Part shown: one piece after another, positions 1 to 64,000 of the stretch
Layout: every line of letters starts with the position of its first letter
How positions within the stretch are numbered: the stretch's first letter is position 1
Assembly: GCA_014526335.1 (NCBI GenBank)
Contig: JACTAT010000010.1
Span: 317,993 to 381,992, forward strand
Direction of reading: 5' to 3'
From: Chrysaora quinquecirrha
Lineage: Eukaryota > Cnidaria > Scyphozoa > Semaeostomeae > Pelagiidae
Length of the DNA stretch: 64,000 nt
Notes under the pieces: model-generated
What the model was told of the DNA's origin: nothing
Databases searched by the model: none
The model's input: only the letters and a program-made list of their open reading frames with translations
Translations under genes and position numbers: made by a program

Positions 1-35
1 AACAGGAGCTCAGCAAACAAAGCCAAGAAAACATT

Positions 36-3000
36 ATGCAAGGAAAAAAACGAAGAAAGCCTCTTCTGTCAGAGGTATGGTAATGTAATTAATGTAACAG
101 GTGTACTTAAAACATAAGCTGCTAAAGGTAGATTTTGCAAGACTAGAATAATCCATATTCATTTTACAAAGAGACCACTGTACATTATAAACCTGATGGT
201 CATACTTTATTTTGGAAATTATTTAAGCTTCAACATTGTCATTTAGCTGCAGAAAATGCTATGCATTATTCCACAAGCATGGATTGCCCCGATGATCATG
301 ATGACACTGAAGTAAATGATATGGTGATTGAGGGAACAGACGAGTTTGATCCTGACAATATGTGTAAGTATAACACAGAAGAAGTTTTCTTTGTGCAGCA
401 TCTGAAAGGATATCAAATCAATATTTCTTATAATTGGTACATAATTTTTTAGCTAACAGTGATATTGAACCAGAAATAATTTCTAATATGCTTTTGGAGC
501 TTGACGACCTTGAAGCCAAATTTCCTAACTCTAAGAAGCATGAGACAGAGTGGGAACAGAGGAAAAGGATAGCTGATGAAAGTTGGTCAGCAATAAGATC
601 AAATCTTCATACCTGCAACCTTCTGAAGAACTGTATACCAGAAGTGGGTACAATGTGTAGCTTGTGTAATACAAGTGAAGCCATGCTGAGATGCATTTCT
701 TGCAAAAAGGTTTTATGCAGAATATGTGATGACAAAGTGCATATGGAGCAGCCCTTCCATGACAGAGAAATGTGGCTTAATGGTTTCTTTCAAGGTATCG
801 GAAGCAGAGAAACTGTTGTTGACAGTAAAATATGCACCACAGGTAAGATTTTCTGTTGAAATCTGGTGATAAATATTAATTTTAAATATTAACGTTTTTA
901 ATAAAAATTAGAAAACCAGGTATTGGAAGCTGATGGGTAATGGCTAGTGTTTTTTACTGTCGAACACACTGTTCTTGTTGTTTCCATACAATTGGGACAA
1001 CTGAATGCTTGAAAGTGTATACCCAACCTTAAAAGAGATGCAGAGTTAAACAAAAGACTTTTGGGTTTGGTCCTTTATTACTTGATGAAGGAGTTGACCT
1101 CAAACACTTTTTGTACCATGTTGTTTTAAATCCTCTGTTTTTTAGCAATTGATTTATTGCCCAATGAATCATGTGTGTTAAAGCTATTTCATAGTACCAA
1201 ATGCCTTTTTGTTGAAAATCTGTTATCGAGAAACAATTAAATTTCTACTGTGTGTAAGGTTGGGATAAAAGTTTTGATAACCTAGAAAATTTTTTAATGA
1301 AAATTATATTACTAAATGAAAAAAGCCTGTCAGCCTTTCTGTGCTTGCTTTGTATATTTCTGTTGCCCAATCGTCTTACAAAGCAAAATGAGTACAATTG
1401 ATTACAGTTGTTAATAATTTACATCATAGCTACTGAAACAGGCAAGTAAGTGTTCATAATTATCCTTGAATTTTTTCTAGAGAGGCCATTACCAGTCTAT
1501 TGTCCACCTTTGTGTCCCCGATGTAATGAACATGAGTCATTTAGTACACACAATACAGGATCTCTTGTTTTATTGTCTCAACTAAAGGTTTGTTCATATT
1601 TATTAATTTAGATAGAAAGCTGTTGTTGTTATGGAAGCGTCAATGAAAAATTTAATGACAGTGCTATGTTCTAGCATTGTTTTTCATGGTCTGGAGCTGA
1701 CCAGGAGGTTTGAGAATGACTGACATGCTCCTCCGTTTTGTTGTCTATGCTTTTTAACAGCTGAACAAAAATGAGCATGAAATCTTTCACTCTTTATTTA
1801 CGGTCTAGCTTCACTGATGAGCCCTGAAATTGGGCGCAACCATGGATTTATACTCTGTTAATGTTATGAATGAACTGCATTTTCCTTGCAAATCGTTGAA
1901 CTAAACTTTATCCGGAGAGCCAATTTCTTTTCAGGTCGGTTTGAGTTTGATGATGTTTTTTATTCATGTCAAAAATGCTCATTTTGTATCACTGGATGTA
2001 CTGCTGGGAATATGATAAGATCTGGTTACTGGCCAGCAACTCCTCAAAAGCTTCAACATTCTATGCGAAGGAACTTCTTGAGCTTTGGGATGCAATAAGC
2101 TGCAATTCACCTGGGACATCTTTATCATCTTTTTTGAAAAGTATCGACCAAATTTCAAAGAGTGCAGGAAGGGTATGACAAGTTAATTTTAGCTTCTACA
2201 TATCTTTCTTTGTATGATTGCACAATGTTCACCAGCGAACATATTCACTGCCTTCTACTTTTCTACCTTCTATCTCTTCTACCCTTACCTTCTAAGAAGC
2301 TTTTTACTTTCTGTCTTTCTACATTCTTCTACTCATTTTGTTTTTGTATGCTTTATTAGATTACACAGTGGTTAGAAAATGCTTAATCAAAGGACAAGCA
2401 TTTTTCATTTTGAGAAATATTTGTCGTTTACTTGTTCTGGTTTATTATTCCAGCGAGGCTCTATAAATGCAGATACATTTGTTAAATCTTTTCGTGAATG
2501 GCGCTACTGTAAGAGTGGAATAGCTGATCATACTGGAGAGAGTTACTTCGTGTGCCCTGTCTGTCAGAACCATTGTCACTCGATTCATATAGATGGTCAC
2601 CGTAAAACCTATCGTTTCAAAAAGGTTTCCAGGTAAATATTTATTTCAGCTTATTTGTGCTTTAACAAGCTATATCATCGTTTTTTTCATACTGTATTAC
2701 ACAAGTTTAGCTTGTTTGGTTCGAAGATTGGTATGTGAGGTAAAAGGTAATGGTTGACGTGAACATTTTGTTAAGCTCATTGGTAATTATTTGTATGGCT
2801 AAAGCACGCAAAACGTGGCCTCAAAATGAAGCGTGTTCCAAATGTCATTATTGTCTATTTATAAATTTCTTCTTCGACAGGGGGAATGAGGCTCCGTTTT
2901 ATGGAGATTGCTTTATTGCAAATGATGCTGTTGTTCGGGATCACATGAAGACCCTTTACGATAAAATGGGTAGTCAGGTACAGTTTCTAAACTATGGAAA

Positions 3001-6000
3001 GCTTGTAATCTGTTGTTCTGCCTGGAGCAAATGCATTATAAAGATAATATATTCGTACATTTTATGTTATTTAGGATTACCAAGACAGTCAAATGTGTGG
3101 GGCGTCGTACTGGCAGGCGGCTCGATCAAAATCAACTTCAAGCTTCCCAAGTCTCGATGAAACAGGTCTTGTTGTTGCTGGCTGTCGTCATGTGTTGGCA
3201 CTAAAGGCAGTGAATATGTTCGCCGGTGAACAATATGGATATGCTTTGTTTTTGCATAAGCAGCTGCTGGAAGATTTGAAGATGCGCTTTATTTGGCAAG
3301 ACATCATGTGTAAATATTGGCCGTGGCTAGAAAAAGTTTGCAAAAAGTTTCCTGATTGGTCAAGCCTTCTTGAAACTTCGAAAGCCTTGTCTGTAATGCA
3401 TGCAAAAGCTCACTCTTTAGATTGTCAGGTATTTTTGAAGCGTAGAAAGTACAAAGAAAATTACATTTCTATATCTGTATAACTCTAGATTATTAACAAG
3501 CAATTCTTGTCTACCTTCCATTGTGTCAGTATGCCATCCTTTATTTCTGCATGTGTCTTAATGTTTAGCCTTTTCGTTATTACCCTGATGATTCTGTTTG
3601 TGTTTTACTACACCATATTTTCTGGGCTACATGACATAGAGAATTGCTCGACAATTCCATTTTGCTCTTTGATCATATAGTCAGGACTCAAATTCAAGCT
3701 ATTTTGATATACCACTTACATGCGAAAATATGGTGTTCTGCGTCTATTAAATATCTAAATTGTTGTCTTAACTGATCTTGTCTTATTTAGATTGTCTGGG
3801 GTGGATTATATCAAGAATCAGCTGCACTTTCAACTGGTGAAAGCATGGAAAAATTTTTTTCGTATCTTGCTAAATGTGGCAATACTACAAAGAATATGAA
3901 TGCGGCTGGTAAGAAATTTTGCTTTTCCGTTGATCGGCGCTCATTGTGTACCTGCATCATTTCTTAAGCTCTTATCTTTACTGTCTATCTGTTTTGCATT
4001 TTAAGCTCGAGTCGACGCATTAACTGAACATACCGCATTTTGGAATATGAAGAAAATCAAAAACCTCGCCAAATCATTATCTTCACAATATACCAAGGTA
4101 ATCAATATTCAAATAAATTAAAAATATCATTGCTTGTTTGATACAACCATTACTGGTTTTGCGTTTCTTCGTTTAGCGATGAACTTTGTGGAGAAGATAT
4201 GATGATGAATATTACTTGGATATATTATTATGATGAAGACATTCTGTGAAATTTTTTAGATTACTTTGTAGCAGTTGATGTGGCTTTGTAGCTATTGATG
4301 TCTTCGTTACTAAATGACATTAGAGAAATGTTTCATTTCCCATCTCATTCTTTTGCCAGACGAAGAAAAAGATCACTGAAACAAGGAAGCAGAAAAATTA
4401 CCTCATCGCAAAAGCGCCTGTTGTAGTCAGTGATACCATGATTAAATCTTGGGAGATGGAACTTAGAAAAAATGCATCGGGTGAGTATACAACTTGCCGT
4501 CTGTAATGCAATATGTAAATTGTCAGTACATCCTCTACAGTGTTATTAGCTTTTATTATTACTTATTCTTACTTGTTGTCCATCCTGGGTTACTTGGCTG
4601 CAAAACTGTGACCAGTTGTATCGCATTTTTTAATAACTATCATGTAATTTCTTTCTCCAGCGTCTTTAGAGCAACGAGACTCAACTGCTCTGGCGAATCA
4701 GGTGGCACAGTATTTCCAACTTTGTGAAGAGCTTGACACGGCAGCTTCTTTGGAAAATTATGCCAGAAAGTCCAGTGAAGCTAGCAGCATTGTTTCTGGT
4801 ATGACATAAGGCTTTTGATTTTTCTTAACGAGGTTCTTAACTTAAGTTTGAGATGTTTCAAATATTACACTATTATGTGCCGTTGGCACAATTATGTACG
4901 CTGTTCTTTACTGACATTGTTGACATCAAGGCTTGTTGAAAAAAGAAAGCTCATGCTCAGATGCTTAAGAGACGTACATGCTTTCGTGTTATGCTTTCAG
5001 GCTTTTGCAGAAGCAACTGAGTTGCAACGTCTGCAAGTTTATAAAAAGAAGAAGCAAAAAGAAACAATTCAGGATATTGGTTGCAAAGGCTACTTTCTTG
5101 CTGGTCAAACCAATTAGCAGAAGAATTGCAGTAGAAGTGATGACATTGTTACAGGAACTGTTAAGCAGCAGTCATCCTGTTGTAAGTATATTAATTATTT
5201 TTTATCGTTTTTTCCAGGACAGGATGATATTTATCAACTTGTTGCCACGACCCAAACAGACGTTGTCCGGAAACGGCGTAAGAAAGAGAAGCTGGAAAGT
5301 CAGTTAATATCCGATGAGTATACCAAAGAAGAAGTTCTGCGAGATGGGAAACAAATTTTAACGACTCGAGCATTTGATTTGTTGAGAACAAGGATAATTC
5401 ATCTTTACTTGAATATTCAGCAACAGAAGCTGGAAGTTTCTCGTCTAGCAGGTAATACGTACAGTTTCATTTAAATAGTAGGGCTGCTTCTTGCTTCTAC
5501 TATTGCTGTATTCGTTGTAGATGTAATTGCCGAAGAATATAGCTGACAAACTATGTTTCTAGATACTTCAAAAAAAAGAACGAAAATACGTCGAGTAATG
5601 ACCAACAATTCGGCTTTGCTTGAAAGAACAGTCGATAAATATAACGCTGTTGCTGACCTCGCTCCTGCTGTTACACCAAAACTTCAAAAGGCTGATGTTT
5701 CTTTGGGAAAATTTACATGGCTTCCTGTCAACGGTTAGCATCGATAATCTGCTTTCCCTTCGTTGAATGTAATTTTTCGGGAAAAACTTCTTTCAAGTTT
5801 ATGTTTGTTGTATTCCAATGAAAATATTTGAGTATACTATTAAACCAGTCAACACCCATCGAAGCATGATGAAAACTTTTTCCAAGTTATTCAGTTTCAA
5901 GGTTTTTGCTGCAAGTTCTTCCTAATGGTTTTCCGTATAGCCGTAGCCTTCGGCGGCGGCCCCCAAAACAGGCTTAGCATCCCATTACTCATTATTATTT

Positions 6001-7133
6001 CACACACATATAATCTTCTACTTGATGTTTGAGAAGAAACTTTCTTGTTGCAATTACTTTTCAATATGATTTTGTCGCTATTTTTTCAGAAACTGCAGCT
6101 ATTGTACCTGAATGGCTCCAAAAACAGCTGGTTGACAAAAATATCATTTTGCAAAGGTGTAAAGAAGAACTGGCACTTTGCATAGAAGAAATGCATGTCT
6201 ATTGTAAATTTTATACCTCAAAACTTAGAAGACTGCAAGAAGATGAAAATACACTGTGCAAAAAAATTCAAGGTTTCTTGTAGCCATCTCATTAAAATTT
6301 TACCTTACTGCATGAAATTAAACCACCTGAGTATCTTAATTTGTGAAGAACGTGTACCGCATACAGACATACGAAAGAATTTTTTTAATAAAGCGGCAAT
6401 AGAGGTTTTCGAAAAGATGGCGGCTACTCTGCCTTTTGATTTTATTAAAGTTTTGTGAATGGAATGTGAATTAAATTCGTAACTAAGGAAATTATACCCA
6501 GAATTCCCTTCGAAAAACTTTCATAAAAACAAGGGGCTGACAGAAACGGCCGCCATCTTTTGCGCAAACCTCTATTTATGATGCGGCTTAATTATACAAG
6601 CGATTTTTCCCCGACTAGATATCATTTGTAAATCATTAATTGCAGTTTCTGTAGCTTTATTATCGTGCAGTAACTATTTTCAATGCTTAACTTCGTTATT
6701 ATTTCTCAATTTCGAAGATTTGATGCAAGCTGATCAGAGGAGTGAAAGCATTCGTGACCTCAACCTGAAAATAATGCCTAAGATTGGCGGGGTAAGATGA
6801 AGCTGTGACATTGTTATTGGCACAGGTTGCCCAAACAAATTGAAAAAGGTTTTTTGGATGCACTATTCGCAAGCTTGCTGTATTTCTCTTTTTTTAGGAG
6901 GAATTGTTGGATATCTTGGCTGAAGGAGATAGAGTTTCACAATTACGGGGGATTCTATCCTTGAAAAGAAAGGGATCATCACTTTGCAGGACAAGATTGG
7001 TGTGGTCCTCTGAATTCCCGACTTCCCCGAATCAGATGAGCAAGACCAAGAAGAGACTACAGATGATGAGACCAAAGAAAACGGAGAATCTGCAGACGAA
7101 CAAGAAATTGTAGATAGTTTAGCTACTATTTAA
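36..7133 (+). CDS. KDZ-superfamily transposase, many exons
   Basis: This gene is a cut-and-paste transposase of the Kyakuja-Dileera-Zisupton type. I placed exons by GT-AG sites at about 36-75, 253-363, 453-842, 1481-1587, 1935-2173, 2454-2632, 2881-2977, 3075-3428, 3791-3908, 4006-4097, 4360-4480, 4661-4798, 5001-5181, 5218-5451, 5563-5733, 6090-6272, 6718-6791 and 6898-7133. The first three junctions are in phase. Exon 3 has a B-box-like Cys cluster (CSLCN, CISCKKVLCRICDD), the CxC2-type N-terminal domain of this family. The core lies at 3075-3908, with CGASYWQAA, LDETGLV, MCKYWPW, MHAKAHS and STGESMEKF, the usual KDZ catalytic-core signatures. The C-terminus is acidic. Breaks seen: a one-base shift near 2050-2060 after WPATP, a TAG at 5115-5117, a G-run frameshift near 6950, and a TGA near 7014. 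The 5' end may lie outside the window. Confidence 0.85.
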
Positions 7134-7235
7134 TGTTATGAAAATCGTGAAAATACATTTCTTAATTATCATGGTTATGTACTTGTTTCTTTTATTGAAA
7201 TTGAAAAACCTCTATATGAAAACGTACAGCGTGCC

Positions 7236-8100
7236 CATGAGTATTCATGCATAAGACACCAACCATATCACCCAAATGGACATTCCATTTTAGACAAACC
7301 ATAAAACAGTTCGAAAATAATAAAATAAATAAGAATTTCGGTATTATCGACTGTTTTGCTGCAAAAAGGGGTTTGGGAAAGTTTTATGAGGATTGAAGTC
7401 GTTTTGCGGCATATACCCATGAGTATTCATGCATAAGACACCAACCATATCACCCAAATGGACATTCCATTTTCAGACAAACCATAAAACAGTTCGAAAA
7501 TAATAAAATAAATAAGAATTTCGGTATTATCGACTGTTTTGCAGCAAAAAGGGGTTTGGGAAAGTTTCATGAGGATTGAAGTCGTTTTGCGGCATATACC
7601 CATGAGTATTCATGCGTAAGACAGCAAACTTATCACCCAGATGGACATTCTATTTTCAGACAAACCATAAAACAGTTCGAAAATAATAAAATAAATAAGA
7701 ATTTCGGTATTATCGACTGTTTTGCAGCAAAAAGGGGTTTGGGAAAGTTTCATGAGGATTGAAGTCGTTTTGCGGCATATACCCATGAGTATTCATGGAT
7801 AAGACACCAACCTTATCACCCAAATGGACATTCCATTTTCAGACAAACCATAAAACAGTTCTAAAATAATAAAATAAATAAGAATTTCGGTATTATCGAC
7901 TGTTTTGCAGCAAAAAGGGGTTTGGGAAAGTTTTATGAGGATTGAAGTCGTTTCGCGGCATATACCCATGAGTATTCATGCGTAAGACACCAACCTTATC
8001 ACCCAAATGGACATTAAGTTATATGAGGATTGAAGTCGTTTTGCGGCATATACCCATGAGTATTCATGCGTAAGACACCAACCATATCACGAAGAGATGT
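7236..8100. repeat. ~183-bp tandem repeat array
   Basis: CATGAGTATTCATG recurs at about 7236, 7418, 7601, 7784, 7967 and 8055. This gives four full units of 182-183 bp, a fifth shortened by an internal deletion (88 bp), and a partial last unit. Units are nearly identical (TTCGGTATTATCGACTGTTT is in each full unit), so the array is young or homogenised. It starts about 100 bp after the KDZ stop and may be the 3' end or subterminal repeat of that element. The next 300 bp (8,101-8,419) show only a doubled 20-bp motif near 8,191-8,228 and no gene. Confidence 0.9.
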
Positions 8101-8419
8101 GTTTTCAACTGAACTATAGACCTAGCAACTTTACTAAACAGATGAGATACTTTCTGAAAAGACATTAAAGGCTTACCTGTGCTGTTGCTGTAATGTAGAA
8201 ACACATGCTGTAATGTAGAAACACATGCTCAAAACACATAAAGATTGATATGAGTTGGTAGGGCAATCAAATGCGGAATGTTTATTTTGAAGCCGATCAG
8301 CTTCACACCTTTGTTTCGTTATTTGCTGCTTGGGTCTGCCTTGAATATTTTCTATTTCTAGCTGATTGTTTAAACTTGAGAGTCGACAAGCATTACTTGA
8401 TCACTTGCTATGAGGCTGT

Positions 8420-9137
8420 TTAATGCTGAGAAGAGTTTGTTGAAGTAGTGCTACATGCAGCCGTCTCACAGGAAGATTTTGGGGCTTGCTGAAGTGGCGA
8501 TGAAGTGGATACTGAAGCAGAAGAGGAAGCATCACTAACGCTAGAACTGGAAACGGATGTGACAGGTGCAGAAGGGGAGGAATTGGGGTTTTCATGAGGT
8601 GTTTTGACCAAAGCTTTGTTTCTTTGAGAAATAGATGGTGATGTTGCAGATGAAGATGTTGTTAAAAATGACGATTTTGTATATGCAGATGTAGTTGATG
8701 ACTTAGAAAGAAATGGAGCTGTTGAGTTATGAGTGGTGAAAGATATAGATGGAGATGTGGCTAATGATAACGTAGGAGATGTAGTTGACCATGTAGAGGG
8801 TGTTGCTGTAATGTTGCAGATTTAGATGTAGCTGATGCAGATGCAGATGTAGCTGAGGAAAATGCAGAAGGAGATGTAGTTGATGATGTAGAGGATGTAG
8901 CCAATAACGTTGCAGATGTAGATGTAGCTGATGATGATGCAGATGCAGCTGATGATATTGCCGACGGAGATGTAGTTGATGATGTAGAAGATGCGGGAGA
9001 AGATGCAGCTGATAATGTTGCAGATGGAGAAATAACTGATGAAGGTGTTGATGATGTCGATAATGTTGTAGATGTAGATGGTGGTGCAGAAGAAGACTCG
9101 TCTGTTCTTTTACTTTCAATATTCTCAGTTTGCTGAG
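8420..9137 (-). CDS. Ser/Thr-rich low-complexity terminal exon
   Basis: A polypyrimidine tract and AG precede 9137, and the reading then gives a Ser/Thr/Ala-rich protein (AQQTENIESKRTDE, then long runs of STS, SAT and SAS). It stops at 8420-8422. The frame changes once near 8,810 while the Ser/Thr bias continues, so one base is probably gained or lost there. There is no signal peptide or folded domain; it looks like a flexible tail. It is the last of a series of minus-strand exon-like blocks below the kinase-related locus at 16.2-17.5 kb and may be their terminal exon, but I could not follow phase across the whole series. A simple-repeat origin (GATGTAGCTGATG on the plus strand) without coding function is the alternative. 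Confidence 0.45.
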
Positions 9138-9436
9138 CTAAAAAATAAAAATAAATGCACATAAAAATAACTCGAAAAACATGTTCTAACGTTCGTTCAA
9201 TGGCTTTGTTATTCATTTATCCAGATAATGTTTTGATATCTCTTTTTTTATTCCTGTCTGTTTTGTAGGGGATGACGATAAGGATTTCGACAACCAGAAG
9301 CACTGCTATAAGATATGGAATATCAATAAATTTCGGAATATGTCATATCATTGGAAGCTGAAGCCACTAACTTGAATGATCTTGTAGACTAATTTTATAA
9401 CATCAAAATCGACATATTGTCAACAGGAAAACCTAC

Positions 9437-9614
9437 CAAACAAGTAATTCTTCATTGAGACAAAAATTTTGCCTCTCATTGCTGCTTCCAGTTTTTTGCC
9501 AGCTCCTTTTGTCCAGTACGAATGCGTGTAGATTCGCTTGCCTTTCTTTGTGTCATTTTCATGTACAAGAAAAAGAACCCCAGTCCAGCCGGGCTTTGTT
9601 GACAACTGATCCAT
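9437..9614 (-). CDS. Unknown internal exon (DQLSTKPGWTG)
   Basis: An open stretch is bounded by an acceptor (TTACAG before 9614) and a donor (G|GTAGGT after 9437). It encodes about 59 residues with a Lys-rich, soluble composition, including GWTGVLFLVHEND and SYWTKGAGKKLEAAMRGK. I do not recognise the family. The splice-site framing, the complex composition and its place between other minus-strand exons suggest a real exon of a multi-exon gene. The downstream exon would be the Ser/Thr-rich block ending at 8420. Confidence 0.4.
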
Positions 9615-9689
9615 CTGTAACGAACAAAATATCTGACTAAATAAAACTACCCATTATTTCTGTTGTCAATATTTTCCTACTCTTGTGGT

Positions 9690-9940
9690 GGCTACTGACC
9701 ACAAATCTGTAATGACATAGTATTCCTTCTGATGCAGCATCACCATGGGTGCAGCCAAAAACAAGTTTAAAGTTCAAGAAACAAGGTCCTGGTTCCATGG
9801 CGGTGAGGCAAGTTTTAGTGTCGTTGTTTCTATCTACTCCTTGAGATTGATGCAGTTTAGCATTAAGAATCATTCAGTCCGTCACTTTCGTGTCATTTGG
9901 TTCACAGTAGTACACTGCGTCTTAAATTTTACGATAATCC
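9690..9940 (-). pseudogene. Cys-containing exon-like block with in-frame stop
   Basis: The minus strand reads DAVYYCEPNDTKVTD, then a TGA near 9874, then a continuing open frame containing TKTCLTAMEPGPCF, FGCTHGDAASEG and LCHYRF. The CTHG and LCHY pairs could bind a metal. The family is unknown. It lies between the zinc-ribbon-like exon (10,200-10,370) and the exon at 9,437-9,614. I found no convincing acceptor upstream, so the left boundary is a guess. The in-frame stop suggests a decayed exon. Confidence 0.3.
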
Positions 9941-10199
9941 ATAACGCGTTTCTCATGGAAAGTTACTCATAAGAAGCAAAATTGCATAGTTAAGTAAATG
10001 AAGGAAGCACCTGACAGATAGAAACAGGTAATCTGTCATTATAAAGAGTGATAAGAAATTGTCATATTATTACAAGATCTTCGAGGAATATCAAAATGAC
10101 AGTCCTCTCCAGGTGCCTGAAAATTATGTTAACAAGATTTCCATCAAATGCGTCTTTTTAACCACTCTAGAAAATTCGATCCCCTTTCATATACTTAAC

Positions 10200-10370
10200 C
10201 CTTTCAAACAACTTGTCTTTAATGTAGGTATCTTTCATTGTCTTCGTATGCTCCTTTATTGAATCCCAGTTCTTCTTCTTGTTTTGGCAAGTCTCCTCGA
10301 AATCCTTGCATTTTATTGAGCGCAGACCGTTGAGAGCATTGCACTGTAAGCATTTCTTTAATCCGTCTCT
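10200..10370 (-). CDS. Zinc-ribbon-like exon (CLQCNALNG)
   Basis: The exon is bounded by CTTTCAG before 10370 and G|GTTAAGT after 10200. It encodes RDGLKKCLQCNALNG followed by LRSIKCKDFEETC and a Lys-rich helix. The pattern C-x2-C-x4-NG-x-R-x3-CK-x5-C looks like the small zinc ribbon of C2orf42-type proteins; this is resemblance by eye, not an alignment. It sits in the minus-strand exon series between the kinase-related locus and the Ser/Thr-rich tail. It could belong to that locus or be a separate decayed gene. Confidence 0.4.
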
Positions 10371-11095
10371 CTGAAAGGATAATTTTCGGAAAATGTACCA
10401 TTTATGGATAATAAGTTTGATTCGAATCAGCTTCAGGTTTTTTACCATTCTTGTACCATTCCCAAAGCATGTCTTATATGCGTTTCAGGTCAATAGCCTA
10501 AGTGCAAACTGGTGTACTTTAGAGACTTCTTGTGAAAAATGATGTCTTTGTTAAAAATGATTTTTTGTAAACTTTATTATCCTCCATCTATTTTCATTAA
10601 GGGTGAGCTGCTGAAAAAAGTCTACTCAAAACGATGTTCCGAGGAGCTGAAAGGTAGTATAAGCATACTTGCGTCAGAATCTTTCTTGCTTGAAAAAGAA
10701 CCAAGGTCACTGCACTTTTGTGAACACTAATTCTAACTTAAGCAAAACATACTGGGCTTTCTCATTAGTTAATATTATCTTAGCAGCACTGCAAATAAAA
10801 TCTTGGGAAGAAAAAGTTTCTAAATATCGAAAGGAAGAGGAAAATTTGAAGATATGGGCAGCGTTGGGGCCATTAGCCAAGATGTTAAAAGTCCAGTTAA
10901 TGATTAAAAAGCAGTTGGTTCAGCCAATTCAGCTCTATCTGCTTCAGACAAAATGAGACAGGAGCACCACAATGCGAGAGTCCATTTAAACAGCACAAAG
11001 TAAGATAGAAATTCTATAAAAAATGAGCTTTATTGAAAATAATTGTTTCTTAGAGTAAAAAGCCAGTGACATTAGTCCATGGCAATAAATAGTTC

Positions 11096-11112
11096 TATAT
11101 ATATATATATAT
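11096..11112. repeat. (AT)n microsatellite
   Basis: A short run of alternating AT in a gene-free stretch (10,450-11,310). Nothing else is seen there beyond short uninformative open frames. Confidence 0.8.
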
Positions 11113-11312
11113 TGTTCTTGACATTTAAGCAAGTACAGTCTAACAATTGCAAAATCAGCTAAGAAATAATTGAAACCGTCATGTTCAAAAAAGTTTATCT
11201 CTTATTTTGGCATATCATTGAAAGAGTGCCAAATGACGCAGTTCTTGGTATCTTGTTTGCATAAATGTCTTGATAAGGTGTTTGTTTGGCTGACACTAAA
11301 AAGTCTAAAGGC

Positions 11313-12145
11313 CTGGTTACACTATTAGATATTCCATTAGATATTCCATATATAGAGCATCTAAAACGAAAAATAATATCTAATGGAATATCTAACAGTG
11401 TAACGAGTCCATGAGATATTCCATTCATTTTGGTGCTGCCTGAATTCAGAAAATCGCCATCTGAGCAGAGAAAAGATGTTTTTCGTTGAATTTGTTTTAA
11501 GCATGTTTCTCTCCACTATCGAAAATGGAACCAGAAATAAGTGGAAAAACATCTTGCAAGTCTACTTTTCAAAGTTTGGCTTTCTCAGTGCTTCCAACAC
11601 ACTGTTCCATACAGTTTTTCTATTGATTTTGGTAAAACATTAATAATATTCGCAATGTAAATTGGTAAACTGCGGTTGTCGCATAGAAAATACAAGAAAT
11701 GGCCTGAAAAGTCCACTGTTGCTTCAAAACGTGCACGTCATTACGTCATCAGACAGTCGGCATCTTTATGTCAGCATTCTTTTTCATTAGATATTCAGAA
11801 TAAAATCAAAACGATTTGATTTTATTCCCAGCTTGATTAGATATGTTTTCCCTCCTTTTTAATCCCTCATTGAATATCTAATGGCACGTTACACTGTTAG
11901 ATATCTACACGTTTTTATTTTTTATAAGGAACCTTTGGTCTGAGTTGAGGCTGGAGTTATACTGTTCCTTTTCGTGGGATATGTATAAATACTAATTTTT
12001 GGTATGTCTAAGAAATACATTGTGAATATCTAATGGACATATCTTAATAGTCGAGTTCCTTATAAAGGTGTTCCTTATAAAAAAAACGTGGACACACTAT
12101 TTTTGGTATGTCTGGTGAATATCTTAATATCTAATAGTGTAACCA
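11313..12145. mobile_element. Non-autonomous inverted-repeat element with repeated end motif
   Basis: TGGTTACACTATTAGATATT near 11,312 is matched in reverse complement at the far end (AATATCTAATAGTGTAACCA, ending near 12,145). The same motif recurs inside in diverged form (AATGGAATATCTAACAGTGTAACG near 11,380-11,405 and CACGTTACACTGTTAGATATC near 11,884-11,906), as if one element sits inside another or the ends were duplicated. There is no coding capacity and no clear target duplication. I call it a MITE-like element of unassigned superfamily. Confidence 0.6.
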
Positions 12146-13605
12146 TAATGAAACATGGAAAGCCAAAGGTTTGGCAGTTTCTGCATTAAAAACATTGATT
12201 CCCGAAATTATGTCCATTGGACTCCAAGAAAAAAGAGTTTCAAAATTCATAGTTCAAAATTCAAAATTCAAATTTTTGTGGTATTAAAATTTTTCATTTC
12301 TGCCTCACATAATAACTATGGCTATATACTTACTCCTATCGGGTTAAGCAAGGAAGATACCAGAAGAGGACCTTGTGGAAAATATAAGCAAACTTTTCAA
12401 GCAAAACAAAAGATCTAACTTACCTTTGCTCTCTTCTGAAGAGGCTGATCTAGATTGAAGATGGGATCAACATTAATTTTTTGGTTTTTAGCATTTAATT
12501 ATCAGGCACTGTAGCTATCTTATACCCTAGAGTAGGTAGCTAGCAGCCCCTCTGGCAGCCTGGCCGTGCATTTCCAGTTAAAAACCTACCTATGTCAGTC
12601 AGTATGTTAGGATTGATTAGTCTCTTAATTTCTGACTTGTAGACAACGTCTTGTGAATTGAATAGGTACCTTTACCTAGTCTACACTATAGGGTCTATTT
12701 TCTTCATTCCCTGACAAAACATCAATGAAACTCTATGGTCGTTTGGCGGGTTAGGCCATATCTAGTAGGCCCAAAAATGGCCTTACAGACAAATAGTATG
12801 AATTTTACAAATGACGATATGACTGCGACTAATTTCTCTGTAATTCCTGCAAATACCTCTATCGTATTCCAATTCTTGGTCGATCTCCATTCTTACAACT
12901 TCATTCTCCATAATTACTTTCGTTCTTATTCTCAACTCACTAGATAATTTTTTCCGCTCAGCTCAAGCACACCTCAACAACCACACAACAGCTCCGCGAA
13001 AGAACTCTCACTACAATCGCTCCTGCACAGTGTATATGCATTTCGCTGAATGTGCTTCGTAGTGTCTGCCAAAAACTACCATTCATATATGCACTGCACA
13101 TATAATCTTTTGACAGTTTTGCATATATGCTATACGTATATATTTACAATGAGGCTAAGTTGACCAACTCTTTTCTGGGTGGTCTGTGACGCTATTATCA
13201 AATGAAAAGAATAGTAGAATTAACTACAGGAGGCAGTAGCAATGTCATTTCAATGAACTGTTAATGCTGTAAGACGTGAAAGGATAACAATGTTTATGGA
13301 TCTTAAATGAAATGGTCACTGAATAGATTTTTGAATCTAAAGTAGGAGATTAAATTCAAAATGTATGAATGCGTGTCCCAAAAAAATAAATAAATTTGCA
13401 AAAATTGTCAGCTTGTACGCCTGTTAGCTGTTAACAATTGCGACGCAATTTATCATAACCTTATATTCCATAATTAATATTACTTCACATTCATTCTGCG
13501 ACAGTACTTACAACTGATACCATTGATACAGATCTCTTCTTTCCTTACTTCCTAACAGTATAGACAACTGGTCATACAATGACAATGAAACTATTTGTAA
13601 CGTAC
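12146..13605. other. Gene-poor AT-rich stretch
   Basis: No protein family was recognised. One short minus-strand exon candidate lies at about 12,422-12,450 (AG acceptor, GTAAGT donor), but its phase does not join cleanly to its neighbours. The rest holds only short random open frames. Confidence 0.5.
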
Positions 13606-13675
13606 CGCTGGTATGCTATCCTCTTCGTCACTTGTCAAAGCGATGATTTCTGAAGTATCTGATACATCATGTATA
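13606..13675 (-). CDS. Acidic exon with SUMO-interacting-motif-like core
   Basis: This 70-nt exon has a clean acceptor (CTGCAG before 13675) and donor (GCG|GTACGT after 13606). Read in phase with the exon at 15,611-15,684 it encodes HDVSDTSEIIALTSDEED followed by SIPA. The hydrophobic core IIAL followed by an acidic/Ser stretch is the form of a SUMO-interacting motif. I infer it is a downstream exon of the kinase-peptidase locus: the phase is conserved from the 16.2-kb exon through this one, and a LINE sits in the intervening intron. Confidence 0.5.
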
Positions 13676-14074
13676 CTGCAGAAGGAAATGGCAAAAGCTT
13701 ATCATTATTTGATTCTGCACAAGAAAACTTTTACTTGATGTCCATGTTTGCGCAAATGTTTGATTGAGAATCCGAATCATTTTCGGAGGAAAATAAATTT
13801 TTCATTTCAATAAAACCAAAAGGCTGTTTCTGCGTCAAAAAAATAAGTTCGCTTTCTATCTTTGACACTTTAACTTATGTCTATAAATCTCGCTGCATCC
13901 GGGAGATCGTTGGTCTTAAAAATGCAAATATTTTACATTTCCGACTGCTGTAATTCGATCTTTTTCACGTATATTTTTTCATTTAAATATGTTCCTAAAT
14001 ATTTCGCCTCTGTCAACTGATTAGTTTCTAACGTTAACTCACTGAGGAATATTAGACGAAATAGCTCCTAAAAT

Positions 14075-15517
14075 GGTCAAATATCCGTTCTTCCTGTACT
14101 GTTCAGGGTCTTTGAAAAACTTATTCACAACCAACTATACGATTACTTAGACCACAATAAACACTTATTTGCTAATCAATCTGGTTTCAGAGGTTTCCAT
14201 AGTACAGTTACCTGCCTTTTAAATAGCACAGATGAATGGTACGTTAACATGGATAAAGGGAACTACAATGCGATTATTTTTATTGATCTAAAAAAGGCAT
14301 TTGACACTGTGGATCATGATATTTTACTATCTAAATTAAGGAAGTATGGTGTGGAAATTATTGAGCTTCTTTTGTTCACGTCCTATCTTAGAAACAGAAA
14401 ACAGTTCTGCAGAGTAAATGGGGTTTGTTCTAGCACTGAAGATATACATTATGGAGTTCCACAAGGTTCCTGCCTAGGTCCTCTTTTGTTCCTTATTTAT
14501 ATTAATGACCTTCCTTGTTCTCTTACAAAAGGCAAAGTTACAATGTACGCAGACGATACAAGTATTTCTTATTCTTCTAAAAGCTTAGAAGACATAAATC
14601 AAACCCTAAACAATGAACTTGACCACTTGAAACAATGGCTCAGGGGTAATAAGCTCTCGTTGAATATCCTTAAAACACAAGCGTTGATTATTGGTTCCCG
14701 TCCTAACATTAAGAAGATCACAAACGAGACTGTGGAACCCCCTAAGTTCTTTATTGGTGACTCTCTCGTTGAAGACGTCCAATACTCGAAGTATTTAGGT
14801 GTGACTGTTGATAGGAACCTGGACTGGAAGGAACATATCAACAATATACGTTCCAAAGTATCACGTCCAGTAGGCTTTCTGAAATATTCCAAAAAGTTTT
14901 TACCGAGAGACACCCTATGTAAGATGTATCGAGGCATTTTAGAGCCTCACTTTCGTTACTGTTGTTCGGTTTGGGGGAACTGTGGGGTGATCAATGTGCG
15001 AACCCTCCAAATGCTACAGAATCGAGCGGCTAGAATTGTCACAAAGAGCAAATTTGACACTCCAGCCACACCCTTGTTAAAAAGTCTGCAGTGGCCAACT
15101 TAAAACGAAATAATAACCAAAGAAACTGCTGCAATCATGTACAAATCGTTGCACGGTCTTACACCTGAATATCTAGCTAAATTATTCACAAGAAAATCTC
15201 ATCAAAACATCAGGAAACTGAGGAATACTGCCACTGATCTTTCACTTCCCTTAAGAAAAATGAGCAATGGGCAAAAAGCTATATCCTTCCGTGGAGCTTA
15301 ACTTTGGAATAATCTTACATATGATTGTAAACATGCACCTACCCTTGCCACTTTTAAAAGAAGACTTAATGATATTTTTCAACAATGTGTACATTATGTA
15401 TTTCTATTTTATATTGAATTTTATATAAAAAAAGGTAGCACAGCCCCCTGAAAAGCAATCCTTTAGGACTGTTGGGGTTACCGTGGTTAAATAAATTTAG
15501 ATTAGATTAGAAACATA
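14075..15517 (+). mobile_element. 5'-truncated CR1/L2-like LINE
   Basis: The insertion carries a reverse transcriptase and ends in a short ATTAG repeat. Its 5' edge cuts into the RT domain, as usual for target-primed integration. The 3' UTR (15,440-15,500) has the hairpin-containing block AGCCCCCTGAAAAGCA...GGGGTTACCG that is shared with the LINE fragment at 53 kb. It lies in what I infer to be an intron of the opposite-strand kinase-peptidase locus. Confidence 0.85.
14082..15450 (+). pseudogene. Non-LTR reverse transcriptase (C-terminal part)
   Basis: The frame opens with SVLPVLFRVFEKLIHNQLY and continues through RT motifs: FIDLKKAFDTVDH, GVPQGSCLGPLLF, YADDTSISY (catalytic YADD) and LGVTVDRNLDW. 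The C-terminal region includes LEPHFRYCCSVW and ends with AISFRGA and FKRRLNDIFQQC. Stops occur at 15,100-15,102 and within the AISFRGA region, so it is inactive. The endonuclease domain is missing because of 5' truncation. The clade is CR1/L2/Rex-like by motif style. Confidence 0.9.
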
Positions 15518-15610
15518 TTTTCCTCTTTTTTTGCAAAAGTGCGAAAAAAACGTTCTGTCTATATGACGAGAAAAGATGATATGCTGACAGGTGTATTTAT
15601 AATGGCTTAC

Positions 15611-15684
15611 CTGCAAATTGACTGGCTCGAGATCTTTTCGCTGCCGTTACTACTCTTGCTGGTATCTTTGCGCTCTCTCAGAGT
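15611..15684 (-). CDS. Ser/Lys-rich linker exon of the kinase-peptidase locus
   Basis: A short exon with an acceptor (TTTTAG before 15684) and donor (CAG|GTAAGC after 15611). It encodes TLRERKDTSKSSNGSEKISS plus a few more residues. It joins in phase to the donor at 16,218 upstream and the acceptor at 13,675 downstream, which is the main support. It is a likely disordered linker. The stretch 15,700-16,217 on this strand shows no other exon. Confidence 0.45.
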
Positions 15685-16217
15685 CTAAAATTATAATGGT
15701 AATATCGCGTTTAATTCCTTGATTTCAACCCTTTGGCGTTTTATGATAACTTGATGTGCTACTGTTCTCTGTTGTGTTAAAGGGATAGGTCTGCTACAAA
15801 CTGCTTTTGCTACCGAAGTACAGGTACGCATTGATCGGCTTGTGGGGAGGAGTAAATGCGATAAACATGTTCTAACAGGGAAATGTACTGTCCGTTTCAG
15901 CGGCTCTTGAGGCATAGTGAAGGAGAGGGCAAATGATTATAATGGCCAGGTATTGTTATCCATTGGTACAAAAAAAATAGTCCAGTTGAACCGTTGTTAT
16001 TTCCCTTTCCATTTGCATTTAGTTCCTGCCTCCTTACTTCTTAGTATTGTCAATTTTAACACTTTCTAGATAGAGTGCAGTTTATAAGGATATGGTCACA
16101 GGGAAACCCAAATTTTGGTTTTTTAATGTTTTGTTTGTTAAGGGTAGAAGGGTTAGTATAAATAAATTATTAGAGTCAACTTTGTATTTAGGCAGAAAGT
16201 CAACACAGAGATCTTAC

Positions 16218-17547
16218 CGAGATGAATGAAAGCTCTTCCTCTTTATCTTGCTTTGAAATTACATTAATAACTGACAAGGACTGGCCTGCTTCGACTTTAA
16301 CTTTGGCATATTCAAGACGTTTCCATAACCAAATGCAAGCAGTATAACATGATTTTTCTACATTTTCTTGTACATTGTAAACACGAATATGGGCATTTCC
16401 ATTACCATCCAGATCTTCGCTTATTGAATGCGTGTCAATGATAAATAAATTCCCTTCAAAGCATCCCGCAACCAAGGAGTATGGCTGGCAGGTGAATAAC
16501 GATGTGAACATTTTTATCTTTGCGCAGAGCTCTTTGATCTTCTCCACAAGTTTCTCACGACTGCAACTTTCAAGCACGCCATCTTTGTAGGGAAGCTCTT
16601 TCGAAACTTCAAGTAGGTTTGGCAAATGCTGGTTATTTTCCATTATAGAGTACGCCTCCATTAAGGTATAAGGCCTTTCTATTGAGCGACAAGGGTTCAG
16701 TTTATTAGGGTATTCTTCAATGATCGTTTCTACAATTTTCCGTCAGCCTGGAAACAAGAGCATCGTTGATTTCTTCAGCATATGGATAAGAAATTGAAGG
16801 ATTAACAATAACGAAAAGCACCATCCCTAGTGCCCAGACATCGACTGCTTTAAGATCTTGAAGATCGGCCGCTGCTGGGCGTAGTTCAGGAACAAGAATT
16901 TCGGGAGACATAAACGCTGGGCTCCCTCTGTCCAAACACTTGACTTAAGAGGCAGCTAGAGTTTGTGTTTGTATTAAACGAGAACGACTCTAACCAAAAT
17001 CTGTAATTTTACATATAATTGGTGGTTTGTTGCTTTGCCATTTCTCTATAAAACCTTCAGCATGTAATACTGGGTATTCTTCACTCCCAACTAATATATT
17101 TGCGGGCTTAAAGTCCCTGTGAACAATGTCTTTCTCGTGAAGGTGTCTGATCCCAGCAATAACCTCCTTTGCAATTACCATCGGAATATGTTTGAAACCC
17201 TCAAAATCGTATTTACAGTCTGCATGTTACAAAAATTGCCCAAGAGAATTCGTTACCTTGCTGTCTCCAAATGCTTGAAAGGAAAAGGCTACATACTCCT
17301 GCATCTGCGCTAATCGCGGAGATGTAGCTGCTCCTAAAAATTTCACAATGTTATCATGTCGAGCAAGGTTGTGAAGAAGCTTCTCCTCTTTCTTAAATTC
17401 CTTTTCGCATTCATTTATATCATTGATTACCTTCAGGACTACGCTCCGTGTTTCCAGAGATGACACGACAAATGTGCCACGATAAACTGTTGCAAAACTG
17501 CCACGTCCAATCTCCTCTTCCCGAACGACATTTTTCCATTTTAACAT
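16218..17547 (-). pseudogene. Protein kinase plus partial cysteine-peptidase domain, decayed
   Basis: One long exon starts MLKWKNVVREEEIGRGSFATV, a glycine loop, followed by the Lys strand VVLKV, the catalytic loop HRDFKPANIL, KITDFG, GSPAFMSPEI and VDVWALGMVLF. These are the order and motifs of a Ser/Thr kinase. In-frame stops lie at 17,224-17,226, just after DFG (~16,988) and near 16,946, and the frame shifts near 16,745. After the kinase the sequence matches the C-terminal half of the peptidase domain in the element at 38-48 kb: NLFIIDTHSISEDLDGNGN carries the presumed catalytic His/Asp. The half with the catalytic Cys (NACAFLS in the other copy) is missing, which fits an internal deletion. 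A donor at 16,218 leads in phase to further exons. Confidence 0.8.
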
Positions 17548-18230
17548 TTTCCATTTGCTTGAAAAAGGTTAGCTCTAAGTTTACTGAAGTCGTTATTGTA
17601 TTGCCGTTGTTTTTGCATGCTGTAAAGATAAAGCTCAGGAAAGATTTATATCTGAAGAATTAAAGAAGGACTAACTACTCGAATTGTGTCGTTTTATTTG
17701 TGCCAACCTGCCAACAAAATAACCAGTTTACAGGACGATGACGTCATCATTATTTCAAACGAGTTTTTCTCGAAACTGGTAGGTTGTATTGAAATACACT
17801 CAAAGACAACTTTACTCAGCGTTTTAAGATCTACATATTGCAGGAATCAGATTTCAAAAAGTGCAACTTTTTAAATTGACTTAATTAGGCATAATCAGGC
17901 GTTAATTAAGGGTAATTCCGGCGAAAATTTTTGAGGGCCCATCTTGGATTCGTGTTCTCCGACCTTTTTTTAGTAGATTTCAATTTAAAAACCCTAGGTT
18001 ACCCTCTTTGCTAGATTGTTGCAGAAAAAACCCTGTCTATTACGGAATTTTACAGAATCGTTAGAGAAAACGAATCAAATTGAATTATAAAACAACCAGC
18101 ATTGTCTGGATTTCTATATAAATAGCTAAATTGATTTTCTATATAGATAGCCTTTCTAACATGGAGTGCTAACGTAGCATGCTATCATCAATGGTATTTG
18201 GCACCTTAAAATTGAATTAATAATGTCATT
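17548..18230. other. No gene recognised
   Basis: Apart from short open frames this stretch shows nothing coding. It may include the promoter and 5' exon of the kinase-related locus, but I see no defined signal. Confidence 0.4.
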
Positions 18231-18239
18231 ATCTCCAAC

Positions 18240-18430
18240 AATTCCCCTTTTACAGATTCCCCCTTTTACAGATTCCCCCTTTTACAGATTCCCCGGGGAA
18301 TCGGGGAATGCAAAAACAATTTGTTGTCGTTCCCCCTTTTACAGATTGAGAAAAGGGGGAATATGACGTCATATTCCCCGATACCCCATTCCCCGTTTCT
18401 CGATTCCCCGTTCCCTCTTTTACAGATAGC
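18240..18430. repeat. TTCCCC-rich palindromic block
   Basis: The phrase TTCCCCCTTTTACAGATT is repeated about four times in direct orientation, then partly inverted (AATCGGGGAATG; GAAAAGGGGGAATATGACG). At its centre lies the perfect palindrome ATATGACGTCATAT, containing a CRE-type TGACGTCA. The strand could fold into a long hairpin. It may be a foldback element or a stalled-replication product; no coding. Confidence 0.6.
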
Positions 18431-18943
18431 CGATAATGAGCTACCCCTGAGCTAAAAATAAGTTTCAGCCTGAAACAGGAGTTTCAGTGCGATAGTAGAC
18501 ATGCCGGTACCTCAATGTAGAGCAGAAAGCAGAGCAAAAAGCAGATTGATAGTTACAACTTGTTTACGTGCAATAATATTAATGATAAATCCAATTCAAT
18601 TTATCCCTTACAAGTGAAAATTTTCAAATACATCTAAAATAATATGTTTTGTACCACAAGCATAGAGCCGGCATCAGAGTAGCTGATGGATGGTACATGA
18701 TTTTTCTTATAAGAAACTTTACCCTGATTTGATTTGAACAACCGATGTGATACTGTATTCGACATGATAGTCACCACTTATCATGACAAGCCTTTGATAT
18801 TTAGTTGGGCAACGTTTCGTGAGAGATCCGTCTCCCATCATCGGGCAATGAGAAATGTGGTTTCTTGCCTATTTATTGCAAAGGTCGGATCGAAAGGTGT
18901 GGAATGAACCGGACCTGCGAGGAAGCTCAGAATTTTTTGGCGC

Positions 18944-20062
18944 TCAATTTCTAAAATTTGTGGCGCCAAAATTGCGTTCAGTGCAACTTTTGATGTTATT
19001 CAACCAGATTTCTGGGATTGAGTAAGATACTTGATTGATACAAGGAGTTGATAGAACTGAGTGAATGCTCTCTTTGACAAGTCTGTTTTTCCAGTTCTTA
19101 TCTTCATCAATCACTGAAATGTTATCTCAATCCATCTGGTGTTTTTCCGTCCAACAATGATTGGCAAGATCACTTTTGTCAGTTCGACCATGGGTCACAT
19201 TCGATTTATGTGCTTTGAGCCTAGTTCCTGTCTCTCTTTTCGATTGTCCTATATATGATTTAGGACAATCTCTACATGGTATTTTGTATACCACGTTTGA
19301 TTTTTCAAGATCGTCAACTTTGTCTTTTGGCCTTGAAAGCGACTTTTTAAGTGTATTAAGGGAATAAAAAGTACACCTTATATTTTGTTTAGACAAAGAT
19401 CGACGGATTTTCTCACTTGTCCCTCTGATATATGGCAGGTTCATAGAACATTTAGGCTCCTCTTTGTCAGCCTCAGTATTCTGTCTGGGCTTTGAGATTT
19501 TTCTCGTGACCTTGCGTATGTCTTCTTGTTTATATTAATTGGCCTTTAGAATGCTTGAGATCCTTTTGTACTCATTATCTAGATCATCAAGATTGCTCGT
19601 GATAGATTTTGCTCTGTTGAAGAGAGAAGATATGACACTGTTTTTGACACTGTCTAAGTGATGCGAGTTCGCATTCAGGTATTGGTCAGTGTGAGTGGGC
19701 TTCCTGTACACTGATACGCTTAGACTTTTATTGGCATTCCTTTGAATCTCCGTGTCAAGGAAGGCTAGTTTTCCATCATTCTCTACCTCTGTAGTGAATT
19801 TCAATTTCACATGTAGGGAATTGATGTGCTTATAGAAATCTTCCATCTTGTCCCTCTTCATGATCACGAACACATCATCTACATATCTCTCCCATACTTT
19901 TGGTTTCTCAATGTATGAATCAAGGGAAAGAGATTCTTTTTCTTGCATAAAGATCTCAGCAACAACAGAAGAGGCAGGTTTTCCCATTGCTACTCCATCT
20001 GTTTGTGAGATAAACTTCCCATTGAATTTGAACCAAGTGGTGGATAAGTCGAATTCTATCAT
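18944..20062 (-). pseudogene. Penelope-like element: RT C-terminus and GIY-YIG endonuclease
   Basis: One frame runs with two in-frame stops (TAA ~19,532-19,534; TGA ~19,124-19,126). The N-terminal part is reverse transcriptase: QTDGVAMGKPASSVVAEIF, then WERYVDDVFVIM with the YVDD catalytic motif, and LAFLDTEI and VYRKPTHTDQYL. The C-terminal part is a GIY-YIG nuclease: VVYKIPCRDCPKSYIGQSKR, an Arg (GTRLKAH), and NHCWTEKHQMD. RT followed by GIY-YIG with a Cys pair between the two motif halves is the Penelope/Neptune arrangement. It is 5' truncated, and its broken end lies about 80 bp upstream of the RecQ start on the other strand. Confidence 0.9.
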
Positions 20063-20140
20063 CTCATTCTTTGAGCGGCCACATGAGATTTCGTTGTGTT
20101 TGCGCGCGGTAATCTTGTGGATTGGGTGAGTTAGTTCAAG

Positions 20141-22631
20141 ATGGCAAATTCAAGAGTTTCAGCTGTGGGAAATATTGTTTGGGATGAAGATCGGTTTTCT
20201 CAAAGTTTGCACCACATAAGATCTATCTTTGGTGTCGAATCGCTCTTTGAAGACCAGCTGAAGGTTCTACGAGGCGTTTTTCATGGAAAACATCTGTATT
20301 TCAGTGCTCCTACTGGATATGGAAAGTCCCTGATTTTTCAATCAATCCCGATTGTTCAAGATTATTTAGAGGACAGCATGATGGGTCCAACTTTCATCCT
20401 TGTCGTATCTCCTCTGCAATCTCTTATGTTGGATCAAGTAGCTAGGCTTAGAGAAATTGGTCTAACTGCCGCTGCAATTTATTCTGACCAGTCGGAAGAA
20501 GTCCTGCAAGAAATTGAGAATGGTGGAGCCTACCGCTACATTTATACCTCTCCAGAATCTATGCTATCTACCAGGCGCTGGAGAAAATTGTTATCCTCTG
20601 AGTATTTCAGGGAAAATTGCATCTGCGTTGTTTTCGACGAAGCACATTGTATTGCACAATGGTAAGTAAATTTCCTATAAAACATATACTTTTTAATAGC
20701 AATTTTTGCATAACAGTCTTGCACTACGATGATTCTTGGAAATTTACGTTGGAAGGTTGAGACGACTAGAAGAGACTGAGCAAAAATGCAGGGATCATTG
20801 ACTTATTTAATCTAGATTTAATTTATTTTACAGAGAATTTTTTTAGTTCAGCTGTAGGGCAATATTCCTACTACATAAGAAACCTACAAGAAATTAATAA
20901 GGTATACTGTATACACAGATTAGAAAAAAAAGTAATAACACCCAAATCAAAAGCTCCCAAATCATTGTTAAAACATGTAAATTGCCAATTACTGTGTAAA
21001 GAAATTTTAATCATAATACACTAAAATCAAATTTTTTCATTTTATTTTTTGGTTTGCCCTTCAGCATAGCTGGTTGTCAAGGGGCCTTTAAATAAAAAGA
21101 GCAAATTACAGTTATACCATATCTCCTAAACAGAATACTTAAAAATACTTATCTAAATGAGTAATCAAATAAACTATAAAAGACTGCATTGGAGATTTAA
21201 ACACTTGCTCTCTTTATTTTCAGGGGTTTAAGTAATGATCAAGGGAAGCCCTTTAGAAAATGGTATGGGTTGGTTGGTGAGATAAGGTCTCTGTTGAGTT
21301 CTTCAGTCAAGCTTGCAGTCTTTACAGCCACAGCTTCAAAGTCAACCGAGGCATCCATTTTTAATGTGTTAGGCATGGGAGCAGTTTCTACTTTGGTTAT
21401 GGAAAAAAATCCAGTTAAAGAAAATCTATATTTCCATTCAAAATATGTTGGAAATGATAGTAAGCTTGAGCAAGTCTTCTCAGAGCTCCTAATGGAAATC
21501 AAGACAAGGATGACTCAAACTGAAAGAACTATCATTTTTTGCCAAACAAGAAAGCAGTGTGCACTCATTTGGAAAATGTTCCAAATTCAATTAGGGAGAG
21601 ATTTTTATGCTAGTGTTGATTGTGCTCCTTCATCAAGATTAGTTGAGATGTTTCATGCTGGCTCTCCAAAATCAGTAAAAGATCATGTGTTAAAGGAAGC
21701 AGGAAATGCTGATAGTTGCTTAAGGGTCTTAGTTGTAACGGTTGCTTTTGGCATGGGCATTGACTGCAGGAATGTAAGCCGAGTTATTCAGTTTGGTCCA
21801 TCGAAATCATTGGAAGCCTACCTGCAAGGTGGGAGAGCAGGCAGAGATGGAAATGCCAGTCAGTGCTATCTGCTGTACAATGGGTTCTTACCTAGCAATT
21901 GTCAGTCTGATATGAAGCAATATGTGTCACTAGAATCATGCAAGAGGAAGTACATGCAAGACAACTTTCCAGGTCAGCATAGTGGGATGTTGGTCATGTG
22001 TCAGTGCTGTGATTTCTGTTTAATAAGTTGTAAATGCTCTCCTCCTTGTTCCACAAAATACCTGAAATTCAGTGGCTCAAGAGACAAGACTGCAGCTCCA
22101 TCCAGAACAAGAATTGTTCCAGATGAACAAAGAGATTTGCTCAGATCAAAGCTCCTTCAATACAAAGAATTCCATCAGCAATCATTAAGTATGCCTTCTG
22201 TTGTTTTTCCAAGTGTTTTCCTTGAATTCACTAATTTCCACATCAATCAAATATTGAAAAATTGTGAATATCTATTCTCACTGGATGATGTTCTCTCTCA
22301 TATTGAAATTTGGAGAATGAAGCATGCTGTCAACATTCTTCTTACAATCAAAGATGTTTTCAATGATATTGAAATTGAAGAGTCCCTATCTCTGACCAAT
22401 CTTGCAGATGATGTTGATAATCTTGAGGATGAGCTGGATTCCCAGTGGATTGATGTACGGGATGACTCTGAAATTAGCTTCTTAGATAGCACAGGTCGTA
22501 TGATTGATTATGATCATGCCCTGAATGCTCTGGATGAATCTGGCCCTCAAGACCATTCCTTAAGCAATGTTGTTGATTACTTCAACATACAGCCAATTGC
22601 TGATGATGACGAAGAAATGGAATTGGTTTGA
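20141..22631 (+). CDS. RecQ-like DNA helicase, two exons
   Basis: Exon 1 is 20,141-20,661 and exon 2 is 21,224-22,631. The join splits the Trp codon of the AQW motif and is in phase. Superfamily 2 helicase motifs appear in order: SAPTGYGKSLIFQ (Walker A), VVSPLQSLMLDQ, YTSPESML, VVFDEAHCIAQW (DEAH box), VFTATASKST, TIIFCQTRKQCAL, VTVAFGMGIDCRNVSRVIQF and LQGGRAGRDG (motif VI, with GG where RecQ usually has EIG). A Cys-rich zinc-binding region follows (VMCQCCDFCLISCKCSPPC). The tail is acidic and lacks a recognisable HRDC domain. The RecQ family unwinds DNA 3'-5'. Unlike most genes here it has no break. It resembles the multicopy RecQ-like genes of cnidarian genomes; a mobile-element origin is possible but not shown. 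Confidence 0.9.
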
Positions 22632-22689
22632 TTCACATCAGCAGATCATGGAAAAGAATATCATGTTTTTTAAATTATTGGAACTTTGC

Positions 22690-23200
22690 AATAGATCTAA
22701 GAACAACTGAATAGAATTTCAGTGCACATTGATTATGGTAAAAGATCTGAGAACAACTGAATAGAATTTCAGTGCACATTGATTATAGAATTTCAGTGCA
22801 CATTGATTATGGTAAAAGATCTGAGAACAACTGAATGGAGTTCTGCTCCCATGTCTGACACAAAAAATCCAATTGTTGCATGCAATGCAGTATATGCAAT
22901 ATTAGAAAGAGTGATTATGGTAAGAGATCTGAGAACAACTGAATAGAATTTCAGTGCACATTGATTATGGTAAAAGATCTGAGAACAACTGAATAGATTT
23001 TGAGTGCACCTTGATTATGGTAAAAGATCTGAGAACAACTGAATAGAATTTCAGTGCACATTTATTATGGTAAAAGATCTGAAAACAACTGAATAGATTT
23101 TGAGTGCACATTGATTATGGTAAAAGATCTGAGAACAACTGAATAGAATTTCAGTGCACATTGATTATGGTAAAAGATCTGAGAACAACTGAATAGAATT
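22690..23200. repeat. 50-bp minisatellite downstream of the helicase
   Basis: The unit GATCTGAGAACAACTGAATAG followed by AATTTCAGTGCACATTGATTATGGTAAAA recurs about nine times at roughly 50-bp spacing. One interruption (22,835-22,910) also appears in similar form at the array end (GACACAAAGAATCC, near 23,214). It begins just after the helicase stop and probably lies in its 3' UTR. Confidence 0.85.
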
Positions 23201-23279
23201 CTGCTCCAATGACTGACACAAAGAATCCCATGCAGTACATGTAATATTAGAAAGCAAACGAGCAATCTTTTTTGTTAAC

Positions 23280-26200
23280 GCAAAGCTACACAACTGGAGC
23301 GTTAAAGATGGGCAGCTAAGTGAACTGTTGGCTTAATGGCATTTAGCAGACACGCTTCAAATATGAATATTTGATTCTGGATTGACTTGTCAGAAACTTT
23401 CTTACTGGGGTCAGCTTTTCATCGGAGCTATGTTTGTTTACCAGCATGTAATTTAAAACTATTTCAAATCCTTCAAAATGTATTTTAGGATCTATTTGAA
23501 ATATTTCAAGAACTTTAAGGTAAGAATATGAAGGCAGCAGTACATGGGGTTTCGAATAGTGTACAATAGTTCATAATTATAGCCCCCGACAATTTCATCC
23601 CCATGACCTACAGAACCAAACAGAGGCAGACTTGGCTGCCTCAAGACAGGATTTCTCGCACATGCCTCCATTTTCTTACCTTACTCGGATACATTTATTC
23701 TTGTTTAAAAGCAGTGAGTGAATCAAGCCAGCTTGCCAACCAACTCAGTTCCATATATCCAAAACTTTCAGATGAGCCCAATAAATTGTATAATGGACGG
23801 GATTATTTTTCTCACAACCCTCACGAAGATGTTGATATATTTTACACTAGAAGTGTTCGTAAGGTGGCATGACTCAGACACCTTAACTAGCATTTGCAAT
23901 TTTAAATATTACAAAATTGTTACATACTGAAACTAGTTACAACAATAATGATATTTTTAAAGTAAAGTAAATAAACTCTCTAGGTACCTACCTCTAGAAT
24001 GCATTGCATATATACTGAAAAGAGCACTTAGAATATATCTAAGGATAATCTACTTAATGTATCTACTTAAATTAACTAACAGTTTACATTATTTTAAAAA
24101 GAAATCTTAATTATGTAGGTACATTACCAGGCTTTTAACATTCAATTTCAGAAAATTTTATACCTATTGCCTTGTTCATTATAAAAAGTAGCCTAGTTCT
24201 TGGTTTGGACCATTGTTTCTTTTAGACCAAGAACATCTGTAAATGTTAGCAAATATAAACCAAACTGTGACCTTATTAAATCTAGATCACATCCAGGCTA
24301 GTTTTTGTACTGTGAACAGGCTTACATTAGTATCAAACAAAACATGGAAAATGCAAAACATGATAGTACATGCTAGTTGATATAAACATAAATCAAGCTT
24401 GGAAAGCCCCCAAGCATAATTTTAACAGCAACTCGCATAGTACTTTTTGCAATTTCCATACTTTGCACTTCAAAATTGGCAAAGGTAGATAGATACTGGG
24501 CCATGAGACAACAATTCTTTAATTTAATATCACCCTGTTTCTATAAAAAGTTATTTGTTCTTTTAAACATATCAAATTCTGTTTAGTTTTTCAATGGGTC
24601 AACTCATTATGAACAAGAAATGTTCATAAGTCATTAAAGATTTTTCATAAAAAAGTAATCACATTCAACCCCTTGAAAATGGCAAAGTCCATAAAAAACT
24701 AAACAGAGTTTGCTAAGAAGAAATCTTCATCAACTTAACATATTGCTTTAAATCTCACCAAATGTCCAGGCTTAGTTTAAATTTTAGATATTTTTAATGT
24801 TCTTCATTTAATAAATTTAAACTTATACAATTGTCTCCTTTCAGGATATATGCAATGCACTCCAGGTCTTTCCAGTTCTACTATCACCTAAAACTAATGG
24901 GAAGAAGCATCCAGTTTAGAGAATAAAAAAACTACCTTCACATCCCCCTCCCACCCCCTTTCAAAGATTTTACCCCCCTCCCTACACCTCGTCATACCAT
25001 TCCACTGTAGAATTCCAGTTAAAACACTTTTGTGAGCAGAAAGTTATAAATGGAAATATTGTTTTTAAATGCACAAGTCATTCATCCAAGAGGTAATCTG
25101 GAATTCTACGGTGTAGGTACATTAAACTCCCTGGCACTGTTTTCACAAGTCTGCAAATGGGTAAAAAATCTCACAAAGAGGAACTTTCATCAATCAATGG
25201 ATACAGAGCATTTATCTAAGAAACAAGGTTTCACTAAATTTTGCTAACAAAAAAAGATATTGCTTTTCCACACCTCTATGCTAGCTAGTATTCATGAAAA
25301 CACCTTATGCTGCAATCATTTTGGTCTTGTTCAAACATTTCATATTCTATGTTTCAAAGCAGTGTTTAAATTTTGTATCCGCCCAGGAAACATTTTATAT
25401 TCATATTTCAGTCATTACTTGTGTCAGAAATTTGTCTTCTAAGGTTAAAAATTATAACACTGAGTCGCAAAATGAAAACAAAAACAAACAATAACCACGA
25501 ACACCTACAAACAAATAAGAAAATATATTTTATAATTAATTTGACTGGTCATCTTCCTGTATCCTGCAAGCTGATTCAAAACACAATACCGGTCTAGCTT
25601 CACTTTTCTATTAGTGCATTTTAATCTGCACCTGTGTATAAATACCGCCTTATTCTTTTTTTGGTTTGTTTCTGACATCCTCTTAGGAGTGTCAGCTGAA
25701 AACGCTTTTTACTTATGCCCAAAAATGTTTTTGTTCAAATGTTTTCGTTCTTTCTGGCAATTTTGAAATTTTGTACTAATTAAAACTATTAAATAAGAAA
25801 TGATAAAACCAATAGATAGGAGATAAGGATGAAATAAAAGAAACATAATATGAAAATAATCATATGATGGGTAAAATTGGCAAGAAAATGATGTCAACAC
25901 TTTTGTTTGACTAGTAGAAGAAAAATTCATATTGTGCGTATGGTAACCCCTGGATAGAAGATAATCAATAAGAGTACTTGATAAGTATAAGAAATCATGA
26001 AGAAGCACACATTTAATACAAAAAAGGATAAGCCAATGCTACCTTATTACATGCAAATAAACAATGTACGTTATTAAGAGCCCAAAAAACTAAGCTGTGC
26101 ATAAATGAGGCCTGAATGTTCTTCGATTGTCAAGAAAGTATACAGGAAGGTATAAAGAAATACCCAGTGTAAGAAACCAGCTATATTTCATTGAGCCAGT

Positions 26201-26324
26201 GTTTTGTTTGGCAGCTTAATTATACACATGGTTTATTTTCATGTAATTTATTCCCTGCATGGCCTTTGGCTTCTCATTTTTTCTTATTCTTGTGAAATAG
26301 GAGGTAAAATATAAAAAATTATAC
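23280..26324. other. Gene-free stretch
   Basis: No protein family, RNA gene or clear element end was recognised in this AT-rich 3 kb. Short open frames show no family features. A polypyrimidine run (CCCCCTCCCACCCCC) occurs near 24,945-24,985. Confidence 0.5.
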
Positions 26325-29300
26325 TTACCTTCCAGCTTTGTGCAAACGAATGTAACCCTTATGCTCCTCAATCCACCTGTACATGGCATGCACATCCAAA
26401 TTCTCCAACAGACTGGGCTTAAAATCCCGATATACAGCTAATTTTCGATTAGGCTGTTGGAGCATCACTTTGTGTTTCAGCAACTCCATGACTACCTTCT
26501 TCAAATCGCCATCGGTGGTAGAAGTGACATGTTTTCCAGAACGCTTTATAACTTCACAACTTGCATCAAAATTATCCATGATCTTTTTGCTGACAGACAA
26601 TGCTTTGCAGAAACGATCAATAACTTTAGAATTTGTTGAGTTAGGTCCCAACTTTTTGACAACATTCTTCAGCAAGTTGTTATAATGTTCAAGAGCCATG
26701 TCGAGTGGAATGTTCCCACCATATCCAATTTTGTTCTTACTGAATCGGTTCCAGATTAGGCGATGTGCATCTCTGGGTGATAAGAGAGCATTTATCTGGC
26801 ATAACAGGTAGAGTGCTTCCAAAGCATATTTTTTGCTATGTGGCCAATCTTGTTTCAGAAACAGCAACATGAATTTCCAACAACGCACCACACGCAAGCC
26901 ATCACCTTCTGAAACACCATCAAAGAAATTCATGATTACCATACCAATATCCAGTAGTGAACATTGGTAAGCAAACAAATCATCCTCCGACTGTTTATTA
27001 CTGCTGAGGGCTGAAGTTTCGCCATGAAGCCCATGCATCTTTTCATGTTCCAGCCTTCTTTTCCCATCTGCCTGAAAGGTTTTACTGCAACCCTTTCCTC
27101 GGCATATGAATCTTCCATCTGCATCCTTTTTGTTACTGTCACGTAACCAGTCTTCATATTCTTGGCGTTTGATTATCTCCTCATGCTGTCCCTGCCTGAT
27201 AATGAATTGATCGACAACTTCAGCAGTTACATTCTGGAGATATTCTTTCTTCTCGACAGTTGTCATCTTGTCGATCCGACTAAGACTAGGTACTTCATCT
27301 GGAGATTCAATACCGAGTACTTGACAGAAGCATGCAATAACTCTTGCTTGGACTTCCATAAGAAAGAACTTCTTACAACCACTGTAGCTTTTGCTGACAT
27401 CAGAATTCACATTCCTGCGGTTTACAAAGACTTTGTCGGAAAACATAGTACACTTCTCTGCAATGGCCTTCGGATTGTATAGATTGTCGAATGCAAGCTG
27501 AAAAAGATTAATCGTTATCAAAAAATACAGTTACGAAAATCAATGTCATGCTTCAGAATGTAGCCTGCGTTTAGACTCAAACTGATTAAACAAGTCTGAG
27601 CACAGGCTATCAGAGCTACATTTGCAACAAGGAAAAATTGTTTTGCTGTAAACAAAAATGGATGTCTCTAGCAAACTCCAACTCTGTGTTGCGAAATCCA
27701 AATTGAAAAAGTAAATAAAGCCACAAAAAATCAGTTATCAGCTGCAATAAGAACCGAACAGTTGATACAGATAACGATGGATGTAGTACATCTTTCTGTC
27801 AAACATACCTGTAGGAACTTCATTCCTCCATGAAAATCTGCAATTTCCAAATGCAAGCCAGCAAGTTTTTCTTTGTCAGTGAAACCATTCTCCAACTGAA
27901 GAAGTGTACTTACACCACGTTCAACTGTCAACTGGTCACCAACAATGGCTTGTTCACCATAAAAATGGATATCTTCGACAGCAAAAGGGGACGTAATTGT
28001 GCAGATGAGTCATGACTTCCTGCATACCACTGGCATCGTTTTCATCATGATAGATCATTTCAGCGAAAATCTAAATAGAAATTGAGAAAGTCAGGCCAAA
28101 GAATGTATTGGTTTATAGAATTTATTGGTTTTTAAAACAGCATTTTTAACAATGAAATAATTATATATATTAATATATAATTCCACACTCTGACGAGTAC
28201 ATTAGTTTGAATGGCCTTAGTGTGCTGGAAGGCATCTGCCTTTTCTAAATATTCAATCTATATATATACATATTTACACAGAGGTAGACTCAGAAAAGAA
28301 ACAAATCTTCGTTTTTACTCCAAGTTTAACCCATTCATGCGATCATCAGACATTATTAATTTCGAAGTGCCCACATGAAAACAAATATTACTTATGCAAC
28401 TTTAGAACAATTAACACCTCCAAAGAACAGTCATTGTAAGCCCCTAGCAAGTAAATCTAATAAATAAATTGTTCAGTGTAGTAGAATCAGTTGTCTGATG
28501 ATCGCATGAATGCGTGAAACTCGGAGTAACACAAAGATTGCTTTCTTTTCTGAGTCTACCTCTTTGTAGATCGCTCTGCGAATGGCATAGAACACTTTTT
28601 ATCCAGCATAGACAAACGAAACGTATATACATATTTATATATTTGTCACCTATGGCAGCCATTCGTGCTCACTGAAATTGCCGAGTGACTCTGTAAGTTT
28701 CACAGCCCAAGACTCTCTTATATATAACATCTTCACACAGCATATGTACATGATTGTCCAACCTTTTCATCAGATACATGTTTGCTAGTTCTGCTAAGTG
28801 CGATCAGTTTAACAAATTGTAAATTAAAGTTAAGTTTAAAAAAGTCAGTAAATAAAATGTTGATTGTTCTACTTACTGTGTCTGTAGGCTGGCATGTTTT
28901 TGATGAATATTGGTGCTTAATATGATGAACAGCTACTGATTCTAGTGAAGAGAATGCTTTAATGTGTTTCACTGCCATGCGAGCACAAAGAGTGATGTAA
29001 TCATTTCTTTGATAAACATGATCCACTCTGTTTGGAAGACACACTGCATTATCCATTTCTGTTAGCTTGCTTATGTCTGGCTTTGTACAAGGAAGATCAT
29101 TACCAGATATTCGATTTTCGGTGATCATGAGACCAACCCAGTTAACAATTGAATTCTGATGCTCCTCCGTCATGTTATGGGGATGTGCAGTGTAATTGAA
29201 GTTGTCTATCACCAACTTGCGTCCAGAACTTTGAGCACTCTGTCCTCTGTCACCACTGCTCAGGCACAGTCCGTCTGCCTTAACTTTGTCGTTGATATGC

Positions 29301-30723
29301 TGCAAATGCTTCTCACCATATTCATCCAGCTTCTTGTACAGATAGGTATGAGATACACCTAATCTCAGAGACCCAAGTCTAAGAAGAGTTGCCTGATAAC
29401 AAAAGGGGGTCTGTCATTAGCACCATTTTTACAATATTCAAATGCGAGTATGTGTTACAGTCATGAGCAAATTTTATATCTGTGCACACATATAAACCAA
29501 TTAAACGACACAAAGTAACATAAATATACACATACTGTACATACACAAACAAAGAACATGCTCTTTACAAGGACTATGTGGAAAAACTACTAATTAGTTT
29601 GATGTTTAGCTTAAATTATATACTCACCATGAAGCCAGAGTGTTGCAACATCAATGAAATGATGAGTTGAACTGCAGTCATATGTCTTGATCTATTCTTC
29701 AAGCAGACGGCTGCTGCCATACAAACGGCAGGTGTGAAGAAAACATCTGTGCTCTTTGTTTTGGATCTACGCCAACTAACTGCCATCAGTACTGATCGAG
29801 TCAGAGGTGCTCTCACACTGAGCTCAGCATCGAATTCTTCTAGGTTGAACCTGGTTATGTCTTCCTTGCTTGTTAAACGAAGACAGCTTGGCTTCAGGGA
29901 GGTTCGTTTCTTTTCTGGGCAGTGCTCTAAAATTTTCATGGCTCGTTTAGAGTTGTCAGGCTTTTCTTTCAATTGACAAAGCTGCTGGCATTCCTTGTCG
30001 ATCTCTTTCAGAAAAATTTCTACAAAGAAACCACGCAATTTCTGATGTTTCCAAACAGAAGTAGCTATTTGCTTGTAGGTTCCCCCTCTGCATAGCATTG
30101 CACCAACTGCTGTAAGATCATCTGGAAGCTGTTTTTGTTTTGTAACAGACGACCAAACAACCGTTACAGATGCCCTTGTTTTGCAGTCATCAACCTGAGG
30201 ATCAGATTTGTTTCTTTTAGCTGGTGTGCTAGCAGATATAGGGTGGGCCATTCTTCTTGTGGTTGCAACTGAATCGTGCTCTTTTACTACAGTAACCCTC
30301 TTTGCAGGTGTAGCAATAACTTGGCTTTGACTCACAATTGGACTCAATGGCACAAGTGTTCTATCAATGATATCCTCTGGTACAAATGGGTGCTTCACAC
30401 TGGCAGAATCAGAATGCTCTTCTTCAAAAGCCAGCAGTCTTTTCGCGGTCGTAGATTTAACAGAAATCCCTCCTTTCATTGCCCCAGATGTGTATTTCTG
30501 CTCTATCTCTGCTTCTATTTCTTCCACTTTCAAGCGAGCAGTGTGCAATTGTTTCAACTGCTCTGCAAACGTAGGAATTCTCGACGGTAGTAGGCCGTAT
30601 TTCGACAACGAAGTTCAGGCGCTGTAAAGCTTTCCTGACATCGAAGTGGCCCTTTCCATCCACTAAATTAAAGTCCCAAGACTGTTTTTTTGTGAACTCA
30701 GTGGAACAAATAACGCACGACAT
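26325..30723 (-). CDS. DUF6589-family protein, four exons, two frameshifts
   Basis: Exons by GT-AG are 29,628-30,723, 28,878-29,392, 27,809-28,070 and 26,325-27,497, with in-phase joins where tested. The N-terminus has a CVIC pair (MSCVICSTEF). The middle has a Lys-rich linker and a basic region. Exons 3-4 hold the family core: VGDQLTVERGVSTLLQ, LHLEIADFHGGMKFLQ, a zinc-finger-like segment (CRGKGCSKTF to LEHEKMHGLHG), and DALLSPRDAHRLIWNRF-type sequence (actual start INALLSPRDAHRL). This is the DUF6589 family, abundant in cnidarians and mushrooms and of unknown biochemical role. Frameshifts occur near 30,560 (after NSYVCR) and near 27,985 in a CCCCTTTT run. The final AGG-TAA overlaps a donor consensus (AG|GTAAGT), so another exon may follow. 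Confidence 0.8.
28277..28568. repeat. Foldback (MITE-like) repeat in DUF6589 intron 2
   Basis: The left arm (28,277-28,352: CAGAGGTAGACTCAGAAAAG through CATGCGATCATCAGAC) is matched by an inverted right arm (28,492-28,568: GTCTGATGATCGCATGAATG through CTTTTCTGAGTCTACCTCTT). The loop is about 140 bp and the arms about 75 bp. TA-rich microsatellites flank it. It is non-coding. Confidence 0.75.
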
Positions 30724-31021
30724 GACTTACTTTATTATTTTTCACAAGTATCTAGCAGGACACCAAGCTACATAAGCCACGCCACAAGGAAATGAACAGG
30801 CCGAGCGGAGCGTTCACCGCATGGACTTCCATCGAGCAACGCAGCGTTTAAAATGAAAACGAGATTGCTGAGTCAGCAGAACAAGCTTTTGGACGTAGTT
30901 GCGCAGACTCTACTGATTTGATCAGTTTGAGTCTGGGCGCAGGCTAAGAAAGCTAAGCCTAAAAGTTCTGATTTGAGAAAAACTTTGTTGAAGAAACTGT
31001 TGAAGAAGAAATTGACAGAAT

Positions 31022-31900
31022 GAGCATAAAGACAGAATATTCTGAATGTCCTAGTGAAAGTTTAGATTTATTCTGCCAACCAATAATTCAAAATGATGTC
31101 AAGTCTTTTAAGTATGTGGAATAATTTCCACAAACTGCTGCCCTCAATGCCTCAAAACAAACTGTTGTGTTTGACATTCCTGCTCAGCCTGATCACATGA
31201 TTGACTTGAATCATTCTTATTTCGTCTCAACTCTTGCCATTGAAAAAGCAGATCGAAATGATATTGGAAAAACCACTACAGAATTTGTAGGGGTGATAAA
31301 TAATATTGGTCTATCCATGTGGAAGCAGATAGAGTTGGTTTTGAATGACACTCCCGTCACAGAAGCAAATGGAATTTATGCCTACCAATCTTACCTGGAA
31401 ACAATTCTAACGTTTGATGAAACCAGAGCTAAAATCTATTTGAAAATGACAAACTGGGTCAGTGATACGATTGGCAAACAAGGTACTGGTTTTCCAACGA
31501 ATGCAGCGACAAAAATCTTGGTTTCTTGTCTTGCTTCTAGCGAATGCAAGATCTGTACAATTTGACGAGAGTGAAAAAGTTAAAGTGTTAACAAAGCCTC
31601 GTTAACATTTGCAATCAAAGCAAATAATTGCTGCTTGGCGTTTGTCTTCAATGGCGATTGAGTCCAAACAGCAATGTGTTTTGTTTGATGAGGAAAACTG
31701 GAAACACTTCAGGCTTTGTACATTTTCAAAGTGAAACTGGTGCTCCGTCACATATATATTAAAGATGATGTATTGAAAGGAATAGAAAGAACTCTGATGA
31801 AAACTAATGCAATTTACCCAGCCTGTCCACCTCACATAGCAAGCTATTCGATCAATACCGCAACAACCAGCTGGGTTCAAGACAATGGGCTATCTCTAAA
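31022..31900 (+). pseudogene. Polinton/Maverick capsid-like protein, decayed
   Basis: The frame includes a region rich in LDLF and FDIPAQPDH-type signatures, IDLNHSYF, LSMWKQIELVLNDTPV and IYAYQSYLETIL. These match the multicopy F54H12.2-like family, regarded as the major-capsid-type protein of Polintons and related virus-like transposons. An in-frame TAA lies near 31,122 and the frame is lost after about 31,565. A C-terminal piece is still visible at about 31,730-31,890 (HIYIKDDVLKG). It is a non-functional remnant. It probably belongs to the same old element as the DNA polymerase at 34.7-36.3 kb on the opposite strand. Confidence 0.7.
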
Positions 31901-32779
31901 ACATGGAGTGTGGAATTATGGAGTGGAATGGTGGAGTGAAATGATTTATATGGAATACGCTTATTTAAGGATGTTTTGCAATAAAAAATACATCAAAATG
32001 CTTCTTGTAGTCTTCCGAACCTATTTAAGTCATAATTTTGCTAAAATTTACTAACAATTTCATGAAATTACCATCGGGATCAAAACGAATGAAGCTATAC
32101 AGCTTCCAGACGCGAGTTTTTTGATGAAAAATCTGTAAAACATGGACTGCTGGATTGGAGTGGAATGGTCAGCTGGAATGTGAAAATTAAGGGACATATG
32201 TTGACAAAAAATGTAACAAATTTTATACCAAAATCTTTCTTTTGGTCTTCTGAATTGAAATGACAGGAAACTTTATATCAATATTTTTGAAATGAACGTC
32301 TTTTTGAGTATCAATAAAACCCTGCCTTCTGGCACCTTCCTTCAATATTCAAGATTGCAGACAGTGGATGAAAGTCGAGCCGCCGGGCAGACATGTTGCA
32401 ATTATCTCATTCATGTAAATAAGAAGTCTTGCCAACACTTGCCAATGTAGCGTTTTCGACGGAGGGTTCGTACAGGGTCGCACAACAAAGGCTAACTCAG
32501 GTTGGAATGCTTTGAATATTTATGTTGCATCACGAAAATAATCGAGAACAATTTCTTGCACATGAACTCGATCCTATTGAAATACAAAAGCTTTTTTTCT
32601 GTGACACGGGAAACTGATGCAGGGAATCGGTTTTGTGAACCTCGGACTAAAATATCAAAGGTTTATTCAGTAGATCCCTAGAATAAAAATCCTTTTCTAG
32701 CCCAAATACAGACTTATTACAGTACATGATTCCCAATTACAGAATCAAAGTGAGACTAAAACCAAATTGAGATCGCCCA

Positions 32780-33142
32780 ACCAGATTGGAAAGTTTGCAA
32801 AATGAGCGGCTGAGATCAATTTAGGGTTATTTTTGCTGTGGTTGTAGTCTCCTAGGAACGTTCACAGTGGGTGCAGGATGTGCATAAGCGATTTCACTGT
32901 TTCACGCGATTTTCAAAGTAAGACTTTAGAACCTAAGACTATTGATTGGCAGAGCTTTGCTAATAAATGCATTACGAATTACTCTTTGAAATAAGCTGAT
33001 AAATCAACATAATACAACTTTCAACTTTAAAAATTGTGCGGCTGTAGCTGCGGCTGAGGAAATTTTGAGAAAATATGCAGCTATAGCTGCGGCCGAAATC
33101 TCGAGTGAGCGGCTGTTTTACTTGCAAACTTTCCAATCTGGG
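32780..33142. mobile_element. Short inverted-repeat element (MITE-like)
   Basis: CAGATTGGAAAGTTTGCAA at about 32,782 is matched in inverted orientation at the right end (TTGCAAACTTTCCAATCTG, ending at 33,140). The terminal repeats extend inward through GAGCGGCTG. It is 363 bp and non-coding, with GCGGCTGTAGCTGCGGC internal repeats. No clear target duplication. It lies inside the decayed Polinton region; 31,900-32,779 shows no other feature. Confidence 0.65.
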
Positions 33143-33149
33143 CCCAAAC

Positions 33150-34530
33150 TAACCCCCAAGGCCTCGTGGTTTTTGATGAGCAACAATCACCGTCACACAT
33201 ACCAACCAATGTACAAACTTCTTCCAGTGTTCAAAGTGAGTACGTCAAGGATGCCCACTAAGCCCGACACTCTTTAACCTTTTTATAAACGACCTTGTTG
33301 ATGAACTTAACGAAAGTAATCCTTCACCACTAAGCCTAGGACACGAACCTATGCTGATGATCTCATTATTCTCTCTTCCTCACACGATGGACTACAGAAG
33401 TGCCTCAGCAGCTTGACTTATTATTGTAATAACTGGAAACTTGAAGTGAATTTAGATAAATCCAAATGCATGACCTTTTATAAAAATAGCACAAAATGTA
33501 AACGAATTTTATATTAATAATACCCCCCTTCACAATGTAGCAGAATTCACATACCTTAGTATAATCTTAAATGCTGCCTGTAACTTTAAAGAAACCCTGA
33601 ATATTCTAAGCTCTAAAGAAAACTGTGCTCTATTAGCCTTAAACAATAGATTCAAAATAAGACACCTTACAGTCCAAATAGCAGTAAAACTTTTTGAATC
33701 AATTATTTCCCTGATCCTTCTTTATGGCTCTAAAGTTTGGGGACATTATCTAAACAAGAAACAAGATGAATGGGACAAGTGTGAAATTGAGAAAGTACAC
33801 ACCCAGTTTCTTAAGCGCATTCTAGGAGTGAACAGGTCTACAACAAATGCCTTGGTTTGTGGTGAAAAGTCTTACACCAATGAACTAACTAACGTTTTGA
33901 AAAAAATGGACTAGCCATAGACTCTACTACATCTCTATAAAAAAACACAAAAGGAGCTTACACAACTATACCATCTATACTGGCGATCATATATTAATGA
34001 CTATTTAAAAGCCCTTTCATATAAAACTTACAAATCCCACATAGAGCTTGAAAAATATCTCTACCTAGTTCCTAGCCGAAAAGATAGAAGAATTCTCTCA
34101 AAATTAAGGCTTAGTGACCATTCTTTAGAGATAGAAAAAGGAAGATATATAAAACCCCCTATTGAAAGAAATAAAAGATTTTGCAGATACTGCAGCAAGA
34201 AAATGGAAAACGAACCACATAATATCTTGTGTAAATTTTAATGCAGAACGTGAAATTTTCTTCAAAAAGTTGATAATGTATACCCTAACTTTAAATCTAT
34301 TCCTACAATTGAACAAAAATTAATCTACCTTATGACAAGTGAAAATGAGATTCTATTGCATGACCTATGTGAGTTTCTATCAACAATATATGAAAAAAGA
34401 TAAAATTTTTGATGAATTAATTGTAACTTATGGAATTTGAACAAATTCATTATAATAATTTTTTTTTCTTTTTATTATATTTTTCTGTATTCTTCATTAT
34501 ATATTAACTAATTATTCATTATTATCCTTG
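33150..34530 (+). pseudogene. Degraded LINE reverse transcriptase (C-terminal half)
   Basis: Across frames one reads CPLSPTLFNLFINDLVDEL, then ADDLIILSSS with the catalytic ADD, then a thumb-like region (LTYYCNNWKLEVNLDKSK). Further downstream are LFESIISLILLYGSKVWG-like and CEIEKVHTQFLKRILG segments. This is the RT thumb and C-terminal region of a non-LTR retrotransposon of a different group from the copies at 14 and 53 kb. There are many stops and shifts. The 5' end is truncated in the RT domain. It lies between the two Polinton fragments. Confidence 0.75.
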
Positions 34531-34740
34531 TAACTTGTTTTGTTGTAACCAGTAGACCATGTATCCTATGATATTGTGTCGAAATAAAAAAATGATCTCA
34601 ATCCAACAAATTTTTCATTCCCACACCACCAAGCTCGTCTTTCATTTTGCCGATGACTTTCTTGTTTCTTGCAGAGTTTGCAGAGTAATTTGGATGTTCT
34701 TTATCATAATTGCTTTAATCAAATCCATCTTGGTGATATT

Positions 34741-36330
34741 TCAACACTTTTTCGACTTCATCTTAGACATTGATTTGTCGTAGATGAAACTGTCAGTGTC
34801 CATGTAGCATAGCTGCAGATTTTGAAGGTTTGGCTTTGCAAAGTTGTAGTGGAAATCGTACATCAATGTCTTGCTGACTTTCAATTTGCTGGAACCAATA
34901 TACTTTGGTTTGTTGAATGTAACTTTTCCCATCTTTTTCTCCACCAAAAGCGTGTCTTCGTTGATTTCAATTACTCCATAAAAGTTCGGATTTCGTACCC
35001 ATCTTCTCAGAACTATGCCATCGGTGCAAATTTCAAATCATCGATGATTTGTTACATTTTCCATCGTCTTCCCGAACACGGAATTATTCATCAGCTTGAA
35101 CAAATCTGTTTCAAAGGCGTTTCTTGCTTCAGTTCTCTTCTTTGTGTTGAAATCAATGCACTCTTTCAGCCAACTGCTTTGCTCAAAACTCAATGATCTC
35201 ATGAACTCTTTCAGCTTCAAACCCTAAGGGAGATACTCATTAACTTTCAATAAAAGGGGATCATGCCAATATTTTGGATTCGAAATCTTAAGCTTTTTCA
35301 ATATTTTGGGTCTTTGAATGGCAACATGGACAAAAATTCTATATGTGGGGTCCACAAATATGAAGGAAGAATCGTGCCTTTTGGTGTGATTCATTGCAAT
35401 GACCCATCCAACTGCCAAGAGCTTATAAATTAGGTGTCCAAAAATAAATAGCAATATTTGGGGTCTCCGAAACATTAAACTCAATATTGGGGTCCCTAAA
35501 TCATTAGACTCGGTATTTAGTGGTCTGCAAGGAAAAAGTGGCATGGATCCCCCATATTGAAAGTTAATGAGTCCCCCTCCTGGGCTTCAAACCCAATTCC
35601 AAACACTGCTTCAAATTGCTTTCATGAATGACGTATTCTTCTTTGTTGTACAGATTTGGTATCAGCTTTGGTGTTGATTTAAACTTTTTTCCAGGTGATA
35701 ACGTCTCTTCTTGAACTTGGAAAGCGCTAACGGTAGATCTGCATGATGACCGTGTAACTCGACTGGATATTCCACATGGACTTTAGAATTTAACCAATAT
35801 ATTCATTGGATCTTGTCAGCAAAGCGTGGATGTTTGTGTTTCTGATTTCTTCTTGTGTAAACTGCTTGCAACCACCATACTGCATTGGCTGTGACATTCC
35901 CATCCGTAGAGATTGTTTGCATCCATATATCAGCGTGTTGTTTTCATTTAATTCGACATGGCGTTTCACTGCTATCGAGACACCTCCACAGATGCCATCT
36001 TCAATCATAAGGAAAATGTCCTTCCTTTCTTCGGATAACAATTCCAGCGTCACACCAGTCATCTTCAGCATTGCATCCAAAGCCAGTGCAGGAGCAGTTA
36101 GATAATGCGCAGGATCAAGCTTGTAGAATTCCACACTTTGCTTTTGAATAATTCGAATATGTCAGCCCACATATGTCAGCCCACAACACATCAGTTTTCA
36201 GTTACAGTTCGTGATAATCTTGAAAGGCTGCCACACCCGTTGAGCATGTTCATAATCTTCATCGCTGATTTTTGAATCGCCGAGTTTGTTGTAAATGCTT
36301 CTTTCGGTGGTAGAAATTTTTCTACGCCAG
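34741..36330 (-). pseudogene. Polinton-type family B DNA polymerase, decayed
   Basis: The reading begins near 36,330 at the LINE junction and includes YKLDPAHYLTAPALALDAML, then TGVTLELL and IEDGICGGVS. After a MITE insertion it continues with LKECIDFNTKKRTEA and FKLMNNSVFGKTMENV, then LMYDFHYNFAKP and CYMDTDSFIY, the last carrying the DTD metal-binding motif C. These are the signatures of protein-primed type 2 family B polymerases of Polintons. It is interrupted by stops, frameshifts, a MITE at 35,225-35,583 and, upstream, the LINE that starts near 36,320. It is inactive. The exonuclease and terminal-protein parts are not seen. Confidence 0.85.
35225..35583. mobile_element. MITE with long target duplication inside the polymerase gene
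   Basis: The ends are inverted: CTCATTAACTTTCAATA near the left end (35,235) and TATTGAAAGTTAATGAG near the right end (35,556-35,572). GCTTCAAACCC stands on both sides (35,214-35,224 and 35,584-35,594), giving a candidate target duplication of up to 11 bp. Without the insert the polymerase frame is continuous across this site. The internal part is T/G-rich and non-coding. A duplication of 8-11 bp points to the hAT or Mutator-like groups. Confidence 0.8.
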
Positions 36331-37200
36331 GAGTGATATCCAATGCCCGGTGGCATAAATTGGTGTTGTCAGCATATATGAATACATTTGAACCTTGGAC
36401 TGCCTGTGGGAGATCATTGATATAGATGAGAAAAGTAGAGGGCCAAGCATGAGCCTTGTGGCACTTTTCTTAAGCTTTCTAATAAGTTTCGTAAAGAGCC
36501 TCGATGTGACAGGTAGGACTGATATTGGACAATAGTTCGATTTATCAGTCTTTTCGCCACCTTTGAAAATTGGGGTAACTCTAGCTACTTTCCATAAATT
36601 TGGAAACAGGCTTGTCTGGATAGACGCCAGGGAGTTTTCAATCAAAGGTAAGGCAAGTTTCAAAAAGTAGCTAGAGATATCATCAACCACAGAGCCCTTT
36701 GAATTTTTAATTTTGGCTAGCGCAGCTCGGATTTCACTAATTTCTATAGGCTTAAATGAAATGTATTCTTGTCTTTGTTGATCTCGTAGTCACCAGTTAG
36801 AATGGGATTAGGGACAGGATCAAATTTATCCGCAAGCTCTTTGCCTATAGTGCAAAAGAAATTGTTCATTGTTTCTGAAATGTCTTTCTTAAGGAATGTT
36901 TCAATGCCAGATTCTTTGAGGCAGTCAATGTTACTAGACTTCGATCTTTTATTAAGAAGTTCATTACCTGCCTTCCATGAATCTTTCATGTTTCCTTTAC
37001 AATCAGAAATCTTATTGGTGAAATATAGCTTCTTAAGCTGGATGTTCATAGAATTCACTTTATTTCTAACCTGCTTATAGGAATCCATAAGATTTTAGAT
37101 TTCCTCTTGGATGCAGCTTTTTTTAGCCTGTCTCTAGTGCGCATTAGTTCTTTCAGGTCCTTGTTTATCCAGGGGCAATAATTCTTCGAAACACGCATTT
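36322..37200 (-). pseudogene. LINE ORF2 remnant (RT with internal deletions)
   Basis: Visible blocks are WINKDLKELMRTRDRLKK, a connector (KLYFTNKISDCKGNMKDSW; LLNKRSKSSNIDCL; NNFFCTIGKELADKF), and RT fingers (VVDDISSYFLKLALPLI; LWKVARVTPIFKGG; SNYCPISVLP). After a deletion come an INDLPQ segment and YADN, in place of the usual YADD. Several frame changes occur. The connector-RT order identifies it as ORF2 of the same LINE as ORF1 upstream. Confidence 0.8.
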
Positions 37201-37331
37201 CAGTATAGGTGCATGTTTATTTATGGTCAAGGAGAACAAATGTGACCGATTGTTGACAATGTCATTAATATCGTCTGAATCAGTAGCCAAATGCTCCCAA
37301 CATATATCCAAATGAATGGGGTGGAGAGACG

Positions 37332-38300
37332 CTACCCTGACTTAGCATGTGCATTTAGGTTACTTGCAAAGAAGCGATTTCCCTCAGGGGAAAGATGCAT
37401 ACCACCTTTATCAAGATGTGTAAAGGCGATATTATTGTGATCTATGAAATCCCACCCCTGAGAGAGAGAATATCGCCTCAGTGCAAGATTAGTTTCAACA
37501 ACAGCAATATTTTTGGAAGTGTCATACGTCTGCAGAAAAATTGAGGAAACAGTGATGTTTACATCTGAGTGGATTTCTTTGATCTTCTTGCCAGTAGAGG
37601 TTACGTTTTCGATTATGTACTTTACTGGAATGCCTTTGGAAATATCATTACTGCCAATATGCAGGATCACTTCATCTGAGCCACCCAGTTTGCTATTGAT
37701 GGTCTGCTTGTGACGCGAAAACAGTTGCTGGCTTTTTAATCCACCAATGCCATGTGCTTCAGCAAATTTTGATAAGAGCTTTTCATCGTTTAGACGGCGA
37801 ATATGTGAGTCAACCAAAAGTAGTATTTTTCTTTGTCGGAAACCTTGATCTTTGTTGCTTAAACCATCATTTACTACTTCTGAATAACTCTTTGTATTGT
37901 TGGTGTTGGTTTTGCTGTTTTTCACTTTGTTGCTATGGTCATTACTGTCGCTGTCACTGCTTTTGAATCTGTTATTGCTGTTGCTATTGTTGTTCTTTTT
38001 CCTTCTCTTGTTCTTGCTCATTTTTTCAGCATTATCAGCAGAATTCGTGTATCGATCTTTATTAGGCAGTGAGGACTTTGATACCGTTTTGTATTTCTCA
38101 ATGTTGATGACTTGGTCTGGAATTGTTTTTTCTTTCTCAGAGGATTTCAAAATTTTAAATTCGTTATGTTTTTCCATCTGAATGGTTCTTAATTGTTTTG
38201 ATAATTTTTCCTCCGCACTTTCCTTTGTATGAGCTTCAGGCTCCTTGTCTTTTGTCTTGCATGTGAATCCATTGTGGAATTTTCTATAGAAGTATGCTGG
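37332..38300 (-). pseudogene. LINE ORF1 C-terminal part, SGNH esterase-like
   Basis: The frame holds a low-complexity Lys/Asn/Ser region (SKNKRRKKNNNSNSNN), then ILLLVDSHIRRL, EVILHIGSNDIS and GGMHLSPEGNRFF. The DSH, GSND and HLSPEGN blocks match the SGNH/GDSL esterase fold found in ORF1 of CR1-like LINEs of cnidarians. The frame nearest the insertion (38,180-38,338) carries another reading, so a frameshift near 38,200-38,300 is likely. The N-terminal half of ORF1 lies beyond the inserted element at 48,091-48,618. Confidence 0.85.
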
Positions 38301-38329
38301 ACACTCTTTGTTCTTGTCGAAGAGGCATT

Positions 38330-38338
38330 ACTTCCATT
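38330..38338. repeat. 9-bp target site duplication, left copy
   Basis: ACTTCCATT immediately precedes the terminal repeat GGCTATCTCTAAAATCAGG and is repeated exactly at 48,091-48,099. Nine bases is the usual duplication length for Mutator-like transposons. Confidence 0.95.
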
Positions 38339-38349
38339 GGCTATCTCTA

Positions 38350-39090
38350 AAATCAGGAACAACGGGAACATGAGGAACAAAGTAGGAACATGAGGAACAA
38401 GGCGGGAACAAAGTAGGAACATGAGGAACAAGGCGGGAACAAAGTAGGAACATGAGGAACAAGGTGGGAACATGAGGAACAAGGCGGGAACAAAGTGGGA
38501 ACATGAGGAACAAGGTGGGAACATGAGGAACAAGGCGGGAACAAAGTGGGAACATGAGGAACAAGGCGGGAACATGAGGAACAAGGCGGGAACAAAGTGG
38601 GAACATGAGGAACAAGGTGGGAACAAAGTGGGAACATGAGGAACAAGGCGGGAACAAAGTGGGAACATGAGGAACAAGGTGGGAACATGAGGAACAAGGC
38701 GGGAACATGAGGAACAAGGCGGGAACAAAGTGGGAACCTGAGGAACAAAGTAGGAACAAAGTGGGAACATGAGGAACAAGGCGGGAACAAAGCGGGAACA
38801 TGAGGAACAAGGCGGGAACAAGGCGGGAAAATGAGGAACAAGGCGGGAACAAAGTGGGAACATGAGGAACAAAGTAGGAACATGAGGAACAAGGCAGGAA
38901 CAAGGCGGGAACATGAGGAACAAAGTGGGAACATGAGGAACAAGGCGGGAACAAAGCGGGAACATGAGGAACAAGGTGGGAACAAAGCGGGAATGTAGCA
39001 GGAACTGGGGGAACGTGGTGGGAATCACTGGGAATGAAGGGGGAACAACGGGAAGGAAGCTGGAATGACCGGGATTGGCAGGATCACATT
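38350..39090. repeat. Minisatellite array inside left MULE end
   Basis: Variants of GGAACATGAGGAACAAGGCG followed by GGAACAAAGTG repeat about 20 times in higher-order mixtures of ~15- and ~32-bp units. From about 39,000 to 39,090 the array degrades into GGGAAC-type repeats. It is read in all three frames because the unit lacks stops, so the long open frames here (FVPALFLMFPLCS...) are not genes. Confidence 0.92.
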
Positions 39091-39869
39091 TTATTTTCAT
39101 TCAAAATTTGATTCTAAATTGCCAGAAGTAACATCTGTTTGCAACTTGAACAAGTACTTTTAATAAGAGAGGGTCTCTCTTTTTCAAAGTATTCAATGAG
39201 ACACCAAGTCATGGTGACATCTACCAAGACTTTAGAATTCAACAGGAAGAACGACATTACTTCAGATTGTGCTTTATTTTCAAGTACAAGCTGGCAACAA
39301 CGGAACAAAAATTTTAAACGTAGCAAAAAACTATAACTAAAACTGTCGACCACCGTCTACTAAAAACTGAAACATGTTTAAAAATGTATTCAATTGAATT
39401 AAATCCTTAATATACCAAATATATAACAAGAAATACATTTAGAAAGATCGCTGCGTGTACGGCACCTACAGATTAACCTATACATTAATCTTTTCATGTG
39501 TTCAAAATTATTAGTAAATTTTTGCAAACAAATGCACTTTTTCCTTTGTTGAAGGCCAAAAAACAGTCAAATTGCACGATTAGTGTGTCTCAAAGAACTA
39601 ACTGCAAGCTACGAAATCGAGTAAGAGCGGGAAACAATACATTCTGTCTGATGATTTCTTGTTTTGTTTTCAAATTAGTTTGCTAATAATTTTTCAGGGG
39701 CTGATTTTCTTATTTGAAAAGTCACTTAAATTTGCTGCAGATAGTCTATTCTGAGTATATGGAAAACATAGCAGATGCTTACTGTAACTTAATTGAATGA
39801 ATTCACAAAACGAAGAGACAACTAATACAAGTTCATCAAAAGTTGTTCCTTATAATATTTGAAAGAGAT
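39091..39869. other. Transposon 3' non-coding region
   Basis: This stretch between the left array and the SWIM-domain stop has no supported gene on either strand. It would contain the 3' UTR and polyadenylation site of the MULE transcript. Confidence 0.5.
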
Positions 39870-41428
39870 TTACGCTCTTAGGTGCCAACCAAACTCAGCT
39901 TCAAGTCTTGCTATGTGCTCTCTAGTAAGTAGGGGAATGAACTCGTTTGGAACTAGGAGCATTGAGCACTGGAACTGAGGATATCTCTTCTTCACACAAG
40001 TAAATCTGAAATGAAAATGGACATTTTGCTCACGCTCAGACCATTGCTGTATTCCAGTCTTCTGGTCCCTGAAAGATCTTATATCTCGATAAACAACGAC
40101 GATGTCATCTGGCTGCACAAGAGGAGGATTACGAATTACATTTCCGCACCCATAGCAGCGTGAAATTATTGTGCCGACAAGCCACTTCAACGTGAAAGGA
40201 TGGGCAGAAAACATCCGTGCAGGGTGGATTGGACTTGACTGCATTGGTTGACTAGTTGTTGTAGCTGCTGTTGCAACTCCGGGGATAACATGTGGAAATT
40301 GAGCAGATGTTGATATCGGCGGGTACAAGCTTGGAATGCCAGGTATATCAATTCTGACATGGCCAGAAGTCGCAACGTTATTACATTGAGGTTGTGGCTG
40401 TATTGTCTGCGAGCACACTTGGGCTTGTTGTTCTACAGCTGGCTGTGGAAGGTTACCTGGAATAACTGATTTTCTTGCTCTTGGTGCTATGCCCGTACCA
40501 GCACCCCTCGTATCGATGTCGTCGAGCAAATCAACGTCGAGCAAATCAACTTGCTCGGTAATGGCCGGCCGTTTTCTGTTGGACTTTTTTCTATCGCTTG
40601 GTTTTTTGCCTGCACTTGCAGGTCCCCCAGAGAGCGCCATGTCTGTGATTTTTGGCCCAAGTTTGGCCTTTTTGTACCAGTTTATCAATTCTGCTACGCA
40701 TCCTTTCAAGTGAGCAACTGCTAGAATGTGCTCGCAGAACTTAGTTGAACGATGTACACAAGCTCTGTCGCACACAAGAGAATTTCCTTTTCCTGGGGTA
40801 ACTACGTGAACATTATTGGTTGCTCCGGCAACTATAAAGGAACCATTTACTGCACCTGGTTTAGGAACAACCAAATTTGGATTACCTATTAGATGAGTTG
40901 CTTTCCGGAAAATAGACTCAAGAACAGGCTTTGGAATATTTGTTATGCCAGATTCCGACGCTGTCATAGCAAGGCTTGGTTTAATTGTTTCCACAGGAGC
41001 AGAAGCTTTTGGGGGCTCTTTTTGTATTGCAAACGGAGCTGTTATCGGGATAACATTATCAGCATAACTAGTCTGCTCTTCCATGCCAATGCCTCTAAAT
41101 TTTTCAAAGACTTTCAACCGTTGAGCATGATTCAGTTGCTCCCACTTCCTGATACCAGGAACAAGATTGGCAAACTCATCACGAACTTTGTATGGTCCTT
41201 TGCCAAACAGGGCACGATCTTCATTTCGATGCTGTGCTTCAACAAGGTTTTTTATCTCGGCTACAAATTCATGTGGACGTTTAGCTTCAAAATGTAGTCC
41301 ATACTTAATCATGAAATTACCTGCTTCCACGTCATTGTTTGTATACTGCAATGGTGGGTCACCCAGACCAGCTTCTATGCGGATCTTCTTCAACATGGAT
41401 TCCTTGATGATATCAGCCTGGAAGAAAA
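39870..41428 (-). CDS. MULE transposase C-terminal exon with SWIM zinc finger
   Basis: The acceptor TTTTTCTTCCAG precedes 41,428. The frame starts ADIIKESMLKKIRIEAGLG, continues through YTNNDVEAGNFMIKY (typical of the region after the MULE DDE domain), and has a SWIM finger CDRACVHRSTKFCEHILAVA near residues 220-240. A basic Lys/Arg region (GKKPSDRKKSNRKRP) could be a nuclear localisation signal. A Gln/Pro-rich linker leads to a terminal domain with a Cys pair (RCYGCGNVIR). SWIM fingers follow the catalytic domain in MULE transposases and bind DNA or protein. The frame is intact to its stop. Confidence 0.88.
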
Positions 41429-44400
41429 ACATTTAATTACATACTTGACTTCAAATCCTGAGAAAATTTTAAAGATGACTGTGTATCAGAAGCCAACTCT
41501 AAGCTGTCAAATTTATAAGAAGCTGCTTTATTCATATATCTACAGTCCATGACAAGGTAGACAGATTTTCTGAAACTCTAGCCAAGTAGATCAAACCAAA
41601 CATTTCTTTGTTAAACATAAATCTCCCTACAAATGTGAGGACTACCCCGTATTGACAAATCTCCGCATGCTTTTTTGACTAACCTTGAAAAAACCTGAAT
41701 AATATGTATTTGGCTTATCTTTTTAGCCATGTTTTGGCACGCTACTTCTTTTTGGAGAATTCAGTGCCAATCCAAGGTAAGGTTATTTCTATGATAACTA
41801 GCTATATCGATTTCAGGCGCCCAAACATTTTTATACAACAGGCTTTGAGAAGAATATTTTCTCCCTTTGTCAAAAGATTGTCTCATTAGAGTACCAAACG
41901 TAGGTACCTTTTCTTTCTTGAACCATTCGTAAAAGGAATTGCCTGATTTACAATTTTCTCGTTGATTCCATACAGCTTTTAATTCGTCTAGTTTTCGATC
42001 GAATTCTTCTTCGATATCGCAGTCAACGAGACCATAGTACTTAACGTGTTCTACTTGCTTTCCAAAAATTTCTTCAATGATTACTTTCACGTCTGTGCTA
42101 TTGAAACTTCTTTTTCCGAGTTCTCTCTTCAGATTGTCTTTGACATGCAGGAAACAGCGTAGAAAAACGGCAAATCTAAAGTTTCTCTTCAGACCATTGA
42201 TGAGACCTCTCTCTCCGTCCGTACCACATGCTAATATTCCTTCAAGCTCCGGTTGTTCAGTAATGAGCGTGTTTGCAAAATTTGAGTAGGTTTTCCAAAT
42301 TTTATTCTGGTGAAGCATAATCGGGCCAATGAAGACTGGGCTTTTGTTGGTTATCTTGCAACGCAGCTTAAGATTCCTGTACATAGTTACTGTGAGACTG
42401 AGATTTGTATCTATCACATTGAATGTCGGGTCAATAGCAAATACAGAGAATTCACGTGGATTGGTGCAGAAAGTGACGAGATCTTTTAATTGTGTGTCGT
42501 TAGCAAGAACCAGGAAAAAATCAGGATGAATTTTACATTCTCTTATGAAAATAGATCCTTTTGAATCCTGTTCTTCTCTTTTGGCTCGCTCTAGCATAAT
42601 CCAGATGTCATCTGCAATAGTGCTCCCCTTCTTCACTATCTCATCTCTAGCAAGGGACTCTCTCTTTCTTTTTGCATCGTACCTTGCGTTATATAAATCC
42701 TGAGGACCTCTCGGCAACTTATCAAGACTTTCGGCTCCAACTACATCTCCAAGAGAGCAATATATGCCATCCAAATTTCCTTCGGTGTCGACTGCCTTTC
42801 CAAAAGTGAGGATTTCATCGCATGCAGCGTACTTGGTGTAATGCGCCTGTATGGTGAATTGCCTTTCGAATTCCCATGTGGACGTAAGCTGGGTACAGGG
42901 TGTTCATCCTTTTCAAATTGATAATGAACGAAAACATTATTCTTTCTGACTCCTTTAATATCTAAAAATTGAAACAATAATTGTTTTGTTTACAATATTT
43001 ACACTGATCAATAAACGTTAAGACAAGCGAAATCTAGTTTTCAAACCTGTTCAAATCCCTAATATCAAAATCGAAAATTTGCGAAGAAATGTTTTTTTGG
43101 TTTGTCTATTGAGGATCATATAAAGATGTGAACAGGTTATTTGATAGGCGACGATTCATGCGATGAAGTACTTCTCTCGTCATCGGGAAAAGTGATTTGT
43201 AAGATTGTCAGCTATTTTCTATTGGAATGACGGAAGAATATTGTTCTATTTAATAATGGTCCGTTAGCTTATTATCCAACGCAGGGGAGGGAGGGGGATG
43301 CTGTTTTCGGTCATTCCAAAGAGGCAACTCGAAACCTAAATGGTGTCAGGCATAGATTTTTCCACAAGTGGCATACCACAATTGATGGGATATATATTTA
43401 TATATTCATGACAAATATATGGTGTCAGGCATATATTTGTACTAGTAAGTAGTATCATGAGGTTTGGATGGGTTTAGCGGCGTAGAGCGTGGTCTTGAAT
43501 TGTTACTCTTTACAAAGCATGTAATGGAAATTTATACCAGGTATTCTGATGCTACGAGAGAAACTAAAAAAGAAAAGCGTAACTCTCACCTTCCAAGATT
43601 GCTATGGTTTTATGAACTTCATCATCTGACTTATTAACATAGTATATTCGTTTTAGAGAAAACACATCGTTCTCGTTCTCCGCAGAAATGCTTTCAGTTC
43701 TGCACAGCGATATTGAGTTGCCACCACCGCCAGCCTCTCTTTCAACATGGTAGAGTCGTGAAGGAGAGCCTACACGTTTCCAGGACCCCATGGAGTCGCA
43801 CTTGACGTCATCAAAAAATTTCAAACCGGATGTGTCGATGACAAATGAGACATTTTGTGCTACATTGGAAGGGATTCCAGTGCATAATTTTTGAGGCTCC
43901 AGATCAAGCAAAAAGATGGAGATGAGCTCCTTGGTGGTATACGATGTCTTTCTTCTATGAAACACTGGGGTTTTAGTGTTCCCATTGTATGGTTCACCAA
44001 GTGGAATCAGATGGGTGCCTGAAGCAGCTTTCGAAGAATGTTTCCTACAAGGCAAGATTTACATTCATACAAATTACTCTTTTTGGTTTTGTTTTTTATG
44101 ATTGGAAACTGAGACTCTTGGAATATGAGTGACACGCAGCAGTCAGTAAAAAGTAAACACTAATTTCATTGTCTGAGCTGAGCTCACAACCAAGACTAAG
44201 GCATCAAACCATAGAGAACCAAGTACATCCAAACCTGTTGATGGTATACAGTAACACAGTTCAAGGACAATAACAATGAAGTAAATGCAACCAGTGTTAT
44301 AAGCCCAAATGTAAAGCACTTCTTGGCAATATTTGGGGCAACTGCCCAGAATCTAGTTGAAACCCTAGTCAAGAAATCAGAAATGGAGCAGGGTAGATAT

Positions 44401-47243
44401 CTGTACATGAAAACAACAAAAAGGCCTACAAAGAACAATATAAATTATTTACTCTTGTTTTGGAACATAATATGTGTCAACTGTTGCATATCACTTATTT
44501 CCCATTCAGAAAAAATGATACACAGTCTTAGTTGTGAGCCTTGTTTAGTTCATCTAAGCAGAAGCAAATTGATGACCTAGTTCTTATTGACATACCATGC
44601 TGGCTTTGTGTAAGTAATTTCCAGTCCTGCATCTGATTCGCTTGTGCTTGTTGAACTGTCATCATTTGAATTCAATACTGTAGACCTTCAAAGATAAATG
44701 AAAAGTGGTTCAGAAGAGTCAGAATTGAATTCATAAACGAGCATGATTGACAAGTTGGTAACAGAAGAAATCAACATTTCAAGACTTGTGTACTTACTTT
44801 CCTGCCTTTGCGTATGTTATTTCAAGTTCTGCAGTTGATCCACTGCTACTTAGGTTATTCTTTTCTGGTTCAATATGAATGTCTTTAGACCTGGATGAGA
44901 TTTAAGTGAAAGGGGTATAAATTATGATACCATGCTGAACTATGAGAACCATTCTTCTTAAAACAAATAGGGCAAAAAGGAAATAACATTTTGCCTACAT
45001 ATAATGTAATTACCAGAACCAAAATCTAATGACTGAAATTAAATGCCAAAGACAAAACAGTTTCACAAATTTCATATTTTCAAAACATACCGTGTATCCA
45101 TAACAGAAACCTCAACAAAAGACGGTGTACATGAAAGAGGGACATTGGAACTGGACAGCCGTTTTGAAATCCACTGTAAGAGACTTATTGCTGACCCAGA
45201 TCTTACAACAGCTCCATTGCCATTTCCTCCAAGACAAAAGCTTATAGGATGTGTTTCAACAACAAATAAATGTCTTCCAGATGCTAAAACAACAAAAATG
45301 TATTGGGAAGCTTGAAAAATGGAGCACTTTACACATCCTGACATTTGAGTAGAACTTTTCATGAGGTCAAGTTCTTTTGTGGCACATTCTTGGAATGAGT
45401 AGTCATAAAGCTTCTCATTCTTCACAACTTTTTCCGAGTAACATAATGTATTGCTCAGTAGATTATGGTCTTTCAGAATCTTTGCTGCTTCATAGATGTC
45501 ATGCATATCAGGACCACGAAATTTATTGAATCTGCCTGGAAAATTGATTATTACCTCAGATGCCAGATCGACAAGCTCAGTCTCCCACACTTCAATTTTT
45601 TTGATTGTGACAATATTTGATCAATTATGCCAATGGAAAGGAAAGCACATGCATTAGTACCATCATTTGTTGGAATAATTGCCTCTCCTAGTAATTGACT
45701 GTCTCTTATTTGCTGTGCAACTTCTGCATCACTTCTTTCTAATGCCGATGCTTGGGAGACATTAAGATTGAAAATATCCACGACTTCTTCCTCATGTATT
45801 GTGGCTTCTAGTGGGCTAATAAGGCTTCGTAATTCAGGATTGAACTTTAAGTTGTCATATATAATTTTCCTCAGCTTCTGGTTATAGCTTGATTGAACTT
45901 GAAAATATTTTTCAGAACCAGAGGGAAGCTGTTGTGCAATCAAAATCTCTTTAAGGACGTCTTCAAGCTCCACTACATGACCTTTTTTTTTCTTGATGTA
46001 GTCATCAATTTCAAACTGATATGGATAACGCTGATCTGGGTTAATCGTGACAAATATGGTTAGAAGCAGTGCCCAAATATCAACTGCTTTCAACTGATCA
46101 ATGTTGGCTGAAGCTAACCTGAAGTTATCGATGTAAACCTCAGGGGCCATGAAAGCAGGGCTTCCTCGATTTAGACATTTCGTTTGGGTGTTTGTGACCA
46201 TGGCCTTTGTGGCACAAAGTTTTGATCTGCCTTCGCCAAAATCACCCAGTTTGGAAACAATTGGGGATTTTGCAAACAACTCTTCACAATTTCCCATACT
46301 TGCAGCATAATGAAGATTTGAAACAAGGACATTTGCAGGTTTGATGTCTCTATGGACAATGTTCAAATTGTGAAGGTAGTTGACAGCACTGATAATGTCA
46401 CCTGCAATAAAATTGCTCACACCCGGAAAGAACGTGACCAGATCTTCTTCATCAAGGTAATGTAAGAATTGCTGCAATGTGTGCACAGTCTTGTTGCGAT
46501 TGAAAGGAGAAAATGTGAATTCACAGTATTCCATCAAAATAGAAAGTGGCTTGTCACATACTGCCATAAACTTGACTATGTTTTTGCAACAAATGCCACT
46601 CAGAATCTTGGCTTCTTTGGCGAAGGTTTTGCCGTTGATGGATGGATCGTGCAGCTTCTTTACTACAACTGATGATCCCTTGTAGTCACCCTTCTCCACC
46701 AAAGCAAAAGAACCATGTCCTGTAAAAAGACAGAGTCATACATTTCCAAATAAAAGGGGATTGCTAATTTGAATTGACATCAATATCTGGCAACTTTGCA
46801 AAAGACTGCCATTCATCTTGTTAATTCTACATGTTCATTCTACGCGAGGACTGAGTCTGTACATTTCAGGATTTCAGGATAAAGGTGCAGCATCATCTCG
46901 GCATCAGGGACATAACTTACATCACTATGCTTACATCAACATCTCTTGCTTTTTTAACCTCGATATATTGCACTGTCAAGTACTCTGCACCACGTTTACC
47001 TTACAAAAGTCCTTGTAGGACTTTATTAGAAGTTATAAGTTGTGGCGGTTGTAATAGTAGACTAGGTACCTTATAAATGCAAGTATTGTGTTATAAAGTA
47101 AAGAAGGGCTAGATAGTGTAAGCAATCTTACCGATCAGAACTTTGTCCTTCACCTGCGAAATATCAAATCTTGGCAGCTCTGTGGAAAAAATATTTGCGT
47201 GCAGGACTTCCCTCTTTGCTGGGATCGATGGCAAACGAAACAT
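39870..47243 (-). CDS. Kinase-peptidase-MULE transposase multi-exon gene (inferred single gene)
   Basis: Exons on this strand splice in phase at five tested joins: 47,132 to 46,719 (completing the Gly loop), ~45,091 to ~44,890, ~44,805 to ~44,695, ~44,600 to ~44,043, and ~43,591 to ~42,964. This links a Ser/Thr kinase, a cysteine-peptidase-like domain, a Ser-rich linker and the MULE transposase. The last exon (39,870-41,428) adds a SWIM finger. Frameshifts occur at an A7 run near 45,600 and near 42,800. I could not find a clean donor for the last intron (41,430-41,770). The kinase could phosphorylate, and the peptidase process, the transposase or host ubiquitin-like conjugates; this is inference. 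Alternative: two genes in tandem, with the linker exons belonging to the second. Confidence 0.65.
41770..42964 (-). CDS. MULE transposase catalytic (DDE) region
   Basis: The exon starts after TTTTTAG at 42,964 with DIKGVRKNNVFVHYQFEKDE and has the N-terminal PY/STL signature (SPYRRITPSTLHAMK). It then shifts frame near 42,800 and continues SLGDVVGAESLDKLPRGPQ. The catalytic core has FAIDPTFNV (first Asp), CGTDGERGLINGLKR (second Asp) and FLRCFLHVKDNLKREL, as in MULE transposases; the Glu is probably in the EEEFDRKLDELKAVW region. The frame ends at TLDWH just past the expected exon end. Confidence 0.88.
43591..44043 (-). CDS. MULE transposase N-terminal exon
   Basis: Bounded by TTGTAG before 44,043 and GAAG|GTGAGA after 43,591. 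It encodes KHSSKAASGTHLIPLGEPY and later LKFFDDVKCDSMGSWKRVG, RLYHVEREAGG and LKRIYYVNKSDDEV. The DDxKCDxMGSW block is the N-terminal domain seen before the catalytic part in animal MULE-type proteins. Joined in phase to the exon at 42,964 it gives ILEDIKGVRKN. Upstream it completes a Trp codon with the linker exon at 44,600-44,695. Confidence 0.75.
44600..44890 (-). CDS. Two duplicated Ser-rich linker exons (LEITY repeats)
   Basis: Exon ~44,805-44,890 encodes SKDIHIEPEKNNLSSSGSTA followed by ELEITYAKAGK. Exon ~44,600-44,695 encodes STVLNSNDDSSTSTSESDAG followed by LEITYTKPAW. Both have the plan: acidic/Ser-rich stretch, then [AG]-x-LEITY-[AT]-K. They sit in the same phase, so they look like a duplicated exon. 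The LEITY core after a Ser/Asp-rich stretch could be a short interaction motif (SUMO-interacting type); this is inference. Confidence 0.6.
45091..46719 (-). CDS. Ser/Thr kinase domain and cysteine-peptidase-like domain
   Basis: The kinase part has GHGSFALVEKGDY (Gly loop), SVVVKKL (Lys), IVHRDIKPANVLV (catalytic loop), KLGDFGEGRS, GSPAFMAPEV and VDIWALLLTIF: all residues needed for activity. The peptidase part follows: NDGTNACAFLSIGI carries the presumed catalytic Cys and HLFVVETHPISFCLGGNGNG the presumed His plus acidic/Asn residues. This Cys ... (V/I)(E/D)TH arrangement resembles papain-fold deubiquitinase-like families (OTU; herpesvirus tegument USP type). A frameshift at the A7 run near 45,600 separates the two halves of the peptidase; a sequence error is possible. 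The first exon (47,132-47,243) supplies the start. Confidence 0.82.
47132..47243 (-). CDS. First coding exon of the kinase gene
   Basis: ATG at 47,241-47,243 begins MFRLPSIPAKREVLHANIF and ends DKVLIG, with donor ATCG|GTAAGA. Joining to the acceptor TTTTTACAG before 46,719 makes the glycine loop IGHGSFALV, which confirms the exon. The upstream 370 bp to the right array (47,244-47,610) would be promoter and 5' UTR; no defined element is seen. Confidence 0.75.
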
Positions 47244-47609
47244 GTTTTCAAGTTTCACGTGCCTGACCTGATAAAGTTACCCGGCCATGAGGGCACGTGA
47301 AGCTTCCCAGAAAAAGATCTAATATTAGAGTGTTATTTTCCCGCCAAACGGAAACGAGGCCACGCGACGCAGGCCAACTCTGGGTCAGCTCGTCAACGCT
47401 TCAACGCCCAACGCAAAATGTCCAATGTTCGACTTAAAACAAATAGTAGCTAATAGCTGAACAATAGCTTTTTTAAGACCTGCTTAAATTCACCATGAAC
47501 AACAACAGCAATTCGCTACACTGACCGTTTGAGCAGCTTTCCAACAACAACAAGAACAAAATATGGTGCTGCGAATACTTATTTCACTGAAACCTGTGTA
47601 ATAAGTCTA

Positions 47610-48075
47610 ACATTAAGTCTTTTCCCACTTTGTTCCCGATGTTCCCGCCTTGTTCCTCATGTTCCCGCTTTGTTCCCGCCTTGTTCCTCATGTTCCCACT
47701 TTGTTCCCGCCTTGTTCCTCATGTTCCCACTTTGTTCCCGCCTTGTTCCTCATGTTCCCGCTTTGTTCCCACCTTGTTCCTCATGTTCCCACCTTGTTCC
47801 TCATGTTCCCACTTTGTTCCCGCCTTGTTCCTCATGTTCCCGCCTTGTTCCTCATGTTCCCACTTTGTTCCCGCCTTGTTCCTCATGTTCCCACCTTGTT
47901 CCTCATGTTCCCGCCCTGTTCCTGCCTTGTTCCTCATGTTCCTACTTTGTTCCTCATGTTCCTACTTTGTTCCCGCCTTGTTCCTCATGTTCCTACTTTG
48001 TTCCTCATGTTCCTACTTTGTTCCCGCCTTGTTCCTCATGTTCCTACTTTGTTCCTCATGCTCCCGTTGTTCCTG
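47610..48075. repeat. Minisatellite array inside right MULE end (inverted)
   Basis: Units TTGTTCCTCATGTTCCCACT and TTGTTCCCGCC, the reverse complement of the left array units, repeat about 14 times up to the terminal repeat at 48,061-48,090. Its length (~465 bp) differs from the left array (~650 bp), so the ends have gained or lost units independently. Long open frames in it are non-genic. Confidence 0.92.
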
Positions 48076-48090
48076 ATTTTAGAGATAGCC

Positions 48091-48099
48091 ACTTCCATT
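48091..48099. repeat. 9-bp target site duplication, right copy
   Basis: ACTTCCATT follows GATTTTAGAGATAGCC and is identical to 38,330-38,338. Confidence 0.95.
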
Positions 48100-48618
48100 T
48101 GTATTTTTGTATAACTGAATTTTTAAACTTGAGTTTTCGTTGACCAAAGAAATATTTTTCCTCCTGTCTTCGATCAATAATTCGTTCAATTTAGCATTAT
48201 TATCAATCAATTTACTCAATATAGAAAGGAAAGTTTCTACTAGTGGCCGAGAGTAGTCTTATGTTTGCTTCTTCGGTGTAGCAAACCTGGCTAAGAAATT
48301 CTGGAAAGAATCTTTTTTATTCAGGCTAGTTGCTTCTTCTTTCTCCGATTCACTTTCTGCTGTTTCTTCTGGAATTTCAGTTGTAGCTTCAGCATTATCC
48401 ATATCCTCTTTTACGAATAAAGAAGGAAGACTGTTGGAAGTGGGCTTGCTAAATACTACTCCTTGTTCCATCAGACTGTCGAGGGAGTCTTCTCCATCGC
48501 TAAGATTTAGGCCAAAATGCTTTGAAGCAAACGCTAAGATATTCTCTCGGTTTCTCTGGACAGTTCTAATTTCCTCTATGCTTTTCAATATCAACGAATC
48601 ATTTCTACAGTGCGCCAT
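48091..48618 (-). pseudogene. LINE ORF1 N-terminal part, split by the MULE
   Basis: The frame starts MAHCRNDSLILKSIEEIRTV and runs to KKQT, meets a TAA at 48,259-48,261, and continues in the same frame as YSRPLVETFLSILSKL and NISLVNENSSLKIQLYKNT, ending in Asn-Gly-Ser at the MULE duplication. The helical, charged segment looks like the coiled coil of LINE ORF1 proteins. Across the insertion one reading continues as NASSTRTKSVQH at 38,330 and below. I assign it to ORF1 from position and frame rather than a family signature. Confidence 0.6.
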
Positions 48619-48639
48619 TCAACTAGAATATCAATTAAG

Positions 48640-48920
48640 CTAGAGTACGATAATATATTATTGAAAATGAGCAGCTCTAAAAAAGACGTCCGCACAATTC
48701 GTGTCGCCAGAAATCCTTTAGCGTTAAAATGATTTCTTCGTTTTCTGCTTTAGGTGATTTCTCTGTTTCCAAACCTTTTTCTGGAATAAAAAAAGTCTCC
48801 GGGCCAGAATCTAGAATCAAATGAGAACTTATGTTAGAGCATGTAGTATTTTCTGCCTGAGATTGACAAGGTCCTCATAACAGTCAGCCCAATTTACTAC
48901 TTACTGCTACTGGGCCAGTT
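48640..48920. other. Unassigned stretch between LINE and BEL fragments
   Basis: The minus strand has one short open frame (ETEKSPKAENEEIILTLKDF) of no recognised family. It may be LINE 5' UTR or more of the BEL fragment. Confidence 0.3.
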
Positions 48921-49376
48921 TTACCTTCCATTACTTTCCACTCTCTCTACATCCAGATGTAGCTTTTTCTTTAGGTCTTCTGAGATATAACTTCTTTGAC
49001 TGCCTCCATCGAATACTATGTGAATAGGAATTTCTTTAGACTCATCTGGACCAAATGCATATGCCGCTGCTGTCTGCAGCAGAGCTTGTTTTTTTCCTTT
49101 GACCGTGACAATTAACCGATTACAATCTGCTTCCGAATCAGGCGAGTTTTCTGATTCTTTCTTGCAAAGGACTTGGCGATGTCCTGCTCCGCATTTTCTA
49201 CATTTTCTGTTGCAACTCTTCGCTAAGTGTCCAAAATTGAGACATTTGAAACATCTCTTGGCCTTCTTGAGAAGCTCTTTCCGTTGCTTGACATCAGTTG
49301 TATTTTTGCTATCCTCTGTGAGATGTGATTCGTTACAGAGATGGCACTGACGTTTATTCGGTTTGTCCTCTTTTGT
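48921..49376 (-). pseudogene. BEL/Pao retrotransposon gag-protease fragment
   Basis: The frame reads CHLCNESHLTED, then CFKCLNFGHLAKSC (CCHC zinc knuckle), then CRKCGAGHRQVLCK, and after a linker IHIVFDGGSQRSYIS. The last is an aspartic protease-like motif; DGGS in place of D[ST]GS/A is usual for Pao-type proteins. Knuckles followed by this motif are the BEL/Pao arrangement. It stops at 48,921 and is cut at its 5' side by the TTAA element. No RT, integrase or LTR is seen nearby. Confidence 0.82.
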
Positions 49377-51417
49377 TTAAAGTGGAAATGACACCAAAAT
49401 TTTTATTAATCAATTTCATCAATTGAGTAGTGCTTATTACAGTGCTTTTTGAATTTTTTGTATCCGATGTGTAGTTTTCAAGATATTACAATTTAAAGTT
49501 AGGATTTTTCGCGCAAAAAGTGTCCCAAGCCGAACGCGGTCAGACCGCTCGCTACCAGACCTCTGTGACGTAAAGTGTTGGACAAAATTTCAGAGAAGAA
49601 GTGGTTGCAGAGCAAGACGGAAGGCCTACGAAGGAAGGAAAATTGATTTCTTTCCTAAAAATATTAATAATTTAAGTTGACAGTGACTTGGCTTTGTGTG
49701 ACTGGCTTGTATATTGTGATATAATCAGTTTTTCAAGTTGATCAAGATGTGCACAAATCCGCTCTGAAAGGAGATGCGAGCAAAGGAAGGTGACACAGAA
49801 ACAATATAGACTAAACAACCTAACTAACCAAAGTGATCAAGCTTCTTCATTTCTGGTTTGCACATTTGGTTTGTTAATAATTTTCCTGTATTGCAGAAGT
49901 GTTAGTCAAGTCAGTAATTTGAACAAGGGTCGCGTTAGAGTAGCTAGGTACATGATTCAGGATGAGTGAGCTTTCGCTTTCAAAAAAAGCGAAAGAGGGA
50001 GTTCGAGGAGGCGAGTTCCCAAAAATCTCGAAGTAAGAAACAAACGGATCAAATGATAACGATTGGAGACAGAGCTAATTTTGAACCTAGATGAAGCAGG
50101 TCCATTTCTGTGCTTAGCCCATTTTGAGAATACTTGCTTTGCTACACAAAAGGATTGAGTGCAAGCCAAGAAGAATATGATACAAGAAGTTCGAAGTGAT
50201 TTATTAGTCATGGCACAGTACCTTCAATTTGAAATCCACACCTAACTGGTGGCAGTGATGAACTTGCAAAAGAGTGTAGCTTATGAGGAATGTGCTGAAG
50301 GACCCAGTTCCTGGAAGCCGTAAGGACCCAGATGCTCCCTTTTCTTTCTGCAAACAGTTGCCGCTCGTAGAAAATGTAGTTGTAATTGCAGAAGAATCAT
50401 CAGCAGTACTGGCCATTAACATTTTGGCAAGTGGTTGGCTGAACTGTCCTCCTTGCTAGGGTCAGGTGGTTGATTACTTAGAATCTTAGCAGAATGCTTT
50501 TAAATGCAATGACGCAAAGATTTTTATATATCAGGTTAGAAGATAACAAATAAGACCATATTTCAAAAAACAGAATAATGCAAGAATTTTCTTGAGGTGT
50601 TATGTTGAATTTTAATCCTATTGTTGTTTCAAGATTGACTGGACTTGTATCAGTTAGTATTCTCACAATAACAACTACTAAATAATGTTCAGAGTCCATG
50701 TACCCTGTATGACAAGAAGATGGGAACTTTATTCATATGTCTTTATATATACAGACTGGAAGTGGATGTGTATTGTGCCATCCAAGATGCCAGTGAACCA
50801 ATATCAGTGAACAAACCAACTTTACCCAAATGATCGTAGATGCCTACTAAGAATTAACTAAAAGAAGACGAATTTGACAAAGATTTGATTAACTGATTAT
50901 GCAGTATTAATATCTCAACCAGCTTGTTTTGCAAAACTCCAGTATGTCTCCTATATGTTCCTCCCCAAAGAGGTCAAACATTTCCCATCACAATTTTGGT
51001 GGACCATAGCAATGTAAGCATCATATTAGGTTATACATTTAATTCTTTCAATGCTGCCATCAAAGATTAGTTTGGCAATGGCTTGATTTACTTCCCAACA
51101 GCATCAATATTATGTTGTACTGTAAGTTTGCTGTTCTTCATTTTCATAAGAATACCTGACAAAGAGAAAACAGATCTCATCATATTAATATTAATAATAC
51201 AGTAGGAGACAGCTACTTTTCTTGCAAGAAGAATATATGGACTATATTATACATAAGCTTGCAGTCTTTTTGCAACTTATAGGCAGTGCAGATTAGACTG
51301 CTTTTTCCAGGTGGGATGCTAATTAGATTTATTGGTACAGGTGCAGTTTAGCAGACAACTTTAAAATGGCAACGAAAAAATTTGCTATTGAGTCGAACAG
51401 ATGACATATACATTAAA

Positions 51418-51830
51418 AAACCCTAAAACTAACCCTAACCCCAATCGAAAACCCTCCCAGAACCTTAACCCTAAAGCCCTACACTAACCCTAAAACCCTA
51501 TCCTAACCCAAATCCCTACCCTAAATCTAAAACCCCAGTCTTACCCTAAAACTCTACCCTGACTCTAAAACCCTACCCTGACCCTAAAGTGCTAACCCTA
51601 ACCCCTAAACCCATCCCTAGCCTTAACCCTAAAACCTTAATGAAACAATAGCCCTACACCTTACCCTAAAACCTTTCCCCAACAACTTTAGCCCTAAAAC
51701 CCTACCCTAACCCCAACCCTTAAACCCTTCCCTAGCCCTAACCTTAAAACCTTAATCTAATCTTAGCCGTACACCCTACCCTAAACCCTAAAACGCTACT
51801 CTAACCCCAACCCCAAAACCCTACTCCATT
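51418..51830. repeat. Degenerate telomere-like CCCTAA tract
   Basis: About 400 bp of CCCTAA, CCCTAAA and variants (CCCTAACCCCAACCCT, CCTTAACCCTAAAACCC). This is the C-rich strand of the metazoan telomere repeat TTAGGG, but mixed and mutated. It lies inside a transposon, so it is not a chromosome end in its present form. Confidence 0.85.
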
Positions 51831-51892
51831 ATAGTATAGTGTATAGTCTTGTTTCCCTTCTGAAGGTGTCCATTAAACTGCATTCTACCCAA

Positions 51893-52222
51893 TTACCATA
51901 TTCCCTCTAATTAGCGCTGCACCTGAGATTGATTGAGTGAAATAACCTTGCCCTCTAATAAGTGCCGCACTCTATTAAGTGCTGCACCTTAATGTGCCAC
52001 TTAAGCAATGGTAAAGTGGATTTTGAAAAGAAAGTACAAGTTCACAGGTACTCTTTCTATTTTTCTTGAAATAGAGGTACACCGCATTTTGGATTTATGA
52101 AATAAGCACCACCCTCTAATAAGCGTCGCCTTTCAATAAGCACCACACCTAAAAATGGTTGAGCAAAATAAGCGCTGTGGCGCTTATTAGCGCTGCGGCA
52201 CTTATTAGAGGAAATACGGTAA
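51893..52222. mobile_element. MITE with TACCRTATT ends
   Basis: TACCATATTCCCTCTAATTA at the left is matched by the reverse complement of TTATTAGAGGAAATACGGTA at the right (ending near 52,222). Internal repeats of CTCTAATAAGYGCYGCAC occur in both orientations. It is non-coding and nested in the TTAA element. No convincing target duplication. Confidence 0.7.
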
Positions 52223-52923
52223 TCAATTAAGGGGTCAAAAGACAAAACTTTTTCAAGAGTACACGTACACCCTATAATTGTAAAAAAACACTTAGACTAT
52301 AGGTACCAACACTGACTGACACGGATGCCTTGAATAAATGAAGATTTTGTTGAAATAACTGAAATAACATGAGTCTAATGTTTAAATATCTACAATAGTT
52401 TTTCTTACCATTTCTGTAGAGGAACAGGAACCTTCTTAGCGCCTGGAACCTGGAAACTTCTAGCGCCTTATAGATAGTGTTGCTGGTTGGATCCTAAACT
52501 TCGTCTTCTGGTCTTTGGCCTAAGATGAATCGTCTGCTTCATCAAGTTGATGAAGCCAAAGTTTCATCTTGTATGGTAATAATTTCCCTCCATGCACTCC
52601 AATGAGATCCTCTTCTTTCTTAGAATACTGAATTGTCTCCGTAGACAAACTATTTGGTTGTTAGAAATTATTTTCCAATCGACTTGCTGCATGTATGTAT
52701 CCTTCGCTGCTGCGCTTCGCGGCCTGTCTGTCAGGATGTGTCCAACACTTTACGTCACTCGCCCCAGACTCCGTGGACACTTTTTGGTGGGAAAATTCAA
52801 ATTAAAACTCTTGATAACTTGAATTCCGTTCAGAATTTGAAAATTTGGTGTTGATTTTCGAATTCAGCGCTATCGATTACCTATAAATCGACAATAAAAA
52901 TTTTGGTGTCATTTCCACTTTAA

Positions 52924-53499
52924 GGGTTTCCATTTTCATTTTTCATTGTTTACCAACGGTAACCCCGTCAGTCTAAGTAGACTGCTTTGCAGGGGGCCGT
53001 GCAAAAAACAAATTTTACAAATTAAAAACTAAATTACAAAATTACAAAACTTAGATACTCTAGATAAGGTAATGCTACATAAGAGAAAATAAAAGTAATC
53101 TAACAAGGAAGCTCTCTACAATTGTTCAGCCTCTTTTTGAAAGTATGTAGTGTGGGTGCATGCTTGACATCCAAGCCCAATCGGTTCCAAATCTTAGGCC
53201 CACGATATGAAATGGATTTCTGGCCGTTTGTAGTTTTAAAAAGAGGAATACGCATATCAGTTTCTGTGTTTCTCAGTTTCTTAGTACTATAAGCTGCATT
53301 TTTTACAAATAGCTCTGACAAATATGCAGGCGCAAGATTATTTGTTGCCTTGTACATAATAGTTGCGGTTTCATTCAAAGCAATGTCTGAAATAGTCGGC
53401 CATTTTAGCCTCTTTATCAGATTTGCTGCTGAAACTCTATAGAAAAATGGCAAAACCCGTTGCCTGTTAAACATACTCGACCCGAAAACCTGCACGATT
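52924..53499 (-). pseudogene. LINE C-terminal fragment with 3' UTR
   Basis: The frame (53,097-53,495) has FNRQRVLPFFYRVSAANLI, NETATIMYKATNNLAPAYL, KSISYRGPKIWNRLG and TFKKRLNNC, the C-terminal tail that follows RT in the same LINE group as the 14-kb copy. The 3' UTR (52,930-53,095) has GGCCCCCTGCAAAGCAGTCT, then GGGGTTACCG, and ends in an A/T-rich tail next to the TTAA element. The 5' side is truncated. Confidence 0.8.
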
Positions 53500-53680
53500 C
53501 TTTGAAAAAACCTGAAAACCCGAGGCCGAAATCAGCCAGGCCTGCAACCCGTAAAGTCCCAAAGCCCCCCTCAATGTTCTATATCTTTGTACATGCCTTG
53601 TCAAAAGAAGCGAGAGCGAACGTTTTCATACGTTTTGAAAACACTCAAGTTACCACCAGTAGGCTCGTCATGGCATGAAA

Positions 53681-54700
53681 TCAATATTTCGCGGCCGAGG
53701 CTGATAGAATTGAAGCCTGAGCTCTGGAATCGTCATTAGGTAACTGAGAAGTCTCCAGATAGTTGATAATAGCACAAAGATCACGATCTTGGCGTTGCAG
53801 CTGCAATAACTGTGGAGGAGCTAAACATGGATGCTTAATTGTGACTACAGGCAGAGAAGCAGGTGAAAACAGAGCAGACACAGGTGAAGAAGCATAAGAG
53901 CGACGAGAAACAGCTTTTGCATTACCATTAGCCAAACCTGGGCAATATAGGATGTCGAAATCAACCTTTTGCAAGAGGAGAGCCCATCAAGCAAGTCTAC
54001 AAGTTGTGTCATTGATTTTCAAGAGCCATGCTAAATACTTTGGTTTGTACGGACAAATAATTTACGACTGTACAAATACTGTTGATAACGTTTGATACAG
54101 TCGTTTTTCAGCACAACTGAGCTCACGACCGCCATACGAGACTACATGTTCAACATTGTCAATGCGCTGGCCTACAATACATCCAAGCATGGAGCTACTA
54201 GCGTCTGTGTAGAGATGGAAGGCTCCGTGAAGTTGGGATATGCAAGGAGTGGGTTCGAGGAAAGATAACGTTTCAACACTTCAAATGCTTGCTGGCATTC
54301 AACGCTTCATGCGAATTCGACATTCTTGCGAGTAAGATGATTCAAAGGTGCAGCAATTTTTGAAACGTTTGGTACAAAGCGGCGATAATAGTAGCAGAGA
54401 CCAAGAAAGAATATCTTTCACATTCTGTGGCACAGGAAGGCTGTCATCTTATCAGGGTCTGGTGATACACCCTAAAAAGAGACGACCAAACCAAGGAATT
54501 TTACACTATGACGAGCAAAATGAAATTAGATTGGCTTCAATTTCAAATTAGCGTGACGCAAACGATCGAATACTGAGGATAAACAAAGTAAATGATCTTC
54601 AAAATCAGAAAAGAATACAATAATATTGTCAATGAATTTGTATATCAAGGAATTTGTATATCCATAGTATCAAGCAAATTTTCCATTCTAAGCCGGCCAA
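53681..54700 (-). pseudogene. Ty3/gypsy pol fragment (RT end and RNase H), decayed
   Basis: The frame includes YKPKYLAWLLKINDTTCRLA, then a stop, then WALLLQKVDFDILYCPGLAN and AVSRRS. This is the RNase H C-terminus followed by the L-P-G-x-x-N-x-x-A-x-S-R-R linker of gypsy polymerases. More of RT/RNase H is recognisable in broken form up to about 54,700. It is 5' and 3' truncated, has no LTRs in sight, and contains several stops. Confidence 0.78.
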
Positions 54701-56639
54701 GACCCATGACTTAAGAGGCTGAAATGCTCATAACATTCAGGGGCGTCATGTCCCTATGGGGACAGTGGTTCTAGGTCTGTCCCCAAACTTGGCTTATTAT
54801 TCTAAATAAGAGGCCACCTGTGTCCCAAAAAGTGGTAACTTCTTTCTTCTGAAAAACACTGTTTTTTTGACAACGGTTTTTGGACAATTAATTGCTTAGC
54901 AATGTTAGTCCCAAAAACTGGAAGTTTCAGCATCGTCAACGCTAGCCTTATTTGTCTTTCGCATTGGACACGGCCTTGAGTGCTTGAGACATAGAAACCT
55001 TTTGGCTTTTTTCCTCAATTTTATCGACACAGTCTTATCTTCGTACGATGCTAATTTCTGAATTTTTGCTTGGTCAATTTCTCAACTTGAAAAAATGAAA
55101 ATAACTGTAAGTCAAAAAGAAGGTGCATTCTGCTGCACGCAATCTTATTCAACGTTTTCCGTCATTTATGTGGTGGCGTAGTCAAGGGGGGCACGGGGGT
55201 GCCCCACCCCCCAATCATTGCCAAGATGGGTTTTGTATGTCGGCCAAATCAGACCACGCCCTAAATTTCTTTGAACACGCCCTTTTGCCTCTCCAATCTT
55301 TGAAGTCTGGCTCCGCTACTGCATTTATGAATTTGGCAGAGACTTTTTTTACATTGAAACTGGAGGGGAGGCGCAAATGCCTCCTGCACTTGAAACGGCA
55401 CAAAATAGCACATTTTTCAGTTCTGTCAGAAATTTAGGCTTATCTGTCTACCACACCGCAGCGGCCAGACTAAACTAGAGGGATGAGGGGCAGTAGCCCA
55501 ACATACTTTCTCATTTCTATCTCTTAAAAACATTTTTGATGTGCGGCTGGCTGTACAGATAGGTAGGACCAGGTAGGACTGAAAATTGTGGAAATTGTTA
55601 GGTCAACCCAACCAACGCAACGCCCACTGCAAGGTGAAATGGTCTGGTAGCGACTTGCGGTTATTTGTGATTTTGCCTTGAGATTTGATTGGACAAGGGA
55701 TTTGAATGAGGAAATTTGAATTTGAACAGCGCTCAACAGCTATCATGGCAGATGGCGGTTTTTCTGGCTCTTCATCAAGGTCACCGATGTTTGGTGTCAA
55801 GTCAATGTCCAAAAGAGAAGAATAAACTGGTGAACACAAGAGCTGAACAGGTAGGCCTAGCCTGCTTTTCAAAGGAGCAAGTTTATAGTAGTAAGTAGTT
55901 TAAGTTATACAGGAATGTTTATCCTTCGAAGACAGTTAGGCCACCGATGAATATAATGTTTACCAAAATCAAATTCCTAAAGTAAATCTCCGAAGTAAAC
56001 TTTGTTAGGTAGCATAGGTAGATTTTCAGCAAGAAAGTATGGAAAACCATTTATTTTAATAAGCAAAACAGAATAGCTTACAGCTAAGTCAGGTTTAAAT
56101 TTTAGTTTACCACCCTACCTAAAGTTAAGAACTTTTTAACTTGCTTTCTAGATATATGGTGACAATGACAACATCCCTGGCCTTCAATGGATAATTTGGG
56201 CAGATAGATATGCTTCTTAGCACTTCCTCTGCATCCGAAATCACCTCTGACCACTGCTGATGCTGAAGATGATATGTAGGAAATTAAGTTTGATTGCAAC
56301 ATCCAACAGGTCTGTTTGAATTTAGTTGTTACAACTAGATAGGTAGGTGCATATCAACAAGATAAGCGATTATGATATAGGTATTAGGGCAGCAAAATAA
56401 ACATCCATGAAGAATTCAAATTCTGGAATGATTCGAACCAAAATTATTTTACAAGCCAAACAAAAACATCCTTTCAGTTTCACCTAAACAAACCAGCCAT
56501 TTGGCCTATACCTATTGATCAAAAGCCAAGGCCAATTTAGAATAATCCTTTACCTCATTTCATCAAAGTAAGAAGAGTATCCAATTATGAGAGAGCAATT
56601 TTAGGCAGAAGTCAAACATTCACACCAAGGAATTGTTGT
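54701..56639. other. Gene-poor stretch with a short foldback near 55,165-55,325
   Basis: No gene was recognised. GTGGCGTAGTCAAGG near 55,172 faces TCTGGCTCCGCTACTGCA near 55,305, like the ends of a short MITE, but the pairing is imperfect. The rest is AT-rich and non-coding. Confidence 0.4.
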
Positions 56640-59270
56640 CTTGACTGCACAAGAAATGACTTGTTATAGGTTAAGTAATTATGAACCTACATGCTCCCAA
56701 CCATGTCATTAAATGTAATTAGAACGAGTTGTCTCTTATAGACTGCACTTGGCAGAAAGCCATGTGAGACAACTTGTTATAGGTTAAGTAATTATAAACC
56801 TACATTGTCCCAACCATGTCATTAAATGTAATTAGAACGAGTTGTCTCTTGTAGACTGCACTTGGCGGAAAGCGATGTGAGACGACTTGTTATAGCCCGG
56901 GCAAAATTGGCTCAAGGATAACCTAGGTTTTTCCTAGGTCAACCTAGGTGTATCTCTCAAGGAAAACCTAGAAATGAACCTAGGTTTTCCTTGAGCCAAT
57001 CCTTGAGAAGACCTAGGTTTTCCTAGGTTTTAAATTGGAACAACGTAGCTGTATATGGAAGGAAAAACAGTTCAAGGAAAACCTAGGTCTGCTCAAGGAT
57101 GCCATATTTGGATGTCATCAGCCGATATTTCTGATGACAGGAATACCTAGGTTAAACCTAGGTTTTCCTAGGGCAATCAATAACAATTATTTGATAGAAA
57201 ACCTAGGTTTTACCTAGGTTAACCTAGGTATAGAATACATCATTACCCTAGATAAACCTTGAGAAGATGACACTCAATTTTCATTCAAAATTAATAAAAG
57301 TAGAAATTATGATTGTAAAGGCCCAATGTTATTTTTTATTCTGCATTGTTTCATGAAACGCCTCTAATAAAATAAACTTCAGCTCCATCAACACGCGATT
57401 TTCCAACACATTCCCAACATGAATCAATGAATTCCGAATACTAGATTGAGAATTTCTGATACTGAATGTTGGAATTAGAAGAACATGAACGCCAAATGTG
57501 AAAAACATGAAGCAAACACATTTTAACCCGTCTTTAACCACTCTTAGTAGATCAAATATAAACTGAGACCGAATGAAAAGGCTCATACAAGAAATAAACT
57601 AATTTGCCTTTAGTACTTTTTGTCATTTGTAGTATTTAAACTAATGGTAAATAGCTATTTTTGGAAGCTTTGAGTTCCAAAATTAATAAGCTCAAAACGT
57701 TGAGCGCTTATGGAAATAAGTCATATGCTAAAACGCTTTAAATGCTTTTAGTAGCAAATTGATGAGCTAATTTTAGCCTCTGCATAATAGGCGTTATCTA
57801 AACTACAAAACAACACGAATCTTAAACCATACTTGAAGAATGCAACAACTTACAACTCTTCACCTTCAAGTTTGTTCTGCCAATTTAGCGACAGTTTCTG
57901 CATTTTCAGTCTTTCATAGTAAAAATAGGTCCTCATAGTCATCGACTGTTTATCAGCATCGTTGTTTGGTTCATGAAATTACTGTGCCCATTATTAAAAA
58001 CCATAAAAACTGTGCAATTTTGAACAGACGAAAATCGTGTCTGCCTTCCAGAAGCAAAGTCGTTATCAAACCGTTAGAATTGTATTTTGGCGCCAAAACT
58101 TTTCGTAAGCTCAAGGTTTTCTCAAGGTGCCGTGTGTTTGATTTTCTCAAGGTTTCATGAAATACCTTGAACTAAAAGGAGTTCATTGGCAATTCAAGGA
58201 TTTTTCAAGGTCCTTGGTTCAAATATGGTTCAAGGTTGGATCTAAATCCTTGAAACAACAGACGTTTTTTAATAGTGTTCAAGGTTTTCTCAAGGTCCTT
58301 GAGGTACTGAAATCAAGGTTTTTTTCGCAACAAGAATTACTGCTCAAGGATCCTGGGGTTTCCTTGATCATCCCTAGGTTTTCTCAAGGAAAATCAACGA
58401 AATTCCAGGATCCTTGATTTGGTAAATTGGCTGGGAGGTTAAGTAATTATAAACCCATAGTCTCCCAACTATGTCATTAAATGTAATTAGAACGAGTTGT
58501 CTCTTGTAGACTGCACTGGGCGGAAAGCGATGTGAGACGACTTGTTATATTTTAAGTAATTATAAACCTACATTATCCCAACCATGTCTTTAAATGTAAT
58601 TAGAACGAGTTGTCTCTTGTAGACTGTACTTGGCGGAAAGCGATGTGAGACAACTTGTTATAGGTTAAGTAATTATAAACCCATAGTCTCCCAACCATGT
58701 CATTAAATGTAATTAGAACGAGTTGTCTCTTGTAGACTGCACTTGGCGGAAAGCGATGTGAGACGACTTGTTATAGGTAAAGTAATTATAAACCCATATT
58801 CTTGCAACCATGTCATTAAATGTAATTAGAAGGAGTTGTTTCTTGTAGACTGCACTTGGCGGAAAGTGATGTGAGACGACTTGTTATAGGTTAAGTAATT
58901 ATAAACCTACATTGTCCCAACCATGTCATTAAATGTAATTAGAACGAGTTGTCTCTTGTAGACTACACTTGGCGGAAAGTAATGTGAGACGACTTGTTAT
59001 AAGTTAAGTAATTATAAACCTACATTCTCTCAACTATGTCATTAAACTTAATTAGAACGAGTTGTCTCTTGTAGACTGCACTTGGGGGAAAGCGATGTGA
59101 GACAACTTGTTATAGGTTAAGTAATTATAAACCTACATTGTCCCAACCATGTCATTAAATGTAATTAGAACGACTTGTCTCTTGTAGACTGCACTTGGCG
59201 TAAAGCGATGTGAGATGACTTGTTATAGGCTTAGTAATTATAAATCCACATTCTCCCAGCCATATCATTA
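56640..59270. repeat. 113-bp satellite array, interrupted
   Basis: The unit ACTTGTTATAGGTTAAGTAA ... ATTAGAACGAGTTGTCTCTT GTAGACTGCACTTGGCGGAAAG recurs at about 113-bp spacing: two units at 56,655-56,895 and about seven at 58,436-59,250. It is interrupted by the CCTAGG-rich element. Units are well conserved. It is non-coding. A region without genes (59,270-60,086) follows. Confidence 0.88.
56896..58435. mobile_element. CCTAGG-rich element inserted in the satellite
   Basis: The 1,540-bp insert interrupts the satellite unit, leaving AG on both sides. The ends are imperfectly inverted (CCCGGGCAAAATTGGCTCAA... against CCCAGCCAATTTACCAAATC...AAGGAT). The left 350 bp is packed with CCTAGGTTTTCCTAGGT and TCAAGGAAAACCTAGG motifs; the right 300 bp with TCAAGGTTTTCTCAAGG motifs. 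The centre (57,240-58,090) is plain AT-rich sequence with no recognised gene. It looks like a non-autonomous element with repeat-rich subterminal regions that might bind a transposase. Confidence 0.65.
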
Positions 59271-60086
59271 AAGTATCCCTGCAATTTCAATCTTTACATG
59301 TACATTGATTTGCCATAGGTTAATTTTTTGTCAGATTGGTTTGTTTTGTTTATATTATAGCAAGGCCGTCAAAGGAAGCTGAGATTGTGAGTATTTGATT
59401 TGATGACGTAATGGTTTTTTGACATCTTAATATTGTTGTCAAAATTTTTGGGGGGGCTTAATCCCTGTAAAGATAGATAAATTAGGTTTTTTAAGTTGCA
59501 CTTTCTAAACTATAACCTGGTCGTTGAGCAGAGAATAAAGATATTTTTTGTATATTGTCATTTCTTCAATAATAAGATGCTGGATTTGCAGTTTGTTTCA
59601 ATATTTTCTTGAAACAACATAGCAAAACAAAAAACCAAATCTATATATTTCTATTCTTATAACGTAACATCAACAATAATTTGGACTTAAGTTTTGAATT
59701 TAATTTTGGTCTCTTATGCACTGTTGGTCTTCTTTTAGCTGTCTTAAAAGACGAATACGTTGGGAGTCACTTTCAGCAAAGCTCCATGTCATCTTTGGAA
59801 GCAGCTGATCCACATTTGTCATATTGACAAAATCTTCTGCAGCTAAGATTACACCAACACCACATATCACCCGCCAATATATCTTATATAATTGCAATAT
59901 ACATTGAAATTTTTCGTGCAATTATATATCATCTGTAATCATTTATCAGAATATTTTATTTATAAATATATTTAGAGTATAGATACATATTAACTGCACA
60001 TATATTGATTTGATTTACTATATTTATGATTAAAATCTCTTAATAGATCGAGCTTTTTTCAAATATAAAGTATATTTTGCAAATAT

Positions 60087-60266
60087 ATGGAACTTGCGCA
60101 AAGTACTTGCGCGCTGGCAAAGAAAAAACGTCCATCTTCTTTTTTCGCACACCAATGGTGTAGGCTTGTGGAAATGACGTCTGCTCCTGCTCTAGAAGAC
60201 TTTTTTGATGAAATACCGAGATTAGGGCCGATTAGTAGACCAAGCAAGAAGAAACATATTCAGTAA
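60087..60266 (+). CDS. Small basic open frame upstream of the integrase
   Basis: ATG at 60,087 opens a 59-codon frame: MELAQSTCALAKKKRPSSFF and, later, ALEDFFDEIPRLGPISRPSKKKH. It is Lys-rich with no known domain. It may be a 5' exon of the integrase gene or chance. Confidence 0.25.
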   Translation: MELAQSTCALAKKKRPSSFFAHQWCRLVEMTSAPALEDFFDEIPRLGPISRPSKKKHIQ

Positions 60267-60337
60267 TGACTTGAATCAACTTGAATACTTTCACTGAAAA
60301 GTACAAGATACTCTTAATGTTTTAAATGTTGTTGTCA

Positions 60338-62121
60338 GCAGATGTGAGGAGATCAATGCTCCACAAAGTTTTACTCGAGAGCTAACTGCTCTCATGGACA
60401 GCATCGTTCCCTTGAACGAGCGCCTACGAGATGCTATAGAAATTGATGAAGAATATGTGTTGACATTGAACGAACAAGTTCCAAGAAGTTCCCTTGAAAA
60501 TGTAGATAATGTATTTGGCAGACCTCGAATAGCCGTGGAGAAAGAAGAAATGGAACGGCTTTTTGTAATTTATCGGTCTTGGAAAGAGGTAGCATCATTG
60601 ATGGGCGTGTCAACAAAAACTTTACAAAGACGTCGTGTTGAGGTGGGACTAAGTGTGTCGGATAGGGTAGGCCCAAGAGACAAACATACACGGACATATC
60701 AGATGATGAGCTGCAGAGAATTATCAGAGACGTCTTAAACGTCCTTCCGAATGCTGGTGAAACCTACATTATAGGTGCATGTAGACAGAGAAACATTCAT
60801 GTTCAAAGACAGAGATTGAGAGATGCGATAAATGCTGTCGACCCAATTAGTCGTGCTCTGCGGCGATCAATTAGCATCATTCGACGAACTTATAATGTTC
60901 CTGCTCCAAACTCACTGTGGTAAGTGTAAAGAAATTAACATGTTTCACCTTCGTTACTAGAAAATAATTGGAACCACTGGGCAGAGAAGCAATACATAAT
61001 TTATGAGGGAAAAACGTTTGCGAATCGGAAAAACAAAATTCTTAGAATTAACTTTCGCTAAAATGGGAACTTATCGCAAACTTGGCTTCCTATGAAATTT
61101 TGTGTCTTATGAAGTCTAAAATGTTCATCAATTCTAAAATTCTTAGTTCCGTATTCAAACCATTTCCTAATTCAAATGAGAACTTAAAATGTTTGAAAGT
61201 TGGAATAGCTAGAAATTTGTCAATGGTTTGTCATCTGTGTACTATTCTCCACTCTAATAACGTCACTCTCCTTATGGATTTCACAATAAGAGCTTTAGTT
61301 TGTTCTTCTCTCATAGGCATATTGATGGGCACCATAAGTTGATACGTTGGAGGATGGTGATTCACGGAGCTATTGATGGATACAGCAGGCTTATTACGTA
61401 CCTAAAGTGCAGTAACAACAACAAAGCATCAACCATGTTAGATTTGTTTATCAATGCTGTTTCTATTCATGGTCTACCTTCACGTGTGCGTGCAGACTTT
61501 GGGGTGGAGAACGTAGATGTTGCGCGATACATGTTAAAGTGCTCGGAGCGAGGGATCAACCGGGGAAGTTTCATAACTGGCAAATCCGTGCACAATCAAA
61601 TAATTGAGCGCTTGTTGGGGGAGGTTGGCAGATGTGTTGGACGCCATTACAAGAATATATTTCACTTCCTGGAATCAGAGCAACTTCTTGACCCTCTTGA
61701 CGAAGTACACTTGTTTGCGTTGCAGTATATTTATTTACCACGTATCAATGCGGCTTTGGATGAATTCACGAATGATTGGTCATTCCATCCAATATCAACT
61801 GCTGGCAACAGAGATCCAAGGCAACTTTGGCACTCTGGAATGCGCAGAATGATGCACCTTGACCCAAATACACCAGAAGTAGCAGGTATCAACGATTGGT
61901 CAGAATATGGCATTGACGAGGCTGCTCCATTTCGAGATGCTGAGACATCAAACGTTATCTCAGTTGCCGATTCTAGATTTCACATATGCGACGATCATCT
62001 CCGACAACAGCGCCAACAACTTAACCCGATGGATGACGATGGTAATAACGGCGTCTATTTGTATCAAGAAACCCTTACAGCGGTAACGAACACTCTTGCT
62101 GGACAATGCTCTTCTACTTAA
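60338..62121 (+). CDS. Integrase-type (DDE, rve-like) transposase
   Basis: Exon 1 (60,338-60,919) has a helix-turn-helix ([20 protein letters not shown], then [19 protein letters not shown]), a one-base frameshift near 60,690, then [20 protein letters not shown] and [20 protein letters not shown]. The join to exon 2 (61,317-62,121) completes the Trp in [15 protein letters not shown]. The catalytic core shows [16 protein letters not shown] (first Asp), [17 protein letters not shown] (second Asp) and [12 protein letters not shown] (Glu). The C-terminus is acidic and ends at TAA 62,119-62,121. This integrase-core family is multicopy in cnidarians and fish and is probably a DNA transposon or host-retained copy. 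It converges on the CUE-HECT gene with under 300 bp between stops. Confidence 0.85.
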
Positions 62122-62409
62122 AGGCTTCGTGTCAATCGAACGTATATTCAGTTAAATGTTGTCTAAATGAACTACTTGAAACACGAGAAAGAAGGATTAA
62201 GATTTCATTGTAACCTCAACATTTCGACTTGTAAAAAAACATAACATTTCTGAACATAACATTTCAACTGGTAACATAAACATAAAGATAGCTGTAATTG
62301 ATATTGGATATAATGATACACTAACAGGCTGCGCTCTATGTAGAACAAAGCTAAAGTGATTCTGAGTTTGTCTTTTTATTTGTCCTTGATGAAATGTGTA
62401 AAGTTCCAC

Positions 62410-63700
62410 TTAAAATTCCGCAAATCCAACGCATTCATATTCCAATGCTTTTTCGAATATTGCAAAGAATTCCTCTTTACTTGACAATCCTGTTGGCAGT
62501 TGCAGGGTGGTGGTCAGCCGGCAAAAATTCCAAGAAAATTGTCTTGTCTTGAGATGAAGACATATCTTCAAAGCCTGTTGAAAATTTGAGTAGATCTGTT
62601 AGTTGACGCTGAGTGGCTTGCTTTATGAAACTTTTGACCCAAGACATGCTCTCTACCTTCTTTGTGTCATCCTCAGAGTGTTCCCATTGAATGAGGTTGA
62701 GAAATTCATCCGTATCAATGTATTTGGGAGAGCCATGAAACAAGCTTCTTGCAGCCTCCAAGCAAAGGTATTCTTTAAAACCCATGAAAATCAGGCCTTC
62801 ACGAATTGCTTTAACTTTCCCTCCTCTTCGTGTTATGGTCTCCTCGTGCAGTAACAAATTAATTAGAATGTCCTTGTTGGTCCATGTTATCGCTTCTGTT
62901 GGTTCCCAATCTGAGGAGCTGATTATCTGCTCAAATGCAGGCCAATCAGCAGTATTAAATGTGTCGTTGATTGCTTCATTCGTATCACATTTTCTCAGCA
63001 ATTTCACAAAGTTGATGAGGCAACCAGTGGCGCTGTTTATTGGGATATCTTCTAGCGAAATATCTCCGGATGTACCATCCTCATTGAACAACACATCCAT
63101 AACCCATGGTGCTAGAAAGTTAGAATGAGGACCACTCTGCAGCAGACTGTGTGCAATTATGATGCCAAATATCTTAAATATTTGTAGATTGCCTCCAGCT
63201 CTCTTAGGGACAAGCAGTCATTCTTTGCCATCGACACACTCAAATAATTGCTTCTTTCCTTCATTAAATACCTGGGTGAAAAATTCAATTTTGAGAGCCC
63301 CTGCATCTATACCATCCTCACCATCATATGTTATACATAATCTTTGAAAAAGTTTATTACAGTCACCCATCTTTGCTTTATAGAAGGTCAAAGCATCTCT
63401 CCATAAATTTGCACGAGAAACTCGTAGCAATGTGCTTTCGTCACTGCTCTGAAGCATTCTTACCTGGTAGCTCTTAAGTATGGCAGGTGCGTTTTCAGGT
63501 GGACTTGATGCAGACATGGTTGCAGCTGATGGGTTCTGTGACATTAAGTTGTCCATTGCTTCATTGACATCAAGTGCCCTACTCAAGGCTACCTCTATGT
63601 CTTCAACTGCAATGTCTGGCAAGATTTCTTGAATGTACCTGATATTTGCTGGTGTGTTCAGTAAATTCTGTTGGTGGCTTGTTGCTATCTCATTAGCAAG
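62410..63700 (-). CDS. CUE-HECT E3 ubiquitin ligase-like, with stop and frameshift
   Basis: The exon starts after TTTTTAG at 63,700. It begins with a CUE-like ubiquitin-binding segment (ANIRYIQEILPDIAVEDIEV, then ALDVNEAMDNLM). A HECT N-lobe follows (NLWRDALTFYKAKMGD, DGEDGIDAGALKIEFF), then a TGA near 63,220 and continuation (RAGGNLQIFKIFGIIIAHSL). The C-lobe has TIFLEFLPADHH, shifts frame near 62,515, and continues LQLPTGLSSKEEFFAIFEKA, ending ECVGFAEF at TAA 62,410. A recognisable active-site Thr-Cys is not clear at the shift. HECT ligases form a Cys-ubiquitin thioester. It resembles the multicopy G2E3-type HECT proteins of cnidarians and fish. Upstream exons lie outside the window. Confidence 0.78.
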
Positions 63701-64000
63701 CTAAAAAGAATTTAAGAACATAGGACATTACATCCACTGAAAAATTCAGTAATTTGTATGTCACAACATCATAAAAATCATAAAGATTATGCAAGGCATT
63801 TTTTTTGTTTGCAATGCATAAACCATGTAACCACTTTATCTGGTTTAGACCCCTGTGATGTTAAATTTCTAGTTGGGCACCTGTGATTCTGATGATCAGG
63901 GTCAAGCTTAATCAAACCCTACACTGTAAAACAGATCGTCCATGAATTTTAGGGAAAACGCCCCTAAATTGCATTTGTCCCTATTTTAACACTAAATTGT
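63701..64000. other. Intron or upstream region of the CUE-HECT gene
   Basis: No exon was recognised here; a splice acceptor at the left edge shows at least one upstream exon is further right, beyond the window. Confidence 0.45.

Follow-up and report, generated by a model that had tools for sequence, protein, structure and literature searches.

A MULE transposon of Chrysaora quinquecirrha that probably encodes a transposase joined to a protein kinase and a VTD-type deubiquitinase

The window analysed here, a stretch of 64,000 nucleotides of Chrysaora quinquecirrha DNA, holds coding parts of a Ser/Thr kinase, a cysteine peptidase-like domain and a MULE transposase. The question raised by this locus is whether these parts are made as one protein of a mobile element, and what such a protein would do. 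The parts and the ends of the element were placed as follows (window positions):

38330..38338, plus strand: left target site duplication, ACTTCCATT, 9 bp
38339..48090, strand not assigned: MULE-type DNA transposon with both ends present, 9752 bp, from the terminal match and the 9-bp duplication
38339..39074, plus strand: left terminal arm, a 93-bp terminal repeat and then a GGAACA-type minisatellite
47132..47243, minus strand: exon 1, start codon and kinase N-terminus, GT-AG join in phase
45091..46719, minus strand: exon 2, remaining Ser/Thr kinase (~46719-45764) and predicted VTD-type deubiquitinase domain (~45763-45091), from the Pkinase match, the kinase and VTD motifs and the VTD fold
44798..44890, minus strand: exon 3, Ser-rich linker with LEIT motif
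44596..44685, minus strand: exon 4, Ser-rich linker with a second LEIT motif
43590..44044, minus strand: exon 5, linker end and MULE N-terminal region
41908..42961, minus strand: exon 6, remaining MULE N-terminal region and DDE core (D971, D1042 and C1063xxH1066 of the spliced reading)
39870..41417, minus strand: exon 7, catalytic Glu E1176, SWIM-like zinc finger (~40781-40720), C-terminal Cys-x-x-Cys region and stop
47622..48090, minus strand: right terminal arm, the same minisatellite and terminal repeat as an inverted copy
48091..48099, plus strand: right target site duplication, ACTTCCATT, 9 bp

The terminal inverted repeats match at 92 of 93 terminal bases and are followed by the inverted minisatellite arms. 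The same 9 bp flank the element on each side, within the 8-11 bp, usually 9, of MULE target site duplications. All coding parts lie between this one pair of ends, as the first-pass annotation had claimed. When the flanks were joined to reconstruct the empty site, a frame of 102 codons was obtained, which may be due to chance; the evidence for insertion at this site is the duplication rather than this frame.

The proposed exon order of kinase, Cys...(E/D)TH domain, Ser-rich linker, MULE N-terminal region, DDE core and SWIM-like part was confirmed on the minus strand. The joins are of the GT-AG type and keep the frame, although the model contains six joins between seven exons instead of the five claimed. 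The phase, also said to be continuous, is so at the junctions, but in the window copy it is broken inside exon 2 (~45600, after the VTD cysteine but before the other parts of that domain) and inside exon 6 (~42740, in the MULE N-terminal part). Contig C179 carries a copy that lacks one terminal arm and shares 98.7% identity with the window element across 8.2 kb, or 98.0% across 9.1 kb; this copy reads exon 2 as a single frame of 554 codons and exon 6 within one frame of 362 codons. The database proteins P0001 (98% identical) and P0044 (97%) are likewise open at the frameshifted exons. An intron, and not a frameshift, in exon 2 was ruled out, as the frame is uninterrupted in P0001 and in the C179 copy.

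MULE transposases are recognised by a DDE triad with a C-x2-H motif between the second D and the E. Residues D971, D1042, C1063, H1066 and E1176 of the spliced window reading follow this arrangement, and in an alignment of 35 rows the same positions were conserved among the rows with a residue there (D 19/19, D 20/21, C 21/21, H 23/23 and E 20/22). Pfam scores for this half agree with a MULE but were below the curated cut-offs: for MULE, 14.3 bits in the window copy and 19.9 bits in L070 against 27.6; for Transposase_mut, 18.3 bits in P0113 against 21. At E values up to 1, these two families matched 5 and 6 of the 35 members, respectively. A SWIM-like motif, Cys-x3-Cys...Cys-x-His, was located in exon 7; the Pfam SWIM family matched one of the 35 members at E up to 1 (P0108, 18.8 bits against a cut-off of 19.6).

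The kinase of the window copy matched Pkinase at E 6e-25, above the curated cut-off, and contains the G-loop, the VAIK Lys, HRDxKxxN, DFG and APE; all 18 rows of the kinase alignment matched the same family. Among known kinases it is closest to ULK1/ULK2, TAK1 and ALK2, with about 24% identity to ALK2. A protein database search with this kinase returned 41 matches, made up of 33 relatives and 8 ordinary kinases, and 24 of the 33 relatives had a VTD match at E 1e-4. All 20 loci fetched by a kinase match also have a VTD or MULE match. On viral contigs, 42 loci had kinase-like matches, with best-segment identities of at most 33% except for three short ones at 52-60%. Another viral-contig search identified a single locus that resembles a phage-type polymerase region, and a whole-model VIA search gave kinases only, as expected.

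By its predicted fold and its motif, the peptidase domain is assigned to the VTD type, a papain-like fold of the tegument deubiquitinase type. The predicted catalytic Cys and His are present in all 15 aligned rows, and the acid is Asp in 8 and Glu in 7. Glu occupies this position of the Asp-x-His motif in the window copy and six other rows, and Asp in L068 and L070; VTD activity is therefore less sure in the window copy. In P0001, the Cys-His spacing is 133. Of the proposed structure and HMM checks of the peptidase, the predicted fold agreed with a VTD, but no sequence search reached one. Foldseek of the domain against the PDB gave nothing at E < 0.001, a single-domain sequence search of the PDB gave no match, and a profile of the 15 rows found two Mx1 chains alone (E 0.23 and 0.64). 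Herpes_teg_N was absent from the 20 Pfam families matched by 18 scanned members. Self-cleavage, one of the roles initially suggested, and polyprotein processing are not favoured, as characterised VTDs cleave ubiquitin chains (Erven et al. 2022, PMC9741609).

For the linker, a SIM-like pattern was found in 4 of 8 sequences; the shuffled mean was 2.8, and 30% of 2000 shuffles reached this count, so SUMO-interacting motifs are unsupported. Four of these eight linkers also contain a [D/S/A]-x-[L/I]-[E/Q]-I-T motif, a count made without control. A single polypeptide probably carries the Ser/Thr kinase, the VTD-type deubiquitinase, a flexible Ser-rich linker and the MULE transposase with its DDE core and SWIM-like finger, and the window element is probably a cut-and-paste MULE, inserted at this site, whose transposase is part of this polypeptide.

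The genome-wide search, scored by MULE exons rather than by element ends at each locus, revealed a MULE DDE exon downstream and in the same orientation at 46 of 66 kinase-VTD loci; only 46 of 105 MULE loci had a kinase-VTD match upstream. Near-identical copies may be haplotypes, so that these loci are not all independent. At L068 and L070, kinase, VTD and DDE lie in one intronless frame, which ends after the DDE core, with the SWIM part outside the frame or not found. The refuting condition named in the first-pass annotation, kinase-peptidase genes lying only outside MULEs apart from this copy, therefore does not hold, and this linkage, together with the two one-frame loci, supports the initial claim that a MULE has gained a kinase and a peptidase other than ULP. 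As 24 of the 33 kinase relatives have a VTD match and the parts are linked genome-wide, a chance association is excluded. The other 20 of the 66 kinase-VTD loci had no P0044-type MULE match. Among the seven of these examined, five have a divergent MULE (L066, L068, L070, L085 and L086), and no MULE was present in the surrounding DNA examined for the other two, L084 and a kinase-VTD remnant in the window. At L052 and L054, no target duplication was seen where homology ends, and no terminal repeats were seen around L080. In the kinase-VTD tree, MULE-linked loci fell in several parts, with three changes, no better than shuffled labels; its outgroups are very long branches, so little was drawn from it.

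As a tentative reading, this may be an animal DNA transposon lineage with self-regulating signalling transposases, in which both enzymes work in cis on the complex that carries out transposition, the module moves among divergent MULE transposases, and jumping is coupled to the phosphorylation and ubiquitin state of the host (cell cycle, DNA damage or germline). In the main reading of the element, the transposase half would bind the terminal minisatellite arms and cut. The deubiquitinase, held at the element ends, could remove ubiquitin from the transposase or from local host proteins, leading to slower degradation or altered repair signalling, and the kinase could phosphorylate the transposase, the linker before it, or host proteins of silencing or repair, setting the time and place of transposition. 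If the kinase is active, a phosphorylation writer and a ubiquitin eraser would both be at the site of DNA cutting, and why transposons often carry deubiquitinases, and how elements sense the cell state, would become directly testable. The element seems equipped with signalling enzymes of its own, and the genome contains many relatives of it.

Less probable is that the kinase and VTD act in trans on host immunity or silencing, the fusion serving mainly for joint expression. L062 and L080, the latter a one-frame fusion, keep the kinase and have no VTD match, so the two enzymes are separable. Kinase-VTD modules also exchange between different transposases. In the main reading too, this half acts like a cassette that can be swapped, with its junction in the non-coding DNA that follows the VTD exon; such exchange would represent combinatorial evolution inside a DNA transposon superfamily. 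Against action in trans, the parts are fused or closely linked across 10 families, obtained by clustering 22 loci, which indirectly suggests action at the element ends.

That kinase-VTD and transposase are two genes of one element, transcribed separately like mudrA and mudrB of maize MuDR, is improbable. The gene models P0043 and P0045 start after the VTD, and the exon 2 frame continues for 5 codons beyond the donor site to a stop, as two genes would predict. However, the joins in the window copy keep the frame, public protein sets contain part-fused models, with P0088, P0046 and P0047 joining VTD to MULE, and the intronless one-frame loci, to which the L080 fusion adds, make separate genes unlikely for the family.

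Passive capture, in which a host kinase-peptidase gene entered a MULE by accident and is carried unused, is very improbable, and the linkage largely refutes it. In its favour, acquisition of host gene fragments is known for MULEs (PMC6446971), and constraint is absent between near-identical copies (dN/dS 0.86-1.17, 3 pairs). The one-orientation linkage, the 10 families, the part-fused models and the one-frame fusions stand against it, as do a constraint on the kinase between families that resembles that of the transposase (one family pair, 240-243 codons) and the finding of no free-standing host kinase-VTD source gene among the 7 examined of the 20 loci that have no P0044-type MULE match.

The element can be set beside three groups of known systems. 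The VTD Helitrons DrT1 and DrT2 and the herpesviral large tegument deubiquitinases (peptidase C76) share with it the predicted fold, the catalytic order Cys...(acid)-x-His and a similar spacing, and in DrT1 and DrT2 the VTD is likewise carried by a transposon; these, however, are Helitrons, have no kinase, and use Asp where the window MULE has Glu (PMC9741609). The words 'kinase' and MULE each occur 0 times in the main text of that article. The claim that such an element was undescribed therefore stands for the kinase, with none in the literature searched, but only partly for the peptidase, as VTD Helitrons are known. The animal Mutator-like elements MuDR-6_HM, Phantom and Rehavkus belong to the same MULE superfamily, with 9-bp duplications and, in some, a near-end minisatellite, as here, and with SWIM in some groups, where the window element has a SWIM-like motif; Phantom and Rehavkus, the latter marked by a PHD finger, have minisatellites like the arms of the window element, whereas MuDR-6_HM carries an OTU deubiquitinase-class domain instead of a VTD (PMC6446971, where 'kinase' occurs 0 times in the available text). 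Ginger1 and MULEs with Ulp1 or OTU, with Hydra among the hosts, also fuse a transposase to a ubiquitin or SUMO protease; in Ginger1, however, the protease is C-terminal and the transposase differs, and the proteases are of other families (PMC2836005, again with 'kinase' 0 times in the available text). Fusions of transposases to SUMO or ubiquitin proteases are known; none that includes a complete protein kinase as well was met in the literature searched.

In the splice model, the gene of the window copy spans 47243-39870 (minus strand) in seven exons separated by six GT-AG introns, and its spliced reading encodes, in order, a Ser/Thr kinase, a cysteine-peptidase-like domain, a Ser-rich linker and a DDE and SWIM-like transposase. 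The kinase is complete (Pfam Pkinase, E 6e-25), with G-loop, VVVKK, HRDIKPAN, DFG and APE motifs; the peptidase-like domain, probably of the deubiquitinase type called VTD, carries NDGTNAC ... VETHP, and the transposase residues are D971, D1042, C1063, H1066 and E1176. The first-pass annotation had counted five splice joins, one fewer than the model, in which frame is kept at each. Its claim of in-phase splicing from kinase through peptidase and linker into the Mutator-like (MULE) part thus holds for all joins but not within exons 2 and 6, which are broken near 45600 and 42740, respectively. Both exons are open in a copy on contig C179 (98.7% identity across 8.2 kb), from which one terminal arm is missing. 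The motif LEIT is found twice in the window linker (44890-44596), and related motifs in four of the eight linkers compared.

The element and the other features of the window are as follows.

38339-48090: MULE-type element, 9752 bp, with inverted arms and a 9-bp duplication
37332-38327 and 48259-48618, minus strand: long open frames flanking the transposon
14072-15103, plus strand: 343-codon open frame
16200-17568, minus strand: decayed second kinase-VTD remnant
51462-51824: degenerate CCCTAA-type, telomere-like repeats inside the window
7234-8015, 56659-56895 and 58436-59272: tandem repeat arrays (unit lengths 183 bp and 113 bp)

As had been proposed, a single pair of element ends encloses the gene: the terminal bases of the two arms match at 92 of 93 positions, GGAACA-type minisatellites lie inward of them, and the perfect 9-bp duplication ACTTCCATT flanks each end. 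Judged by these ends, which were established for the window copy alone, the element is an ordinary MULE-type insertion. Members of this divergent clade fall short of the Pfam MULE cut-off (the window copy scores 14.3 bits, and scores reach 19.9 in locus L070), so assignment to the superfamily rests jointly on duplication length, the DDE and C-x2-H residues, the terminal repeats and weak profile matches. The two flanking open frames appear retroelement-like, and the 343-codon frame resembles a LINE reverse transcriptase. The remnant (VTD motif DTH) is 49% identical to database protein P0021 in the kinase and 47% to P0046 in the VTD; a MULE match for it was not found within the window.

The genome of the window (328 Mb, 740 contigs) was searched for each module, giving at least 122 Pkinase matches (best 120 candidates scored), at least 116 MULE matches with query P0044 (best 115) and at least 82 kinase-VTD matches with query P0001 (best 80). 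Among the matches listed, 46 of 66 merged kinase-VTD loci, which may include haplotypes of a single insertion, were followed on the same strand by a MULE DDE match no more than 9 kb away, against a chance expectation of 0.1; one had such a match upstream, none on the opposite strand, and none of 76 other kinase loci had one. The association suggested for the window therefore recurs elsewhere, as judged by MULE exons. Among the same matches, 59 of 105 MULE loci had no kinase-VTD match upstream. Twenty kinase-VTD loci lacked a P0044-type MULE; of seven examined, five had a divergent MULE and two none in the DNA examined.

In a set of 20 loci picked for their kinase-match shape, prior to any MULE search, kinase, VTD and MULE were found in order on one strand in 18, the exceptions being L062, from which the VTD match was absent, and L071, from which the MULE was absent. 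Together with the window and locus L080, these loci fall into 10 families at 80% DNA identity. Two loci, L068 and L070, hold single intronless ATG-to-stop frames (1211 and 1206 codons), each carrying kinase, VTD, linker and MULE DDE motifs through the catalytic Glu; neither frame includes the SWIM part. Taken at the level of sequence, the fusion is supported by three lines, namely coordinates, order in the loci and single open frames. L080 (1961-6229) has an intronless 1422-codon frame with kinase and MULE, including the C-terminal region; no VTD match was found in this frame and no terminal repeats nearby, and L080 is possibly a domesticated gene.

Between families, dN was 0.34-0.35 for the kinase (8 locus pairs of 240-243 codons, all between the L052/L055/L056/L057 family and the L058/window family) and 0.29-0.37 for the MULE (11 pairs), with dS saturated in every pair; three near-identical comparisons gave dN/dS of 0.86-1.17. 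This pattern is usual for active transposons, constrained while jumping and little after insertion. About 2570 bp of the 5' side is common to L052-L056 and L057/L059 (99.1-99.7% among those compared). The kinase-VTD halves of L052-L057 and L059 are ~99.5% identical and their MULE halves of two divergent types, with L052 and L057 diverging abruptly 3' of the VTD match; provided that the assembly is right, this looks like a recent swap of modules downstream of the VTD exon.

Among public proteins, the gene models P0046, P0047 and P0088 combine VTD and MULE, and P0115 kinase and MULE. P0042 (database name Actinostola sp.) has kinase and VTD plus a weaker MULE C-terminal match (E 7e-6, single comparison). 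Kinase-VTD P0004 and MULE P0090 probably share a contig (longest contig 11,439 bp in both records), as probably do P0003 and P0060 (2,738,133 bp in both). Organisms named among the matches include Dendronephthya, Paramuricea, Desmophyllum, Clytia and Actinostola, pointing to a cnidarian origin of the window. A stretch near the P0042 C-terminus resembles a HECT ubiquitin ligase; residues 889-1026 of P0042 match window 63044-63481 (minus strand) at 31%.

We infer that the fusion would bring a deubiquitinase and a kinase to wherever the transposase binds. Considered with a passage in PMC9741609, the most likely task of the VTD would be protection of the transposase or of host proteins bound at the ends. 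Phosphorylation by the kinase could switch the transposase, with either the transposase itself or the linker as substrate, or might be directed at host repair or silencing proteins; since the kinase can be retained where no VTD match is present (L062, L080), the sequences suggest that the kinase has a role of its own.

The main texts of PMC9741609, PMC2836005, PMC6446971 and PMC13359780 do not contain the word kinase, and no kinase-carrying transposase appeared among the titles and abstract beginnings listed, in a search outside which lay Repbase and most subscription journals. The first-pass view that a MULE with both kinase and peptidase is undescribed agrees with this for the kinase, but only partly for the peptidase, since cnidarian VTDs fused to transposon-associated domains are mentioned in PMC9741609, which also covers Helitron-borne VTDs. 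For Ginger elements, PMC2836005 covers both OTU and Ulp1, and for MULEs it covers Ulp1; PMC6446971 lists an OTU domain for MuDR-6_HM, and minisatellites for Rehavkus and Phantom.
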